From Pyropia yezoensis (taxonomy: Eukaryota; Rhodophyta; Bangiophyceae; Bangiales; Bangiaceae), in the NCBI GenBank assembly GCA_009829735.1, contig CM020619.1, forward strand, positions 12,887,777 through 12,951,776: a DNA stretch of 64,000 nucleotides, in the 5' to 3' direction. Below the pieces are notes generated by a model, which was given only the letters and a program-made list of their open reading frames with translations, ran no database searches and was not told where the DNA came from. Of the stretch, positions 1 to 64,000 are shown one piece after another (position 1 is the first letter of the stretch; each line of letters starts with the position of its first letter). Position numbers and translations under genes: made by a program.

Positions 1-217
1 GAACAAAAACCCGCATCGGGAAATTAACGGTCCGGAAAACGGATCGTGTGTGTACCACACAAAGGGGGGCACCCCCCTCGGACAACCTCGAAAAGGGGTG
101 TCTGTCGCGACGGGGCGCAAAGCCCCACCCGACGGGTAAACAGTCACGCGACCCACTCACATTCGGTAACCCGAATGCAACTCGACCCGAGGACGGGCCG
201 AATCTAAGGGGGGGATA
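1..217 (+). mobile_element. 3' internal end of LTR element H with polypurine tract
   Basis: No conserved protein domain is visible here. The stretch ends in a purine run at about 206-217 (AAGGGGGGGATA on the plus strand) that directly abuts an LTR-like sequence starting TGTAGC at 218. A polypurine tract touching a TG-starting block is how the 3' end of a sense-strand LTR retrotransposon looks. The rest of this element lies left of the window. A 65-codon frame at 48-245 is open but shows no domain and is probably incidental. The boundary call rests on the tract and the LTR termini, not on a second LTR copy. Confidence 0.5.
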
Positions 218-580
218 TGTAGCAATATGGTTGTCCGTATTGTGACCCTAATATCAGGGGGGCTACTTCTAATCCTTAACTTTCAATTTGAGAGTCCGTA
301 CTGGTCACGGTATCTATAAGTTACGTATGACCAGAGGGACTTGCATCTTGGGGTGGAGGGTAGTTAGTAGTGTCTCCGAGGGTTTATAACGAGGGGGCCG
401 GTGGCGAATCCACCGCCGGCCAAGGTAGAACAACAAACCCCTCCCATTTGGGCTCCCATCTTGGTCCCGTGGCTTGCGCTCCAAGGACAGCAACCTTGGC
501 CTCCCGGTGACGTTGGTGCCGATCCCCCTTGGTGAGTGTTCCCTGAGAGTGGACGTGCGACGGATTCCTATTGTGCTACA
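218..580 (+). repeat. LTR (3') of element H
   Basis: This 363-bp block starts TGTAGCA and ends TGCTACA, so it has the TG...CA ends and short terminal inverted repeat of an LTR. It sits immediately after a purine tract. A TATA-like TTTATAAC lies near 382, consistent with an LTR promoter. The partner LTR and the left target-site duplication are outside the window, so only one of the two expected copies is seen. The following five bases (581-585, ACTCG) would be the right target duplication. Confidence 0.55.
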
Positions 581-2130
581 ACTCGGACATGACGCGTCCA
601 CGAGATTCCAGCAGTCAGGTGTCGGGGGGCGGGGGGGTTGAAAAGGGGGGGGGGGAGGGGCAGGGACCGGGCGAGCTCACACCTTGCGAGCCACCGTCTG
701 CGATCCCCTCTGCGATAAACACCCCTACTGCTGCTCCCTGACATCGTGCCAACAACAGGAAAGCCGCTGCCCGTCGCTGCCCGCCAGACTCAATAGCTGT
801 GGGAGACGACGCAGTGCAAATCCGCGCGTACTGCATGCCCTGTGACAGGCGTGCCGACTGACACAGTGGCTCCTGTGCGAATCGCCATTCCATGGTGCCC
901 GAGAGCGCCTCGCCGGGGAAAACCCGTCCCGGTGCCCCGAGGACGACGTGCGGCTGCCCAGTTGCAGTCGCATGGAGCATTGCATTGGTCGCCCCGGTAC
1001 AGGTTAGTGCGTCGTGTCGGGGCGAGCAAGCCCTGCACTTGGGGCTCTCGATAGAGCTCGCCCGCTTGTGGCACACAAGGTACGACGTGGAAGACGAGCA
1101 GGTTCCTTGGTCGGGCTGCTGCGGGCGTCGGCGTCGTGCACCGCGAACACACCGCCACCGAATCGTCTTTGTGCGTTGAGAGTGCACGGTGCGGTGGATG
1201 TGTGGCGGACGACGATGGAAACCTCATTTTACATGGCTCTTCACTTTTTTGAGTTAGACACACCGTCGTGACGAGCAGAACGAAATCTCTTCGATGCCGT
1301 TGGAATCGATCTGATCCACCTGATGCCGCGGACTTACGAAGGAGAGAAAAATGTTCAACATTGCGATGACTTTACAAATCGCCCTCTCAGGGCCCGTGCA
1401 GGCCGACTCTGGGGTGACTTCAGAACTTGCACAATCTTCAAAGCCTGCTATCGCTGTTCGACCGACTGAAGAGTAATGAAGTTTCTATCGTCGTCCGCGA
1501 CGTGTAGAAATAAGTAAGCACTCAACTGACGTAGCCCACCGCGGCCATCCCGGCGGCTGGTCCCGGTCCCGGCGCACACCCCGCCGAAGCCGGCGCCGCC
1601 CCCTGGCCGTCAGCTGGGCAAAGCCCACCCGTTGGCCCCGTTTCCCCTACTACCACCGTCTCTAACACATTGGCCGCTTTAGGCGCTAATTGCAGGCGAC
1701 GGGCCCCCGGCCGCTGCCAGCGCCGGCAGGTTGTCGGCCGCTGTCAGCACGTCATACGATGCTGCCGTCGACAACGCGGCCCCGCGTAACGCCACCCCCA
1801 CCGCCACAGGACGTCGATTGTCGCTTGTCGCGCGGGAGGGGGGCAGAAAGGGAAGGCGGGGGAAAGGGGGGGGAGGGAGGGGGACGACATGCGGGAAGCG
1901 ATCCCCGCCACAAGACACCACCCCCCCCACCATCTACGACGCCGCCACCGGTACCCCGACACCCCCGGCCGACGGCCACAGCCGGCAGTGCCGCTTCCAC
2001 CGCTGCCCAGTGCCCACCGGCAGGACAAGTGCCGCCCTACATGGACTGCGCTTGTCGTCTGACCAGCTACACAAAGGAGGCACAGCGGCATACCGCCGAC
2101 ACTGCCTTGGACTGGCCAGCATGCCACGTA
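581..2130. other. GC-rich host sequence without a confident gene
   Basis: Several overlapping frames are open on both strands, for example 615-1187 minus, 790-1263 minus and 892-1179 plus. None has a recognisable domain, and they overlap so heavily that composition alone explains them. The stretch 1260-1560 is closed in most frames and is probably intergenic. At 1690-2190 both strands are again open and Pro/Arg/Gly-rich. I see no mobile-element termini here. Confidence 0.4.
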
Positions 2131-2140
2131 TACGGGATTA

Positions 2141-2571
2141 GGGCCTGCAGGCAAACCACCTACAAGAACTGGGGCCTCCCGGCAGACCACCTACGTTGAA
2201 TCGGACAGGCCGGCGGGCCACCAAGTTTCATCTCGGCAGGCCAGCAGGCCACCGACTTCGATCTGCGCAGCCCGGCAGGCCACCGAAATTGAACTGGGCA
2301 GCCCGACCGCCCACCGTCAAGGCGTTGGACCGCCCGGCAGGCCACCGACATGGATTGGGCAGGCCGGCAGGCCACCGACGTCGATCAGGGGCCAGCCGGC
2401 ATGCCACCGACTTCGAACTGGACAAGCTACCTGGCCACCTGAAGTACGGTGCACAGGCCAGCAGGCGACCGACATCGACTTGGGGACATCCGGCAGGCCA
2501 TCGAGTTTGCCTTGGGCGGGCCGAAAGGCAACCTACAATGCGTTGGCGCGTGCCGGCAGGCCACCAAACCC
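2141..2571 (+). repeat. Minisatellite array 1, ~31-bp unit
   Basis: Degenerate tandem copies of a unit with core GGCAGGCCACCGAC recur about every 31 bp. Between cores is a variable spacer such as a TTGAATTGGGC-like stretch. Because 31 is not a multiple of three and the unit has no stop in several frames, long but meaningless ORFs appear on both strands. The same unit makes up a second, larger array at about 6158-6834, in the same orientation. Confidence 0.85.
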
Positions 2572-2653
2572 CAGCGGCACGTTCGCCCCACTCACCCCCC
2601 CCGTCCGCTCCGCATATCCATCCCCCGCATCCTCCCACCCAATGGTGAACACA

Positions 2654-2740
2654 CCCCCCCCCCCCCCCCCCCCCCCCCCTCCCCCCCAGCCGCCTGCCCC
2701 CCCGTCGTCTCGCCCCCGCCCCCCCCCCCCCCCCCCCCCC
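2654..2740 (+). repeat. Long poly-C tracts
   Basis: There is an uninterrupted run of about 26 C at 2654-2679 and another of about 22 C at 2719-2740. On the minus strand these are G runs that could form quadruplexes. Similar runs occur at 7044-7066, 33377-33392, 36407-36426 and 42230-42252 (G). Such homopolymers are prone to length error, so frame breaks next to them may be assembly artefacts. Confidence 0.8.
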
Positions 2741-2746
2741 GGCCTT

Positions 2747-3108
2747 GGCCGCCACCGCCACCGCCGCGGCGGCCAGCACCCGCCGGGCGCGCCTGTCGAG
2801 CGCCTCCAACTTCTCGGCGAGCAACCGCATCACCCTTCGGGCTGCGGCGGCCGTGGCGTCCATGTCGCCTCCCCGGTGGAGGTGTACCTTGACCATCACG
2901 TTATAGGCGGAGAGCACCGCATCGGTAGGCAGCGCCCAAGGCGTCCACGCCAAGTCCCACCTCGCGGTGGCGGCGGCGGCGGCGGCCAAAGTGGTGGCAT
3001 CCACGCCTCGGATGCCGCCACCACCGCACAGAGGGCGACCACGCTCGAGCCACCCACGTCACGCTCGTCCATGCCCAGAAACACGTCGCCCAGCATCAGC
3101 AAAGACAT
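2747..3108 (-). CDS. PPR-like Ala-rich host protein fragment
   Basis: On the minus strand one frame begins MSLLMLGDVFLGMDERD and then, near 3004, coding character moves to another frame carrying LSAYNVMVKVHLHRGGDMD followed by an Ala/Arg/Leu helix-like stretch. The pattern 'YN-hydrophobic-pair ... G-D-hydrophobic-D ... A' resembles the first helix and turn of a pentatricopeptide repeat, an RNA-binding helical repeat usually found in organelle proteins. Only one motif is clear, so the family call is weak. The frame change may be a homopolymer error, an intron edge or decay. No start codon or full gene model can be set. It lies just right of minisatellite array 1. Confidence 0.3.
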
Positions 3109-5630
3109 TGAATGGCACCCGCGGCTGGCCTAGCACTTTGACAGCGCCGCCGTAAGCCACTCACGTAAGGAATGCGAGTCAAGTGAGGCAACCGCCTCGG
3201 CTGCGACGGTGCCCCCCCCCACACGGGGTCCAACGCCGGCCACCGGGAGGTCTTGGCATGGGCGTACCGCGCGGGGGCGGAAAACGCGTCGGAGGCGGCC
3301 GCCACCGCAACAGGCACCATCGCCGCCGCCGCCGCCGCCGCCGCGCCGCCGCCGCCACTGCCGCCGCCGCGGACGGCACTGCAGCCACTACAAGTAGCGC
3401 CGCATTGGGCGCTGCCGCCACTACAGGTGCAGCCCGCTCCGCACCTGTTGCCGGCTCTGCCACGGGCGGTGCAGATGCAGGCGCAGGAGGAGGGGTCGCC
3501 GCCGGCCCTGGCGCGGCGGCCCTGCGGGTCGCCCAGGAGGGCAGTTGCCGCCGGTGCCGCCGCCGCCGCCGCGTGTGCTGACGTCGCCAGAGCTGCTGCC
3601 GCCGTCGTCGCCGCCGCCACCGGCGTGGCCGCCACGGGCGCCCCTGCCACGGGCGCCGCCGCGGCGAGTGCTGCCGCCGCGAGTGCCGTCGCCGCCGCAG
3701 CTGCGGGGGCGACCGTCCGTCCCGAGAGCGCCGCTAGAAATGCTGCCATCATTGATGTCTCACTCGCAGACGTCGTCGCGTCGGGGTCCAGCGCGACGGC
3801 CACGCCAGCGGCCACCGCCATCCCGCCGGGCACCGCGGTCCCGCTAGGCGCCGGCACCCCCTGAGCCGCCAACCTCACACCGCCAGGTATCGTCGTCGCC
3901 TCCACCGCCACCCCCTGAGCCGCCACCCCTACACGACCAGGTATCATTGTCACCGCCACCGCCGCCGCCTCGGTTGCCGCTGCCGTCGCAGCTTTCGCGG
4001 CGTCGCCGCCGCAGCTGCGGGGGTTTCTGCCGCCGCCAGGGGCGCTGCCGGCCCACTCGGCGCACCCCCAAAACGCAGTCTGAGGCAGCCGGAGAGGGGG
4101 CGGCGGTAGCGGAGGTAGTGGTCGGGGCCACAGCCGCCGCCGCCTCTGCCGTCGCCGAGGCCGCCGCCGTCAGTGCCGCGCGGGAGCCTCTGCGAGCGAC
4201 CGCTGCCGTTGAACCTTGTCGAGCGCCCTGCCATGCCACCAGACGGGCATTCGCCCCGTCGGCGGGAGGCCGCCGCCCCCCGCCGCGGCCGCCGTCCCCC
4301 GCCGCGGCCGCCGCCGCGGCAACTCCCGCGTCACCCGCCCCGCTCGCTGCGCCTGTCCCGCGGGCGGCGCCTCCCGCCGCGGCCGCCCCCGCCGCCGAGA
4401 AACGTGCCGTTGCCCCCGCCGCCGAAAAACGTTCCGCGACGGCCTCCGGCAGCTGCGTGCCGGGGCTGAGGACGAGATCTTCTATCAAGCCGGGGTTCGA
4501 CGCGCGCCCGCCGCGCGGCGCGGCGAAGGCGGCGGCACCCGCGGGGCCACACGCCGGGCCACCCGCGCCGCCGCCCGCGCCGCACGTGGACGTAAAGAGG
4601 GAGCCCGTCGTGGCGGTGGGGGAGGCGGGCGTATCGCCGCCCGACGGCGGGGGGGGGGCCAAGGTGAGGGAAGAGACCTGTTCTCATGCTGCCTGGTCGC
4701 CCGCGCAACCCCTCGTCTCTCCACTCCGGTCCCAATACCAGAGAAGCATCCCGATGCGGCGCATCAACCCTCGGGTGCGCGCTCGTCGCACGTGTCTCTT
4801 TCCCGGGCGTCCCGCCACACGAGGAGGGCCCCTCCCCTCTCGTCGTGCCGAAACCGTGCATCGTTCGCGACCTTGCAGTGACCCCCTGTTCTGGAGTGCC
4901 CCTTGCCCGCCCAATGCATCCGCTGGCGGTCACTCCCGGCAACGCACGCTGCCGACGCAGTGGGCCCGCCTGCCAAGGTCGGCCCTGCCGCCGCCGGCGG
5001 CCCAGCGACGCCGCCGTCGCCGGCACACCCCTTCGCCGGCACAGCTGGCGCGGCCGTCGGCGATGCCCCCCGCCCTGCTAGCTTGTCGTCCGAGGGAGAG
5101 TCCCCCTGCATCAGGTCAGTGATGCCGCCTTTCAGGACGACGCGTTCCGGGACCGGCGTGTACGCTTCCACAAACGGCCCACCGCCAAGGGCACGCCCAC
5201 CGGCCGACACAGGCCCGTCGTCGTCGCTGCCATTACCGTGTGGTCGCCGCTGCTCACGACGGCCGGCAGCGGGTCTCCGCCGCGCAGCCCGCCCGCCGGG
5301 TGGCCGAGCGGGCGCCGCCTGGCCATGGCCAGTGGGGTGGTCAGCCCCCCTGCCGTGGCCGTCACCACCCCCGACGCGGCTCCCAGCCCCGCCCGAGGCA
5401 GCACTGCCACCATAGAGGCAGCTGCCGCCGCCTCTGGCTGCCGGCACCGCCGCCAAAAAGGAGGCTGTGGCTCTTGCCGCGGCCGCCATTACCGTCACCT
5501 GGGGGAGTCTAGCTACTGCCACCGCCACCGCGGCCGCTACTACCGTCACCAGGGGGGGTCTGGCTAATGCCGCCGCCAACGCTGCTGTCGCCGGCGATGG
5601 CCGCAGCGGCGTGCGTCCACCGCGGGCCAC
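3096..5630 (-). other. Ala-rich coding-like tract, minus strand, frames broken
   Basis: Three long minus-strand frames (5630-4764, 4662-3844, 3959-3096) overlap or abut and read toward the PPR-like fragment. Most residues are Ala, Gly, Pro, Thr and Arg, but some segments look like ordinary protein, for example RVVLKGGITDLMQGD near 5100 and NPGLIEDLVLSPGTQLPEA near 4480. They may be exons or frameshifted parts of one large Ala-rich host gene ending at about 2747. The plus strand is also open over much of the region, so strand and boundaries are inferred. I do not recognise a domain in this part. Confidence 0.3.
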
Positions 5631-6157
5631 GGCGAGGGGATTGCGGCGACAGCCGTACGGGCGGGCGGGTGCACGGCGTACGTCCGCCAGTACGGCCTCA
5701 GCGGTAGCGCGGCTGGCGACCGTCGGCGGCGACCCCCGAGGTGCGCCTCAACCTGCGGGGCCGTTTGGGGAGAGGCAGGCAGGGCGAGGTGGGGGGGGCG
5801 GTGGTGGGTGAGTGCGGGGGGGTGGCCTGGTGCAACTGATGCCCCCCCCTCCCCCCGTCGCTTTTACTCATTTGAGGGAGTGGGGGGGCGGGGGCTGCGG
5901 AACCGGGGAAGAGGGGGGCCCAGTGCAACCTCAACCCCCCCCCCACTCACCCACTCCCGGCGGTCCCCCCCCGCTCCCCTCCCCCCTCCCCCCTCCCAAA
6001 AACCGTTGTCCGGGTGGGGGGGGCGCGGGGGCTGCGAACACTGGAAAGGGGGGGCCGGGTGCGACCGTCCCTCCCCCCCTTCCGAACCAGAGGGCGGTTT
6101 TCGAAGGGCAGGGCACCTACACGGCAGTGCGGCCTGCTGACGAGCCACCTTTTGAGC
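5631..6157. other. GC-rich spacer with G and C runs
   Basis: The stretch consists mostly of short G and C homopolymer runs separated by Pro/Gly-coding triplets. I see no domain, repeat terminus or promoter. It separates the Ala-rich tract from minisatellite array 2. Confidence 0.4.
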
Positions 6158-6834
6158 CAGGCCGGCGGGCCACGGACTTCTAATTGGCTGCCCGCAGGCC
6201 ACCGACTTTGACTTGGGCATCCCGGCAGTCCGCCTGCGTTGTGTTGGGCAGGTCGGCAGGTCACCGAGCTTGAATTCGGCGGCCCGGCAGGCCGCCTTGA
6301 AGAACGTGGCACAGGCCGGCAGGCCACCGACATTGCGTGGCACAGGGCATCAGGCCACCTAAAATACGTGGCATAGGCCGGCAGGCCACCGACAATGCGC
6401 GGCACAGGCCGGCAGGCCGCCTACAATACGTGCCATAGGCCGGCAGGTCACCGACAATGGATCTTCGCAGGCCGGCAGGCCACCGACAACGCTCTGAGGC
6501 CCGCCGGCAGGCCACCGACGTTGAATTGGGCGGCCCGGCAGGCCACCGACGATGAATTGGGCGGCCCGGCAGGCCACCGACGTTGAATTCGGCGGCCCGG
6601 CAGGCCACCGAGAAGGCGTTAGACAGCCCGGCGGGCCACCGACAACGCGTTGGAAAGGCCGGCAGGCCACCGACGTGGATTGGGGCCTGCCAGCAGGCCA
6701 CCTACGTTAATTTGCGCAGGCCGGCGGGCCTACTGCAACGCATTGGGCAGGCCGGGAGGCCACCCAGTTTGAAATAAGCAGCCCGGCGGGCCAACAAAAA
6801 TGCACTGGGGCCTGCCGGCAGGCCACGTACACGG
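6158..6834 (+). repeat. Minisatellite array 2, ~31-bp unit
   Basis: About twenty degenerate copies of the same unit as array 1 follow each other. Successive cores GGCAGGCCACCGAC start at 6318, 6380, 6411, 6442, 6474, 6506 and 6537, so the period is 31-32 bp. Spacers vary (ATGCGCGGCACA, TTGAATTGGGCGG and others). Orientation matches array 1. The open frames across it, on both strands, are by-products of a stop-free unit. Confidence 0.9.
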
Positions 6835-7781
6835 ACGTGGTGGTCTGGGTGCAGTCCACCTACACCGAGCTGTGGGCCCACCTTGGCCTAAAACAGCACA
6901 CCAGCCATTTTACGGGACGTATAGCGAACGTGCGGCGGGCGCGAGCTTGCAACTGCGCCTTCGCCTTCCCACCGGCCCGCTCGCACGCCACGACCGCAGC
7001 AGCAACTCAGATGGTGGTGGCGTCTTCGGACTGGCCCCCTATTCCCCCCCCCCCCCCCCCCCCCCCGACCCCACCGCCCGAACCACTAAAGCGCCACCAG
7101 CGGTGCCGTCGCGGTGGCAGCGGCGGCCGCCACCACGGACTCGCTCGCCTCAAAAGCGATGACCGCCCTTGCTGCCTCTGCGGCAGTTGCAGCAGCGGCG
7201 GTGGTGTGTACGGTGTCGTCTGCGGCACGGGTGCTCCCTGAAGTGTGCCAGTCACCCCCCCTGCCCCACACCCCCTGCCCCCGGCCGCCCGCCCCCCGCC
7301 GCCCCCCCCCTCACCCCTTCCCCCGCAACGGCGACACGAGGCGGCGGCAGAAAGGAGACGCCCTCATGGTGTCGGTGTCTCGCCGTGCTGGTTTGTGGCA
7401 ACAGCGCTGTGCGTTCGGCGGCGCTGCACCGCCGCGGCACCTCACCCCGTTGCGGCCGCACCGGGAAAAGGCGTGGGAGGTGGTCGCAGTCGTGATGAGT
7501 ATGCATGCTGCCTCCGTTCTGGACACTGGCGGCCGCCCACAGTCTCGGGATGCGGTGTAGGCGACATTCCTATTCATGATGGCCGGCGAGGACTCGCAGG
7601 CACCCTGTGGGCTTGCTTTTCAGCCCTGGCCATCCCCGACCACGCGCTCAGCAGGGACGTGGTCCGTGTTGCTGTCGTCGTCGTCATCCTCCTGCCTTTC
7701 ACTTGTGCCCCGAAGACCGCCTGCCGCCCACTGTGCCGGGACAGGGTGGATGAGATGGTCCCACTCATATACGGGGGTATT
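6835..7781. other. GC-rich host sequence without a confident gene
   Basis: The region holds a 23-C run at 7044-7066 and overlapping open frames on both strands. An Ala/Ser/Val-rich frame at 7114-7560 (plus) and another at 7086-7271 (minus) both look mildly protein-like, so strand cannot be decided. A short hydrophobic run (VAVVVVILLPF) lies in a plus frame near 7670. I see no known domain. Confidence 0.3.
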
Positions 7782-8626
7782 TGTAAGGATTTTCCCCCTA
7801 ATCCCATGCCTCATTCCTGAAGGATATTATCTGGGACCTCTCCGTACAGGTCCTGTCGATCCAACTCCTTCCAACATGGATCAATTCCTTGTATTGTGGG
7901 GCATGACGCGGGGTACCTTCCAGACTCAAGATGAGTCAGCCGCTGTCTCACGGTGTCTGCTGGCCGCACGACAGCAGCCATCGACAACCCATCATGGCCT
8001 GTCGAAAGGCGCCACCGTCAGCATCCATGACGAGCCACATCTGCCACAGCTGGCGAGTCCGTTAGAATGTCTTCGCTGCAGCATTGCAGCGATGTGACTG
8101 GCTAGCCGGCTGGCCGATTCGGTCGACTCGATCGAACCGTGCTTACACGCCTCTCGGACCTTCGAACTGACTGGCGTCTGAGGCCGGCTGCGACGGCGCA
8201 CTAGGCGCCGCATGCCGGACCCCTTCGGTTGGGGCAAACCGGGGCTGTACTCCTTTAGTGCGCACGCCCGCCCATGCTTTGTTCTGAGAGCCATGCCTTG
8301 TTTTTGGGCCGTTTCGTGCCTACCGGTGGCGCCACAAGGAATCGCATGCTTTGGGGCACCTCAGGTGCCCCGACGCGAGTATATAGTGCGTGGGCGTGGC
8401 GGCCACCGGGAGAGACCGGAGGGGCTACCACAGACAGACCAAAGTCGACGTTAACCCTTTGAACCCCCCTCGATCACCACCGACGTCGCGCCGTCTTCTT
8501 CCCCAGACCCACCACCGTCACCAAATCCATCATCTTCCCCGCACCCTGTCGCCCTATTGGCTGGCACGGGTCGCTGACACCATCACGAGTTCGTTGAGGG
8601 CTGCCCAAGTGTGGATCGAGCCTCAC
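7782..8626 (+). repeat. Decayed solo LTR of the D family
   Basis: The block starts TGTAAGGATTTTCCCC and ends in GATCGAGCCTCAC. It matches, in reverse complement, the 969-bp LTRs at 14518-15486 and 30881-31849. Shared landmarks in order are the TGTAAGG start, a CTGGGACCTCTC segment, an ACTGGCT/CCGGCTGGCC tract, GCATGCTTTGGGG, a GC palindrome, GCGAGTATATAGT and CCTCAC at the end. It is much more diverged and shorter than the other two. Flanking 5-mers (GTATT and GGAAT) do not match, so the target duplication has decayed or the end is eroded. No internal domain is attached, hence solo. Confidence 0.75.
8353..8385 (+). promoter_or_regulatory. D-family LTR promoter core: palindrome plus TATATA
   Basis: A 19-bp near-perfect palindrome GGGGCACCTCAGGTGCCCC (8353-8371) is followed eight bases later by TATATA (8380-8385). 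The same arrangement is present in both LTRs of element D, including the GACGCGAG linker. Conservation in all three copies suggests a promoter-proximal protein-binding site. Confidence 0.5.
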
Positions 8627-9403
8627 GGAATTCACGTTCTGGGGGTGGGAAGGGTGGGGAAAGTGGGTGCGGAGGGTGACCAGGAGCGTTGCCTGCTGTC
8701 TCGCGCAGCGATGGAGCTCCGCCGCGTTCCCCGTGTGGCTCGTATCCGTTTTTTTAGTAACGTACGCGGCCGTTGGGCTCGCCGGCAGTCTCATGCGCTG
8801 GAAACTGCACCTCCATACGTTTGTTTGTAGGGGCGGTCGTGGTTTGACAACAAGGGCGGGTGTCGGGTCTGATCGCCGCGCCCCCCCCCCCCGTCCCCAT
8901 GCCCCGGTCCCCCGGTTCTGCGGCGCGGTGACATTTAGGGACCGTGGCCAGGCTGCATATGGCCAGCAGAGGTTGCGGAGGACGATGACGCACCCGGATG
9001 TCGACGACTACCTCGAGGCGTCGGGTAGAGCCGTGGTTGAAGCGCCGCACGGCGAGGAGCACGTCGCCGCCATGGCCTTAGCTGCATCCACTGATGCAGG
9101 ACTTCTGATGCCGGCTTCCGTCGCAGTTGCGGACCCCGAGGCGGTCGTGGCTGAGCGGAGGCGTCCCCGCATGAACGCACATCCTCGCCATGTTCCTCTG
9201 GCCAGTCGGTCTGGACACGCTGTTCTTGCTACCACGCCACGGTCCGAACCATGTAGCCATTCTCCTGCGGTTGTTTCCCCACCCCGCATCTGACACGCGG
9301 CAATTCGGCCAGCTGATTGGGACGGGTCGCTTCAAACAGGGATTGGGCGCCTGCATCCCAGCCGGCATTGCGGTTCCCGCCACCAAACCCTGACACCCCC
9401 TCT
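8627..9403. other. Spacer, possible decayed gag remnant at right
   Basis: Open frames occur on both strands but none shows a domain. The right part (about 9230-9403) may contain the extreme C-terminal region of the decayed gag of element G, since a Gly/Asn-rich frame continues there. I cannot support a gene. Confidence 0.25.
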
Positions 9404-10830
9404 TTAGACGACATGGCGACGGAAGACGGGGTGGAGGTCGACACACACGTCCCCGCTTCCAGTCGCCATGCCCGCGCGTTGCGCCCATTGCTCCCCGTTG
9501 CGCCGGCGATGTAAATCGCCTTTGCGCTGCGCGTAACGCACCAGCACCTCGAGAGGTACTGTGGTGCTATTGTGCTCGCGTACATCCGGGCGCACTTCCC
9601 ACTAGAGTCCTTGCATAAAGCGTCCTTTTATATACCTAGGGGTATGTATATACCCGCACAGCGCGTTCTCATGGCGAACGCGCAGATAAAACGCAGTCTC
9701 ATGCTCTCCCTCGTCTTGGGAGAGAGCATTGAACTCAGCAACTTGAGTGCTGAGCGTCTCCTCGTCCGCGTATCTGCGAAAGAGACAGTTAACGAGCTGC
9801 AGGTACGAGTAGACTTCCCCAGTCCGTCCCCCGGCTTTAGACGGAAGAAGGGACATAAGTTCCTTCTTCAAATCTCCCTTGGTAAACTCGGGGAGAATGT
9901 ACAAAGCCCGCCCCTCCGACAAGTTATTGTCGTTGCAGGCCTTGCGGAAGCGGTTAAGGAACTGGAACACCCCTGAAGGGGGTGTCCCGATACTCTTTCT
10001 TTCACGTTCAAACGTGACCGCAATCTCCTTGCGCTTACGGCCCAAGGCGTGCGCCTCCTCTTCGCCGTAGCGAACGCTCTTGTTGACGAGAGCGTAAGAC
10101 TCGCAATCCAGGACCCCTTTGTAGGTATCCTCATCAGGAAAAATCGTGTCAGGTACAATCCTTGAGGGTTCCCCCCCCGAGCCGGGCGCAAGCACCCTTG
10201 CCACACGGCGGTGGGTACGTGCCGAAGCACGGCGCGCCCCACGCAGATTAGGCGCATCCTCGTCCTTCTTCGAAGAGGAGGACGTCGGATTCGACGTGGA
10301 ATCCCCAACAGGGCAGTTCCCACGCCGACTCGACGGACGTATCTTTCCCTCGACTTTCTCAAGTCAAATGGCTACCGGGGTGATGACATCAGTCACCATC
10401 TGACGTAAGTCAGAGGCCGAGACCAGTCCCGACGCCGTGGGAGCCGACCCTCCCACAGCGGGTACGCCCCCATACAAGGCGATTTGAACGGTGGGGCTGG
10501 GCAAGTAACTTATGGAGGGCGCAGCAAGCATGCGGCCCACTTCCTTGAGGGGAAGGCAGAGCGATCACCGAAGCTGGTTGCACCTCTCCCTGTAGGGGTC
10601 GCGCCCAAAGCTTCCGGAACCGTCCCGGGGGCCGCGCCGGTAGGCGGTCCCGCGCTTGGAGGCAGGCCAGCGCGCGCAACCTCAAGAGAGCGCGCCGAGC
10701 GGCCGTCTCGATACCTGGGTCCGTCCGTGACGGGCCACCGGGGGCCGCGCCGGTGGCCGCTGTCTTATTGGACAGGGGTAAAGGTACCTGGCCTCCTCCC
10801 TGAGGAGGAGCGTCTTGATCGGAAGTCATC
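9404..10830 (-). pseudogene. gag: Decayed gag of LTR element G
   Basis: Minus-strand frames read as a retrotransposon capsid. The best segment (10204-9602) has FLNRFRKACNDNNLSEGRAL followed by a capsid helix region and ALCGYIHTPRYIKGRFMQGL. It aligns by eye with the gag of element C (LVKACNDNGVSEGMALYAIP ... LCGNIHTEGTMKQQLIQGLP). An in-frame TAG follows MQGL, after which homology to C resumes in the same frame, so this is a nonsense break. A Ser-rich stretch and an N-terminal start (MTSDQDAPP, about 10829) lie upstream in different frames, so at least one frameshift exists as well. No zinc knuckle is visible. Pol is missing, so this is a truncated remnant. Confidence 0.65.
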
Positions 10831-10950
10831 CTGACCCACCCGGACACGGGCGGAAGGCAAATCAGAACAGAACAGACCAAACACAGACACAGAAAGCCAG
10901 CAGACAGAAGGAAGAGAAGGCTCCATTTGAAAGGGGAGCGTTCCTCTTCC

Positions 10951-10965
10951 CCCGCTGATCCACCA
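10951..10965 (-). other. Primer-binding site of element G
   Basis: On the minus strand the sequence just inside the 5' LTR reads TGGTGGATCAGCGGG, two bases after the LTR. It starts TGG, as expected for pairing to the CCA end of a tRNA. It differs by little from the sites of elements B and C, suggesting the same or a related tRNA primer. Confidence 0.5.
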
Positions 10966-10967
10966 AG

Positions 10968-11595
10968 TGTACTGGATCTCAGGGCCTATGCCTGGGGAAG
11001 GGATAGTTCTTACCTTCCCAGAAGGATGGCGAACCCGGGGTGTAAACCCTAGAACCAGAACCGCAGGAGCACACGGCCGCTACCAACAGGTAGAGGCGTC
11101 CAAGACGCGGAGCAAGAGGGTAACGCAAGGTTTTCTGTTTTTTTTTTCCTCGGGAGCGGACCATTCACACGCATAAAGACCCTGTTTGGCCCATGGGTCA
11201 GGGCCCTGTGTAACGGCCCCGGCACAGGCCAAAATGTGCACAGTCAAACATCCAATAAAGTGCAAGCGAATCCCATAGGAGGGTCTCAAAGCGCCTCCCA
11301 ATACCGAGTGATCCCGTTAATTCGGGAAAACTCGATAAGCTCAGAAAATCCAGGAGATATGCAAATATCCCCGAATTCTCAGGTTTTTCCTGCCCAATTC
11401 CGAGGAGTCGAAGAGGACCACCTTTCCCGATTTCCGCTGAGTGTAAACCTAGCTTTTATCGGGAAGCTTGCCTCGACTCCGAAAAAGGCGGGGTCGGGGA
11501 AATCTGAGAGTGGGGCCCGGCGGTACGCCCCCCGAGCCCTCCCCTGACGCTGCCAAATGGCATGATCCCGCGGCCCCTCCCCCATCCGTCAGGAT
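10968..11595 (-). repeat. 5' LTR of element G (right end unclear)
   Basis: The left edge is the TGTACT at 10968, next to the primer-binding site and the start of the decayed gag. The right edge cannot be fixed because no matching 3' LTR is in the window and the sequence runs into the degenerate pol A near 11600. An 11-T run at 11143-11153 and AATAAAG near 11255 are visible. The extent is an inference. Confidence 0.4.
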
Positions 11596-11599
11596 GAAG

Positions 11600-14517
11600 C
11601 AGGGGGGTAATGCCCCGCAGGGGTCATCAGACCCCGACACCCCTCAGTGGCGTGACTACGCCGAGAATCTGCCTGCGGCACCACGCATGTTGGATGCCAA
11701 TGGATTCCCCATCTAGACCCCCCAGGCCATCCACCTCTTTGTCGACACCGGAGGTGTACAAGTACTAGTCCGGTTCTTCGTAACCCCGAAATTATCAGTT
11801 CAATGTATCCTCGGTACCGAGGTTGTGGAAAATAACAATAAGGCTATCTTGCCACGGCTCAAACGCATCGTCTGGCAAGGCAATGACACCAGACCGCACT
11901 CACCAATACTGGGTACTCACTACATGGGTGACATTCTCCCCCAATGGACCGAAGCTTCTGCCAAGGTCCGTGCTAGTAAGCAGACCCGAGTCAAGGGCCA
12001 GACCGAAGAATGGGTCATGGTGAGCAGAGAAACCCCTGGATTGGATACCCTCCAGCCCAACGCAAGATTGTTCCGGTACAAGTGTACGGCAGTCGCCCGC
12101 GGCATCGCCACCATCCAGCCCGATGAACCATTCCTCGTTAAGTTTTGCAACTTCTGACCAGATCTCGTCATCATCCGAAAGGGAAGCACGGTGGCATTCG
12201 CCGAACCCCACACGGGGCAGATACTCACTGTACCCTCCGAAGAGAAAAACCCTCCTCCGGAGAAGGCAATCGAGGAAACGCGCAACGCGCTCGAAGAAAT
12301 CGACCTCAATGACGCGCCCAAATACCTCCATATGCAGATCAAAGACATGCTAGCAAAACATGGCAAGGTAGGGGATGGATCCCTCGGAGTAATCCACGCT
12401 ACCGAACATGCTATCGTGACTCCGCCCGGTACCGTCCCGATCAGGGCACAACCTTACCGAATCGGCGCGTTCAGGCGAGCGATCATCGTCGATCGAATCA
12501 AAAAAATGAAGAAGCTCAAGACGATCAAACGAAGTCACAGCGACTGGGCCAGCCCGGTCGTGATCGTGCCCAAGAAGAACGGGAAAGCGCGATTCTGTGT
12601 CGACTACCGACGGTTAAAAAACATCACCAAGAAGGACGCGTACCCCCTCCCCCGCAAGGAGGATTGCCTCGACTCCCTTGGCGACGCCAAGATCTTTACA
12701 CCTCTCGACTGTACCGCTGGGTACTGGCAGGCCCCACTTTGAAAGGAAGACCAAGAGAAGACCGCGTTCACAACGCATTACGGAGTATTCGACTGGACGA
12801 CTATGCCACTCGGCTTGACGAATGCACCTGCGAGGTTCCACCGCGCACGCGACATTATCCTGTCCGGACTGAAGTGGCAGACTTGCCTACTGTACCTCTA
12901 CCATGTCATCATCTTCTCGGCCTGAGCCGCTCAACACATCAAAGATGAGGGCTTTGTGCTGACGCGATTGCGTGACGCGGGCGTTACCCTCAACCATGAG
13001 AAGTGCAAGTGGTTTACCAATGAGGTTGAGTACTTCGGCCACACCATTACCCCTGGCAAGCTGCACGTTCTGAACGAGAACACAGACGCATTGCGTCAAG
13101 CAACGTTCCCCAAGAGCAAGGCTCAAATGAAGAGATTCTTGGGTATGTGAAACAGCTATCGACGTTTCGTGCTGGACGACACGAAACATGCACGGCCACT
13201 CAACGCACTGACCAAGAAAGAGATCCTACTGGACTTTCCTTCAACTTCCGAGGAAGAGAAAGCGGCCTTCGAAGATCTTCGCGACGCTCTCGTCCATCCG
13301 CCCATCCTCGCTTTACCCAAAGCTGGGCGTGAGTTAGCACTCGACGTCGACGCCAGTGCATACCAGCTGGGATGCACCCTGTTGCAGAATGACGATCACG
13401 GAAAGCAACAACCACTTTGTTACTGGAGTCGCGCTCTTGACCCCGTCGAACTCAAATATTCCACAACGGAAAGAGAATGCTTTGGCATCGTATGGGCCGT
13501 TCTCAAAGTGAGGCACTTCCTGGAAGGACAACAATTCGTTATCAAGTCGGATCATCAGAGTCTTAGCTGGATCTACAGCACGGCTGATTCCAGCGGGCGC
13601 CTGATTCGATGGCGCATGCGATTGGACGAGTTCGACTTCGAACTCAAGTACAAGCCGGGTGCAAGTCACCACCTCCCAGACTTCCTATCCAGAGCAGATG
13701 ACAGTGCCGATTCGGAGATCAATGATGAAATACCGTGTCTGGTAATGGCCAAGACGGCCCAAGGAGTCATGACGAAGAGATACACTGGTACCGCTGACCC
13801 CACCCCCGTCAACTTTGACGACGTCATCGAGCAGCAACAGTCGGACAATTTCTGCCAAGCAACCGTAGCCAACATTGGCAAGGGACTGGCCAAGTCATTC
13901 TACTTCGACAACAACCACGCCCTGTACCGCAGCACGCCGTATGGCAACCAACTGGTGATTCCAAAATCGCAACAAGCCAACATTTTGGCACTGCACCACC
14001 ACGCGACCGTCGCCGCCCATCCGGGCATGAACAAGATGCATTACACCATGGGAACAAAGTTCTACTGGCCGACGATGTTATCCGACATCCATATGACAAT
14101 TACCAGGTGCGCCTCGTGAGCGCAGAACCGCCTCGCCCTTCGGCGACACACAACCCCCCTCACGCTTTTTCCGCCCACGGATCCATCGACCGAACTATCG
14201 GTCGATATTCTCGGGCCCTTGCCCCCAAGCAAAAGCGGCAACCGCTTCATCCTTGTCATCACTGACAGATTCGCAAAGCTGATTAAGTGCGTCGCGCTGA
14301 AGACCATCACGGCCATATCCGTTGCATCAGCTGTTATCGACCACTGGGTCGCATGCTACGGACCACCGGACAAGATCTTGTCAGACCAAGGACCGCAGTT
14401 CATGTCGAACTTCTTCATCGCCGATATGAACATACTCGGTATCGAGACGGTCCGCACCACTGCTTACCATCCGCAGACCAATGCTCAATTCGAGAGGTAC
14501 AATTGTACCATTGCTAC
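11600..14517 (+). pseudogene. pol: Degenerate gypsy pol A, part 1 (RT, RNase H, integrase)
   Basis: A plus-strand pol closely related to that of element B is readable but broken. It runs from just after the protease (WRDYAENLPAAPRMLDANG, about 11650) through RT, RNase H (DVDASAYQLG; ERECFGIVW; KSDHQSLSW) and the integrase HHCC, first Asp (SVDILGP), second Asp (SDQGPQF) and the Glu region (FERYN). In-frame stops occur near 11716, 12156, 12740, 12923, 13148 and 14118. The RT active-site YLDD has become YLYH near 12895, so RT would be dead. The protease Asp motif is not recognisable and no gag precedes it. The frame stops at 14517, where element D is inserted; it resumes at 31855. Confidence 0.85.
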
Positions 14518-15486
14518 TGTGAGGACCCACCGAAAACCGGGGAGCCCTCATCGTGCTCGTGGGGGTGTCAGCGGGCCCTGCGAGCCAATGGGGCGGCGGG
14601 GCACGGGGAAGAGGACGGTGGTCTCGACGGGGGTGGGTCCGGGGAAGAAGATGGGCACGACGTCGGTGGGGATCGAGGGTACAAAAGGTAAAAAGTGTCT
14701 TTGGTCTGTGTCTGTGGTTTCCCTCTCGTCTCCCCCGGTGGCACCGACACCCACGAACTATATACTCGCGTCGGGGCACCCGAGGTGCCCCAAAGCATGC
14801 GTTTCCCCATCGCACCGCCGGTAGGCGCAGAACGGTCCAAACGCAAAGCATGTCTCTCAGAACAAAGCTTGGGCGGGCGTGCGCACTAAAGGAGTGCAGC
14901 CCCAGTTTGCCCGAAACGAAGGGGGTCCCGTGGGTGGCGCCCAGCGCGCACCACCAGCCGGCTCCACACGCCGATCGGCCAGAAGGTCCGACTGGCTGTA
15001 AGGGCCAGCAAGGCCAAATTCAATCAATCCCTTGACCGGCCAGCCAGTCACCAACCAGCTGGCCGAATTCGATCAATCCAAAAGCCGGCGAGCCAGTCAT
15101 ATCGCACTCAGCCGCCAGCGAGGATGTGCGGTGTCCTCAGTGTCGGTGAATCATGCGACTGGTCCTTGATGCCAGCTTTCAAGCAGCGCAGAGAACAAAA
15201 TTCAAGCAGCACAGACGGGGATGTCCGCCCATGGTTGGTCGACGATGTCACTCGCTCCTCGTTGTCGAGTTTTGACGTCCATGCCAGGGTTCCGACAGTG
15301 CGTTGACGGCGGCTTTCGTGCGGTCGGCCGACGTCCGCAAAAAGTCAGGGATACAGCGTGGTGTAGCCCAGGGGAGTGGGGAATTGATTTGTCTTGGGGG
15401 GAGTTATCGGGGCCGGACATGTAACGAGAGGTCCCAGTCCATATCCCCTGGGTTCCGGGTGGGGATTTAAGGGGCAAATCCTTACA
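14518..15486 (-). repeat. 3' LTR of element D
   Basis: 969 bp, reading TGTAAGG...CCTCACA on the minus strand. The sense TATATA is at 14764-14759, and the GC palindrome GGGGCACCTCGGGTGCCCC is at 14791-14773. An internal stretch near 15000-15100 repeats short CCAGCCAGTCA-like motifs. It is almost the same as the copy at 30881-31849. Confidence 0.92.
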
Positions 15487-15499
15487 CCTCCCCCCCCTT
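15487..15499 (-). other. Polypurine tract of element D
   Basis: The minus strand reads AAGGGGGGGGAGG directly before the 3' LTR. This is the expected plus-strand primer site for LTR retrotransposon replication and fixes the element's orientation. It overlaps the stop end of pol by two bases. Confidence 0.75.
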
Positions 15500-18400
15500 A
15501 GGACGCGCGTCGAAGAAACGCGTCTAAAACTTCAGGGGCGTTTACAAGGTCTTGCTTTGTCAGCCAAGAGTTCTCGCTGATGTCGCAGCCTTTCCATTTG
15601 ACGAGGTTCTGCAGTCGTCCACGGCGCTTTCGTGACCGTACAATGGAGTCCACTTCATACTCGACCGAGCCATCCGGAAATGCAACCGGGGGTGGAACGG
15701 GAGGAAGTCGGCCATACGGATCAGCGCGGTACGGCTTCAGGAGGCTGGCATGGAAGGCGAGGTGAACTTTGCGATCGAGGACAGCTTGAGGAAGATCGAG
15801 ACGGAACGTGACGTCATTGATGCTCTCCGTGACTCTGTAGGGTCCGGAGTATTTGGGCATCAGCTTACGGGCGCCTTGAAATGCGTCGGGCAAAAGGTTC
15901 TTGGTGCTGAGGAGTACGTGGTCGCCCACTGTGATTGTGCATGGTCCGCGATGACGGTTTGCGTACGCCGAGCGCGTCTCATTGGCGCTTCTGATGGCGG
16001 TGATAGCCGTCTTTTGAGCATCGTGGAGGCTCGATAGCCAGTCCGACACGGCAGGAAGATTTGAGTCCCTGCTGTCGAGGATGTCCATAGGCATGGTCCT
16101 TGGTTCAAACCCGCAGTTCAAGAAAAATGGAGAGTACGTGGTTACGGCATTAGGTGACCGGTTGTACGCAACTTCCGCGGCAACGAGGAAAAGGTCCCAG
16201 TCGCCTTGATGATGGTTGACGAAGTTTCTGAGGATTTCTTCAATTTTCTTGTTCATAATCTCAGTTTGGCCGTCCGTCTGCGGGTGGTAGGCCGATGAGG
16301 CTTCGATCTTGACCTTGAGAACCGTTGTCAGTGACCGCCAGAAGTTGGAGAAAAAGATGGGGTCGCGGTCACAGACGACTTTTTGAGGTAGGCCGTGGTT
16401 GCGATAGACGTGATCGTGGTAAAGCTAAGCTGTGACCGGCGCTGTACATTCCGGCTTCATTGGTGCCAGGCGAATCATCTTGGTGATTCGGTCAACAACG
16501 ACATAAATGCCGTTGTGGCCGCGTGGTGTCAGTGGCAGTGGGGTGATAAAGTCCACGGAGACACTTGCCCATCTTCGGCTTGGGGGTTCGAGTGGTTTGA
16601 GATGACCCAGAGGTGAATGAGTGCTAGCCTTGTTCCGCTGGCACGAATCACATGATTGTACGTATATTTGGATGTCCTGCCGCATAGATTTCCAGTAGTA
16701 ATTGGAAGCAACGGCCTTGGTGGTTTTCTTCACTCCCATGTGCCCTTGGCACGGGACGTCGTGGTAGTCGTGGAGGAGTCTTTGGCGTAGAGTACCAGCG
16801 GGGATGCACGTACGGTCACCTCGTTTCAACAACCTCAAATGAAACCGGTAGAGTGATACCGGGTCCTTGGCTAGGTCGGCAAACTCGGGGTCCGCTTTGT
16901 ACTCTTGTTCTAGGGTGGCAAGGTCTTGATCACTTTGGTTGATGGTCATGAGGTTGTTGATTTTAGCTTTCTTGAGCGTTTCGTCAATGGTCTTGGTCAG
17001 CACTCGACTAAGGAGATCTTGGTTGGGTTCGTGCTTGTCAGGGGCATCTTGGGGTTGCCTGGACAGGGCATCAGCTACGGCGTTGGAGATGCCTTTGATC
17101 GGGACAATCTTGAACTGGAATTGATCCAGAAGTTCGAGCCACTTGACTTGGCGGTTATTCAGCCATTCTTTGGTTCGCAGGTATCTCAGGGACTCGTGGT
17201 CGGTATGGACCTCAAAGGGTCTTCCGTGGAGGTAGCAGCGCCAGTGCCGGATGGCTTGGACCACTGCGAGCAGCTCACGTTCGCGGATGCTGTAGCGTTG
17301 CTCTTGGATATTCAAGGTCAGGGAGAAGAATGCCACTGGACGCCGTCCCTTTCCGTCGTCTTGTTCGAGGACTGCGCCAATAGCGTACCCGCTGGCATCA
17401 GTAGACACGAAGATGGAATATCGTTTGTCGAACGGCCTTGGTACCGGTGCACTTGTTGTCGGAGTCTGCAGCAGCTCGAAGGCTTTCTGAGCGTCCGGCG
17501 TCCACTCAGAGTCGACCTTCCCCGTCAACCTTGTAAGAGGAGTAGCAACTGCGGCCATTCCCTTGATAAATCGGCAATAGAATTTGACCATACCCAGGAA
17601 GGACTGCACGTCCTTCTTGCTCTTGGGGGTTGCCCACGTCCGAATGGCTAGGACCTTCTGGTCCTCCATGGAAAAGCCTGCGTCAGATATGACGTGGCCG
17701 AGGTAATCGACAGTGGTTCGAGCGAACTGGCACTTACTCGCCTTGGCGTAAAGCTTGTGTTCTCGTAGCTTGGCCAGGGTTTTTCTCAGGTGCTTGAGAT
17801 GGTCCTCGTAGGTTTCGCTGTAGACCAAAATGTCGACTAAGTAGACGCAGATGAAGTCGTACAGGTAGGGTCTGAACACATCGTTCATCAAGTTCATGAA
17901 GACTGCGGGGGCCTTCGTCAGTCCGAAGGGTAGCACAGTAAACTCGTAGAATCCATACTTGTTCCGGAACGCCGTCAATGGGATGGTCTCAGGGTCCAGC
18001 CTGATCTGGTGGTAGCCAGAGCGGAGGTCAATCTTCGTGAAGTACTTGGCCTTTTGTAGTCGATAAAAGATGTCATCGATACGTGGTAGAGGATATGCAT
18101 TCTTGATGATGGCCTTGTTCAATGCTCGGTAGTCGATGCTGATGCTAAACTTGTGACTACGCTCGAGAGGGAGTCCGTCCGGGGGCTCAGCCGGGAAGAC
18201 GTCAGCGTACTCCTTGAGAATCTCTTGGACTTCATTTTTGTCTTCAGCTTCTCCCATAATGATGGAGTTGATGTCAAAGCTGCTTGAGGGGTCTTCAGAC
18301 TTCAGGTAGATGGCGAAGACAGGGGTTCTTTGGATGAGGTCACGTGCGAGTCGTTGCCGGCTAATGAGGCCGTCCGGTTTCTTGAGGGAGGCGGTGATAG

Positions 18401-18809
18401 AAATATTCTTGTGGTTGAACTTAATGGATATCTTGTTCTTCTTGTTGTTGATCTTGGCGCCCTTGTCATCGCGCCATTTCTTACCGAGGATAACGTCGTA
18501 CGCACTGAGGTCGCATACGGCGAACCGTAGTCGTTCTTGGTAGGGGCCGATGTGAATCTCTAAGGGTTCAATGGTTTCAGCGAGTACATGGGAACGTCCA
18601 TCGGGCATGTTTGCCGCGAGGTCCGTTTTAGTGGTCTTGACATTCAGGGTTTTCATGAGGCGCCTGGAGACGACGTTGAGTGGAGACCCGTCGTCGAACA
18701 GCACCTTAACAACATGGCCATTGACAGAAGCAGTAGAAAGCAGTAGCCCGAGACGCGGGCCTTCAAAGGGTGACGATTTGTTTTCCGGAGCCAAAGGAGC
18801 ATCTTTCAC
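15498..18809 (-). pseudogene. pol: Element D pol: protease, RT, RNase H, integrase, chromodomain (defective)
   Basis: Domains in order: a retropepsin with LFDDGSPLNVV (Asp39-Asp40-Gly41 from 18809); RT; RNase H (STDASGYAIG; ERELLAVV; HTDHESL); integrase HHCC and core (SVDFITPLP ... CDRDPIFF ... HPQTDGQTE); and a C-terminal chromodomain (YEVDSIVRSRKRRGRLQ ... VKWKG ... SW) near 15680-15520. Three defects are seen. RT lacks roughly 60 residues before DYRALN. Its YLDD is YLVD near 17835, with the first catalytic Asp gone. A TAG at 16425-16427 cuts the integrase with reading resuming in the same frame. Pol is in the -1 frame relative to gag. It is phylogenetically distinct from A and B. Confidence 0.88.
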
Positions 18810-18832
18810 CGTTGTTGACGACGGTTGCTGCT

Positions 18833-19711
18833 TCAGTTCCGCTGGTCTTTTGGGCAGTCCTTTGCCAGGTGCCCCTTTTCGCGACAGCGGAGGCAGAGTC
18901 CCTCGCGCATACAGCGCTGGCGCTTCTCTGGCGTGAGCTTCTCGACCTTGATGCTGGAAATGTCCATGGGGACGACACCCGTCGCAGACGGCTTCCCAGA
19001 GGTGCTGCTGAGGTTGTTTGTGAAGCGCGAGGCTTCAGCCTTGGCAGCTTCTACGCGCAGGGCGTCTGTCATTAGAGGCTCGCGTTCAGTGTAGTTCTTG
19101 AGGCACAGTGCCTGCCAGATGTCCCGCTTCAGACCTCGCGTGTAGCGGTCAATCTTTTCCGCTTCAGTGATGTCTGGGATGTCAACGACGACGCTCAGGA
19201 AAGTCTCGTTAAACGTCCCGACGTCCTTACTCTGTCGCCGTGCGTGCAGCTTGTCCCGTGCCGCCTGCGTCTTGTTCAGGGGACTGAAGCGCCCGATGAG
19301 TGCCGCACGGAAGGCGTCCCAGCTCGAAACGTCTGTAGTCTGACTATAGGTATGCCACCAGTTGAACGCTTCTCCATCGAGATAGGTGCAAGGGACACGA
19401 CACGCTTCGGCGGGTTCACTCAGCCGGACGTAGGAGTCCATGTGGGAGCACCACGTTTCAATGGTCCCGGGTTTGCCAGAGAACAGCCCGGGCTTGTTCG
19501 GCCGTGCGGGTTTTGCGTTCTCGAGGGCTGCTTTCGCCTTGGTCTCGGCGAGCTGCTGCTTCGTGTTTTCCAATTCCACCTTGTTTGCCTCGAGCTCGTC
19601 ACGCATTTGCGTCACAAATGTCGTAAGCTGATTCCATGCCTCGACACTCGGGGTGCCGGATGTCGACCCAGAAGTGACAGGGGTCCCGCCAGCAATACTC
19701 GATGGGTCCAT
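18833..19711 (-). CDS. gag: Element D gag
   Basis: 292 codons from an ATG at 19711. After an N-terminal Gly/Ser/Thr segment comes a coiled-coil-like stretch (MRDELEANKVELENTKQQLA), then a Ty3-type capsid with GEAFNWWHTYSQ and WDAFRAALIGRFSPL, and a C-terminal CCHC zinc knuckle CLRCREKGHLAKDC. It would form the virus-like particle and bind element RNA. The frame is intact even though pol is dead. It ends TGA at 18835-18833, with a slippery heptamer four codons earlier feeding pol in the -1 frame. Confidence 0.9.
   Translation of the reverse strand: MDPSSIAGGTPVTSGSTSGTPSVEAWNQLTTFVTQMRDELEANKVELENTKQQLAETKAKAALENAKPARPNKPGLFSGKPGTIETWCSHMDSYVRLSEPAEACRVPCTYLDGEAFNWWHTYSQTTDVSSWDAFRAALIGRFSPLNKTQAARDKLHARRQSKDVGTFNETFLSVVVDIPDITEAEKIDRYTRGLKRDIWQALCLKNYTEREPLMTDALRVEAAKAEASRFTNNLSSTSGKPSATGVVPMDISSIKVEKLTPEKRQRCMREGLCLRCREKGHLAKDCPKDQRN
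18848..18854 (-). promoter_or_regulatory. -1 ribosomal frameshift heptamer, element D
   Basis: The minus strand reads C CCA AAA in gag phase, a perfect X-XXY-YYZ heptamer. Slippage by -1 continues as AGA CCA GCG, which is the pol frame running into the protease. The gag stop is four codons downstream of the heptamer. I did not fold the downstream RNA. Confidence 0.65.
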
Positions 19712-20054
19712 TGTTTCCAGCAGTTAACTCTAGGAGTTACAATCTCACAGGACAGAGCGACCTGAACTTACGAAAAATGCCCAGTCGAAGTCCGGATGAA
19801 TTTGTGTCAGTAATTTTGTCAAGCGACGTAGTGGCGCGCGACAATTGGTCAAGTGCCGCGGGATCGCGGAGACGAGATCAAGAGCGTGCAACACGATTTC
19901 GTTGAATCCAATCACAAGCAAATTGTTCGAGGGCGCGCAATCAGATTTTCGGTCAGCGTCCGCTCTCGGGTTCTGGTCGGTCTCGTCGGATTCTCACGCG
20001 GGGGGGAGATCAGAGGGGGAAAATCGGGCTCTCGCGGTCGATCAATGAGGGTTG
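19712..20054 (-). other. Element D spacer between zinc-finger ORF and gag
   Basis: About 340 bases with no convincing frame. It could serve as leader for gag. I see no repeats or promoter signal that I would name. Confidence 0.35.
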
Positions 20055-20474
20055 TCAATCGGTGCCCCGCGCCAGCTGGCGGTGGTGCGCCTTGCTACGC
20101 AAGTGGCTTTCGAATTGAACCACCGAATCAAATTCACGCCCACAGGGATCGCAGCGTGGAAGAGTGGAAGGGCGGTTGACAGTATTGCGATGCCGACGTG
20201 AGTTGCGATGGTCGCGCAACACCGATAGGCTGTTGCACGTCACACCGCAGGGCTTACACTGGTGTGTGCCCGGTGGGATGCGGCGGGCCTAGGCGATTCG
20301 GCGCTGTTCGCGCTGTTCCACCGCCCGCGCGGTGGTCGGCTTATTGTGCCCAATCAGCGGTGGGGGCGGCGCGATGAAACGGCGCGCCGGTTTCTGCGGG
20401 GGTAGCATCAGGCGCCGGTTCGTCCGGGCCGCTGTGCCCGCCGAGGCAGGGCCCTTGCCCTTGCCCGAGAGGGG
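20055..20474 (-). CDS. Element D accessory ORF, 3' part: twin C2H2 zinc fingers
   Basis: On the minus strand, after a TAG at about 20289-20291, the frame encodes two fingers of identical spacing, C-x2-C-x12-H-x5-H: CKPCGVTCNSLS..H..H and CDPCGREFDSVV..H..H, ending ARGTD-stop. The H-x5-H spacing resembles JAZ/U1-type fingers that bind double-stranded RNA or nucleic acid; function here is unknown. Upstream of the TAG the same frame reads a Pro/Ala/Arg-rich segment up to the B insertion at 20474, and it rejoins in phase with 30644-30316 beyond B. It lies 5' of gag in sense orientation inside D. The TAG may be a mutation or the fingers may start after it. Confidence 0.55.
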
Positions 20475-20881
20475 TGTGGAATATGTGTTACCCAATATAA
20501 AGGATATGGGACCGACCGGCGCCCGGAAGGCAAAGAGGAAGCTATTACCGTAGAGGCAAAGAAGACAGACCTTTAGCTCCTGGACGTTCGATGGGGAGCA
20601 AGCCGGCCGAAGGCAGCGGCGAGTCCCCACGTCGCAGATAAGGGCGAAAACAATATGCCGGTCGAGCGACCGAGCGGAGGCCGGACGGCCGATCGCTACG
20701 AGCATAGCAATCAATATAAAAGATCCCTCCAAGGCAAGGACAAATAAACAATACAAAACAAAAGTAGTCCCCCAAAGGGCGAGCCACAAGCGGACCCATG
20801 CCAACAAGGCTGGGGCCACCAGTCAGGGGGGCTACAAGCCAGTAAATACCGGAATTCGGTACAAGGGGCGGATATGCTACA
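20475..20881 (-). repeat. 3' LTR of element B
   Basis: 407 bp with TGTAGC...TTCCACA on the minus strand. Differences from the 5' copy include a T/A in the CTTTAGC/CTTAAGC segment, a T/C in GACGTTCG/GACGCTCG and an A/G in GGACAAATAAAC/GGACAGATAAAC. Hydrophobic-looking frames inside the LTR occur in both copies and are not counted as genes. Confidence 0.95.
20715..20722 (+). promoter_or_regulatory. Plus-strand TATA box in the B 3' LTR, candidate antisense promoter
   Basis: TATAAAAG on the plus strand, preceded by CAATCAA, lies inside the 3' LTR and points toward the antisense ORF at 21551. A second plus-strand TATAAAGG is at 20494-20501. The same sequences exist in the 5' LTR. That this drives the antisense gene is inference only. 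Confidence 0.35.
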
Positions 20882-20888
20882 TACCCCC
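20882..20888 (-). other. Polypurine tract of element B
   Basis: The minus strand reads GGGGGTA immediately before the 3' LTR. It is short, but placed exactly where the tract is expected. Confidence 0.5.
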
Positions 20889-21286
20889 GTTGCGAGCTTC
20901 GAGCCGTCCCGGCGAGGTCCGATCCGGTGCGGCCGGGCGGCCGGATGTGGCTACCTGCCAGCGTGCGGTGGAGGGGTCGCGTCCGCGTCGTCGTTCTGGA
21001 AGCACCGGGCCGTATGGCCGTCGGGCGCTGACTTGCATGCCTGGCCGGACGCCTCGTTGGCAGGGCACTATAAGTTTCTGGCACGTCGGTGCCGCGGAGC
21101 ACTTGGCCGTCGGTCGGCACGTCTTTTGACGGGTGCGCCGGCTCGACCGTCGTTCGTGGCCGGTGGCTGGCCAGTTGGCTCGTTACGCCCCGCCGAGGGG
21201 CACTACGCGGCTGCCGTTGGCTGGCGGCCGAGATCGGCCTGTGCGGCTAAGGGGCCAGTGCGGCCGTGCGGCAGGCGTGGCGGCAC

Positions 21287-21510
21287 GGCAAGGGCGGCCA
21301 CGCGGCGCGAGCGGTCAGGGGCGTCGGCCTGGCGGCAAGGGCGGCCACGCGGCGCGGTCGACCAAGGGCGTCGGCCGGGCGGCAAGGGCGGCCACGCGGC
21401 ACGAGCGACCAAGGGCGTCGGCGCGAGGGCGGCCAAGTGCGGCCGTCGAACGGCAAGGGCGGCCAAGCGGCGCGGTCGGCCAAGGGGCACGAGTGGTCAA
21501 GGGCGTCGCG
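21287..21510 (+). repeat. Tandem repeats upstream of the antisense ORF
   Basis: Four or more imperfect copies of a roughly 50-60-bp unit containing GGCAAGGGCGGCCACGCGGC and a CAAGGGCGTCGGC-like segment. They lie between the 3' LTR and the first good ATG of the antisense ORF. They are open in several frames, so the ORF can be extended upstream with Arg/Ala/Gly codons, but no ATG supports that. The tract could be leader or regulatory sequence. Confidence 0.6.
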
Positions 21511-21550
21511 TCTTGCCGGTTGGCGTCAGTTGCTTGTGGCTATTGCCAGT

Positions 21551-23437
21551 ATGGCAGACGAGGTTGCCCCGGTGGTGGGCGGTGGTGAGGCGGAGGCATC
21601 GCTTGATGAATGTGCGGGGGCCGCACGGCCGGTGGTGGGCTGGTATCGGAGCCCAAGGGCGATTTATATGTTTGACGGTGTCGGGTTCGTGGCGGACCCG
21701 CCGTTGATGGAGGCGGCGCGGACCAATCGGTCATTGGCTCTACAGCGTATCCGCGACGCGCGGTGGGCGTCGTTGCCCAACTTCCAGGACGCGTCAATCG
21801 ACGGGCGGTTCTACGAGGGCGAGTCCGTGTCGGACGTCCATGGTCATGCTGACTTTGGTCGTCAAGGGCCGGAACGGCAGGCGTACGAGGTGTTGTCGTT
21901 GTCCAACGAGTTGCTGCGGTACGGGGCGGCTGGTGGTCTTCACCCTTATCATCGGCGTCTGTACGCTTGGGCGCTTGCCTTTCGTGTCGGGCAAGTTGAG
22001 ACCTTTGTGGTCGCGGCCAACAACTTCGGCCGTCTTCGCCGGCTGTGGCCTTCGGCCGTGTTCTTGGCACGTGACTTGGCCGAGCGGCTTGATGTGCCTA
22101 TCGCGGAGGACCATGGGCTAGAGGAGTATCTGGCCATGTTGGCTGACAAGGTTGCCCATGGGGTGCGTCCGGCGGGCGTCGAATTTGGTCCTGCGACCTG
22201 TTCGCTTCCTAACCCGTTCCGGGATCCGACGACGTCGATTCGTCTTCGTAGGTCGTGGGACCTGGCGGCCTTTGAGCGTCGCGGCCTTTTGGCGCCGGCT
22301 TGGGCGTCCAGCCTGGGGCGCGCACGCCCGTTCTTCGACCTGAAGCGTTGGCTTCCATCACGCCCATCGTGGTGGGTTGAGTACGGACCGTACATGGAGA
22401 CGCCGGCGGCATTGTCGTACGTCGCCAGTGGGCTTAAGGACGCAGATAACGCGGCTTGGGGCGTCGTGTACGACGAGTTTTTCTGCTTTGCCTTGGCGGC
22501 TTGGGTGCATTGGCTCGTCCATGACGGACTTTTTTGCTGGTTGCCGGACCAAGTGACCGAGTGGTTCGACGGGTTGGACGTGTCGCGGCTGGCCGATGGG
22601 CCCGGGGGTGAGGAGCGTCTTGCGACGTACCACCGTATGCGTGATGCACACGCCGTCTTCCCGTGGACAACCATTGTCGCCGACGTCCGCCGACGTGATG
22701 AGCGCACCAAGGCGGCTCGCCAGGTGTACGTCAAGTTGGACGCGACGGCCAAGTATGGCTTCGTTCTTCGTCAGCCGTGCGGCGCGTTTGATTGGAAGTA
22801 TGACGCCTCGTGGGAGGGTGGTGACGAGTCGTCCGGACCGGGTCGTGGTCCTGGTCGTGGTCGTGAGACCGGTCGTCGGGTGCGGGACGCGTCTCGGTCG
22901 TTGTCGCCGGTGGCCGGTGCGGGGTCAAGTGACCGTGTTAACCCTGGTGTGGTTGCCCCTGTGTCCGGTGGGACCGGTGGCACGGAGCCGATCTGGCCGT
23001 CGGAGTGGGCCCGTGTGGGTGCTGTTGCCCTGTTGGGTACTGAACGGGTGGGTGCCTTGGCTGGGCAAGTGGTGCCTCGTGGCGCAACGGCTGGGGCGTT
23101 GGCCATTGCTTGGTCTCGTCAGACCGTGGAGATTGATGACGTTCTTCGTCGGGTCAGTGGGATGACTGAGTCGGAGGCCGTTGAGGCTTTGGTGTTGACG
23201 GTCTCCCGTTTGGCGGATCCGTCTCGCATTCGCGATAGCTTGCTCAGTGAGCTGCGTCGTGCGCCCTCGGTGGAGGCTCGGGCTGCGAGTCCTCGTCGTG
23301 TTGACGTTGGTGCCATTCTTGGCGTTCGTCGTCGACAGATGTCGGATGACGAGGAGGAGGATGCGCCTCGTGCGCCGGCTCGGCGTGTGCGCTCGCGCAG
23401 TTCGTCTTTTGACGAGGGCTCGCGACGTCGCCGTTGA
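21551..23437 (+). CDS. Antisense accessory ORF of element B, unknown function
   Basis: 628 codons from the first ATG after the repeat tract, opposite to gag-pol, ending 41 bp from the pol stop (tail to tail). The N-terminal two thirds look globular and Trp/Leu/Arg-rich (residues about 265-410 include RPSWWVEYGPYM, LFCWLPDQVTEWFDGL and HAVFPWTTIVADVRRR). A Gly/Ser/Arg linker follows. The C-terminus is acidic then Arg/Ser-rich (MSDDEEEDAPRAPARR ... RSRSSSFDEGSRRRR), like a nuclear or RNA-binding tail. No signal peptide, transmembrane span, zinc motif or env feature is seen. The decayed ORF at 59738-61680 in element E occupies the same position and seems homologous. I do not recognise the family; plant Tat/Ogre-type elements are known to carry unrelated antisense ORFs. 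Confidence 0.75.
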   Translation: MADEVAPVVGGGEAEASLDECAGAARPVVGWYRSPRAIYMFDGVGFVADPPLMEAARTNRSLALQRIRDARWASLPNFQDASIDGRFYEGESVSDVHGHADFGRQGPERQAYEVLSLSNELLRYGAAGGLHPYHRRLYAWALAFRVGQVETFVVAANNFGRLRRLWPSAVFLARDLAERLDVPIAEDHGLEEYLAMLADKVAHGVRPAGVEFGPATCSLPNPFRDPTTSIRLRRSWDLAAFERRGLLAPAWASSLGRARPFFDLKRWLPSRPSWWVEYGPYMETPAALSYVASGLKDADNAAWGVVYDEFFCFALAAWVHWLVHDGLFCWLPDQVTEWFDGLDVSRLADGPGGEERLATYHRMRDAHAVFPWTTIVADVRRRDERTKAARQVYVKLDATAKYGFVLRQPCGAFDWKYDASWEGGDESSGPGRGPGRGRETGRRVRDASRSLSPVAGAGSSDRVNPGVVAPVSGGTGGTEPIWPSEWARVGAVALLGTERVGALAGQVVPRGATAGALAIAWSRQTVEIDDVLRRVSGMTESEAVEALVLTVSRLADPSRIRDSLLSELRRAPSVEARAASPRRVDVGAILGVRRRQMSDDEEEDAPRAPARRVRSRSSSFDEGSRRRR

Positions 23438-23478
23438 GGGGGGGGTTGGGAGGTGAGGGTGTTGCCGTACGGCTTGTG

Positions 23479-26400
23479 TTAGTCTTGTTTGTACTTGTGT
23501 TGGCCCTTTGGCTTGTTGTTTGTTTTTTCGTGTTTGAACATGAAGGCAGCCCTGGCCCATTCTGTTGTCTTTTCGTCCGATGTTAGGACTGGCCGGCGTA
23601 TCTTCGACTCATGACAGAGCCGTTTGGCTTTTGAGAACCATGAAGCATGTTCCCAGCGTGGGGTGACCAGGAGGGTGTCCTTTGGACTGGATTGTAGCTC
23701 TGTGACCACTTGGTCAAGGGTGTGGGTGGGGGGTACCCTTAGGCAGATGCCTTGTGAGTTCTGCTCCGAGGCAGTGACATGCCTCTCCGGCTGGTAGCTC
23801 AACTGGCCATAGTGCTTGGTGAGTTCTGGGAGTTCCCAGAGTGGTCCCCATGTGGGGGAGGTGAAGTTCCGGCATGCCTCTGGCAGTGTTGACTTCATGT
23901 AGTACACAGGGATGTTTTCCTGGACCGAGCGGTCTGCGTTGTCCCATTGGACATTAGCCTGTACCACCTCCCATGGGTCGACGTAGACCGCGAGTATGTG
24001 TGGTTGCCAAATAGCGGCGGCTGCGCCAGTGAGCGCAACAAGTCCAGTTGCCAGAGCAACCTTGGTGGTTGGCCTTCGTGGCTTCCGCCACGTGTATCCA
24101 GGTATTTCTACCTTTTTGGATCGCAAATGTCGAATGACAAGGTTACGTGGCAAGTTTTCCACTGGTTCCCACGTGTCGTCCTTGGGGGTATAATCATACC
24201 ATTGGACTTTGAATTCGTACGAATCTCCAGACCGTCGGTGAGACATGAGTTTTTCGATGACGTATTCGTCGTGGACGGTTGGCTCCGGCCGTGGTTTGTC
24301 AAACCCATCGAGTAGTGGGTGTGGTGTGGACTCATTGGAGTTGTCTGGCCGGGGTGCCGCAGTGGCATGATCGCTGTTGATGCGTTTCTCGATACCATCG
24401 ACGTCAATGACGAAGGTAGAGTCGTCGGCGTCGACGACTATGAATGGCCCGACGGCCTTGCTCTGCAGCTTGTTAGCTCGTTGATGGTTTGTCGTATAGA
24501 CATAGTCGCCGATCTTGATCTTACGATTGCGCGTCCCAACGTGGGCATCGAAGTTACGTTTGTAACGTTGTTGAGTCTTGGCGAGGGCCTTGATGACGGC
24601 CGGGATCTGCAGCCGCAGTCGGGCCATGAACTCGCGCTTTCTCGCGAGCGGCGATCCGTCATTGAGGGTCCCTCTTTGGGATATGGACGTGCCTGGTGGC
24701 AAGTTACGAACCGACAGGTTAGGGACACGTCGTGGGATGACAAGCTCGAATGGCGCTAGTCCAGTGGACCGATGTGGTTGGCTGTTGTAAGCCAGAGTCA
24801 GGACGGGCAGAAGCTCGTCCCAGCGCTTGGGGTCCTCGGTCACGTAGTGACGCAGTTGTGTAGCAATCGTACGATTGTACCGTTCGACTTGACCGTTGGT
24901 CTGTGGGTGGTACGCGGTGGTGCGCACCGTCTCGACTCCGAGTACCTTCATCACGGCGATGAAAAAGTTTGACATGAACTGGGGTCCTTGGTCGGACAAG
25001 ATCTTGTCCGGTGGGCCATAGCAGGCTATCCAGTGTTCAATAACAGCGGATGAGACGGAGATGGCCGTGATGGTCTTGAGTGCGATGCACTTTGTAAGCT
25101 TTGCAAAGCGGTCCGTAATGACCAAGATGAATCGATTTCCGCTTTTGCTTGCTGGAAAGGGGCCGAGGATGTCGATCGACAGTTCCGTCAGTGGTTCTGA
25201 CGCCGGGAACAGGGTCAGAGGCGTCGTATGCTTACGCAACGCTAGCCGGTTCTGTGCACAAGTGGTGCAATTGGTGATGGTCTTGTGGATATCCGATATC
25301 ATGGATGGCCAGTAGAACTTTGTTCTCATAGTGAAGTACATCTTGTTCATGCCCGGGTGGGCGGCCGTGGTGGCCATGTGTTGGAGTTTCAAGATGACAT
25401 CTTGTTGCGACTTGGGGATGACCAGTTGGTCTCCATACACAGTTTTGCGACGCAGTGCATTGTTGTCGTCAAGGTAGAATGACTTGTGTCCTCCGTTGTT
25501 GACGCTGTCGATGATCGACTTGCAGAAATCATCCGATTGTTGCTTGTTAATGACTTCATAGAAGTCAAGAGGCTTGGGGTCGGTTGTGCCTGTGTACCTG
25601 TCCGTTTGGACGCCGTGTGCCGTCTGGGCCACCGCTAGACATGGTATGTCATCGTTGATCGTTTCGTTCATCGCGTTATTGTCCGCGCGGGACAGGAAGT
25701 CGGGCAGGTGGTGACTAGCGCCTGGCTTGTATTTCAGTTCGAAGTCGAACTCTGCGAGACGCATACGCCATCTCATCAACCGACCGCTAGAGTCGGCAGT
25801 GCTGTATATCCAGCTAAGGCTTTGATGGTCCGATCGGATTATGAAGTGTTGTCCTTCTAAGAAGTGCCTCAACTTGAGGACAGCCCACACAATGCCAAGG
25901 CATTCTCGCTGCGTTGTGGAGTAGTTGAGCTCCGCTGCGTTAAGAGCGCGGCTCCAGTAGCCGAGTGGCTGTGGTTTTCCATCGTCGTCCGTTTGGAGTA
26001 ACGTGCAGCCGAGTTGATACGCACTTGCGTCGACATCGAGCGTTAGCTCACGCCCAGCCTTAGGCAAGGCCAAGATTGGTGGGTGCACCAAGGCGTCACG
26101 GAGGTCCTCAAAGGACGCCAACTCCTCGGTCGAGGGTGGGGACAGGTCCGGTGGGACGTCTTTTATGGTCAACGCGTTTAGCGGTCGGGCTCTCTTGGTA
26201 AAGTCTACCACGAACCGTCGATAGACGTTGCACATGCCGAGAAAACTCTTGAGTTGGGTCTTGGTCTTGGGGAACGTTGCTTGACGCAGGGCGTCGGTGT
26301 TCTTGTTAAGAACGTGGAGTTTACCAGGCGTTATGCTGTGGCCGAGGTACTCCACCTCGTTGGAAAACCACTTGCACTTCTCAAGATTGAAAGTCACGCC

Positions 26401-27909
26401 GGCCTCCCGTAGTCGGGTAAGGACCTTGTCTACATTATGCATGTGTTGTTTGGGGGTTGCCGAGAAGATGATGACGTCGTCTAAGTAAACGAGGCAGACT
26501 TGCCACTTGAGTCCGGAGAGTATAATATCCAGGGCACGTTGAAACGTCGCCGGGGCATTGGTCAAGCCGAATGGCATCGTTGTCCAGTCGAAGATGCCAT
26601 AGTGCGTTGTGAAGGCCGTTTTTTCTTGGTCCTCCTGCCGCAATGGCACTTGCCAGTACCCAGCGGTACAGTCGAGAGAGGTGAATACTTCGGCGTCTCC
26701 GAGGGAGTCGAGACAGTCCTCCATACGCGGGAGGGGGTACGCATCCTTCTTAGTGATGCTGTTCAACCGTCGATAATCGACACAAAACCGGGCCTTCCCA
26801 TTTTTCTTCGGTACGATGACGACAGGACTGGCCCAGTCACTGTGACTTTGTTTAATAACCTTGAGCTTCAACATCTTGTTGATTTGATCGACGATGATCG
26901 CCCGTTTGAACGCACCGGTTCGATAGGGCTGCGCCCTTATAGGGGCAACCCCAGGTGGGGTGACGATGGCGTGCTCTGTAGCGTGTATGACCCCGAGGGT
27001 CCCGTCCCACATCTTGCCATGCTTGGCCAACATCGACTTAATTTGCGCGTGCAAATGTTGGGGAGCCCCGTCGAGGTTGATGTCGTCAAGTGACGGTTTG
27101 GGCTGTTCGGTCTCTGGGTCGGTTGACCCCGTATCCTCCGTCGGGGCGGCGAGGACTTGCCCGAGGTGGGGCTCGGCAAACGCGAGGACGCAGCCCTTTC
27201 GCAGGATGGCCGTGTCTGGCCCGAAGTTGCATACCTTAACCAGAAGTGGTTCGTCAGGTTTGATGGTGGCGAGTCCGCGGGCGACTGCCATGGTCTTGTG
27301 TCGGCACAATCGTGCGTTTGGTTGAAGAGTAACCAGTCCCAGCGTGTCACATCTGACCATAATCCATTCCTCGGTCTTGCCCTTGAGGCGCGTTTGTTTG
27401 CAAGCACGGACCTTGGTCGACCCCCCGGCCCATTGGGGCTCCATGACGTCGTCTTGACGGATGCTCAGGATTGGGGAGTGGCCGATCGAATGGTTTTCAG
27501 CACCTTGCCAAACGATACGTTTGCGGGCGGGCAGGATTGCCTCGATGTGCTTATCGATGAACTCGGTCCCGAGTATGCACTTGACCGACAGGTTGGGCGT
27601 AACGTAAAAACGTTCAAAGGCTTGAACCCCTCCGGTGTCGATGAACAAGTGGATGGCTTGGAGAGCCTTGATTGTTTGCCCGTTGGCATCAACAATGTGT
27701 GGTGCACTGGTTAACGTGTCGGCGTAGTCGCGCCAATGTGGCGGTAGAACATCCGGCCGGATGAGGTTGACGCCAGCTCCGGTATCGAGGATGGGTCTCA
27801 TACTCCGCGTGTTCGCGAGCTCCGTGCCTATACAGGCGGCGATTTCATAATGTCGATGAGCTTCGCTCAGTATCTTGGTGACCTTAGGTCTATCTTGTCG
27901 GGCAGGCAA
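23479..27909 (-). CDS. pol: Element B pol polyprotein with C-terminal extension
   Basis: 1476 codons uninterrupted. Numbered from 27909: protease DTG at 42-44; RT about 330-510 with YLDD at 475-478; RNase H Asp627, Glu669, Asp694; integrase HHCC His844, His851, Cys881, Cys884; core Asp913, Asp973, Glu1009 with exactly 35 residues between the last two; chromodomain about 1214-1265. After it come some 205 more residues: a basic hinge, a hydrophobic segment about 1283-1300 (VALATGLVALTGAAAAIW), then a soluble Trp/Pro-containing tail of unknown role. The frame has no ATG at its head and continues upstream in the -1 phase of gag, so translation is expected by frameshift at 27951-27957. No inactivating change is visible. 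Confidence 0.95.
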   Translation of the reverse strand: MPARQDRPKVTKILSEAHRHYEIAACIGTELANTRSMRPILDTGAGVNLIRPDVLPPHWRDYADTLTSAPHIVDANGQTIKALQAIHLFIDTGGVQAFERFYVTPNLSVKCILGTEFIDKHIEAILPARKRIVWQGAENHSIGHSPILSIRQDDVMEPQWAGGSTKVRACKQTRLKGKTEEWIMVRCDTLGLVTLQPNARLCRHKTMAVARGLATIKPDEPLLVKVCNFGPDTAILRKGCVLAFAEPHLGQVLAAPTEDTGSTDPETEQPKPSLDDINLDGAPQHLHAQIKSMLAKHGKMWDGTLGVIHATEHAIVTPPGVAPIRAQPYRTGAFKRAIIVDQINKMLKLKVIKQSHSDWASPVVIVPKKNGKARFCVDYRRLNSITKKDAYPLPRMEDCLDSLGDAEVFTSLDCTAGYWQVPLRQEDQEKTAFTTHYGIFDWTTMPFGLTNAPATFQRALDIILSGLKWQVCLVYLDDVIIFSATPKQHMHNVDKVLTRLREAGVTFNLEKCKWFSNEVEYLGHSITPGKLHVLNKNTDALRQATFPKTKTQLKSFLGMCNVYRRFVVDFTKRARPLNALTIKDVPPDLSPPSTEELASFEDLRDALVHPPILALPKAGRELTLDVDASAYQLGCTLLQTDDDGKPQPLGYWSRALNAAELNYSTTQRECLGIVWAVLKLRHFLEGQHFIIRSDHQSLSWIYSTADSSGRLMRWRMRLAEFDFELKYKPGASHHLPDFLSRADNNAMNETINDDIPCLAVAQTAHGVQTDRYTGTTDPKPLDFYEVINKQQSDDFCKSIIDSVNNGGHKSFYLDDNNALRRKTVYGDQLVIPKSQQDVILKLQHMATTAAHPGMNKMYFTMRTKFYWPSMISDIHKTITNCTTCAQNRLALRKHTTPLTLFPASEPLTELSIDILGPFPASKSGNRFILVITDRFAKLTKCIALKTITAISVSSAVIEHWIACYGPPDKILSDQGPQFMSNFFIAVMKVLGVETVRTTAYHPQTNGQVERYNRTIATQLRHYVTEDPKRWDELLPVLTLAYNSQPHRSTGLAPFELVIPRRVPNLSVRNLPPGTSISQRGTLNDGSPLARKREFMARLRLQIPAVIKALAKTQQRYKRNFDAHVGTRNRKIKIGDYVYTTNHQRANKLQSKAVGPFIVVDADDSTFVIDVDGIEKRINSDHATAAPRPDNSNESTPHPLLDGFDKPRPEPTVHDEYVIEKLMSHRRSGDSYEFKVQWYDYTPKDDTWEPVENLPRNLVIRHLRSKKVEIPGYTWRKPRRPTTKVALATGLVALTGAAAAIWQPHILAVYVDPWEVVQANVQWDNADRSVQENIPVYYMKSTLPEACRNFTSPTWGPLWELPELTKHYGQLSYQPERHVTASEQNSQGICLRVPPTHTLDQVVTELQSSPKDTLLVTPRWEHASWFSKAKRLCHESKIRRPVLTSDEKTTEWARAAFMFKHEKTNNKPKGQHKYKQD

Positions 27910-27944
27910 GGGTGCGTCGGGGAGACTGCCCGGTGGTCCTCGAC

Positions 27945-29690
27945 TTACTCGTTTTTCGAGTCGGCCTTGCCGTCGCCGGCGTCGTTGCTTTGGACGTCGT
28001 CGTCGTCCGAGTCCGGCAGGACTTCGTTCTCGACGATCGCATTGATCTGCTTGCGGACCGAGTCGTCAATGAGTGCCATCACTCGTGCCTGACGTCGTTC
28101 ACGACGGGGCTTAGGGCATCGAGAGGCAAAGTGTCCGCGCTCGTTACAGTTGTAACAGATGTCGTTCGCTCGCGGGTTGGGCGTGTCCGTGCGGACAGCC
28201 CTAATGGGGTCGAATGGTCGATCGACCGTGCGCGCTGGGGGCTCAGGGGTAGAGTCGATTTGACTAACCTTGATCATGGCTGGCCGGCTGGCCTTGATGG
28301 ACTGCCGCAGGCGCGTGGCGCCTTCCCAAAACCCTTGGGCAGCTGCCACTGTGTCCGCCATTGGGCGATCAGGGAACTGACTGTCCAGAACACGGACGTT
28401 TGGTTTGATGAGGTCTGAAAGACCGTTGATGAAGACATCCTTCACGTCTTGGGCGGAGAACAGGCCACAGAGGCGATCGCACGCCGCCTCCACGCGGGAG
28501 GCAAACACGCGCGGGACCTCTGTGTCCGCTTGATTTATCGTAATGATGTCGTTGTAGGCCGTTGCCAAACCGGCATGAGTTGCGTACTTCTTGAGAAGCC
28601 AGTTGACTCCTTCACCATAGGTGGTGAGCTCGTAGTGCTTGCCACTGACAACCGTGTTGGCCGCGCTGGCGAATGCGCGCTTGGCGGCTCCCGCCAGCCG
28701 GAAGGCGATCAAGGGGAACGCCCGGCCGTGGGTCAGCCCTGCCGCGTCGCAAGCTCTGCGAAAGGTGGTGAGGAAGGTGAAAACACCGAGGGGGTCGCCA
28801 CCGTTAAAGGTCTCTTGACCCTGGAACGCCCCGTCTAGGCGCTTGTTCATCTTGCTAGCATCTTTCACCATCGATGGTGTATACTTGGTGCTCCGTCGGA
28901 GAAGGAAGTAGGTCCTGTAGTCCAAGAGTGACTTAAAGCGACTGTTGCCGGGTCGAATGACCAACTTGCGGTCACCCAACTCCGTGAGTTCAGCTGCCGG
29001 GGCCGGTCGGCGCCGGAAACGACGCGCACGTCGACGGTGCGCGTCCGAACTTTCCGTAACGGAATCACTGCTCGATGAGGTCGGGCTTGACGGTGGGGAA
29101 GGGTCCCAACGACCGTCATAGGTTTCGTCCGAAGACGAGGAAGACGAGGACGACGAGTTGTCGGATGACATCCCATCATCAGCGGATGATGCGCCTCCCT
29201 CCCGGGCGTTCGGACGCTTAGTCGAGACCCTGACCTTTAGGTCTTCGACTTGGCGCTCCAACGCGCGGATCCGACGGTTCTTCATCTGAAGATTGCCAAT
29301 AGGCAGGCTGGCGTGGGACGCCCCTTGAGCAGGTCCCCGGGTCATCTTGCCCACCGGCTGTCGGTTCGACGTCGTCCGTTGACGAAACGCCTCATTTGAG
29401 GGTGGCTTTCTCAGCTCCTCAAGAGTGGTCACCAGTTTGGTGTTAGACTTCTCCAACTCCTTGTTGGCGGCCTCTTGGGCCTCAAGACGGTCACGAAGTG
29501 CCTCCACCACCGCCTTCAAGCTCTCCAGCTTGGAGTTAGGAATATCCTCCGCGTCGGGGTTGGGGGGGGTAACCTCGGGTGCCGGACGGCAGCATGTTCC
29601 GCTCCCTCCGCCTGGTGGCGTGTAACCCGAAGGCAGGGCAATCCCCTTACCCTTCGAGCGCCGAGCGCCATCAGGGGCTCCCGAAGCCAT
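27945..29690 (-). CDS. gag: Element B gag
   Basis: 581 codons from the ATG at 29690; the frame is open a further 30 codons upstream but without ATG. It has a Pro/Gly-rich start, a coiled coil (SKLESLKAVVEALRDRLEAQ and following), a Ser/Asp-rich low-complexity linker, a capsid region (DPLGVFTFLTTFRRACDAAG) and a CCHC knuckle CYNCNERGHFASRC near 28150. The acidic C-terminus ends SKNE-stop. It forms particles and packages RNA. The last sense codons coincide with the slippery site that gives access to pol. Confidence 0.93.
   Translation of the reverse strand: MASGAPDGARRSKGKGIALPSGYTPPGGGSGTCCRPAPEVTPPNPDAEDIPNSKLESLKAVVEALRDRLEAQEAANKELEKSNTKLVTTLEELRKPPSNEAFRQRTTSNRQPVGKMTRGPAQGASHASLPIGNLQMKNRRIRALERQVEDLKVRVSTKRPNAREGGASSADDGMSSDNSSSSSSSSSDETYDGRWDPSPPSSPTSSSSDSVTESSDAHRRRARRFRRRPAPAAELTELGDRKLVIRPGNSRFKSLLDYRTYFLLRRSTKYTPSMVKDASKMNKRLDGAFQGQETFNGGDPLGVFTFLTTFRRACDAAGLTHGRAFPLIAFRLAGAAKRAFASAANTVVSGKHYELTTYGEGVNWLLKKYATHAGLATAYNDIITINQADTEVPRVFASRVEAACDRLCGLFSAQDVKDVFINGLSDLIKPNVRVLDSQFPDRPMADTVAAAQGFWEGATRLRQSIKASRPAMIKVSQIDSTPEPPARTVDRPFDPIRAVRTDTPNPRANDICYNCNERGHFASRCPKPRRERRQARVMALIDDSVRKQINAIVENEVLPDSDDDDVQSNDAGDGKADSKNE
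27951..27957 (-). promoter_or_regulatory. -1 ribosomal frameshift heptamer, element B
   Basis: In gag phase the minus strand reads TCG AAA AAC GAG TAA. G-AAA-AAC is a near-canonical slippery heptamer (first base deviates, as in some known viral sites such as GUUAAAC). A -1 slip reads CGA GTA AGT and enters pol. Element C has the same layout with GAG TAA directly after its heptamer. Confidence 0.6.
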
Positions 29691-29890
29691 ATCGCAACCC
29701 GGCGTACTTGCGTCGGCGCGCCCTGCGTCGCCAACCAAAAGGTCCTCGTGGCACGACGCCCGGCGTCGTCCAGCCTTCACTGATCGGTGATGTCGCCCTG
29801 CAACACCCGATCAAGAGATCGTCAACACAACTGCCACAAGGCACCAAGGAACACGTACGAGTGTACGGCAGCGCCGCACACGAGCAGTAT

Positions 29891-29907
29891 CCCCTGCTGC
29901 TCCACCA
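29891..29907 (-). other. Primer-binding site of element B
   Basis: The minus strand reads TGGTGGAGCAGCAGGGG one base after the 5' LTR. An identical 17-mer sits at the same place in element C. It implies a tRNA with 3' end CCCCUGCUGCUCCACCA; I cannot name the isoacceptor. Confidence 0.65.
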
Positions 29908-29908
29908 A

Positions 29909-30315
29909 TGTGGAATATGTGTTACCCAATATAAAGGATATGGGACCGACCGGCGCCCGGAAGGCAAAGAGGAAGCTATTACCGTAGAGGCAAAGAAGAC
30001 AGACCTTAAGCTCCTGGACGCTCGATGGGGAGCAAGCCGGCCGAAGGCAGCGGCGAGTCCCCACGTCGCAGATAAGGGCGAAAACAATATGCCGGTCGAG
30101 CGACCGAGCGGAGGCCGGACGGCCGATCGCTACGAGCATAGCAATCAATATAAAAGATCCCTCCAAGGCAAGGACAGATAAACAATACAAAACAAAAGTA
30201 GTCCCCCAAAGGGCGAGCCACAAGCGGACCCATGCCAACAAGGCTGGGGCCACCAGTCAGGGGGGCTACAAGCCAGTAAATACCGGAATTCGGTACAAGG
30301 GGCGGATATGCTACA
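29909..30315 (-). repeat. 5' LTR of element B
   Basis: 407 bp, nearly identical to 20475-20881, followed on the plus strand by the AGGGG target duplication. It would hold the sense promoter, although the clearest TATA-like motifs in this LTR point the other way. Confidence 0.95.
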
Positions 30316-30644
30316 AGGGGGGGCTTGGGGGCGGTCCGCCCCAGCAGGGATAGGTGCGGGGGGGCCGCCGGGGTGGAGGTGGAGAAGGCGCCCGCCGGGG
30401 GGCTGCGTGCACCCGGGTGGTGGTGCCCTCCCACGGGGCCGCGTGCCGACGGACTGCAGCGTGCCGACGAGCCGCGCGCTGTACCAGCGCCGCTGATCGT
30501 CGGGGGTGCGCGGGTCGTCGGGGGTGCCCGGGTCTCAGGGTTTCCACGTGACGTGGCCACCGTGTCGCGGGCCGTCTTGCCGGAGGATGCCGACGCGGCC
30601 GCCACAGCCGAGGAAGAATATTCGGAACCTGATTTGGAACTCAC
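30316..30644 (-). CDS. Element D accessory ORF, 5' part (split by B)
   Basis: A minus-strand frame (GTG at 30644, right after a TGA) encodes a Ser/Ala/Pro/Arg-rich disordered segment. Removing B and one copy of AGGGG puts it exactly in phase with the segment at 20469-20292, which leads to the twin zinc-finger region. No ATG is seen, so the true start may be elsewhere or spliced. It lies between D's primer-binding site and gag. Confidence 0.4.
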
Positions 30645-30860
30645 TGGGATTCAACAATCGGTTGACCAAAAAGAAAAAATCCGTGACATCAAGCGCGATG
30701 GCAGTGTCAGGGAAAGGTTCTTTCGGTGTGATTCGTGGAACCCACTGCGTTCGTATTACAATGCCCGTGGCAAGCCGAACGCAGGGGGCAACACGACGTC
30801 ACAATCGCAGGGAGGTCCAAATCACGCACGGAATCGCAGTCACCGCCAGGTAGAAAGTCG
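30645..30860 (-). other. Element D leader
   Basis: Untranslated-looking sequence between the D primer-binding site and the accessory ORF. Nothing recognisable on either strand. Confidence 0.4.
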
Positions 30861-30878
30861 AACTATCTGAAGCTACCA
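30861..30878 (-). other. Primer-binding site of element D
   Basis: The minus strand reads TGGTAGCTTCAGATAGTT two bases inside the 5' LTR. It starts with TGG but is unlike the sites of B, C and G, so D uses another tRNA. Confidence 0.55.
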
Positions 30879-30880
30879 CA

Positions 30881-31849
30881 TGTGAGGACCCACCCAAAAC
30901 CGGGGAGCCCTCAACGTACTCGTGGGGGTGTCAGCGGGCCCTGCGAGCCAATGGGGCGGCGGGGCACGGGGAAGAGGACGGTGGTCTCGACGGGGGTATG
31001 TCTGGGGAAGAAGATGGGCGCGACGTCGGAGGGGATCGAGGGTACAAAAGGTAAACAGTGTCTTTGGTCTGTGTCTGTGGTTTCCCTCTCGTCTCCGCCG
31101 GTGGCGCCGACGCCCACGCACTATATACTCGCGTCGGGGCAACCGAGGTGCCCCAAAGCATGCGTTTCCCCATCGCACTGCCGGTAGGCACAGAACGGTC
31201 CAAAAGCAAAGCATGTCTCTCAGAACAAAGCTTGGGCGGGCGTACGTACTAAAGGAGTGCGGCCCCAGTTTGCCCGAAACGAAGGGGGTCCCGTGGATGG
31301 CGCCCAGCGCGCCCCACCAGCCGGCTCCACACGCCGGTCGGCCAGAAGGTCCGACTGGCTGTAAGGGCCAGCAAGGCCAAATTCAATCAATCCCTTGACC
31401 GGCCAGCCAGTCACCAACCAGCTGGCCGAATTCGATCAATCCAAAAGCCGGCGAGCCAGTCATATCGCACTCAGCCGCCAGCGAGGATGTGCGGTGTCCT
31501 CAGTGTCGGTGAATCATGCGACTGGTCCTTGATGCCAGCTTTCAAGCAGCGCAGAGAATAAAATTCAAGCAGCACAGACGGGGATGTCCGCCCGTGGTTG
31601 GTCGACGATGTCACTCGCTCCTCGTTGTCGAGTTTTGACGTCCATGACAGGGTTCCGACAGTGCGTTGACGGCGGCTTTCGTGCGGTCGGCCGACGTCCG
31701 CAAAAGGTCAGGGATACAGCGTGGTGTCGCCCAGGGTAGTGGGGAATTGATGTGTCTTGGGGGGAGTTATCGGGGCCGGACATGTAAGGAGAGGTCCCAG
31801 TCCCTATCCCTTGGGTTCCGGGTGGGGATTTAAGGGGCAAACCCTTACA
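30881..31849 (-). repeat. 5' LTR of element D
   Basis: 969 bp with TGTAAGG...CCTCACA on the minus strand, followed on the plus strand by GCTAC and the resumed A pol. It is the transcription-driving copy. TATATA is at 31127-31122 and the palindromic block at 31154-31136, with one mismatch in the palindrome relative to the other copies. Confidence 0.92.
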
Positions 31850-31854
31850 GCTAC

Positions 31855-32595
31855 TCAACTACGTCACTATGTGACAGAAGATCTTAAACGTTGGGATGAG
31901 CTTCTGCCCATCTTGACAATGGCCTACAACAGCCAGCCACACCAGTCTACGGGCATCGCCTCATTTGAACTCGTCACCCCGCGACGGGTACCTAACCTGT
32001 CGGTCCGCAACCTGCCCCCAGGGGTATCCCTCAAGCCACGAGGTACCCTCAGCGACGGTTTGCCTCTTGCAAGCAGGAGGGAGTTCATGGCACGACTGCG
32101 TGTGCAGATGCCGGCAGTCGTGGAGGCACTCCGCAAGACTCAGCAACGTTACAAACGTATCTTCGACGCCAGCCTGGGTCAGCGCAACTCTAAGATCAAG
32201 ATCGGTGACTATGTTTATACGACAAACCACCAGCGATCAAAAAAGTTACAGAGAAAGGCCATTGGGCCGTTCATCGTCGTGGACTCAGACGAGTCCACCT
32301 TCGTCATTTACGTCGATGGACTCGAGAAGCGCATTAGTAGCGACCACACTACACCGGCCCCACGGCCTGACGACGTCAAGGATGACACGACACACCCATT
32401 GCTCGATGGGTTTGACAAACCCAGACCGGAGCACGCGGTTCACGACGAGCATGTCACTGACAAACTCGTGACGCACCGAAAGGCCGGAGATTCATACGAA
32501 TTCAAAGTCCGTGGAGGGGGCACAGCTGCCCCAGGCAGGCGGCGAGGCCAGCAGCCAGCGGGGCAGAAGGCGGAGCAGAGGGCGGGAATAAATAC
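31855..32595 (+). pseudogene. pol: Degenerate gypsy pol A, part 2 (integrase C-terminal region)
   Basis: This resumes the integrase of A after element D (TQLRHYVTEDLKRWDELLP, TPRRVPNLSVRNLPP, VGD-type barrel, HDEHVTDKLV). It ends within the chromodomain at SYEFKV, after which an unrelated Gly/Ala/Gln/Arg-rich tail starts. Element B's pol continues into a full chromodomain here, so A is 3' truncated. The same truncation and the same tail occur in the duplicate at 34436-35540. Confidence 0.85.
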
Positions 32596-32905
32596 GACTG
32601 CTTATTGAAAAGGGGGAGCGGGGCGCGACCAGTAGGTGAATCGGGATGGATGGAGCGGGGCCCTAGTGGCCACTACCGCTCACCTCCAGGCAGCCGCGGC
32701 CCTACGGCCGGCCGTCGCCGGCGGCCCCGATACCATGCACACACGAGCTCTAAATTTCTCCAATATTCTTCCGACCAATAGAATCCGACCTGGGCCAGGT
32801 TCGTTCAGTAAGTGATGGACAGGAGCGACCGCTCTCGACGATTCCTAGCGGCATGTAGTATGTACCGGCTCACAGCGCACGAGGGCATTTGGCCTTCAGC
32901 CAATA
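32596..32905. other. Spacer without recognisable content
   Basis: Moderately GC-rich, with no frame, repeat terminus or motif I can support. It separates pol A from a MITE. Confidence 0.4.
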
Positions 32906-33134
32906 CAGTGCGACCCCTCACTTGCCCTGGGGTAGACCAAGGAGGTGGCCCCCCTTCCAGTGTCCGACAGTTGTCCTGGGATGTTCGGATTTCAGCGATC
33001 TGGACGGTATGAGCCAATCAGCGCCCGTCAATCGCCCGAATATGAGCCGCCCGGCCGGGCCACTTCACGCGTACCCCCCCCTCAGTTGTGCCGATCGGCA
33101 CAACTGCGGGGCGGCCAAGTGAGGGGTCGCACTG
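32906..33134. mobile_element. MITE with 19-bp terminal inverted repeats and TA duplication
   Basis: 229 bp bounded by CAGTGCGACCCCTCACTTG and its exact reverse complement. TA occurs on both sides (32904-32905 and 33135-33136). CAGT-type ends plus a TA target site fit a non-autonomous Tc1/mariner-like element. There is no coding capacity. A perfect 24-bp palindrome (33083-33106, half-site CAGTTGTGCCGA) sits inside near the right end. Confidence 0.75.
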
Positions 33135-33136
33135 TA

Positions 33137-34435
33137 GATTCCCCGGAATACTGCATTCACATATTTCACCGTGCATGGGAAGAATAGTTTGAAAGATCAT
33201 CATCGCCTCGACTTTGAAATTTTTTTTTTCCCAGGGGCAGGTTTCTGGTGGTCGCCGCGCCCCTCACTTCACCCTTCCGTCCCTGGGGCTGCCCCCATAC
33301 CTCGCCCCGTCGGGTTTCCAGGCTCCCCCACCACTTTCACCGCCATCACCATTCGCACCCCGCGTCATGCCGAGAGCCCCCCCCCCCCCCCCAGCATGGC
33401 CACCGCTGCCGACGGCCGTCGTCGCCGGAGCAGCCACCGACGACGCCGCCGCTACCGTCGCCGCAACCGCCGCCTGTCCCCACTGCGGCGGCGGCGAACA
33501 CCACTTCCGCAGCCCCCGCGTCGATGCAAGCCTTCACCTGGTCCGCGACGCCCACACTGGCGGCGGCGTGCGTGGCGGCAGGGGCACTGGCAGCAGTGCC
33601 GGCCGACAGGCTCCCAGCCGCAGTCACCGCCGCTGACGGGAAGGAGTCACTGCCGCGGAAAGCGGCGAGTCACATCCCATGGGGCCGCCGCCACCCCCTA
33701 TTACATTTTTTGGTGCGTCCGCGAGCGCCGCTGTCGCCCCGCCGGCCGCTTCGAGGCCCCCACCTCCTGCCGGTGGCGGACACCGGCGCTCACGCCCCGT
33801 CCCCGTCGCACCCTGCGGCGCAGGCCCCTCGGCAGCGGTGGGGGTGGCAATCGACCTCCTTTGCGGACGCGCGGTTGAAGGGGCAGAGGGAGCGCCGTCG
33901 ACGCTTTCGGCAGCCCTCTGCCCCTCCTTCCGTTTGGATTTATTTCGTGCAGTAGGGGGGGCAGGTTGCTGGACAGCCGCGACCCTCTCCGCCGCACCCT
34001 GCGCCCCCGCTCCCCTCAATGACTCGCCCATTTCTATATTGCAAGAGACCTTTCCACCTCCCCGCACGATCTCTTCTCTCGCGCCGTTCTTCCCCGCTCA
34101 CATGAGAGACCTGCGCAAGGACGCCTCGCCACGCAGCCACACTCCAACCCCATTCAGTTCAAGGTGGTGCCATCTCCTTACCCCCCCCGGCGGTCCCTCT
34201 CCACCATAATACATCGCCATCAATAGTGCCATCCATAGTGCAGCTTCTGGAAGTCCAACGACCGCAGTCATGCGAGAGGACGCCGTTCGCTCCACTGCCT
34301 CCTTCCTGGGCGAGCAAGAACATGCAAAAACTTTAAAAAATTTCATGTAGCCCGCAAAGCGCAAATCAATAATCAAAAGCATCCCTAATCAAAACAAAAA
34401 ACTCGTGTGTGCATGGTACCTGAGCCTCGCCGGCC
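33137..34435. other. GC-rich host sequence, strand of any gene undecidable
   Basis: Open frames on both strands compete. In plus (33248-33955), a segment MQAFTWSATPTLAAACVAAG looks ordinary. In minus (33627-33346), AAASVGVADQVKACIDAGAA looks equally so. A T9-CCCAGG run near 33225 resembles a splice acceptor. A 16-C run is at 33377-33392. No domain is recognised. The last 350 bases are less GC-rich and closed. Confidence 0.3.
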
Positions 34436-35589
34436 TCACGCTTTTTCCACTCACGGATCCATTGACCGAACTATCAGTCGATATTCTCGGGCCCTTGCCC
34501 CCAAGCAAAAGCGGCAACCGCTTCATCCTTGTCATCACTGACAGATTCGCAAAGCTGATTAAGTGCGTCGCGCTGAAGACCATCACGGCCATATCCGTTG
34601 CATCAGCTGTTATCGACCACTGGGTCGCATGCTACGGACCACCGGACAAGATCTTGTCAGACCAAGGACCGCAGTTCATGTCGAACTTCTTCATCGCCGA
34701 TATGAACATACTCGGTATCGAGACGGTCCGCACCACTGCTTACCATCCGCAGACCAATGGTCAATTCGAGAGGTACAATCGTACCACTGCTACTCAACTA
34801 CGTCACTATGTGACAGAAGATCCTAAACGTTGGGATGAGCTTCTGCCCATCTTGACAATGGCCTACAACAGCCAGCCACACCAGTCTACGGGCATCGCCT
34901 CATTTGAACTCGTCATCCCGCGACGGGTACCTAACCTGTCGGTCCGCAACCTGCCCCCAGGGGTATCCCTCAAGCCACGAGGTACCCTCAGCGACGGTTT
35001 GCCTCTTGCAAGCAGGAGGGAGTTCATGGCACGACTGCGTGTGCAGATGCCGGCAGTCGTGGAGGCACTCCGCAAGACTCAGCAACGTTACAAACGTATC
35101 TTCGACGCCAGCCTGGGTCAGCGCAACTCTAAGATCAAGATCGGTGACTATGTTTATACGACAAACCACCAGCGATCAAAAAAGTTACAGAGAAAGGCCA
35201 TTGGGCCGTTCATCGTCGTGGACTCAGACGAGTCCACCTTCGTCATTTACGTCGATGGACTCGAGAAGCGCATTAGTAGCGACCACACTACACCGGCCCC
35301 ACGGCCTGACGACGTCAAGGATGACACGACACACCCATTGCTCGATGGGTTTGACAAACCCAGACCGGAGCACGCGGTTCACGACGAGTATGTCACTGAC
35401 AAACTCGTGACGCACCGAAAGGCCGGAGATTCATACGAATTCAAAGTCCGTGGAGGGGGCACAGCTGCCCCAGACAGGCGGCGAGGCCAGCAGCCAGCGG
35501 GGCAGAAGGCGGAACAGAGGGCGGGAATAAATACCGCGCCCCTCCTACAGCAGCAGGCGCCCTCTCCTGTTGCTCACAAGCGCCCCTAA
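34436..35589 (+). pseudogene. pol: Duplicate of pol A fragment (A2), integrase without the D insertion
   Basis: Nearly identical to 14157-14517 joined to 31855-32595. It has the integrase first Asp (SVDILGP), second Asp (SDQGPQF), Glu (GQFERYN), the linker and part of a chromodomain, then the same foreign tail (GGGTAAP ... GQQPAGQKAE). The sequence across the D insertion point is continuous with a single GCTAC. The frame is open for about 394 codons, but HHCC, RT and protease are missing, so it cannot act alone. Confidence 0.85.
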
Positions 35590-36514
35590 GACCCTTTCCC
35601 AGCAGCCGCCGCCCAGCCCGCCGCCCACCCCTCGGCCACCGCCGCGCCCTTCCCTCTGCCGGCTGCAGGCACCCTCCCCGCTGTCCACCGGGCACAACTC
35701 CCCCCCGGCGTCTAGATACAACCCCAGTCAATGACTAGCGGCCCATTCCGATCGCCCCCCAACCAACAGCCACCATCCCGAGCGGCAGCAGCGGCGTCTC
35801 CTGTCAGCCGCAGTCGCCCCCCCTGCGAGAAAAGAATGGTCTTCTTATTGCCCTCGTCCCGCCGCTACCCCCCGTCTCTCCTCGGCTGCCCATATACCCG
35901 AGGCGCCCCCCAACCAGCGGGGCCCGTCGTCCCTCGCGCGCGCCGTACGCGCCTCTCCTTGGCGCCCGCCCTCGGGGTGCCCCACTCGCCGTGCGCCCCC
36001 TCTCCTCGACGCCTCTCTCGCGGCGCCCACTCGCCGCGTCCCCATCCGTCCGTGAGGAACGGTCGCGGTGACGTGGCTGCTGCCACGAGCATCAGCGGGA
36101 ACGGGCGCGTGCCAACCTGGCCCGCGCCCGTATTGCCGCCAAATATTCACACCCCCCGTGACCGACGGGCCACTGTCGCACCGCCGTCGCCAGAATATGC
36201 ACCCCGCCAACAAGAGGCGGTCACCACCGCCGCCGCCACGGACGTCACATCCGCCAGCACTGCAGCGAGCTCCCCCAGAATGAAGTATGAGTCAAAAACG
36301 TCTTTCAACCGATACCCTATACTGCGCAACCTCTTTCGCCAGAGGATGCGCCCGCGGCTCGACCGAACCAGCCACGTGGGCGCGCCAGAGACCGCCCAGC
36401 CCCCAGCCCCCCCCCCCCCCCCCCCCTGCTTTTCACAGAGGGTAGGGATAGATCCCAATTACAGCCTCCCCACGGCGCCTGCTGCTACCGGCGGCGGCGG
36501 CGGCGGCGGCGGCT

Positions 36515-36549
<35 letters not shown>

Positions 36550-36983
36550 CGGGCGCCATCGCCGCCGCTGCTAACGGCGGCGCCAGTGCCCGCAACGGCA
36601 CCGGCAGTGGCGGAGGCCGCAGGGGTGATGCACAGGAAGGCGGCGGTACCAGACCTGAGACGGCGTCTAAACCTCACCGCCGTCAGCGACAGCACGCGCT
36701 CAGGGACGGCGGGGGAAGTTCCGCCGCCGCCGCCTTCTTGGCCGTTTTCGTCTGGTCAGACGAGGCACCCGCCGCCGTCGCCGTCACCGTCGCCATTACC
36801 GGTGAGGGTTTCAATCACGAGGGTGACGGTGACGACGACGATAACGACGGAACCGGCGGGGGGGGTGTGCCAGCCCCCGCCCGCCCCCCCCTGAGAAGCC
36901 CAGAGCGGTAACCGCAATTCGGCGGTGGCCAAGACCAAGACCGGCACTTGCCCCAGCCGCCCTTACGCACAGCCGCGAACCGC
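35590..36983. other. GC-rich host sequence with simple repeats
   Basis: A long plus frame (35731-36894) is Pro/Ser/Arg-rich, with a GGC-repeat-coded glycine run near 36490-36550 and a 20-C run at 36407-36426. No domain is recognised and the minus strand is also open. I do not call a gene. Confidence 0.3.
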
Positions 36984-38092
36984 CTAGCCGCCACCAACGG
37001 CGGTACGTTCGTGGGGCGGGAGGCCCTGCGACGCTGTGCCTGTGCGGGCAGTCAGTGCCGCCTGGAGGGGGCCAGGGCGGCGACCACCGCCGCCGCCACC
37101 GCCAACGCCACCGTCGCTGCTACCGTCCTTGTCTGCCGCAGCCGCCGCTGCGGCCTGCGCCGCGCCCAACCGCCGCGCCCACGCAGCGGGCACAGACGCG
37201 GCGCCCACCTTGACGACGCCCTTCCAGTAGGGCACCCCCTGACACACCCCCACCGCCCCGTCCACCGTCACAGTGCCGCTGATGGTGGCGGCGGGCAGGA
37301 CGCCGTCAGATACCTCCCTGCCGACTGCCCCCCAGCCGCCGCAGCCCGCCACGCCTAACGTCCAGCGGCGGTCGTGGACGAGGCCGACCGCGACGCTTGG
37401 CTGCACAATGCTGACCGTCTCGCTGACGCCGCCGCCCAAGGGGTACAAGCGCTCCACCGCGGCCGTGACCGTCACCCTCCCACTGCCGCCCGTCACGCGC
37501 GCGGGGATGGTGAGGGACGCTGACGGCACCTCCCGCCCCGCGTCGCTGCCGCCCTGCGAGTGGCCCGCCGCAGCCAAGCCATCTGCTACGAGCGCACTCA
37601 GAGCGCGGGGAAAGTCCAGCCCCGCGCTGCCGGCGGGCCCGCCACCGGCGGGTCCACCACCGACGCGCCGTCGCCGCTGCCGCCGCAGACGCAAACTCCA
37701 GCAACGGTGGCCCTGGAGCGCCGTGGCGCGCCCGCGGTCGCGGCCGCCGCCGCCCCGCCCCCTTCCACCTTCAGCGTAGCACCGGCCATCCGGCCCGCAC
37801 CTGGCTCGCGACAAATCCGCAGCGCGTACGACCACGGCCGCGACGAGCCGTGGCGGGGGTCGGCAAACTACATCCTTCCGGCGGGGCGCTCCATCCCCAC
37901 CTGTTCCTGCCAGTTGGCGCGGAGCAGCTGCGCGCGCCCCCGCCAGACGGCCACGTGGTCAAACGCCTGGCCGTGAGAGCGGATGCCGTGGCCCGCCTTC
38001 CAGGTCTTCACATCACCAGCGGACCACACTTGCGCCGCCACTCGCTCCCACCGCGCACACCGCCCGGCTCGATGCCGCCAAGCCTTGGACAC
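36984..38092 (-). CDS. Hypothetical host protein tract
   Basis: Two minus-strand frames read like ordinary protein. One (about 38092-37868) has VWSAGDVKTWKAGHGI and FDHVAVWRGRAQLLRANWQ. The next frame (37835-36984) has a beta-rich stretch with VTVTAAVERLYPLGGG, VSETVSIVQPSVAVGLV and RRWTLGVAGCGGWGAVG, then an Ala run and a Gly/Arg-rich end. The frame switch near 37850 may be an intron or an error. I recognise no family. The plus strand is more repetitive in composition, which favours minus. Confidence 0.35.
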
Positions 38093-38352
38093 GCGGCAGC
38101 AGCAGCCGCCGCATCTTGGCCGCCACCCGCAGCCAACTACGCGCCCAGTCTGCCGCCCCCTTAACAGCGCTGGCCCTTACGCTCGTGGGGTAGAGTGGAG
38201 ACCGCCAGGTGCTACAGCGCTTTCACTGTGCAGCGGCTTGAGAGGGGTGCCACGACCCCAGGGGTGCCAAGATCCCCCACCCCGGAAGTCAGCACCTCAG
38301 CGCTAAGACAAGAAGAACAAAAAGAGCGCTACGGCGCCGCACGCTCGTCGCG
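38093..38352. other. Intergenic, 3' side of the NTPase gene
   Basis: Short stretch without a convincing frame. It would hold the 3' untranslated region of the NTPase gene, but I see no clear polyadenylation signal. Confidence 0.35.
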
Positions 38353-41300
38353 TCAACGGACAACTTTGCTGCTGTGCAGCACATGGGCACTGGACAGCAA
38401 CTCACCCAAGCACTTGCCGAACGTGGCCTCGAACTGCTCACGACACACCACAATCATGTGCTTAGCTGCAGCATCGCCGTCCAAGAACACCGTGGGCTTG
38501 TTTGTACGCCGAAAGTTGCAAATAGTGATGTGCACGGCGTTGTGCTCCCACTTGCTCCACTGGTTACCGAACGCCTTGGACATCAGCCGCTCAGACTGCA
38601 GCACCTTGCTCTCAATGGGCACCGTAACATCCACGTTGCTGGTGGACTTGCAAGATAAGCACAGCGCAAGCAACCCGTCGGTCAAACAGGACGAAGAGGA
38701 CTCAGGCCGGGGATCTTGGACGACGCGTACAAACCTGACCATGTCAAATGATGCGTGCGAATCCGACGTCATAAAGACATGGGAGAGAAGTGTCTCTCTA
38801 GGCAGCTCCAGCACCTGCGCCATATCCGAGTGGGAGTCAATGAGCTCCATCTCCACGTCATCGGCTTGCAACGGCGTTGTCGAATCGACTAGGACCTCCG
38901 ACAGCAGGGCATGTGGCTGCGGACCCGTCTCCAGGTTGGCAATGCCCTTGTACAGGTCGCGTAACGCAATGCGCGAGTAGTCCACAACACCAGAAACGCC
39001 AGGCGCCCCCACCAAATAGAGAGTGGCCGCGTGGCGCAACCGGCTCAGAAGGACCTCAGACCAGTACGTGGTCACCTCCCAGGCCCGGCCCGGATCAGAA
39101 ATGCGAGCTGCAGAGACAAGCCTCGCAAATGCTGCCACAATGTTGGCCACATCAGGTTGAACCTCCATGTCCTCCTTCTCCATGCGCGCGACAATCGTGT
39201 CCCACGGCGTAGACACCGCAAGGAGGAATGCGGCGATGTGCGCGGGGTTTTTGTACTTGTTGTACATGCTCGAGCTGCTGCAAAGAAGGTTGCTGTAGAA
39301 CGCGTCGTCCCAGAAGACACAGTAGTCGTCAGCAGGCCTAGCGCCGTTGGCCGGCATCAGAGGAGAACTCCCTTCAACGGTGCAGCTGATGAAGCCTGCT
39401 ACCAGTAGCGCGGGAAAGCACAAAGTCTGCAGCAGAAGGTTTGTGACCGACGACGTCATGCCGGTGTCCACGCAAGCACTGGAAATCACATCCCAAAGAG
39501 GCGTACCCGGTTCACAAAATGCGACCGCCTGGCGCAGGGACGCCAAGGTGCGCAGATGACCGCCACAGATACGAGCCATCGCGCTCGTTACCTCTTCAGA
39601 ATCCGCCATGTGCGCCCCGGCGACCGACCGCGCTAAGTAGATCGAGCGAGCTTGGACGACCGGAAGAAGGATGTCGTAGAGCTGATCGAATGATGGCGGC
39701 GAAAGAGTGCCAACAGTCACCAGGCTCCATGGAGAACCGTCCCCCATACCCCCAGGGGTAGACATACGGGCTCGTGGCGGCATCCCACCAGGAGATATGA
39801 GAGCGGTCACCTGCTGAGGGGAAACTTCAGCCAGAATGAACAAAAATGACAAAGAAAAAAACAGCGCGGTTACAGGACCAGCATTGGAAAACGTGCAGAT
39901 GATGTGACGATACAGCTCGCACAGGCGTCGGTCATGGGGAAACACAGTAGCCATGGTCAATTCGTCAACGAGAATGGCAATGCGGCCCCCTCGCAACTGA
40001 AGCAACGCTTCCTCAATCACTGAGTCGACACTCAACCAACCATTGCGGATTCGCATCCACGCATGCAGAGCAAAGACTGGGTACGGCACTGTCGCTTGAT
40101 ACAACAAGCACCATAGGACTCGGAGGTAGAGCGGCAGCTTGTGTGCGTCGTCGATATGCTTCTCCGGCTTCTGCTGGTCCTCTTTGATGTAGGCATTCAT
40201 GTACCAGGTGCTGCGTTTCACCATTGCTTCGTCCTCAGCGCTCCATGACGATAGTCCGTTGAAGTTAACACAGCAGATGCGTGTCTCCTTTGCCCGCTCC
40301 GCGATGACGTTCCAGACGACGTCCGAAATGCCTGCGGCACGTGCCGCACGTACATACTGCTGCCTGTCTAGCTTGTCCCCTGCGTGCCACACATCTGCAG
40401 CGAGATGCGTCTTTCCGCATCCAGAACTCGCCATCACGACGCCAATGGCTCGCGTGAAGTTCCTGATTGACTTGGACGTCGCTTCGGAAGCAATAGGAGC
40501 AGCCGCAGCCGCGTCACCGTCTGAATGTACACCTTCCAGTGTCCCGAAGGCCCCACCGATAGAAGGCGCACTTACATCCGTCGCCACCTCTCCACCCGCA
40601 TCATCGTTCGTTGGTAGGGTTTGGTTCTTCAATGAAAGCAGTCCTTGATCGCATTCGCGGACCAAGTAGAGCCAGCTGCTGACGATCAGGTGCGCCCGAT
40701 CGATGACGTCGGCCGAATCAGAAGTGGCGGGGTCGTAGTCAGGCTTTGGCGCCAGGACCGAAGACGGCTGCCGTGGAAGGGCTAGCTCATTCAACGTCCC
40801 GTCTTGGCGCATTAGCGTTTCCATCGGCTTCAACAGCTGCTGTTGGTAGATGCGAGCTCTAAGCTCAGCAATGCGAGCTACGATCTCGTCGCGACCACCC
40901 TCCAGGTCGTTACGCACCCGCTCTAGGTCCACAGCCCGCTCTTCGAGACGTCTTTCCTTGCGCTCCAGCCGGGCTGTTGCCTTGGCCGACAAACTCCCAT
41001 CATCCAGCCGCGCGTCGACCTCCTCTTGCTCCTTTCGCGTCGCCTCCTTCAGCGCCATATTGGCCTGCATCACGGTGCGCACTTGTTCCAGATTTTTCTC
41101 CTCAACCTTGAGGACGGCCTGCATCTCCTGCAACTTGTCTGGATCGATGTTGAGAACGGCCATGTTGTCAAGCATAGCAGCGCCGTCACCCATGAACTTG
41201 CCATCGTTGACGCCACGACCACTGGAAGGCGGGACACTACAGGTTGGCAGATAGGTGTGACGAGGGGTGCCGCCATGGAAGCGTACCAGACCGACAGGAC

Positions 41301-41436
41301 GAAACTCGGGAAGCACAACTCGAGCGCGTCGCACCAGGCTCGTTTGGGGCCCGGTAATCGACTGACCATGGACAACCATGGCTCGGGGGAAAGACGGGAG
41401 GAAGCAATGGCCCGGTGAAACCAAGAAACACTCCAT
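38353..41436 (-). CDS. Large P-loop NTPase resembling Crinkler/RHS-type proteins
   Basis: 1027 codons uninterrupted from an ATG at 41436. Residues about 1-90 have no clear domain. About 100-205 is a long charged coiled coil (VEEKNLEQVRTVMQANMALK, ERKERRLEERAVDLERVR). A Walker A-like ASSGCGKT lies at 336-343 (first Gly replaced by Ala). A Walker B RIAILVDE lies at 485-492 with the catalytic Glu. A hydrophobic patch FFSLSFLFILAEV is near 526-538. The last 200 residues contain DGLLALCLSCKST, which might be a restriction-nuclease-like lysine region, but this is weak. Order (N-terminal module, NTPase, C-terminal effector-like domain) fits the Crinkler-RHS superfamily. No introns are needed. Neighbours are unrelated repeats. 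Confidence 0.7.
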   Translation of the reverse strand: MECFLVSPGHCFLPSFPRAMVVHGQSITGPQTSLVRRARVVLPEFRPVGLVRFHGGTPRHTYLPTCSVPPSSGRGVNDGKFMGDGAAMLDNMAVLNIDPDKLQEMQAVLKVEEKNLEQVRTVMQANMALKEATRKEQEEVDARLDDGSLSAKATARLERKERRLEERAVDLERVRNDLEGGRDEIVARIAELRARIYQQQLLKPMETLMRQDGTLNELALPRQPSSVLAPKPDYDPATSDSADVIDRAHLIVSSWLYLVRECDQGLLSLKNQTLPTNDDAGGEVATDVSAPSIGGAFGTLEGVHSDGDAAAAAPIASEATSKSIRNFTRAIGVVMASSGCGKTHLAADVWHAGDKLDRQQYVRAARAAGISDVVWNVIAERAKETRICCVNFNGLSSWSAEDEAMVKRSTWYMNAYIKEDQQKPEKHIDDAHKLPLYLRVLWCLLYQATVPYPVFALHAWMRIRNGWLSVDSVIEEALLQLRGGRIAILVDELTMATVFPHDRRLCELYRHIICTFSNAGPVTALFFSLSFLFILAEVSPQQVTALISPGGMPPRARMSTPGGMGDGSPWSLVTVGTLSPPSFDQLYDILLPVVQARSIYLARSVAGAHMADSEEVTSAMARICGGHLRTLASLRQAVAFCEPGTPLWDVISSACVDTGMTSSVTNLLLQTLCFPALLVAGFISCTVEGSSPLMPANGARPADDYCVFWDDAFYSNLLCSSSSMYNKYKNPAHIAAFLLAVSTPWDTIVARMEKEDMEVQPDVANIVAAFARLVSAARISDPGRAWEVTTYWSEVLLSRLRHAATLYLVGAPGVSGVVDYSRIALRDLYKGIANLETGPQPHALLSEVLVDSTTPLQADDVEMELIDSHSDMAQVLELPRETLLSHVFMTSDSHASFDMVRFVRVVQDPRPESSSSCLTDGLLALCLSCKSTSNVDVTVPIESKVLQSERLMSKAFGNQWSKWEHNAVHITICNFRRTNKPTVFLDGDAAAKHMIVVCREQFEATFGKCLGELLSSAHVLHSSKVVR

Positions 41437-42372
41437 GGTTGCGAGCTCGCCGTCACCCCGCGACGCACGTGGAAGATGCGCTTAAGGAGGTCGAAAGCGC
41501 GCGTGAAAACGAAAACGGAAATGGGGCAACGAAGCGCTGCACTCGTGCCAGAAGGAACAAGAGCATTCAGGACTGAGCGGCGGGTAGCAGCTCGTACAGC
41601 GAGGACAGGTCCGCACAGCCACCACCGGCAATATCAGCAGCCAACGCCCAATTTGGAGGTCTTCGCCGGTGTCCTCCACAGCCAACGCAACCAATCCCAA
41701 CACCGCCACGGGCAACGTCAAAAGACGCCACGACAACCGCGCTGGCACAGTAGCGGCGTAGAGATGAAAACACCACAGGCCTCGCCTTTGGCAGAGAGCG
41801 CGCCACCGGGGCGGTCGATGCGAACGGCGGGAGGGCCGTGGATGGACCGCGGGAGCGCCGCGGGGCACGATACAGCATCAAAAAAAAGTCGTGGCCAGGA
41901 GTTGCACCCTGCGCGCAAAGAGGGAGAGTCGCGGACCACCCGCTTGCCACAGGTCTGCGTGGCGCAACGGCGGAAAGACCGCAAGACCGCGAGAGGACGG
42001 CGGGAAGACGACAGGAAGACAGCGGGGGAAGGTGGAGCGAATGAGGTGCGGTGGGGACAGTGGTAGGAGGGGTGTCCGCGAGGTGGGTTTGGCATGAGGG
42101 GGCGCGCGACAGGGCTAGCTGGCGTCGCTTCATTGCACACGACATGCGGCTGCGGCAATCAGCTGTAGAGCAGCAGCGCTGTGGATGGAGTATTTTCCAA
42201 TCTTCCCCACCCTTGGAAAAAAAACGGACGGGGGGGGGGGGGGGGGGGGGGGAGAGGCAGGCGGGCGGCCCTTGAAGGTGGCACCCCCAATGTGGGTGTA
42301 CGCCCAAGACGCGTGGTCGGTCATGGTGTGTGAGGATTTGCGACACGTCAATTGGTTCCCGCCCAGCCAGCG
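41437..42372 (-). other. Upstream region of the NTPase gene, possible minus ORF
   Basis: The plus strand carries an A-rich/GAA-type stretch near 41500-41620. A minus frame 42442-41567 (about 290 codons) includes SLRRYCASAVVVASFDVARG and ADLSSLYELLPAAQS but no domain, and it runs through a 23-G run (42230-42252) and into an inverted repeat. It may be a host gene or chance. The NTPase promoter should lie at about 41437-41600; no TATA is obvious. Confidence 0.3.
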
Positions 42373-43209
42373 CAGTGGTGTCTATCCCGGGATCCACCGT
42401 AACCCTGTTTTTGGGCAAAAAAGCTTGCGCGCGGCTTGCCAAGCAGGCCCTGTCGGCTGAAACGACAGGTAAAACGACCTCGAATGTCGGTGGCGAAGCC
42501 GACTTGAAGCATGGGTAAGTGCGACAAATTTCGTCCAGTTCAGCTAACGCATCGCTAATAGATGGAGAATAAGAACCGCTTAAGATCCTGAAAACTGCAC
42601 AAGATATACCGGTCTCCGTGAAGAGTGCACTGCCCGAAGACTGAACAGGGTCGCGTTCCCTCTCAATGGAATGGTCTACTTATTTCTTTGTAGTATCTCG
42701 ATCAGCTCCCTCTGTCACTCCATCCCGACTCCTTGTCGGAGGGTGTGCGTCGGCTAACAAGGGGCTTCGCAAGTCTCGTCAGACTACTAAGTGCGCTCTC
42801 CATTCCCAACAACACCAGGTCAGATGCCAGTCGGGCCGCGTGCTCGAGCGGTACTTGCTCATAGTTTGGGCCGAACAGGGCTAACCGCGACCTGCGACCG
42901 ACATGCTGCCACGCCCAAGTGCTTGTGTGATGCTTGACGAGTGTTGTTCGAGGATCCTGAACATCCTATTTAAGAACACACTGTCCTTTACAACTTCTGG
43001 TACGCACCGTCACTGCGCGTCTTGTCATACCACCACAACCATGGAATGGCGATGTCAAGGGGCACTTGACAAGCCTCAAAGAAAAAAAGTACACGTAATC
43101 GGCCTGTACGGGGGTGAGGAGGGGGGATCTGGCTGCCACTTCACGAACCGCGCGCAAGCTTTTTTGCCCGATAACAGGCCTGCAGTGGACCCCGGGATAA
43201 ACACCACTG
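42373..43209. mobile_element. Candidate DNA element with ~60-bp terminal inverted repeats
   Basis: The left end begins CAGTGGTGTCTATCCCGGG and the right end is the reverse complement of a closely similar sequence (CAGTGGTGTTTATCCCGGGG). Both continue inward to GGGCAAAAAAGCTTGCGCGC, so some 60 bp match at about 80% by eye. CAGTGG-type ends occur in hAT-like elements, but the flanking 8-mers (AGCCAGCG, AGCAGGGC) do not match well. There is no transposase. The interior is unremarkable. Confidence 0.45.
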
Positions 43210-43291
43210 AGCAGGGCGGCCGGGCCGGCCGCCGCTCGAAGAGTGGTCAGCTTCTAGCGCACTACCGCGTCCTCCATTGTTCGGTGGGAGG

Positions 43292-43758
43292 TGTGGCAAA
43301 AGCCATCTGGACACCAGCACCTAAGTTGGGGCGGTGTATAGGGGCTGCCTCTTTATTACGAGGGAGCCGGAGGAAGTGCAAGTCCCTCACAAGCAATCCC
43401 TGATGTGGGGCAAATCCCCCACGACAAAACAAGAGGATGGAGTGTCGGCTAGCAGTTTCTTGGTCGGGACGGAGAAGCAAGGCACAGCCCCGCTGTCCCT
43501 CCCCTCTTCCCACCAGGGTCCCTCCGAATCTCGCGACTCAGAATAGCTCACCCCAGCACCCGCCCACCGGGCCACACGAAAATTCAAGACGATAAAATGG
43601 AGACAACCCTCCAATCCACGTTGGATTTACTACTAAACTAAGTATCCCCTACTTGGGGAAATTCATACTCAAATGCAAAGGGGGAAACTGGTTGGACTAC
43701 TTGTCTCCCGTTCCCATAAGGCGGGTCCTGCCCCCAACGTGCGGTCAGTACTGCCACA
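43292..43758 (-). repeat. Solo LTR of the E family
   Basis: 467 bp starting TGTGGCA and ending TGCCACA, homologous to the 469-bp blocks at 47774-48242 and 58931-59399. GGAGG flanks it at 43287-43291 and 43759-43763, a 5-bp target duplication. It is more diverged than the other two. No internal domain follows; element C begins 42 bases to the right. Confidence 0.85.
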
Positions 43759-43800
43759 GGAGGGTAGGGAACGGGGAATGGGTTGAATAGGGTGGAGGTG

Positions 43801-44444
43801 TGTAGCGTAATGGGACCCAGATTCCCGGACCCAGAAACCACAACCACACACACAGAGACCACAGTCAGAAGCCCAGGAAGGAACAGGTAAGAGCCCTTGC
43901 TGATCCACTCGCCCGCCACGGTACGAGGCAAAGGTAAACAGGACAAAAGCCCGAGGGAGAAGGAACCCAAAGTACTGTTGATTTTACAAGATGGCCCCGG
44001 GGAGAACCCCGGAGCACCCCTCAAGAACCTCCCCCCCTGGCCCCTCCAGGGGCCCTGAGCGAGGCCCCCAGAGGGCGCCCCCAGCGGGCCAAGTGCCAGC
44101 AAGGCACCGGCCGCTCACCGGGCAAACACACAAAAAGCAAGCGAAATCCCCCCACACACAAATGTCAATCCCCCAAAAAACCCCAGTGGGAAAAAGGGGA
44201 AAGACACGAAATCACGCAAGGAAAACAAATGCGAAAAATCAAACAAATAACCCGAAGGTCAGTATGCCCCAACCCGGCAAGTCCACCGCTCCGGGTGACT
44301 AATCAGGGCACCGGGCGTGTCGCCACTGCCCCGGGCCACCGATGCAGGGATCCTCGGCCAGCGCGTGGTTCCACGTAACGCTGCCAACCGGGTCCCAAGT
44401 CAGTCTCCCGGGTTCCAACGGTCCCAGGCGCTCAGAACGCCACA
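43801..44444 (-). repeat. 3' LTR of element C
   Basis: 644 bp, TGTGGC...GCTACA on the minus strand, flanked by AGGTG. It is nearly identical to 52641-53284; the differences cluster near 44385-44425. A-rich segments near 44110-44250 interrupt the GC-rich background. Confidence 0.95.
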
Positions 44445-44456
44445 TGGCCCCCTCAC
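44445..44456 (-). other. Polypurine tract of element C
   Basis: The minus strand reads GTGAGGGGGCCA directly before the 3' LTR, a short purine-rich tract in the expected place. Confidence 0.5.
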
Positions 44457-44913
44457 TAGGGCCGAGCGTCCCGCCGGCCAACAAGGAAACCGAGGAAAGG
44501 GACTGGGGAACGTCTGACAGGGTTACAACAGGGCCACAACGTACGGGATGTGGGGCCAGTGTCTGTCAACAGGGGCCCCCCAACAAGTGTCTCGTGCCAG
44601 GGGAACCCGTTCAGACTGGCCAGGGGCGGGTACAGGAGAGGTGTGGGCCAAGCGTAGGGGAAACCGAAGGGGGTGTGGCGCAGCCCGCGCCGGCCGCCCA
44701 CCTGCATTCCTCCTCCCCGTTGCCCTCCCCATGTGGCGCCGCACGCCAGGGGGGGGTGACGCGGTGTAGGGGCACAGGCGGGGGCCAGCGGAACGTGGGC
44801 GCAGCCCTGGTACCATTTGGAACTCAGGGGGCCAGTAGATCAGAGCACCCTCACGGGTTCCCTCGTCCCCAGCACCCGGGTCCCATTGTACCATCGTCCC
44901 CGCGGCACTTCCC

Positions 44914-45750
44914 GTGGCCACCTCGTTCTCCCCCGTTTCCTCGTTCCCCTTCTCCGTCTCAGTGCCCACGTACCCCACCACACGTACCACCACGTTCCCC
45001 TCCACCCGGGCCCTCATGGATACCGGCAGCGCCGCGGCGGGTTCGCCTGCTGGCGCGGGCCCTGGGGCCCCCAACCTTCAAGGTGACCGAGCGGTTCAAG
45101 GTGGCCCCGCTTCTGGGCCAGACGTACCGGGTGGGCAAGGCGTACGTGCTACTCAAGGTGGCCCCGCTACTGGGCCAGGCGTACTACCTGGGAACCAAGA
45201 GGAAACCGGGGCGGGCCAGCTGTACGCGGTCGTCACGCTCCCGAAGGGAATCCAGGTCGTGTGGGGCCCCGCAACCATATGGGCTCCGAGGAGACCGACG
45301 GGAACAAGACGGACGACGGACGTGGTACCGATGGGCTCCTGCGACCAAGTGCTGGTACCGACGTGCAACCGTCCAGGCAACCCGTACGAGGCGACAACAT
45401 GTCCAAGCACCAACGGGTTCACGGGAGGTAGGGGACCGTCAAGGAAGCGTTCAACAAGCCGGGTAGCGACAGAACGTGGAACCAAGAAGTCAACCGGTAC
45501 AACAGGACAAGGTACGCGGGACCCAAGGAAACAATGGAGACCAGGACCAAGTACGCCTCCGCGTGGGACGAGGCACCCGCCGCGAGGCAAGGCACCAAGA
45601 GCACCAACGTGGAAGGGTCAAGGACAGTCAAGAGGGTCCCGTCAAGGTTCACACGGACCCACGTCAAGGACACAGAGGGTTGCCAGCGTGCCCCGCACCA
45701 CGGAGGAGGGTGTCCAAGGTCGCAGGGGGTCGTGGGGGGGAGAGACATGA
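44914..45750 (+). CDS. Antisense-strand ORF in element C, low complexity
   Basis: 278 codons, opposite to gag-pol, in the same slot as the antisense ORFs of B and E. Composition is Thr/Pro/Gly-rich at first, with an approximate tandem duplication (GVRATQGGPATGPGV against AVQGGPASGPDV), then strongly basic (FTGGRGPSRKRSTSRVATE and onward). I see no alignment with the B or E antisense proteins, except that all end in basic or Arg/Ser-rich tails. It may be a decayed or quickly evolving counterpart, or chance openness. Reading frames on the minus strand are also partly open here. Confidence 0.3.
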   Translation: MATSFSPVSSFPFSVSVPTYPTTRTTTFPSTRALMDTGSAAAGSPAGAGPGAPNLQGDRAVQGGPASGPDVPGGQGVRATQGGPATGPGVLPGNQEETGAGQLYAVVTLPKGIQVVWGPATIWAPRRPTGTRRTTDVVPMGSCDQVLVPTCNRPGNPYEATTCPSTNGFTGGRGPSRKRSTSRVATERGTKKSTGTTGQGTRDPRKQWRPGPSTPPRGTRHPPRGKAPRAPTWKGQGQSRGSRQGSHGPTSRTQRVASVPRTTEEGVQGRRGSWGGET

Positions 45751-46069
45751 GTGGGATTTGGTGTAAGCAACCTCCGCGTTGCAACGCCAAATAGTAATAA
45801 ATCGTTGATCCCACATTCTTGCAACGCCTCTAATCCGCTCCCGCGCCCGGGGAAGAAGATGCGACTTAGCCGATTTCGATGCCGGGGAACACAATGGTCG
45901 CCACGACGGTGACAATAAAGTAGCCCCCCATCAAAAAATCTTTGCAGGAACCGAATGTTGCCCTTGGTGTCCCGAGTCGAACCACCAACCTGCCCACCTA
46001 CACGGGTGTTTCAACCAGTACTTGGCCTCGGGGAACTGGCTGACCAGGTCCAAGGTGCGTGCCCTAGGG

Positions 46070-47773
46070 TTAGCAACGGGGCCACATATCTGCACCCGGT
46101 TCAAGGTTCCAGGGCCACACAGCATAGATAGCCTTGAACGGTTCCAGTAGTACGATGGCCTCCTCCTCCCGCAGTGGAGGTTCGGTCCCAACGCGTTCAC
46201 AGTACTGGATAACCTTGGCCCTGTCGAACTTGTGGTAAGGTTCCCAGGTATCCTCGGACTGGGCATAACCCCACCAGCGTACCAAGAGCCACAGATTCCC
46301 TTCCTGGTCCCTGTCGTGCCCCAAGAAACGTTCCCAAACAAAAGGAGTGCCAGAGTCCTCGTGGTCCAGGGGTACATCCTATTCTTGCGGACCATGCAAC
46401 ATGGACGCGGAGTCCGTCTGGCCAGAGGGTGTGGGTGCACGGGCCACATGGTCACTACTGACCCGGTCACGGATCCCTTCAACCAGTACCGTGAACGTGT
46501 GCCCATCCCCGGTCCACGATTCGATAGGGACCCTTGACCCTCTGGTCCAGTTTCTTCCGACTGTCGTCGTTGGTATCCACGTACACCCAGTCTCCCACGC
46601 GAAGGGTCTCGTTCACAGGCGTAACCCGCTTATCGTAACCCCTCTTGTACCGACGCTGGGCCAGGTCAAGGTTCTTGCGTACCGTGAAGGCTAGGTTTCT
46701 CAGGTGGGCCCGTCTCATCTCGCGTACCTGGCGTGCGTTGCCACTGAACTCCTTGGGATACGGGAACCCTGGGAGCCGGTCCAGTGCAAAGGTACGCACG
46801 CGTTCAAGGATAACGAACTCAAACGGGGCCACGCCGGTACTCTGTTGTGGCCTTGTGTTGTACGCCACGGTAAGCACGGACCAACTCGTCCCACTGGTCC
46901 TGATGGTCCTCAATGTACGTACGTAACTGGGCCACGATAGTACGGTTAAAGCGTTCCACTTGTCCCTGGAACTGCGGATGGTACGTGGTAGACGTTACGT
47001 GTTTGATCCCAAGCATACTGCAGACGCCACGGAAGTGCGTGGACGCCAGCAGGGGCCCGTTGTCAGTCAGTAACGTTTCCGGGGGCTCGTAAGAAGCGAC
47101 CCACGTATCCAAAAAGGCCGAGGCCACCACTTCCGCGTCCTGACTGCTAATGGGTACCACTCTGGTCAGCTTAGTTAACCTGTCCACGATAACCAAAAGG
47201 TACTTGTTCCCGTTCACTGTCTCAGGCAAGGGTCCCAACAGGTCAAGGCATACGTCCTTAAAGGGATCCGTCGCGGGGAACAGCTTCAACGGATTGGTAC
47301 GCCGCCTTCCTTGAACCTTGCCCTTGGAACAAGCGGTACAGTTGGTAACAAAAGCGTGCACATCGGCCACCATAGTTTCCCAGTAGAACGTTCGTCTCAT
47401 AGAGGTATACATCTTATTGATCCCCGGGTGTCCCGCGTGGCCTGGTTCATGCTCCAAAGTCAGTACCTCCTGCTGTAGTTCCTTGGGGACCACAATCTGA
47501 ACGGCTCGGTCCAGAGGAGCCAGTCGTACAAGTAACCCTTCAGGTGTTTCCCCGTACCGCGAGTTAGCGTTCCGGTTCATCTCTTCCTGAAGTTCCTTGC
47601 AACGCTTATCGTTCCCCTGAGCCTTAAGGATCCTGTCAATCGAAAGCGGTGGGTACCTCTTGTGTGTTTTGAAGTTCGGACGGACCCATCCGGTAACAAA
47701 GTTGGCCATGGCTAACAGGGAAGGTATCTCCTCAGGTATAGGTCCTCGGTCGTGTCCCGTAGTTTCTAGCCTT
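46070..47773 (-). pseudogene. pol: Element C pol, 3' part: integrase and chromodomain, frameshifted
   Basis: The integrase (47773-46819) shows HEPGHAGHPGINKMY, the Cys pair CTACSKG, first Asp (CLDLLGPLP), second Asp (TDNGPLLAS) and the Glu region (FQGQVERFN). Near 46870 reading moves to another frame (46913-46479: TVAYNTRPQQSTGVAPFEFV and a GDWVYVD barrel). Near 46480 it shifts again before the chromodomain (46324-46070: NLWLLVRWWGYAQSEDTWEP). So two frame breaks lie in an otherwise well conserved integrase. Upstream it is interrupted by an E-family solo LTR. Confidence 0.85.
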
Positions 47774-48242
47774 TGTGGCAGTGTTGACCCCCAGGTAGGG
47801 GGGCAACACGTGCCATGCAAGGGGCGGCAGGCCACTAGCCTGATCCGTTCCTCCCCCTGCATTTGGGTTCATATTCCCTAAGTTTGGGATAGTTAGCTTA
47901 GTAGTAAATCCAACTTGGATTTGAGGGTTTTCTGCATTTATCGTCTTGAATTTTCGTGTGGCCCGGTGGGCAGGTGCTGGGGTGGGAGATTCTGAGTGGC
48001 GAGATTCTGAGTGGACCCTGGGGGGATCAGGGGAGGGACAGCGGGGCTTGGCCCTGCGTCCCCGTCCCGACCAAGAAACTGTTGGACCACACACCATCCT
48101 CTTGTTTGTCCGTGGGGGGTTTGCCCCACAACAGAGACAGAGTGTGTGCGACTTGCACTTCTTCCGGTTCCCCCGACACGGGAGGCAGCCCTTGCACACC
48201 GCCCCAACATGGGTGCCGTGTGTGCATGTGGTTTTTGCCACA
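47774..48242 (+). repeat. Solo LTR of the E family inserted in element C pol
   Basis: 469 bp, TGTGGCA...TGCCACA, flanked by GCCTT (47769-47773 and 48243-48247). It lies between the RNase H end and the integrase of C, in opposite orientation to C. It is highly similar to the LTR of element E at 58931-59399. A frame on the minus strand encodes a Cys-rich segment (CKGCLPCRGNRKKC) that is also conserved in the E copy. Confidence 0.92.
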
Positions 48243-50727
48243 GCCTTGACATAAAGTCTGCAGCATGGTGGTGTTGACCAGGACGGGACTCAACGGCATA
48301 ATTTTACTCGGCTAACCGGAGTCGCCAGCGAGCCAAACGTTCATGGGCTCCGTCCATGTGTAAAATCCACTTCAAAGCGGTGTGATCCGGACGTACAACG
48401 AAGCGTGTCCCCTCTAGGTACGGTCGTCACAAAAAGAGAGCCCAGACAACAGCGAGGCACTCGCGTTCCGTGGTACTATACTTCCGTTCCGCTTGTGTCA
48501 GGACCTTGCTCCAGTAATCCACGGGCTTGTAGGCCCCGTCCTTTTGTTCCTGCAGCAAAACGCACCCAATCTGGGCAGCGCTCGCGTCTGTATCCACAAT
48601 AAACTGGCCCGAGCGTCGCGGAAGCGCCAGGATGGGTGTGTGGGTCAGACAGTACTTACGTTCCTCGAACGCGTTCGTCTCAGCCGGAGTGAAAGGAGGC
48701 AGAGGGTCGGGTACCTTGGTACTTGTCATAGCCAACAGAGGGCGGGCCACCTGAGCATAGTCCTTAACAAAGCGACGGTAAACATTACACATTCCCAGGA
48801 AACTGCGTAGGTCCTTCTTGGTTCTCGGTGTCTTGGCTTCCCGTAGCCCGACTAGGTTCTTCTCGCTCACGCGGAGCTGACCCTTGCCGACGATATGGCC
48901 AAGGTACTCAACCTCGTCATGGATCAAAAAGCACTTGCTGGCCTTCAGGGAAACACCGGTCTTAGCGAGTAGCCCAAAGATCTCTTCCAGGTGTTCCAGG
49001 TGTTCCGTAGGGTTCTTTGAGAAAACAATAATGTCGTCCAGGTACACGAGGCACGTCTTCCACTTAACCCCGGACAGGATCATGTCAATGGCCCTTTGAA
49101 ACGTAGCCGGAGCGTTTGTAAGACCAAAGGGGAGCCTGATGTACCGAAAGGTTCCTTCGTGACACGTGAACGTTGTCTTATCCTGGTCCTCGGCAGCAAC
49201 AGGGATCTGCCAGTAACCACAGTTCGCGTCCAACATCGAAAACACGGTTGCTTCTCCCAGAAAGTCGATACAGTCGTCCATCCTCGGTAACGGGTACGTG
49301 TCCTTAACCGTCACATCGTTCAGTCTGCGGTAGTCAACACAGAACCGCGGGGTACCATCGGGCTTCGGGACCAAGACAACCGGGAACGACCACTCAGCCT
49401 GAGACGGTTCAATGACCCCGAGCTTGGTCTGCTTTTCCACTTGTTCCTTGATAAGGTCCCGATGATGGAGCCCGGGACGGTACGGTTGGGAACGAGTAGG
49501 CTTGGCCCCGTCCTTCAAAGTGATCCGGTGGGGTGTCACGTCAATCCGTCCCAGTTGTCCGTCCCACAGACCCTTGTAACGTTCCAAAAGTTCACGAACA
49601 GCCTGGTGCAGATCAGGCGGGATCAGCTCGTACGCCACCTTGGGCATCTTGACCGGGGGTCCGTCTGACGTCTCGCCCTTCGTATCCGACTCGAGTAACG
49701 TGGTTCCATCGGATCCCTCAGGGGTCTCGCCTCCCGGTGACGACGCTTGACCCGACGTGTTCCCTTGCTCGGTTCCCAGCGTAACAATAGGGTCGGCCCC
49801 CTCACTAGGGGCCGGCAAGTAACCAGTGGGGACCTCAAGCACGGGTCCGTCGTACGGGATAGCGACGCCAACGGCAAAGTTCTTAGGCAAGTTGATTGCC
49901 CGGTTCGATATGTTCATGATGTGGATCCGAAAGTCCCGACGGGTCCGTACGTTAACCAGGGCGTTGTGCAGACGGAGCCCTTTCTTAGCCATCTTGTGCG
50001 GCCGTTCATAAAGTAAACAACGTCCATTCGTTCCGCACTTTACGTAGACCGCTTGGAGGGATCGGGGTGCCAATGTTACACCCTTAGAGAGGTACAGGGC
50101 AGAAGGATCTTGGCGTACGGGGTTACCCTTCACAGGAAAAGCGTTCTGGGTCTTTCCGTCCCACGTTCTCTTGGTGTAGGTCAGGAAACCCAGGTTCCAC
50201 AGCACAGACTCTGTTCCAGGGTAGATCGCCTTAACATGTTCCTTCTGGAAGTCCATCCCGAGGATAAACGGTACCGAGAGGGCCCTGACCACGAGGAACT
50301 CGAACTTCATCGGCTTCCCGTTCACTAGAACCGATAGTTCCACGATCCCAAGGGCCCGTAACAACTGACCCGAGGCGTCACACACATGCGTCGACTTGGG
50401 GGCTCTCGACGCCAGTCGTCGCCACCCGTCAGGGAGGATGTCCTCACGCACCACGCTTGGCCCAGCACCAGTGTCCAGGATAGCAGTGGTGTTCTTCGGT
50501 TCCTCCTTGTCCAATCGAACCAAAGCATTCAAAGCAAAGTTTCTCTTACGCAGTACAAGCAAGGTACCCTTGAACCCATAGGGCTTCTTCATCCCCATCC
50601 GACGTCGGAGCCCAGACTTGGATCGTCGTGCCAGAGAGGGCAAACAGGAACAAGGGGATTTCAAAGCAATAGGAGACTCAGAACGTACAGGTATAACGGG
50701 GCCCTTAAAGATCTTGGAGAACCCCAA
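48243..50727 (-). pseudogene. pol: Element C pol, 5' part: protease, RT, RNase H
   Basis: Open for 766 codons, 50727-48427: protease AILDTGAGPSVV, RT with CVDYRRLNDV and CLVYLDDIIVFS (YLDD intact), and RNase H DTDASAAQIG and ERECLAVVW. A TGA at 48427-48429 stops it in RNase H; reading continues in frame (RPYLEGTRFVVRPDH ... ESRPGQHHHAADFMSRL) until the solo LTR. The head of the frame lacks ATG and overlaps gag in the -1 phase, so expression would be by frameshift. It is in the B-like clade but distinct. Confidence 0.88.
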
Positions 50728-50792
50728 CGCAGTTGCAAACGAGCAGGTACTATCCCGACGATGGGGAGGGGACCGTTTCGATCCGCTCCCCG

Positions 50793-52499
50793 TTACTCTT
50801 TTCCCGAGGGTCCCGGCTCCTGGGAACCGTCGTTCACTTGGTACCCTTGGTCCGCCTCGTCATCCGAGAGGTTGATCCCTTCACAAAGGGCCTGAACCAT
50901 AGCAACCCGGATCTGACGATGGAACTGGCGGTCCGCGTTCGGCTTTACATCGGTGCTCTGACTCCGTCCACGAGTGGCCGCAAGGAACGAGTCCCGGGCC
51001 TGGAGAACCGCTTTCCGTTGGACCTCAGACAACATGGAACATTGATGGGCCATGTGACCCGGTTCCCAACACAGGTAACAGCGGTACGGGCGTCGAATGT
51101 CCATGGTACGTACTCCCACGAACTGGGGCGTGGGTCCCTTGAACCCAAACACTTGACCCGACCCGTTCTTCTCTGTTTCCTTCTCGAGGGGGCCCTTCAG
51201 GATCGTAGAGGGGCCCATAGGATTAACAGCCATCAACGGGGACGAGTCCAACGAACGGTTGGGCCTCGGTTCAGTGGGTCTGCGGACGGCTCCAGAGGGG
51301 CCAGCCTTGGTCACAGAGGACCCTCGGGCCATCTTGAGAACCTCGGTAGCCGCCTTGTTCTTGCCTGCAGTAAACGTTACCAGCTGCTGGTACGTACGGT
51401 CAGGGATATTGTAAACAACTGCGTCCGTACGTAGGTACTCAGGGAGCCCTTGAATTAGCTGCTGTTTCATGGTACCTTCGGTGTGGATGTTCCCGCATAG
51501 TTCCGTCAGACCCCGTAAGCGTACCGCAATGGCCTCGATTCCCTCATCGGGTTCCTTGGCGGCCCGACTGAACTTGTCCCGCGCAAGTGCCAACGCATGG
51601 GGTTCAGCATACGTTTCAAGGAACCAGTTAAAAGCCTCAGGGTAACTCGTGATCGAAGCGCCACCTGACGCGCTTGAGGAGTCCGGAAGGGCCCGAGTGT
51701 ACCGCAGTTCCGCGTCCCCAGACAGAAAATGAGGGATCGCGTACAGGGCCATGCCCTCGGAAACCCCATTATCGTTACATGCCTTAACCAGTTTGCGGAG
51801 CCACGTGAACACCTTGAGGGCCTCTTTCCCAGAGAAATTAGGGTACCCAGCAAAAGAGTGTTTCATGTTACGAGGAACCCGTCCCATCTTACGTGCTTCT
51901 CGCGTTCCATAGGTCGATTTCTTGTTTCGTAGGCGATACGTACGATAGTCCAGGACCCGAGCAAAACGATCGTCGGAACACTTGATTACCGGGGGCTCGG
52001 TTCGTGGGCTCCGAATGGGTTCCAGGTCCTTCTCGTCAAAGACGGATGAAAATGTGGTACCAGAGGAAGAAGAGGAAAAGAAGCCACTCGAATGATGACG
52101 ACGCCGGTGACGTCGGGAACGAGAACGATCGGAACGACTGGTATCACGGGACCCACCCTGGCCAGCAGGACTCTGGCTCAGGGCCTGGCAACCAGTAGCC
52201 ATAATCTCATCTCGAAACCTTTCCAGTGTGGACACAATGTCCGGGGACCCAGCAACAGTAGCCGAAGGTGGAACTCGGGTCCCTGACTCGGAACCCGCGT
52301 TCCCACGTAAATCCTGACCCATTGTAACCCGGATCCCACCCGGGGGCGCTGTCCCCCGACGAGGAATCCCTGTCGACCCGCCTCCGCCACGGTTCGACGG
52401 ACCCAAGGGACCGCCGCGGCCACGGCCAGCGGGAGTAACCATCGAAACGTCCGACGGCGCACCACGGCCCCGACCGCCCGAAGGGACAGGGTCCGTCAT
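50793..52499 (-). CDS. gag: Element C gag
   Basis: 568 codons from an ATG at 52499. A Gly/Arg-rich N-terminus (GGRGRGAPSDVSM), a Ser-rich stretch and a capsid (KVFTWLRKLVKACNDNG; SYPEAFNWFLETYAEP; QQLIQGLPEYLRTDAVV) are followed by a CCHC knuckle CYLCWEPGHMAHQC near 51070 and an acidic C-terminus ending SGKE-stop. It is uninterrupted and probably functional even though pol is not. The decayed gag at 9404-10830 is its relative. Confidence 0.93.
   Translation of the reverse strand: MTDPVPSGGRGRGAPSDVSMVTPAGRGRGGPLGPSNRGGGGSTGIPRRGTAPPGGIRVTMGQDLRGNAGSESGTRVPPSATVAGSPDIVSTLERFRDEIMATGCQALSQSPAGQGGSRDTSRSDRSRSRRHRRRHHSSGFFSSSSSGTTFSSVFDEKDLEPIRSPRTEPPVIKCSDDRFARVLDYRTYRLRNKKSTYGTREARKMGRVPRNMKHSFAGYPNFSGKEALKVFTWLRKLVKACNDNGVSEGMALYAIPHFLSGDAELRYTRALPDSSSASGGASITSYPEAFNWFLETYAEPHALALARDKFSRAAKEPDEGIEAIAVRLRGLTELCGNIHTEGTMKQQLIQGLPEYLRTDAVVYNIPDRTYQQLVTFTAGKNKAATEVLKMARGSSVTKAGPSGAVRRPTEPRPNRSLDSSPLMAVNPMGPSTILKGPLEKETEKNGSGQVFGFKGPTPQFVGVRTMDIRRPYRCYLCWEPGHMAHQCSMLSEVQRKAVLQARDSFLAATRGRSQSTDVKPNADRQFHRQIRVAMVQALCEGINLSDDEADQGYQVNDGSQEPGPSGKE
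50799..50805 (-). promoter_or_regulatory. -1 ribosomal frameshift heptamer, element C
   Basis: In gag phase the minus strand reads TCG GGA AAA GAG TAA. G-GGA-AAA is a perfect X-XXY-YYZ heptamer, one codon before the stop. A -1 slip reads AGA GTA ACG and enters the pol frame. Confidence 0.7.
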
Positions 52500-52619
52500 G
52501 TTAGCCGTGCGGCACTTGACCTGAACTAAACGATCTCGTTACCAGAAACGGGAACCAAGGAACCAAACGCCACAGAGAAAGAAGGGGGCTGTCCCGATAC
52601 GGGAGAAGAGTAAAGCCCT

Positions 52620-52636
52620 CCCCTGCTGCTCCACCA
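52620..52636 (-). other. Primer-binding site of element C
   Basis: The minus strand reads TGGTGGAGCAGCAGGGG four bases after the 5' LTR, identical to the site of element B. Confidence 0.65.
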
Positions 52637-52640
52637 TAAA

Positions 52641-53284
52641 TGTAGCGTAATGGGACCCAGATTCCCGGACCCAGAAACCACAACCACACACACAGAGACC
52701 ACAGTCAGAAGCCCAGGAAGGAACAGGTAAGAGCCCTTGCTGATCCACTCGCCCGCCACGGTACGAGGCAAAGGTAAACAGGACAAAAGCCCGAGGGAGA
52801 AGGAACCCAAAGTACTGTTGATTTTACAAGATGGCCCCGGGGAGAACCCCGGAGCACCCCTCAAGAACCTCCCCCCCTGGCCCCTCCAGGGGCCCTGAGC
52901 GAGGCCCCCAGAGGGCGCCCCCAGCGGGCCAAGTGCCAGCAAGGCACCGGCCGCTCACCGGGCAAACACACAAAAAGCAAGCGAAATCCCCCCACACACA
53001 AATGTCAATCCCCCAAAAAACCCCAGTGGGAAAAAGGGGAAAGACACGAAATCACGCAAGGAAAACAAATGCGAAAAATCAAACAAATAACCCGAAGGTC
53101 AGTATGCCCCAACCCGGCAAGTCCACCGCTCCGGGTGACTAATCAGGGCACCGGGCGTGTCGCCACTGCCCCGGGCCACCGATGCAGGGATCCTCGGCCA
53201 GCGCGTGGTTCCACGTAACGCTGCGAACCGGGTCCTAAGTCAGTCCCCCGGGTTCCAACGGTCCCAGGCGCTCAGAACGCCACA
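52641..53284 (-). repeat. 5' LTR of element C
   Basis: 644 bp, near-identical partner of 43801-44444, followed on the plus strand by the AGGTG target duplication at 53285-53289. Confidence 0.95.
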
Positions 53285-53289
53285 AGGTG

Positions 53290-55600
53290 GTCGGCGCCGG
53301 GAACGTGAGAGCGATTGCAGTGCGGCGGACAGCGCCGCGACAAGACCAGCACACCGAGGAAGAGTGTCTGCCTGAAGGGGCCTTTACGTCCCTTATGACG
53401 GCCCTTTTCGTTCCACAGACAGGCAGGGCATGGCAAGCCTCTGCTGAGTGACGCCTACTGTCGTTGACGGGTACGCCCAGGCGCCCGTCGCCGTCCATGG
53501 CCGCATAGCTTTTGCCGGGAATGGCCAAGCCCGCCGCCACGGACACGGCCTTAATTGCCGGGGCCAGGCGCCGCGGAGCCCGCCATCGCCGGACGCGGCC
53601 ATGCGGCGTCACCGGTCCCATGGCCGGCCAGTCCACAGCGCTGATCCCAGCTTTATCTTCCACCCTCTCCCTCCGGCCCCGCAATTAGCTTTCTCCAGCA
53701 CCCCCCTCCCTTATCCCCCAGCCCTGTGATGATCCGTGGTACTTGTAGCATTGAAATGCTGTAAGGATGTCGTCAAAGCTCCGTCAAAGAAACCAGGGGA
53801 GCGCGGGAAGATTCGGATTCTCGGGGGTGGATTCGGGGGGGGGGTGGAGGGGGGCGGGGGAGCTCTCGTGCTGTTTCTCCCCCCGGCGCTGATTTATTCT
53901 TTGAGAAAGGCATGCGGTGACATCAGCTTCCGGACTTTGCATATCAGCGCCTTCTCTTCCGCCGGCATCGTAGTGTTGGGCGCACTGGGCACGGGCGCGG
54001 CATTTCACCGCGCAACGCTCTTCATCCCATCTGCGTCCCCCCCCCCCCCCGTCCTGCGCATCCTGTCGATTGGTGCCCCCTTCTGGTTTTCCTAGAGGAA
54101 GAGCGGCCTGCGCAGAACTCGTCCCTGGAGGACCTTGGCTCGGCCGGGCACGCGCTGTCCACGTTGGATTATGGCCGGGACACGGCTGCGTGTTTCGCCG
54201 CCGAGATAGCGGTGCACGCGTGGAAGAGAGCGATATGGTCGAGTCAAGGAGGTCTACTGTTGGCTCTGATGGCGACCCCTGCCAGCGGGCGGAGTGCCGT
54301 GGTGCTCCACGGCGGGCAGCGCGCGGCATCTTGCAAGAACTCCGAGCAGCAAAACAATGCGATATAGATGCGTCTCATCATGGGGAGTTTCCATAGCACC
54401 GCATCACCGCCTGATGCTGTCGTAGAGCCGCCGCTGCAAAATCCCCCGTCATCAGTCGCGAAAGGTGCGGGGTCCGACTCACGCACTTGATGCGGACAGG
54501 AGGAGAGCGCGGGCCTGTCAGCCTCATCCAGCCCTTCCCCGCCGGCCGAAGAGGCGATTCCACTCGCCGCTGCGCGTGGCTCCCGCGCGACGCAAGAGTC
54601 TACAGTAGGTCGGGGTGCCGCTCCTGTAGTCCCGCGGCAACGTGGTCGTTCAGCGGCCCAACTGGTCCTCGGCCCAATGTCGCGCTTCCCGGCATTGTTA
54701 ACCTTGTTACCCATGGTGGGGTCAACCTTTGACGCGCCCATCCCAGCTGTGATCGAGCCTACTAACCCCGCTACCGTGCCGGACCATTTGGGTCTCTTTG
54801 TCCTCGGGCGGCTTCTCGTGCGCTTCGCAATCGACCGCTTGCTGTCAAATCAATTCAGCAGCTCTTATCGACGCAGCAGCCGGTGCCACTGCTGGCACCC
54901 CACCTTCAAGCGCCTATGCGCCTAATGGCGCCGCCGATAACCGAAGACGAGTCCCTGACGCTCGCCTTTCGGCAGCTCGCCGACATGCGCCGCCCACCCC
55001 GCCGCTGCTGCCGCTGCCGTAGCTGCTGCCGCTGCCGTCGCTGCTGTCGCTGCTGCTGCTGTCGCCGCCGCCGCCGCCGTTGGCCGGCAGGGGTGGCCCT
55101 TTGACCGCACTACACCAGTCGCCGCCGCCGCTGCCAGCGGTCTGCGCGCGGGGCGGCGCCGAAGGCGCGGCTGCCGCCCGTGGGGGCGCCCGCGCCGTGC
55201 CGGGCGGTGGCGTGTCGACTGGTGGGGGGAGCGCTCAGCTGGGTGCGGGGGGGACGGGGGCGTGCCCCTCTCCGTGAGAGGAAGGCGCCGGCCGGGGTGG
55301 CGGCTGCCCTCCCGTCCCTGTGGTGCCCAGCCGCAGGCGGGGGGACGGCACAGCCGTGGGGGTAACCAAGCCGCCCCCGCCGCCACCGCCCCCACTGTAC
55401 ACGCAGTGCGTGCTGTGGTCGCCCCTGCGGCTGGTGGACGGGGAGCGCGGGGCGCACAGCGGTGGCACTTGCGACGGCAGCGGCGGCAGCGGCGGCGGCC
55501 GCGGCGGCGGCGGCGGCGGCGGCGGCTGCGGCGGCGGCGGCGGCTGCGGCAGCGGCAGCGGCAGCAACGACGGCTACACCCACGGGGATCTTCCCGCCGG
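53290..55600. other. GC-rich host sequence, no confident gene
   Basis: Open frames occur on both strands. A minus frame at 54741-54244 (about 165 codons; MMRRIYIALFCCSEFLQDAA) reads mildly protein-like. From 54980 on, CTG/GCC triplet-type repeats dominate and produce Arg, Ala or Cys runs depending on frame. No domain is recognised. A 9-10-G run and poly-C runs are present. Confidence 0.3.
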
Positions 55601-55639
55601 CGGCGTCGGCGCGGGCGGGCGGGTGGAGGCACCCCCGTT

Positions 55640-56110
55640 GCCCCCCCCCTCCCCGCCGCTGCCGTCGCGTCCCCGCAGTGGTCGCGACTCGAAGACGAGA
55701 CCGTCGCGCGGTTCTTTCCGGGCGCCGCCTCGGCGGCGGCGGCGCGGGCGGCGGCGCGGGCACTCACCGCGGCGCCGCTGCCGCACCGACCCTTTCTGGC
55801 GGCGGCGGGGCGGTGAGTGCACACGCTCCAGCCGGCGGTCGTGGGGAGGCCGTAGAGGCCCGCCGATGACGTGGCCATCCTCACAGCCGTCCTTGCCATG
55901 GATGGTCGCGGTTGTGGTGGCGGTGGCTCCGGCGGCAGTTGGAGAGGGGGGGAGGGGGGGGTTGGGGAGGAGGGGACGCCGGCCGCCACTGGGCGGCCAT
56001 TGCGCGGCGGCTGCCCGCCTTACGCTCCGCCGCCGCCGTCCGTGAGCGGTACGCGTCGGTGCTGGCGCCGGCACTGGGGCGGGTGCGCCGGCCTCGCCGG
56101 GGGGGGGGAA
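55640..56110 (+). CDS. Myb/SANT-like host protein fragment with a tiny intron
   Basis: One plus frame encodes PQWSRLEDETVARFFPG and ends at a TGA inside GTGAGT at 55813. If 55813-55857 is removed (GTGAGT...TAGAG, 45 bp) the same frame resumes with ADDVAILTAVLAMDGRG. After a G-rich run the coding sense moves to a neighbouring frame with HWAAIARRLPALRSAAAVRE and RYASVLAP. 'W..IA..LP..R....V..RY...L.P' and 'W...ED' are typical of Myb/SANT DNA-binding repeats. The late frame switch is next to G homopolymers and may be a length error or decay. The start is not determinable because upstream sequence is triplet repeat. Confidence 0.4.
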
Positions 56111-57129
56111 GCGCCGCCGGAGGGGGGAGGGGGAGTCGGGGGGGAAGCTCTGCTGGGAGCTCACCATCGTGGGCAGCGGCCTCATCGGGAGCAGGGTGGG
56201 GGGGGGGGGGGCGCACTGGCGGGTTCGGCGTGACCACCTCGTGCCACCCGATCCGGACATGAGGCGGGAAAGAGAGGGGGGCAGAGGTGGGCGGGGTGGC
56301 CGTCGGGGGGAAGGAGGTAGGTTAGGGCTGTGCCCACTGTGCGGGCGCGCCGCCTCCCGGCTCTCCCCCCGCCCGTGCCGCTCGCCTTCGCCTCGCTCGC
56401 TAGAACGGCCACCAAGCCGCATTTCTCAAATAGCCTTGTCGGCGCCACCCGCCGGCGCGCCATCGCCTGTGCGGCGCTCGCCGCCGCGCCGACGCCCGTG
56501 CGGCCCTCGCCGCCGCGCTCCGCCGCGCCGTGGCCGCCGCGAATGGGGCACGCCGCCCGCTAGTCTGAGGACGGCGAGCCGCACGATGGCCTGATGGGTG
56601 GTAGAGGGCTTGGCGTGGCGGTCGCATGCACGGACACCTCCCCGTGCACGGCACCCTTCCAGCGCAGCTTGTGTGGACAGTCTCCACCCAATCTAGCCCT
56701 GGTCAGATGCACGGATGTACAGACCTATCCGTCCATGCGGCGGTTTTGGGGGAGGGGTGGATGCGGTGCAGCAGTCACCATGCATCCGACGATCGGTGGC
56801 TAAAGGAAACTGTTCCCTGCTGGTGGCGGCTCGAGGGGAGGTAGTTGGGGGGGGGGTGGGGAGCGCAGGCTTGTCCCGCCCCCCCCCGCGCACCCTCCAA
56901 TGGCCTCCGGGCTCCGCACGCGTCCCCCCTCCCAAGCACAAGGTTTCCGCGCGTGAGCGCCATCGTCTGCCCTCATCCCCCGCCAAGAACGCAGTGACTT
57001 CGTCTCCGCGGGGTGCGCTGGCCGTGGCGGACGCCACAGATACAGGGCTGCGGCGAGCGGAGCAGCAACGTGCTGCTACTGTCGCGAGAGAAACGCAGAG
57101 CGAAGACAGGACAACTTTATCTCTTGTTG
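56111..57129. other. GC-rich host sequence, no confident gene
   Basis: Contains poly-G and poly-C runs and short competing frames (for example 56715-57212 plus, 57136-56693 minus). No domain is seen. It could include the 3' part of the Myb-like gene. Confidence 0.25.
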
Positions 57130-57355
57130 GCGTCAACCCCGAGCCAAGGTGGCCTAGGGCCGTTCTCGTCGCTGTGGAGAACCGGCGATCGCAGGGGGTG
57201 CCGTCAGCGTGATTCCTGCTGCCGCTATTCTCACCCCGATGGGCTTATTTCTTCTTTACGTCCACCCCGACCAGAGGTGGCCCGGGGCCGTTCTTGTCAG
57301 CGCAAAAGAACCGACGAACGCCATGGGTGCCGTCAGCATGATTTCGCCTGCGGCT
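57130..57355 (+). repeat. Imperfect ~115-bp tandem duplication
   Basis: Two adjacent copies share CACCCCGA/AACCCCGA, GGTGGCC, GGGGCCGTTCTTGTC and GGTGCCGTCAGC in order. They translate in one plus frame as PRWPRAVLVAVENRRSQGVP and QRWPGAVLVSAKEPTNAMGA. This could be a duplicated exon segment or a simple local duplication. Confidence 0.5.
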
Positions 57356-57417
57356 GGCTTCACCCCCTTGAGCGGCACGTTCGGCGTCCCCCTAAACGCG
57401 ACTGCGCATCTTAGGGC

Positions 57418-57888
57418 GGAGCCACACCGGTCAGACCCAGCGGCTGTCAAGCCGGCGACCGGACGGGCGTCGACCACGGCTGCCTGTGCAGCAATGGAGC
57501 CAACCTTTCCTCGTGCAGTGCCTGTGACGCCGGCTACGGGTCCGGAATCAACGGCAGGGCGTTTGTGCAGTGCTTTGACACCTGCTGCGACGACTGCTCG
57601 GGCGGCGGCTGTGGGGAAGCCCATCGCCGCCTCTTTTGCTTTAAGCTCCATGAACGGCCTCTGCTCGTGCGGTTTTTCCCGACAGCCGACCGCCGTGGAA
57701 GCAACTGTGCTCCCCTTGGAAGTGCCTTTGGCGTCGCCTTTGCCATTGGCGGCGCCCTTCGCGGTGTCCGTGGCGGCGCAGGTAGCGGCGCCCGTCCCTG
57801 TGCCTCCGGATGCGCCGGTGGCGGCCTTTTCTCCCGTGGCGAAGCCCGTGGCGACGCTGGGGGAGGCGCCCGACTCTGCTCTTGTTAG
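57418..57888 (+). CDS. Cys-rich frame, possible secreted protein segment
   Basis: A plus frame reads HGCLCSNGANLSSCSACDAG then CFDTCCDDCSGGGCG, with balanced residue use and mostly C at third positions. Two other frames over the same bases are much longer but consist of Ala/Pro/Val or Ala/Gly/Thr. The Cys spacing recalls secreted Cys-rich modules without matching one I can name. No start is visible; a TAG at 57412-57414 precedes it in the same frame. Confidence 0.25.
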   Translation, partial: GATPVRPSGCQAGDRTGVDHGCLCSNGANLSSCSACDAGYGSGINGRAFVQCFDTCCDDCSGGGCGEAHRRLFCFKLHERPLLVRFFPTADRRGSNCAPLGSAFGVAFAIGGALRGVRGGAGSGARPCASGCAGGGLFSRGEARGDAGGGARLCSC

Positions 57889-58562
57889 TGCATCTTCAGC
57901 AGCGCCGGTCGCTGTTGCTCTCCCTGGCGCCGTGGCTGTACCTGAGGCTGCTCTATTATCAGCGTCTGCGGCTGCTCCCATTGATGCATCGGCTGCTCCT
58001 CCATTGTCAGCTTCAGGCGTGTCGCCGTTGCGAGCGCCGCCGTCTGCTCCATTATGGAGGAGCTTGCGGCATCGCATCAAAGGCGGATGTCCCGCCGGCG
58101 GACCCGCTCCCGCCTGCTTCGCCAGCGCCGCCAGCGCCGCTGACCATCAATTGATGGTGCCGAAAAGCGCGCGCTCTTGCGCGGGCGACCCGGACGCTGG
58201 CGCGGAGGTGAAGACGGTGGCGGGGCGGGCAGCCGACCACCGGCACACGCCTGCTGCGTGTGTACGACGTTGGCCCACCACACGGCCACCTAGGCCACCG
58301 CGTCGACCGTACTGTCACTTAGAGCCATCGGAGGAGCTACAGAGAGCACAGCATCGGGTGCGGAGCCACGCACGCTGCCGGCAAAGCGCAGCACGTCCAC
58401 TGCCGCCCCGGCTTCATGGCGGAGGACGATGATCACGCGCGGAGGAGAGCGGCCGGCACGAGCGCTGCCCGCCTAGGGAGAAGGGCCGCCACGGACCGGG
58501 CTTGGGCAGTGCCTACCCGTAGTGTGTGGTCGGCATAGAGCAAATGGCCCACAGAGGGGGTT
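57889..58562. other. GC-rich host sequence, no confident gene
   Basis: A plus frame (57209-58432) is Ala/Pro/Ser/Val-rich and a minus frame (58080-57256) Ala/Gly/Thr-rich; neither shows a domain. Nothing else is seen. Confidence 0.3.
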
Positions 58563-58930
58563 GTGGCGGGGAGGGCGGCGAGGGTGGGGTGGGTGGGGGC
58601 GGGCAGACAAGGCCGGCAGAGCGACGACTCAGCGTTCAACACCAAAAGATGCAATCACCCTACCCGGCTCCAGGCGGGGCCGGCACCGTGGCGGGCGCAT
58701 CTTTCGTGGCCGGCGCGGGTGCAGCGGGCCCTATTCGGGGTTGCGCTCCCGCGCCCCGACACATGGCCGTCCAGGACGGTTGCACGTCGTGTGGCGGGAG
58801 CGGGGCTGCACAGCTACGTGCAAGAACGCCTCGGTCCACCGGCGCTGACGCGCCAGCAGCCGGGTGTACGCACCACGGTCCTCCGCCGCGCCGCTGCCGT
58901 GTTCCGACTATCGGGCCGGGCGGCGGTCAC
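58563..58930 (+). CDS. Host ORF fragment cut by element E
   Basis: A plus frame with ordinary residue use (VQRALFGVALPRPDTWPSR; LHSYVQERLGPPALTRQQPG; TTVLRRAAAVFRLSGRAAVT) runs straight to the LTR boundary at 58931. Beyond it the frame continues only through LTR sequence. It may be an exon of a host gene disrupted by E. No family is recognised and the start is not fixed. Confidence 0.3.
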
Positions 58931-59399
58931 TGTGGCAGAAACCACTCGCACACGCGGCACCGAAGTTGGGGCGGTGTGCAAGGGCTGCCTCCCGTGTCGG
59001 GGGAACCGGAAGAAGTGCAAGTCGCACACACTCTGTCCCTGTTGTGGGGCAAACCCCCCACTGACAAACAAGAGGATGGTGTGTGGTCCAACAGTTTCTT
59101 GGTCGGGACCGGGACGCCGGGCCAAGCCCCGCTGTCCCTCCCCTTATCCCCCCAGGGTCCACTCAGAATCTCGCCACTCAGAATCTCCCACCCCAGCACC
59201 TGCCCACCGGGCCACACGAAAATTCAAGACGATAAATGCAGAAAACCCTCAAATCCAAGTTGGATTTACTACTAAGCTAACTATCCCAAACTTAGGGAAT
59301 ATGGACCCAAATGCAGGGGGAGGAACGGGTCAGGCTAGTGGCCTGCCGCCCCTTCCATGGCACGTGTTGCCCCCCTACCTGGGGGTCAATACTGCCACA
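58931..59399 (-). repeat. 3' LTR of element E
   Basis: 469 bp, TGTGGCA...TGCCACA, same length as the solo LTR at 47774-48242. The adjoining purine tract on the minus strand identifies it as an LTR and not a DNA-transposon end. The plus strand frame across it encodes CKGCLPCRGNRKKCKSHTLC, a cysteine cluster loosely like a Zn2Cys6 motif. Confidence 0.88.
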
Positions 59400-59414
59400 C
59401 TCCCCTCTCCTCAG
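59400..59414 (-). other. Polypurine tract of element E
   Basis: The minus strand reads CTGAGGAGAGGGGAG directly before the 3' LTR. The purine run GAGGAGAGGGGAG is the longest and cleanest in the window. Confidence 0.75.
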
Positions 59415-59737
59415 TTCCGACCGACCCGGTCGGCCCTGTGAGGGGGTGCGTAAACGCACGTCTCGGCGTTGGGGGCGCGACTTGCTGTCCCCCCTTGAGC
59501 ACGTAACGCGGATGTGGAGGCGGTCACGTTGACCGCCCCTCTCCTCAAGCTTGCCCACTCGGCAGCTTGCTCTCCTCAGTTCACGCTTCACCATCACCAC
59601 CACCTCCCCTTCACCTTCCACGGGGCCGCCCCACGCTGGGGAGGCCACCCGTCTACCCACGATCCGAGTCCCCCTCAACTCGAGGCGGGTCTCGTGCCGC
59701 TGTAGCCAAGGCGTCTCTCCCCAACTTTGGGAGAGTC

Positions 59738-61680
59738 ATGGCGACCCCGGGAGTGGAGACGGACTCTCTTGACGAGCGTATGGAGGACACCACCTACGGT
59801 GCAGCACCCGCCGGGACTTCCGGCGGGGGCTCCGCGATCGCTCCGGGGATGGGACTCCCGCGTCACCCGGCTTTGGGTTGACGGCGGGGTCTCCCCCGGA
59901 GGCGGGACAAGTTGTCCCGCGTGAGGCCTTGGGGCGGTGGCTTTACCCCGCTTGGCCTCTATATGAGGAGGGGTTAACTGTTCTTCGCTGTGGCCGACTT
60001 GGCGCAGCGATGGGTCGGGTATGGGACCGCCTACGGGGGAAGTATCCCCGTAGGGTCGGGTTCCCTGCCGGCTTCAGGACGGACCAGTTTGCCTTCCTGG
60101 ACGACGAGGAGGTCGAAGACATACAGCGGGCCTAGGCCATGGTGGACCGCGGGTGAACTATCCCGGGTCCCGGCGACTTGCCGACCTTTACTTGGGACGC
60201 GGTGGCAACTCGCCCCCCGTACCTTCACGAGGCCGATCCGCACACTCATCTCTTTGATGTGTGGATGGAGAAGGACGTCCGGCGAGGTCCCTACTTTGTG
60301 ACCTCGGCTCAACTTGAGTTTCCTCAGCAGTCTGCTGCCAGTTAGGAGCAGTACTATCCGAAGAAGCCCGAGTGGTGGCCTCAAGTTGAGGTCCCCTACG
60401 GGTTCCCGGCGTTGTTGCCACGGTTGCTTGACCACTTCGGCTCCGTCATGTTGACGGCTGGCCCTGATCACCTGGTGTGGGCCATGTTGGCCACCCAGTG
60501 GCTCCTCGAGGTCATGTCGACCTGGGTGTCTTGTGTTCAGCGGCGGGGGATGCTCTGGCATCTCCCCCTCCGGCTTATCCAAGGTTTGGAACAGCTCACC
60601 CCTCAGCTAGTTGCTGAGGGATGCTCATCAGGAAAACTCACTCTACTTGAGGAGATGCTCCGGCTCCATAAGTTTATCGAGTGGAAGAGCATTGAGCACA
60701 AGTTGCGCCGCCCCACTCGTGGGCCCAAGGACGATGGCGCACTTCGCCAGTTGGTGTGGGTCGCTCGTGAGCTTCACGACGGCCGTGTGGTCCTACGAGA
60801 GGGGTTGGGCATCGGGGACTACCCGTACGCCCCGGGCGTGGATCGCCACACTGCGCCACCCCCGGACAAGCCCATAGTTATGGCTGTGCCCTCATATGAT
60901 GACCATATGACTCAACCTACTGCGGGGGCCCCAAGTCGGGGTCGCTGTTACACCCGGGTCCCGCCACCTCGGCGTGCCCCTCCGCTTCCTCCTGTCCCCT
61001 TTCAGCCGCACGGGGACATCCCGATTAGCGTGGCCGTTGAGTCGTCCACCCCGGTGTCCCCCAACTTGGGGGCCACCCTCCTGACGGTATACCCCAAGTT
61101 GGTGTTACCGCCCACGCCTCTAACCTCAGAGATGATGATCACCACGTTGGTGCGCACCATTTCCTGGTTGGCCGCGTCGACCGCAACCCTACAGAGTTCC
61201 GAGACTCCTCAACTTGAGGAGCGCGTTCGTATTGCAGTGGCGACCGCGAGTTGCGAGTCGGTGGCGGAGTTTATGACAGCCGAGTTGGCTCGCATTGGGG
61301 CTATTATGCCCCAGCCAGCCCCACTTGGGCGTGGCAAACGTCGCGCGAGCCGGGCATACTCGCCTCCTCGCCGTCGTCGCCGACACTCGCGGCGCTCTCC
61401 TTCCGTATCGGAAGACGAGTTGTCTTACTCCGTTTCGGAGTCCTCTACCCCGTCGGAGACGGAGTCTGTCCAGCGTCTGCGTCGCAAACTTGCGCGCAAG
61501 ACCAGGCAGAAGAGTGGCCACGGTCGGCGCCACTTGCGCGACCGTGAGGGGCGCGACGGTTCCGACTTGGAGCCGCCGCCCCCTCCAACAAGTGGAGACC
61601 GTTATCGGCGTGGGTCTCGCCGCTCGCCTCCACGTGAGGGCGAGGGCCGTGGAGTGGGAGAGTCTAGCATGCGTGCCTAG
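59738..61680 (+). pseudogene. Decayed antisense accessory ORF of element E
   Basis: From an ATG at 59738 one frame runs to a stop at 59881. The main frame takes over at about 59878 and continues to 61680 with in-frame stops at 60133-60135, 60154-60156 and 60343-60345. So there is one frameshift and three nonsense codons in the first third. The rest (422 codons from 60412) is open. The middle resembles the B antisense protein: KKPEWWPQVEVPYGFPALL, MLWHLPLRLIQGLEQL, LHKFIEWKSIEHKLRRP, DGALRQLVWVA. The C-terminus is Arg/Ser-rich (YSPPRRRRRHSRRSPSVSED). Opposite strand to pol. Function unknown. Confidence 0.65.
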
Positions 61681-61791
61681 TTGGTAGCTGCCTGTGTTGT
61701 GAGAGTGTGACGGTTAGGGCTGTAGTTAAAAGCCACTCTGCGTACCACTTCGACTTGAAGCACTCTCTTGGCACTGTTGCTCGGCCTTCCC

Positions 61792-64000
61792 TCACGTTGA
61801 GGGAGGGCTGTTAGGGTCTATCTCATTCCGGGCACAGTATGCCCGGACCTTCTCAGCGGGAAGGTCCTCCACATAGTCCCACGTATCATCCTTGGCTTTG
61901 TAGCCAAACCAACGCACCCTCAACATGAGGCGGTCAGTGTCTTCATCCCATCCGTGGTCGATGAACTTATCAAACACGTACTCCTGCGGGCCCTGTTTGG
62001 CCGCAGGCAGTGAGGGGAGGTGCTACGCTTCCAAAGCACGCGCCCAAGCTGGGTCGCCTGCAGGCGGTGGTGCAACTTTGACCACGTCCTGTCCGTTCAC
62101 TGTGCGGACCCCATCGTCACTTTCGATGGTGAAGCGCCGCCCATCAGTACGAAGGACCTGGTACGGTCCCTTCGTCTGGAATACCAGCTTACCCCCAGTT
62201 GGGGTGTGCGAGTGTACCAGCACCCAGTCACCCTGCTCGGGGACATGTTTAGCATTGCGCACCTTTTTGTCAAAGGTACGCTTGTAGCGCTTTTGTGCTT
62301 TGTCCATCTCAGCCCTGACTTTAGGGATGAGGTTTTCAAGCCTAGCGGCGAACTCCGCCTTACTCTCAGTAGGAGTAGGCGTACTGCCACCATCCTCCCT
62401 AGTTGGGAGCGACCGCCGCACGGCAATAGACCGCACGCGACGGGGGGTCACAAAAGCGAGGGGTACTTCCCCTGTAGATGAGTGAACCTGCGAATTGTAG
62501 GCAGTAGTAAGGATAGAAATGTATTGGTCCCACGTCTTCACGTGCTCACTCACATAGTGGCGCAGCTGCCTAACAATAGTTTTGTTGAAGCGCTCCACCT
62601 GCCCATTAGTTTGTGGGTGGTAGGGGGTGGCATAGTTTGCCTTAACCCCCAACATATCCAGCACTCCCTGAAACAGTACAGACGCAAATTGCGGTCCATT
62701 GTCCGATAGTGTACTATCTGGGATGCCATACGCGGCAACCCGGTAATCTAGGAAGGCTGACACGACCGACATGGCCGTGATCTCTGCCAGTGGGATCGCT
62801 CGCGTAAGTTTCGTGAAGCGGTCACAGATGACCAGGAGGTACTGGTTGCCCTCCTCGGTCACGGGCAGTGGCCCAAGGATGTCCATCGCCAACGCGGCGA
62901 AGGGCTCCTTGGCCGGGAATAATAGCATAGCCGTACTAGGCCGCCGTTCCATCAGACGGTTCTGTGCACAACTTGTGCAGGCAGCCACCCAACTGTAGAT
63001 GTCCACCACCATGGACGGCCAGTAGTACCTGGTCCTCAGGGTCTGGTACAGTTTACTAGACCCCAGGTGTCCACCCGTGGGAGCGTTGTGCTCCCTCTCA
63101 AGGATACTGTCCTTGAGGGATGCGGGGACGACAAGTTGTTCGGTCCCCTGGAATACCCCCCTCCTCATGAGGAGGCCATCGTCTCCCAGAAAGAAACGCG
63201 TCTCTACCACTGTATCCAGTATATCCCTCTGCGACTTGCAGAAGGGATCCTCGGCCTGGGCCTTCACCACCTCCTCCAGGGACAGGGGCAAGTACTTCTT
63301 GTTCCCTGGCGCCTCGGGGTTCAACGCCTGACCCGAGCGCGTGACTACCCCCACGATGGGGATGTCCTCATCAACTGGGTTAGTGTCCAGCCCCTCGGTA
63401 GGTACCCGAGAGAGGCCGTTGGCAAGGGCATGTTGCCTGCCAGGTCGGTACTCAGTATCAAAGTTGAACGGTGCCAGTCGCACCCTCCACCGGTTGAGAC
63501 GAGTGTTCGTTCAGTCCGTCTTGCAGATAAACTGCAACGCGCGGTGGTCACAGCGGATGAGGAACTTCTCACCCTCTAGGTAGTGACGAAGTGACGTCAC
63601 CGCCCACACCACTGCGAGTCCCTCCAACTCGTTGACTCCGTAGCTCTTCTTGGCCGAGTTCAGCCCTTTACTGAAGTATCCCACCGGCAAGTACTCCTTG
63701 TCCGGCTGCTGCTGAAGCAACACACAACCAAGTTGGTCGTAGCTAGCGTCCACATCCAGGATGTAGTGGCCTCCCAACCTGGGAATAGCCAAGATAGGGG
63801 GCTTCAGCAGTAGGTCCCGAAGAGTCTCAAAGGGTTCCTGCTCCACCCGACTTAGGGAAGGCAGGTTCTTCGGTAGCGTCGAGCTAACTAGCTCAGTCAG
63901 TGGCTTAGCCACCTTGGCGAAGCCCTTGGTGAAACGTCGGTACACGCTACACATCCCGAGGAAGCTCCTCATCTGGGTCTGGGTCCGGGGGTACTGAGCC
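61792..64000 (-). pseudogene. pol: Element E pol: RNase H, integrase, chromodomain (RT off window)
   Basis: Reading from the right edge: the end of RT (MRSFLGMCSVYRRF), RNase H (DVDASYDQLG; ELEGLAVVW; RCDHRALQF) to a TGA at 63511-63513, then in the same frame YRPGRQHALANGLSRVP. Next the integrase with HNAPTGGHLGSSKLY, the Cys pair ACTSCAQNR, first Asp (AMDILGPLP), second Asp (SDNGPQFAS) and Glu (NGQVERFN). A barrel region and a TAG at 62023-62025 follow, then in the same frame the chromodomain (MLRVRWFGYKAKDDTWDYVE) ending at 61792. Two nonsense codons, no frameshift. It lacks the C-terminal extension of element B. Confidence 0.9.

Follow-up and report, generated by a model that had tools for sequence, protein, structure and literature searches.

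A 628-codon open reading frame on the strand opposite to gag and pol of a red-algal chromovirus is a genuine protein gene under purifying selection, and at least three pol lineages carry such a gene in tail-to-tail orientation to pol. It lies in element B of the window, a stretch of 64,000 nucleotides from Pyropia yezoensis; elements E and D have counterparts. For LTR retrotransposons, additional genes on the antisense strand have been documented best in flowering plants. The arrangement is known from there, and what appears to be new is the protein family, its presence in chromoviruses, in red algae and in at least three lineages, and its exchange as part of a cassette.

Element B consists of the following parts:

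20475 to 30315, minus (gag-pol strand): element B, a Ty3/gypsy chromovirus (LTR pair and domains)
20475 to 20881, minus: 3' LTR, upstream of the antisense gene (LTR pairing)
21286 to 21444, no strand: short GC-rich tandem repeats in the spacer that separates the antisense ORF from the LTR (3.3 copies of a 47-bp period by Tandem Repeats Finder)
21551 to 23437, plus: antisense accessory gene, 628 codons from ATG (stop-free frame, genome copies, dN/dS)
22343 to 22801, plus: conserved core common to B, E and D, B residues 265-417 (BLASTP, hhalign)
23479 to 28065, minus: pol, with RT, RNase H, integrase, chromodomain and a tail of about 220 residues
24145 to 24264, minus: chromodomain of pol, residues 1268-1307 (PF00385, 36.5 bits against a cut-off of 25.1)
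27945 to 29810, minus: gag, with a CCHC zinc knuckle (PF00098)
29909 to 30315, minus: 5' LTR (LTR pairing)

The two LTRs are 407 bp each with 3 mismatches between them, and AGGGG is present at both outer flanks. Gag, RT, RNase H and integrase follow one another in Ty3/gypsy order between the LTRs, with a short target duplication; order and duplication were established for B, and E and D were seen in part. The protease match in pol was below the cut-off. The first-pass annotation had described B as an apparently intact chromovirus with a 628-codon ORF opposite to gag-pol in the interval between pol and LTR. Both descriptions are fair: gag and pol are open, the chromodomain is present, and a stop-free frame beginning with ATG occupies 21551-23437 on the plus strand, between pol and an LTR. 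Gag and pol, read from stop to stop, overlap by 121 nt (27945-28065, minus) in different frames, so that pol of B probably needs a frameshift. The pol tail (23479-24100, minus) is without a Pfam match and is most hydrophobic near pol residue 1336.

The start of the gene was compared with eight subfamily frames that reach it (three of B86 and five of B72). In seven of them the stop-to-stop frame starts within 14 residues of the B ATG (the frame of L041 is longer), and six have an ATG at that position (absent in L037 and L038). The stop-free frame in the B interval measures 728 codons. First-order simulations of this interval gave longest frames with a median of 279 and a maximum of 702 codons, and none of the 3000 trials reached the observed length. 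By its length the frame exceeds chance, though by no great margin; conservation is the stronger proof. When one copy each of B0, B86, B72, E and D98 was inspected, only the frame of the antisense gene itself was stop-free.

The window holds remains of the two other elements:

44839 to 45747, plus: what remains of the antisense gene of D (its N-terminal part; the core was not found)
46822 to 50727, minus: pol of D, split in two, with an LTR of E type (47774-48243) at the break
58930 to 59399, minus: LTR of E adjoining its antisense gene
59738 to 61680, plus: antisense gene of E, a decayed copy with 3 stops and one frame break relative to an open copy
62023 to 64000, minus: pol of E, running off the window (integrase recognised by Pfam, the RNase H part by its resemblance to B and D)

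An ORF of similar length and orientation had been annotated in E at 59738-61680. There is no ORF at this place. The span runs from ATG to stop of the E gene, contains 12 stops if read straight from 59738, and breaks up into four open pieces (59507-59878, 59773-60132, 60157-60342 and 60346-61677). The gene itself stood up: elsewhere in the genome it is open from its ATG over 647 codons, a frame that is open in 18 of the 20 E loci fetched, the window copy (L009) being counted among the 20. Nineteen of these loci (L010-L028) were fetched as the best protein matches, so their intactness and their dN/dS are flattering. Likewise, the best 95 of 3030 candidate E matches in the genome are all stop-free over the 444 residues queried. 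Copies chosen otherwise than by protein match are in poorer condition: L072 and L073, chosen by pol, have one stop each, and L064, chosen by chance, has one inserted base. L066, also chosen by pol, has an open frame in the 384 codons that were available.

In the window copy of D, the core of the antisense gene seems to have been lost. The remnant at 44839-45747 (plus) consists of two overlapping Pro/Arg-rich frames, which recur in relatives. The E-type LTR inside D pol is inverted relative to the LTR at 58930-59399 and 97% identical to it. Complete D genes were reached through longer open frames in relatives of the window D. One (D98, at L070) has 591 codons from ATG and 651 from stop to stop; the other (D66, at L067/L071) has 663 from stop to stop. 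In both, the end of a D-type pol lies tail-to-tail downstream of the gene, and this pol ends in a chromodomain-like stretch. The stretch of D scores 25.0 bits for PF00385 (E=1.8e-5), just under the cut-off of 25.1; that of E scores 19.6 bits (E=0.00088). The antisense ORF occupies the interval between pol and 3' LTR in B and E, and the D gene is tail-to-tail with pol.

The proteins of B and E align with 23% identity by BLASTP over B residues 265-417 and E residues 204-364 (E=6e-9). The alignment had been proposed by eye, and it proved right. Pairwise BLASTP gave E values of 6e-8 for B-E, 9e-7 for B-D98, 1e-5 for B-D66, 7e-9 for E-D98 and 1e-11 for E-D66. With 1000 window-shuffled sequences per pair as controls, the real scores exceeded the best shuffle by far (43.9 against 28.5 bits for B-E, 40.0 against 28.9 for B-D98 and 47.0 against 29.6 for E-D98), and reversal controls were also far below the real scores. 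The next best match to B among the stop-to-stop frames of at least 60 aa in the window has an E value of 3.0. Profile-profile comparison with hhalign matched the B family to E with a probability of 78.6 (E=1.7e-5, B residues 265-420), and a B profile to D plus E with a probability of 88 (E=3.1e-6, B residues 180-418). Had no hit appeared over residues about 265-410, the homology proposed in the first-pass annotation would have counted as refuted; the hits cover this stretch. Judged by these alignments, the B, E and D proteins are one family, with significant similarity over an overlapping core. The integrase stretches of the three elements are 38-43% identical. The antisense gene would therefore be old within these elements, if it was inherited together with pol.

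The gene is present in many copies in the 107.5-Mb genome from which the window was taken. The B protein has at least 71 matches there (70 of 1134 candidates scored). Among the matches listed, 35 cover at least 598 of the 628 residues (19 at 98-99% identity, 8 at 84-86% and 8 at 71-74%), and 24 of these 35 have no stop. D-type matches number at least 105 (104 of 1912 candidates scored), and those listed fall into groups at roughly 91-98, 62-67, 46-56 and about 40% identity. Outside this genome, a protein search with B returned 5 hits and a profile search 10; two are from Pyropia vietnamensis (46-48% identity) and the remaining hits are at 41-73%. The corresponding search with E returned one protein at 97%. 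One Pyropia vietnamensis homologue (P0002) is predicted to have 984 aa, with a C-terminal extension that is absent from the other homologues.

The first-pass annotation had expected selection on this gene, to be refuted by a dN/dS near 1 among B copies. By the Nei-Gojobori method, dN/dS passes this check between B subfamilies, and it is also low between D groups and in E. The values are 0.135 and 0.148 for B vs B86, 0.20 for B vs B72, 0.246 for B vs B59 (345 codons) and 0.249 for D98 vs D66. The differences between B and B86 by codon position are 52/42/185. Recent B copies alone would point the opposite way: three recent pairs gave 0.46, 0.52 and 1.74, values within B86 are 0.45-0.54 and within B72 0.56-0.97, and all pairs of eight recent copies add up to 224 nonsynonymous vs 115 synonymous differences. 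Low values between subfamilies and higher ones among close copies mean that selection acts while the elements are active and relaxes after insertion, when the copies drift.

In E, there are two groups separated by a dS of about 0.10-0.13 with almost no protein change. Among the protein-picked loci, L010 compared with six others gave 0.011-0.048, and the highest pair is 0.159; variable sites in 18 copies are distributed 19/20/100 over the codon positions. The copies not picked by protein are also low (0.153 for L066 over 384 codons, 0.042 for L072, 0.049 for L073 and 0.101 for L064), as is the window copy (0.116). For B vs B72, the integrase stretch has a dN/dS of 0.083, compared with 0.20 for the antisense protein. 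The constraint on the antisense protein in this pair is thus real but weaker than that on the integrase stretch.

Part of element B has a history of its own:

20882 to 24100 (ends approximate), no strand: cassette of spacer, antisense gene and pol tail past the chromodomain (three-way site counts)

The pol bodies of B0 and B72 are 90% alike, and the figures for gag and LTR are 92% and 93%; for the antisense gene the figure falls to 73%, and for the pol tail to 66%. When B0 is compared with B86, the corresponding figures are 82% (pol body), 84% (gag) and 91% (LTR), with 85-86% for the antisense gene and the pol tail. Three-way site counts, given as B0+B72/B0+B86/B72+B86, are 367/130/145 for the pol body, 184/59/45 for gag and 26/18/6 for the LTR, the last being weak. 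For the antisense gene they are 103/318/95 and for the pol tail 26/143/35. The spacer between LTR and ORF (72/93/74) favours neither history. The switch point near 24100 falls just past the chromodomain (24145-24264). A second B72 copy switches near 24100 again, with counts of 10/42/9 in 23978-24127 and 14/11/6 in 24128-24277. The break was placed from a B72 copy that is nearly complete but has a pol deletion, from a single B86 copy and, for the second B72, from a piece of 661 bases. The site patterns of these three subfamilies show the antisense gene and the pol tail to have moved together between B-group lineages, and recombination or template switching would be the simplest account of the exchange.

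The gene is also kept in E elements with a deletion in pol. A single such element was read from end to end, a copy that goes under both L062 and L011. It is 5.0 kb long (651-5669 of L062) and has identical 469-nt LTRs and an open antisense gene; its pol is an in-frame fusion in which only the chromodomain-like stretch is recognisable. The integrase match starts at the same place (residue 306-308) in 7 of the 20 fetched E loci, the L062 copy included, so that these have a pol deletion in common; the antisense frame is open in 6 of the 7. Retention of the gene fits with usefulness to its own element, but it may be chance, since any deletion has to lie in some part of the element and the antisense protein was the criterion by which the loci had been chosen.

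What the protein does was approached from its features. No Pfam family exceeded the cut-off for the B, E or D members, no relative was found in the PDB, and no reliable fold was obtained; with mean pLDDT values of 40.5 and 61 the structure models are weak ones, so that the description of the core as mainly helical is tentative. A strongly hydrophobic 19-residue stretch is absent from B, E and D (highest value 1.44). The Arg/Ser-rich tails noted earlier in B and E are real: the last 80 residues have a pI of 11.6 in B and 11.5 in E. In D98 the corresponding pI is 5.8, and this tail is not basic. In the 3' LTR of B, TATAAA-like sites occur on the plus strand at LTR positions 22 and 241, and none is found there in the gag-pol direction; the antisense-directed TATAAAAG is present in the B LTR. 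TATA-like sites occur in the B LTRs and in one of two B72 LTRs, and none in the E LTRs. The spacer of the B72 copy L060 has an 18/54-bp array at the place corresponding to the tandem repeats of B; a scan of one D locus and of the sequence upstream of the E gene found no comparable array.

We propose, as a tentative reading to which we give somewhat less than even chances, that the gene encodes a regulatory protein of the nucleus that serves the element carrying it. It would be transcribed from a promoter in the 3' LTR or in the spacer between LTR and ORF. The product is probably soluble, with a tryptophan-rich, perhaps mainly helical core, a low-complexity hinge and, in B and E, the basic Arg/Ser-rich tail. 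Such features suggest a nuclear, nucleic-acid-associated regulator, which would raise or protect transcription of the element that carries it or aid its nuclear steps, and would not be structural or enzymatic in replication. We count in favour of this reading the homology, the selection, the evolution faster than that of integrase (B-B72), the basic tails, the lack of a strongly hydrophobic stretch, the pol-deleted E elements and the nuclear aORF protein of Grande. Against it we count the D98 tail, the failure to find a Pfam family, a PDB relative or a reliable fold, the E LTRs without TATA-like sites, the finding of arrays only in B among the places scanned and the poorer condition of E copies chosen otherwise than by protein.

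The protein might instead work in the particle or the pre-integration complex, as a nucleocapsid-like protein, a chaperone or a nuclear-import factor for the RNA being copied. The basic tails of B and E would suit the packaging of nucleic acid, and because the cassette includes the pol tail beside the chromodomain, the two proteins could work together. The antisense placement, however, demands a transcript separate from the genomic RNA, and gag of B already has a CCHC knuckle; we regard such a role as unlikely. About equally doubtful is an anti-silencing factor that would free its own element from methylation or heterochromatin, as VANC does for VANDAL transposons. The fast but constrained evolution would agree with this, as would the exchange as a cassette together with a divergent non-coding spacer, which bears tandem repeats in B; VANC, according to a passage in PMC5735166, binds motifs arrayed in tandem repeats. 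Comparable repeats, however, were found in B only. A related possibility, which we likewise rate as low, is a self-protecting cassette. A fast-evolving, element-specific nuclear factor would travel with its own target DNA, would be swapped like a retroviral env, and would be kept even by pol-deleted elements because its action is confined to the element in which it resides. If true, this would make the antisense gene the equivalent, in a retrotransposon, of anti-silencing by VANC.

It is far less probable that the antisense RNA, and not the protein, is what matters, controlling gag-pol RNA by pairing or through small RNAs. For other retroelements, PMC7264820 discusses such RNAs as regulators, but the third-position excess and the low dN/dS in B, D and E speak for selection on the protein and largely refute RNA as the sole function. 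A shadow ORF (a chance open frame in GC-rich DNA opposite a sense coding region) would draw on the simulated maximum, which at 702 codons in 3000 trials is not far under 728, but it is refuted: pol ends at 23479, outside the antisense ORF, each minus frame of the ORF has 6-9 stops, and the gene has homologues in three lineages and a low dN/dS.

The function of the proposed regulator can be tested by means of the cassette exchange, which provides elements alike in pol and unlike in the antisense gene, and by means of the pol-deleted derivatives that keep the gene.

Among known systems, the antisense aORF of plant Retand elements is similar in place and orientation, in the long interval between pol and 3' LTR, in its many copies and, as in B here, in the tandem repeats of this interval (parts of PMC11963269 and PMC7264820). 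In recently active Retand elements, the relevant text of PMC11963269 gives 97% of clusters as encoding TRP28 and about half as having tandem repeats there. The antisense aORF protein of Grande is described as nuclear in a passage of PMC7264820. Retand is not a chromovirus, whereas pol of the red-algal carriers ends in a chromodomain or a chromodomain-like stretch. The red-algal members have no PF04195 or PF10536 match, and the red-algal gene is common to lineages with integrase stretches only 38-43% identical. PF04195 (Transposase_28), the model for Retand TRP28, was absent up to E=10 in 11 B-type and 2 E members and up to E=1 in D. A search of the genome for it gave 0 matches; the control matched in E. 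coli alone, under the cut-off. PF10536 (PMD) was absent among the hits of the B, E and D members and also gave 0 matches in the genome, with 0 in the control genomes as well. As far as tested by these searches and the Pfam cut-offs, the protein is not a known one of the Tat/Ogre lineage, in line with the first-pass annotation, which did not recognise it as one of these. A very distant relation to PF04195 below the reach of HMMER is possible. Our best guess is that the red-algal protein is an analogue of the plant antisense aORFs, kinship with them being undetected. Independent gain of the arrangement, if that is what happened, would suggest that these elements face a general problem to which an antisense accessory protein is a solution.

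The antisense ORF of Boty (Botrytis, Sclerotinia) is a near system named in this context, and it is set beside the red-algal gene by description. HTLV HBZ and HIV-1 asp are also protein genes on the opposite strand, and the antisense promoter of HTLV lies in the 3' LTR (both from passages in PMC7264820); these belong to a different virus group and are likened by arrangement. VANC of VANDAL shares with the red-algal gene an element-encoded accessory protein with variable regions and tandem repeats in non-coding DNA (as described in PMC5735166). VANDAL elements are DNA transposons, and VANC is a candidate functional analogue only. In the open-licence literature, we recognised no description of antisense ORFs in red-algal or Bangiales retrotransposons or of antisense or accessory genes in chromoviruses. 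A passage in PMC3350952 reports no retrotransposon chromodomain in Porphyra yezoensis ESTs, genome data being lacking at that time.

Elsewhere in the window, two arrays with a common 31-bp period lie about 4 kb apart (2147-2383 and 6190-6801). A 1027-codon ORF at 38353-41436 (minus) has no Pfam match at E<=0.01.
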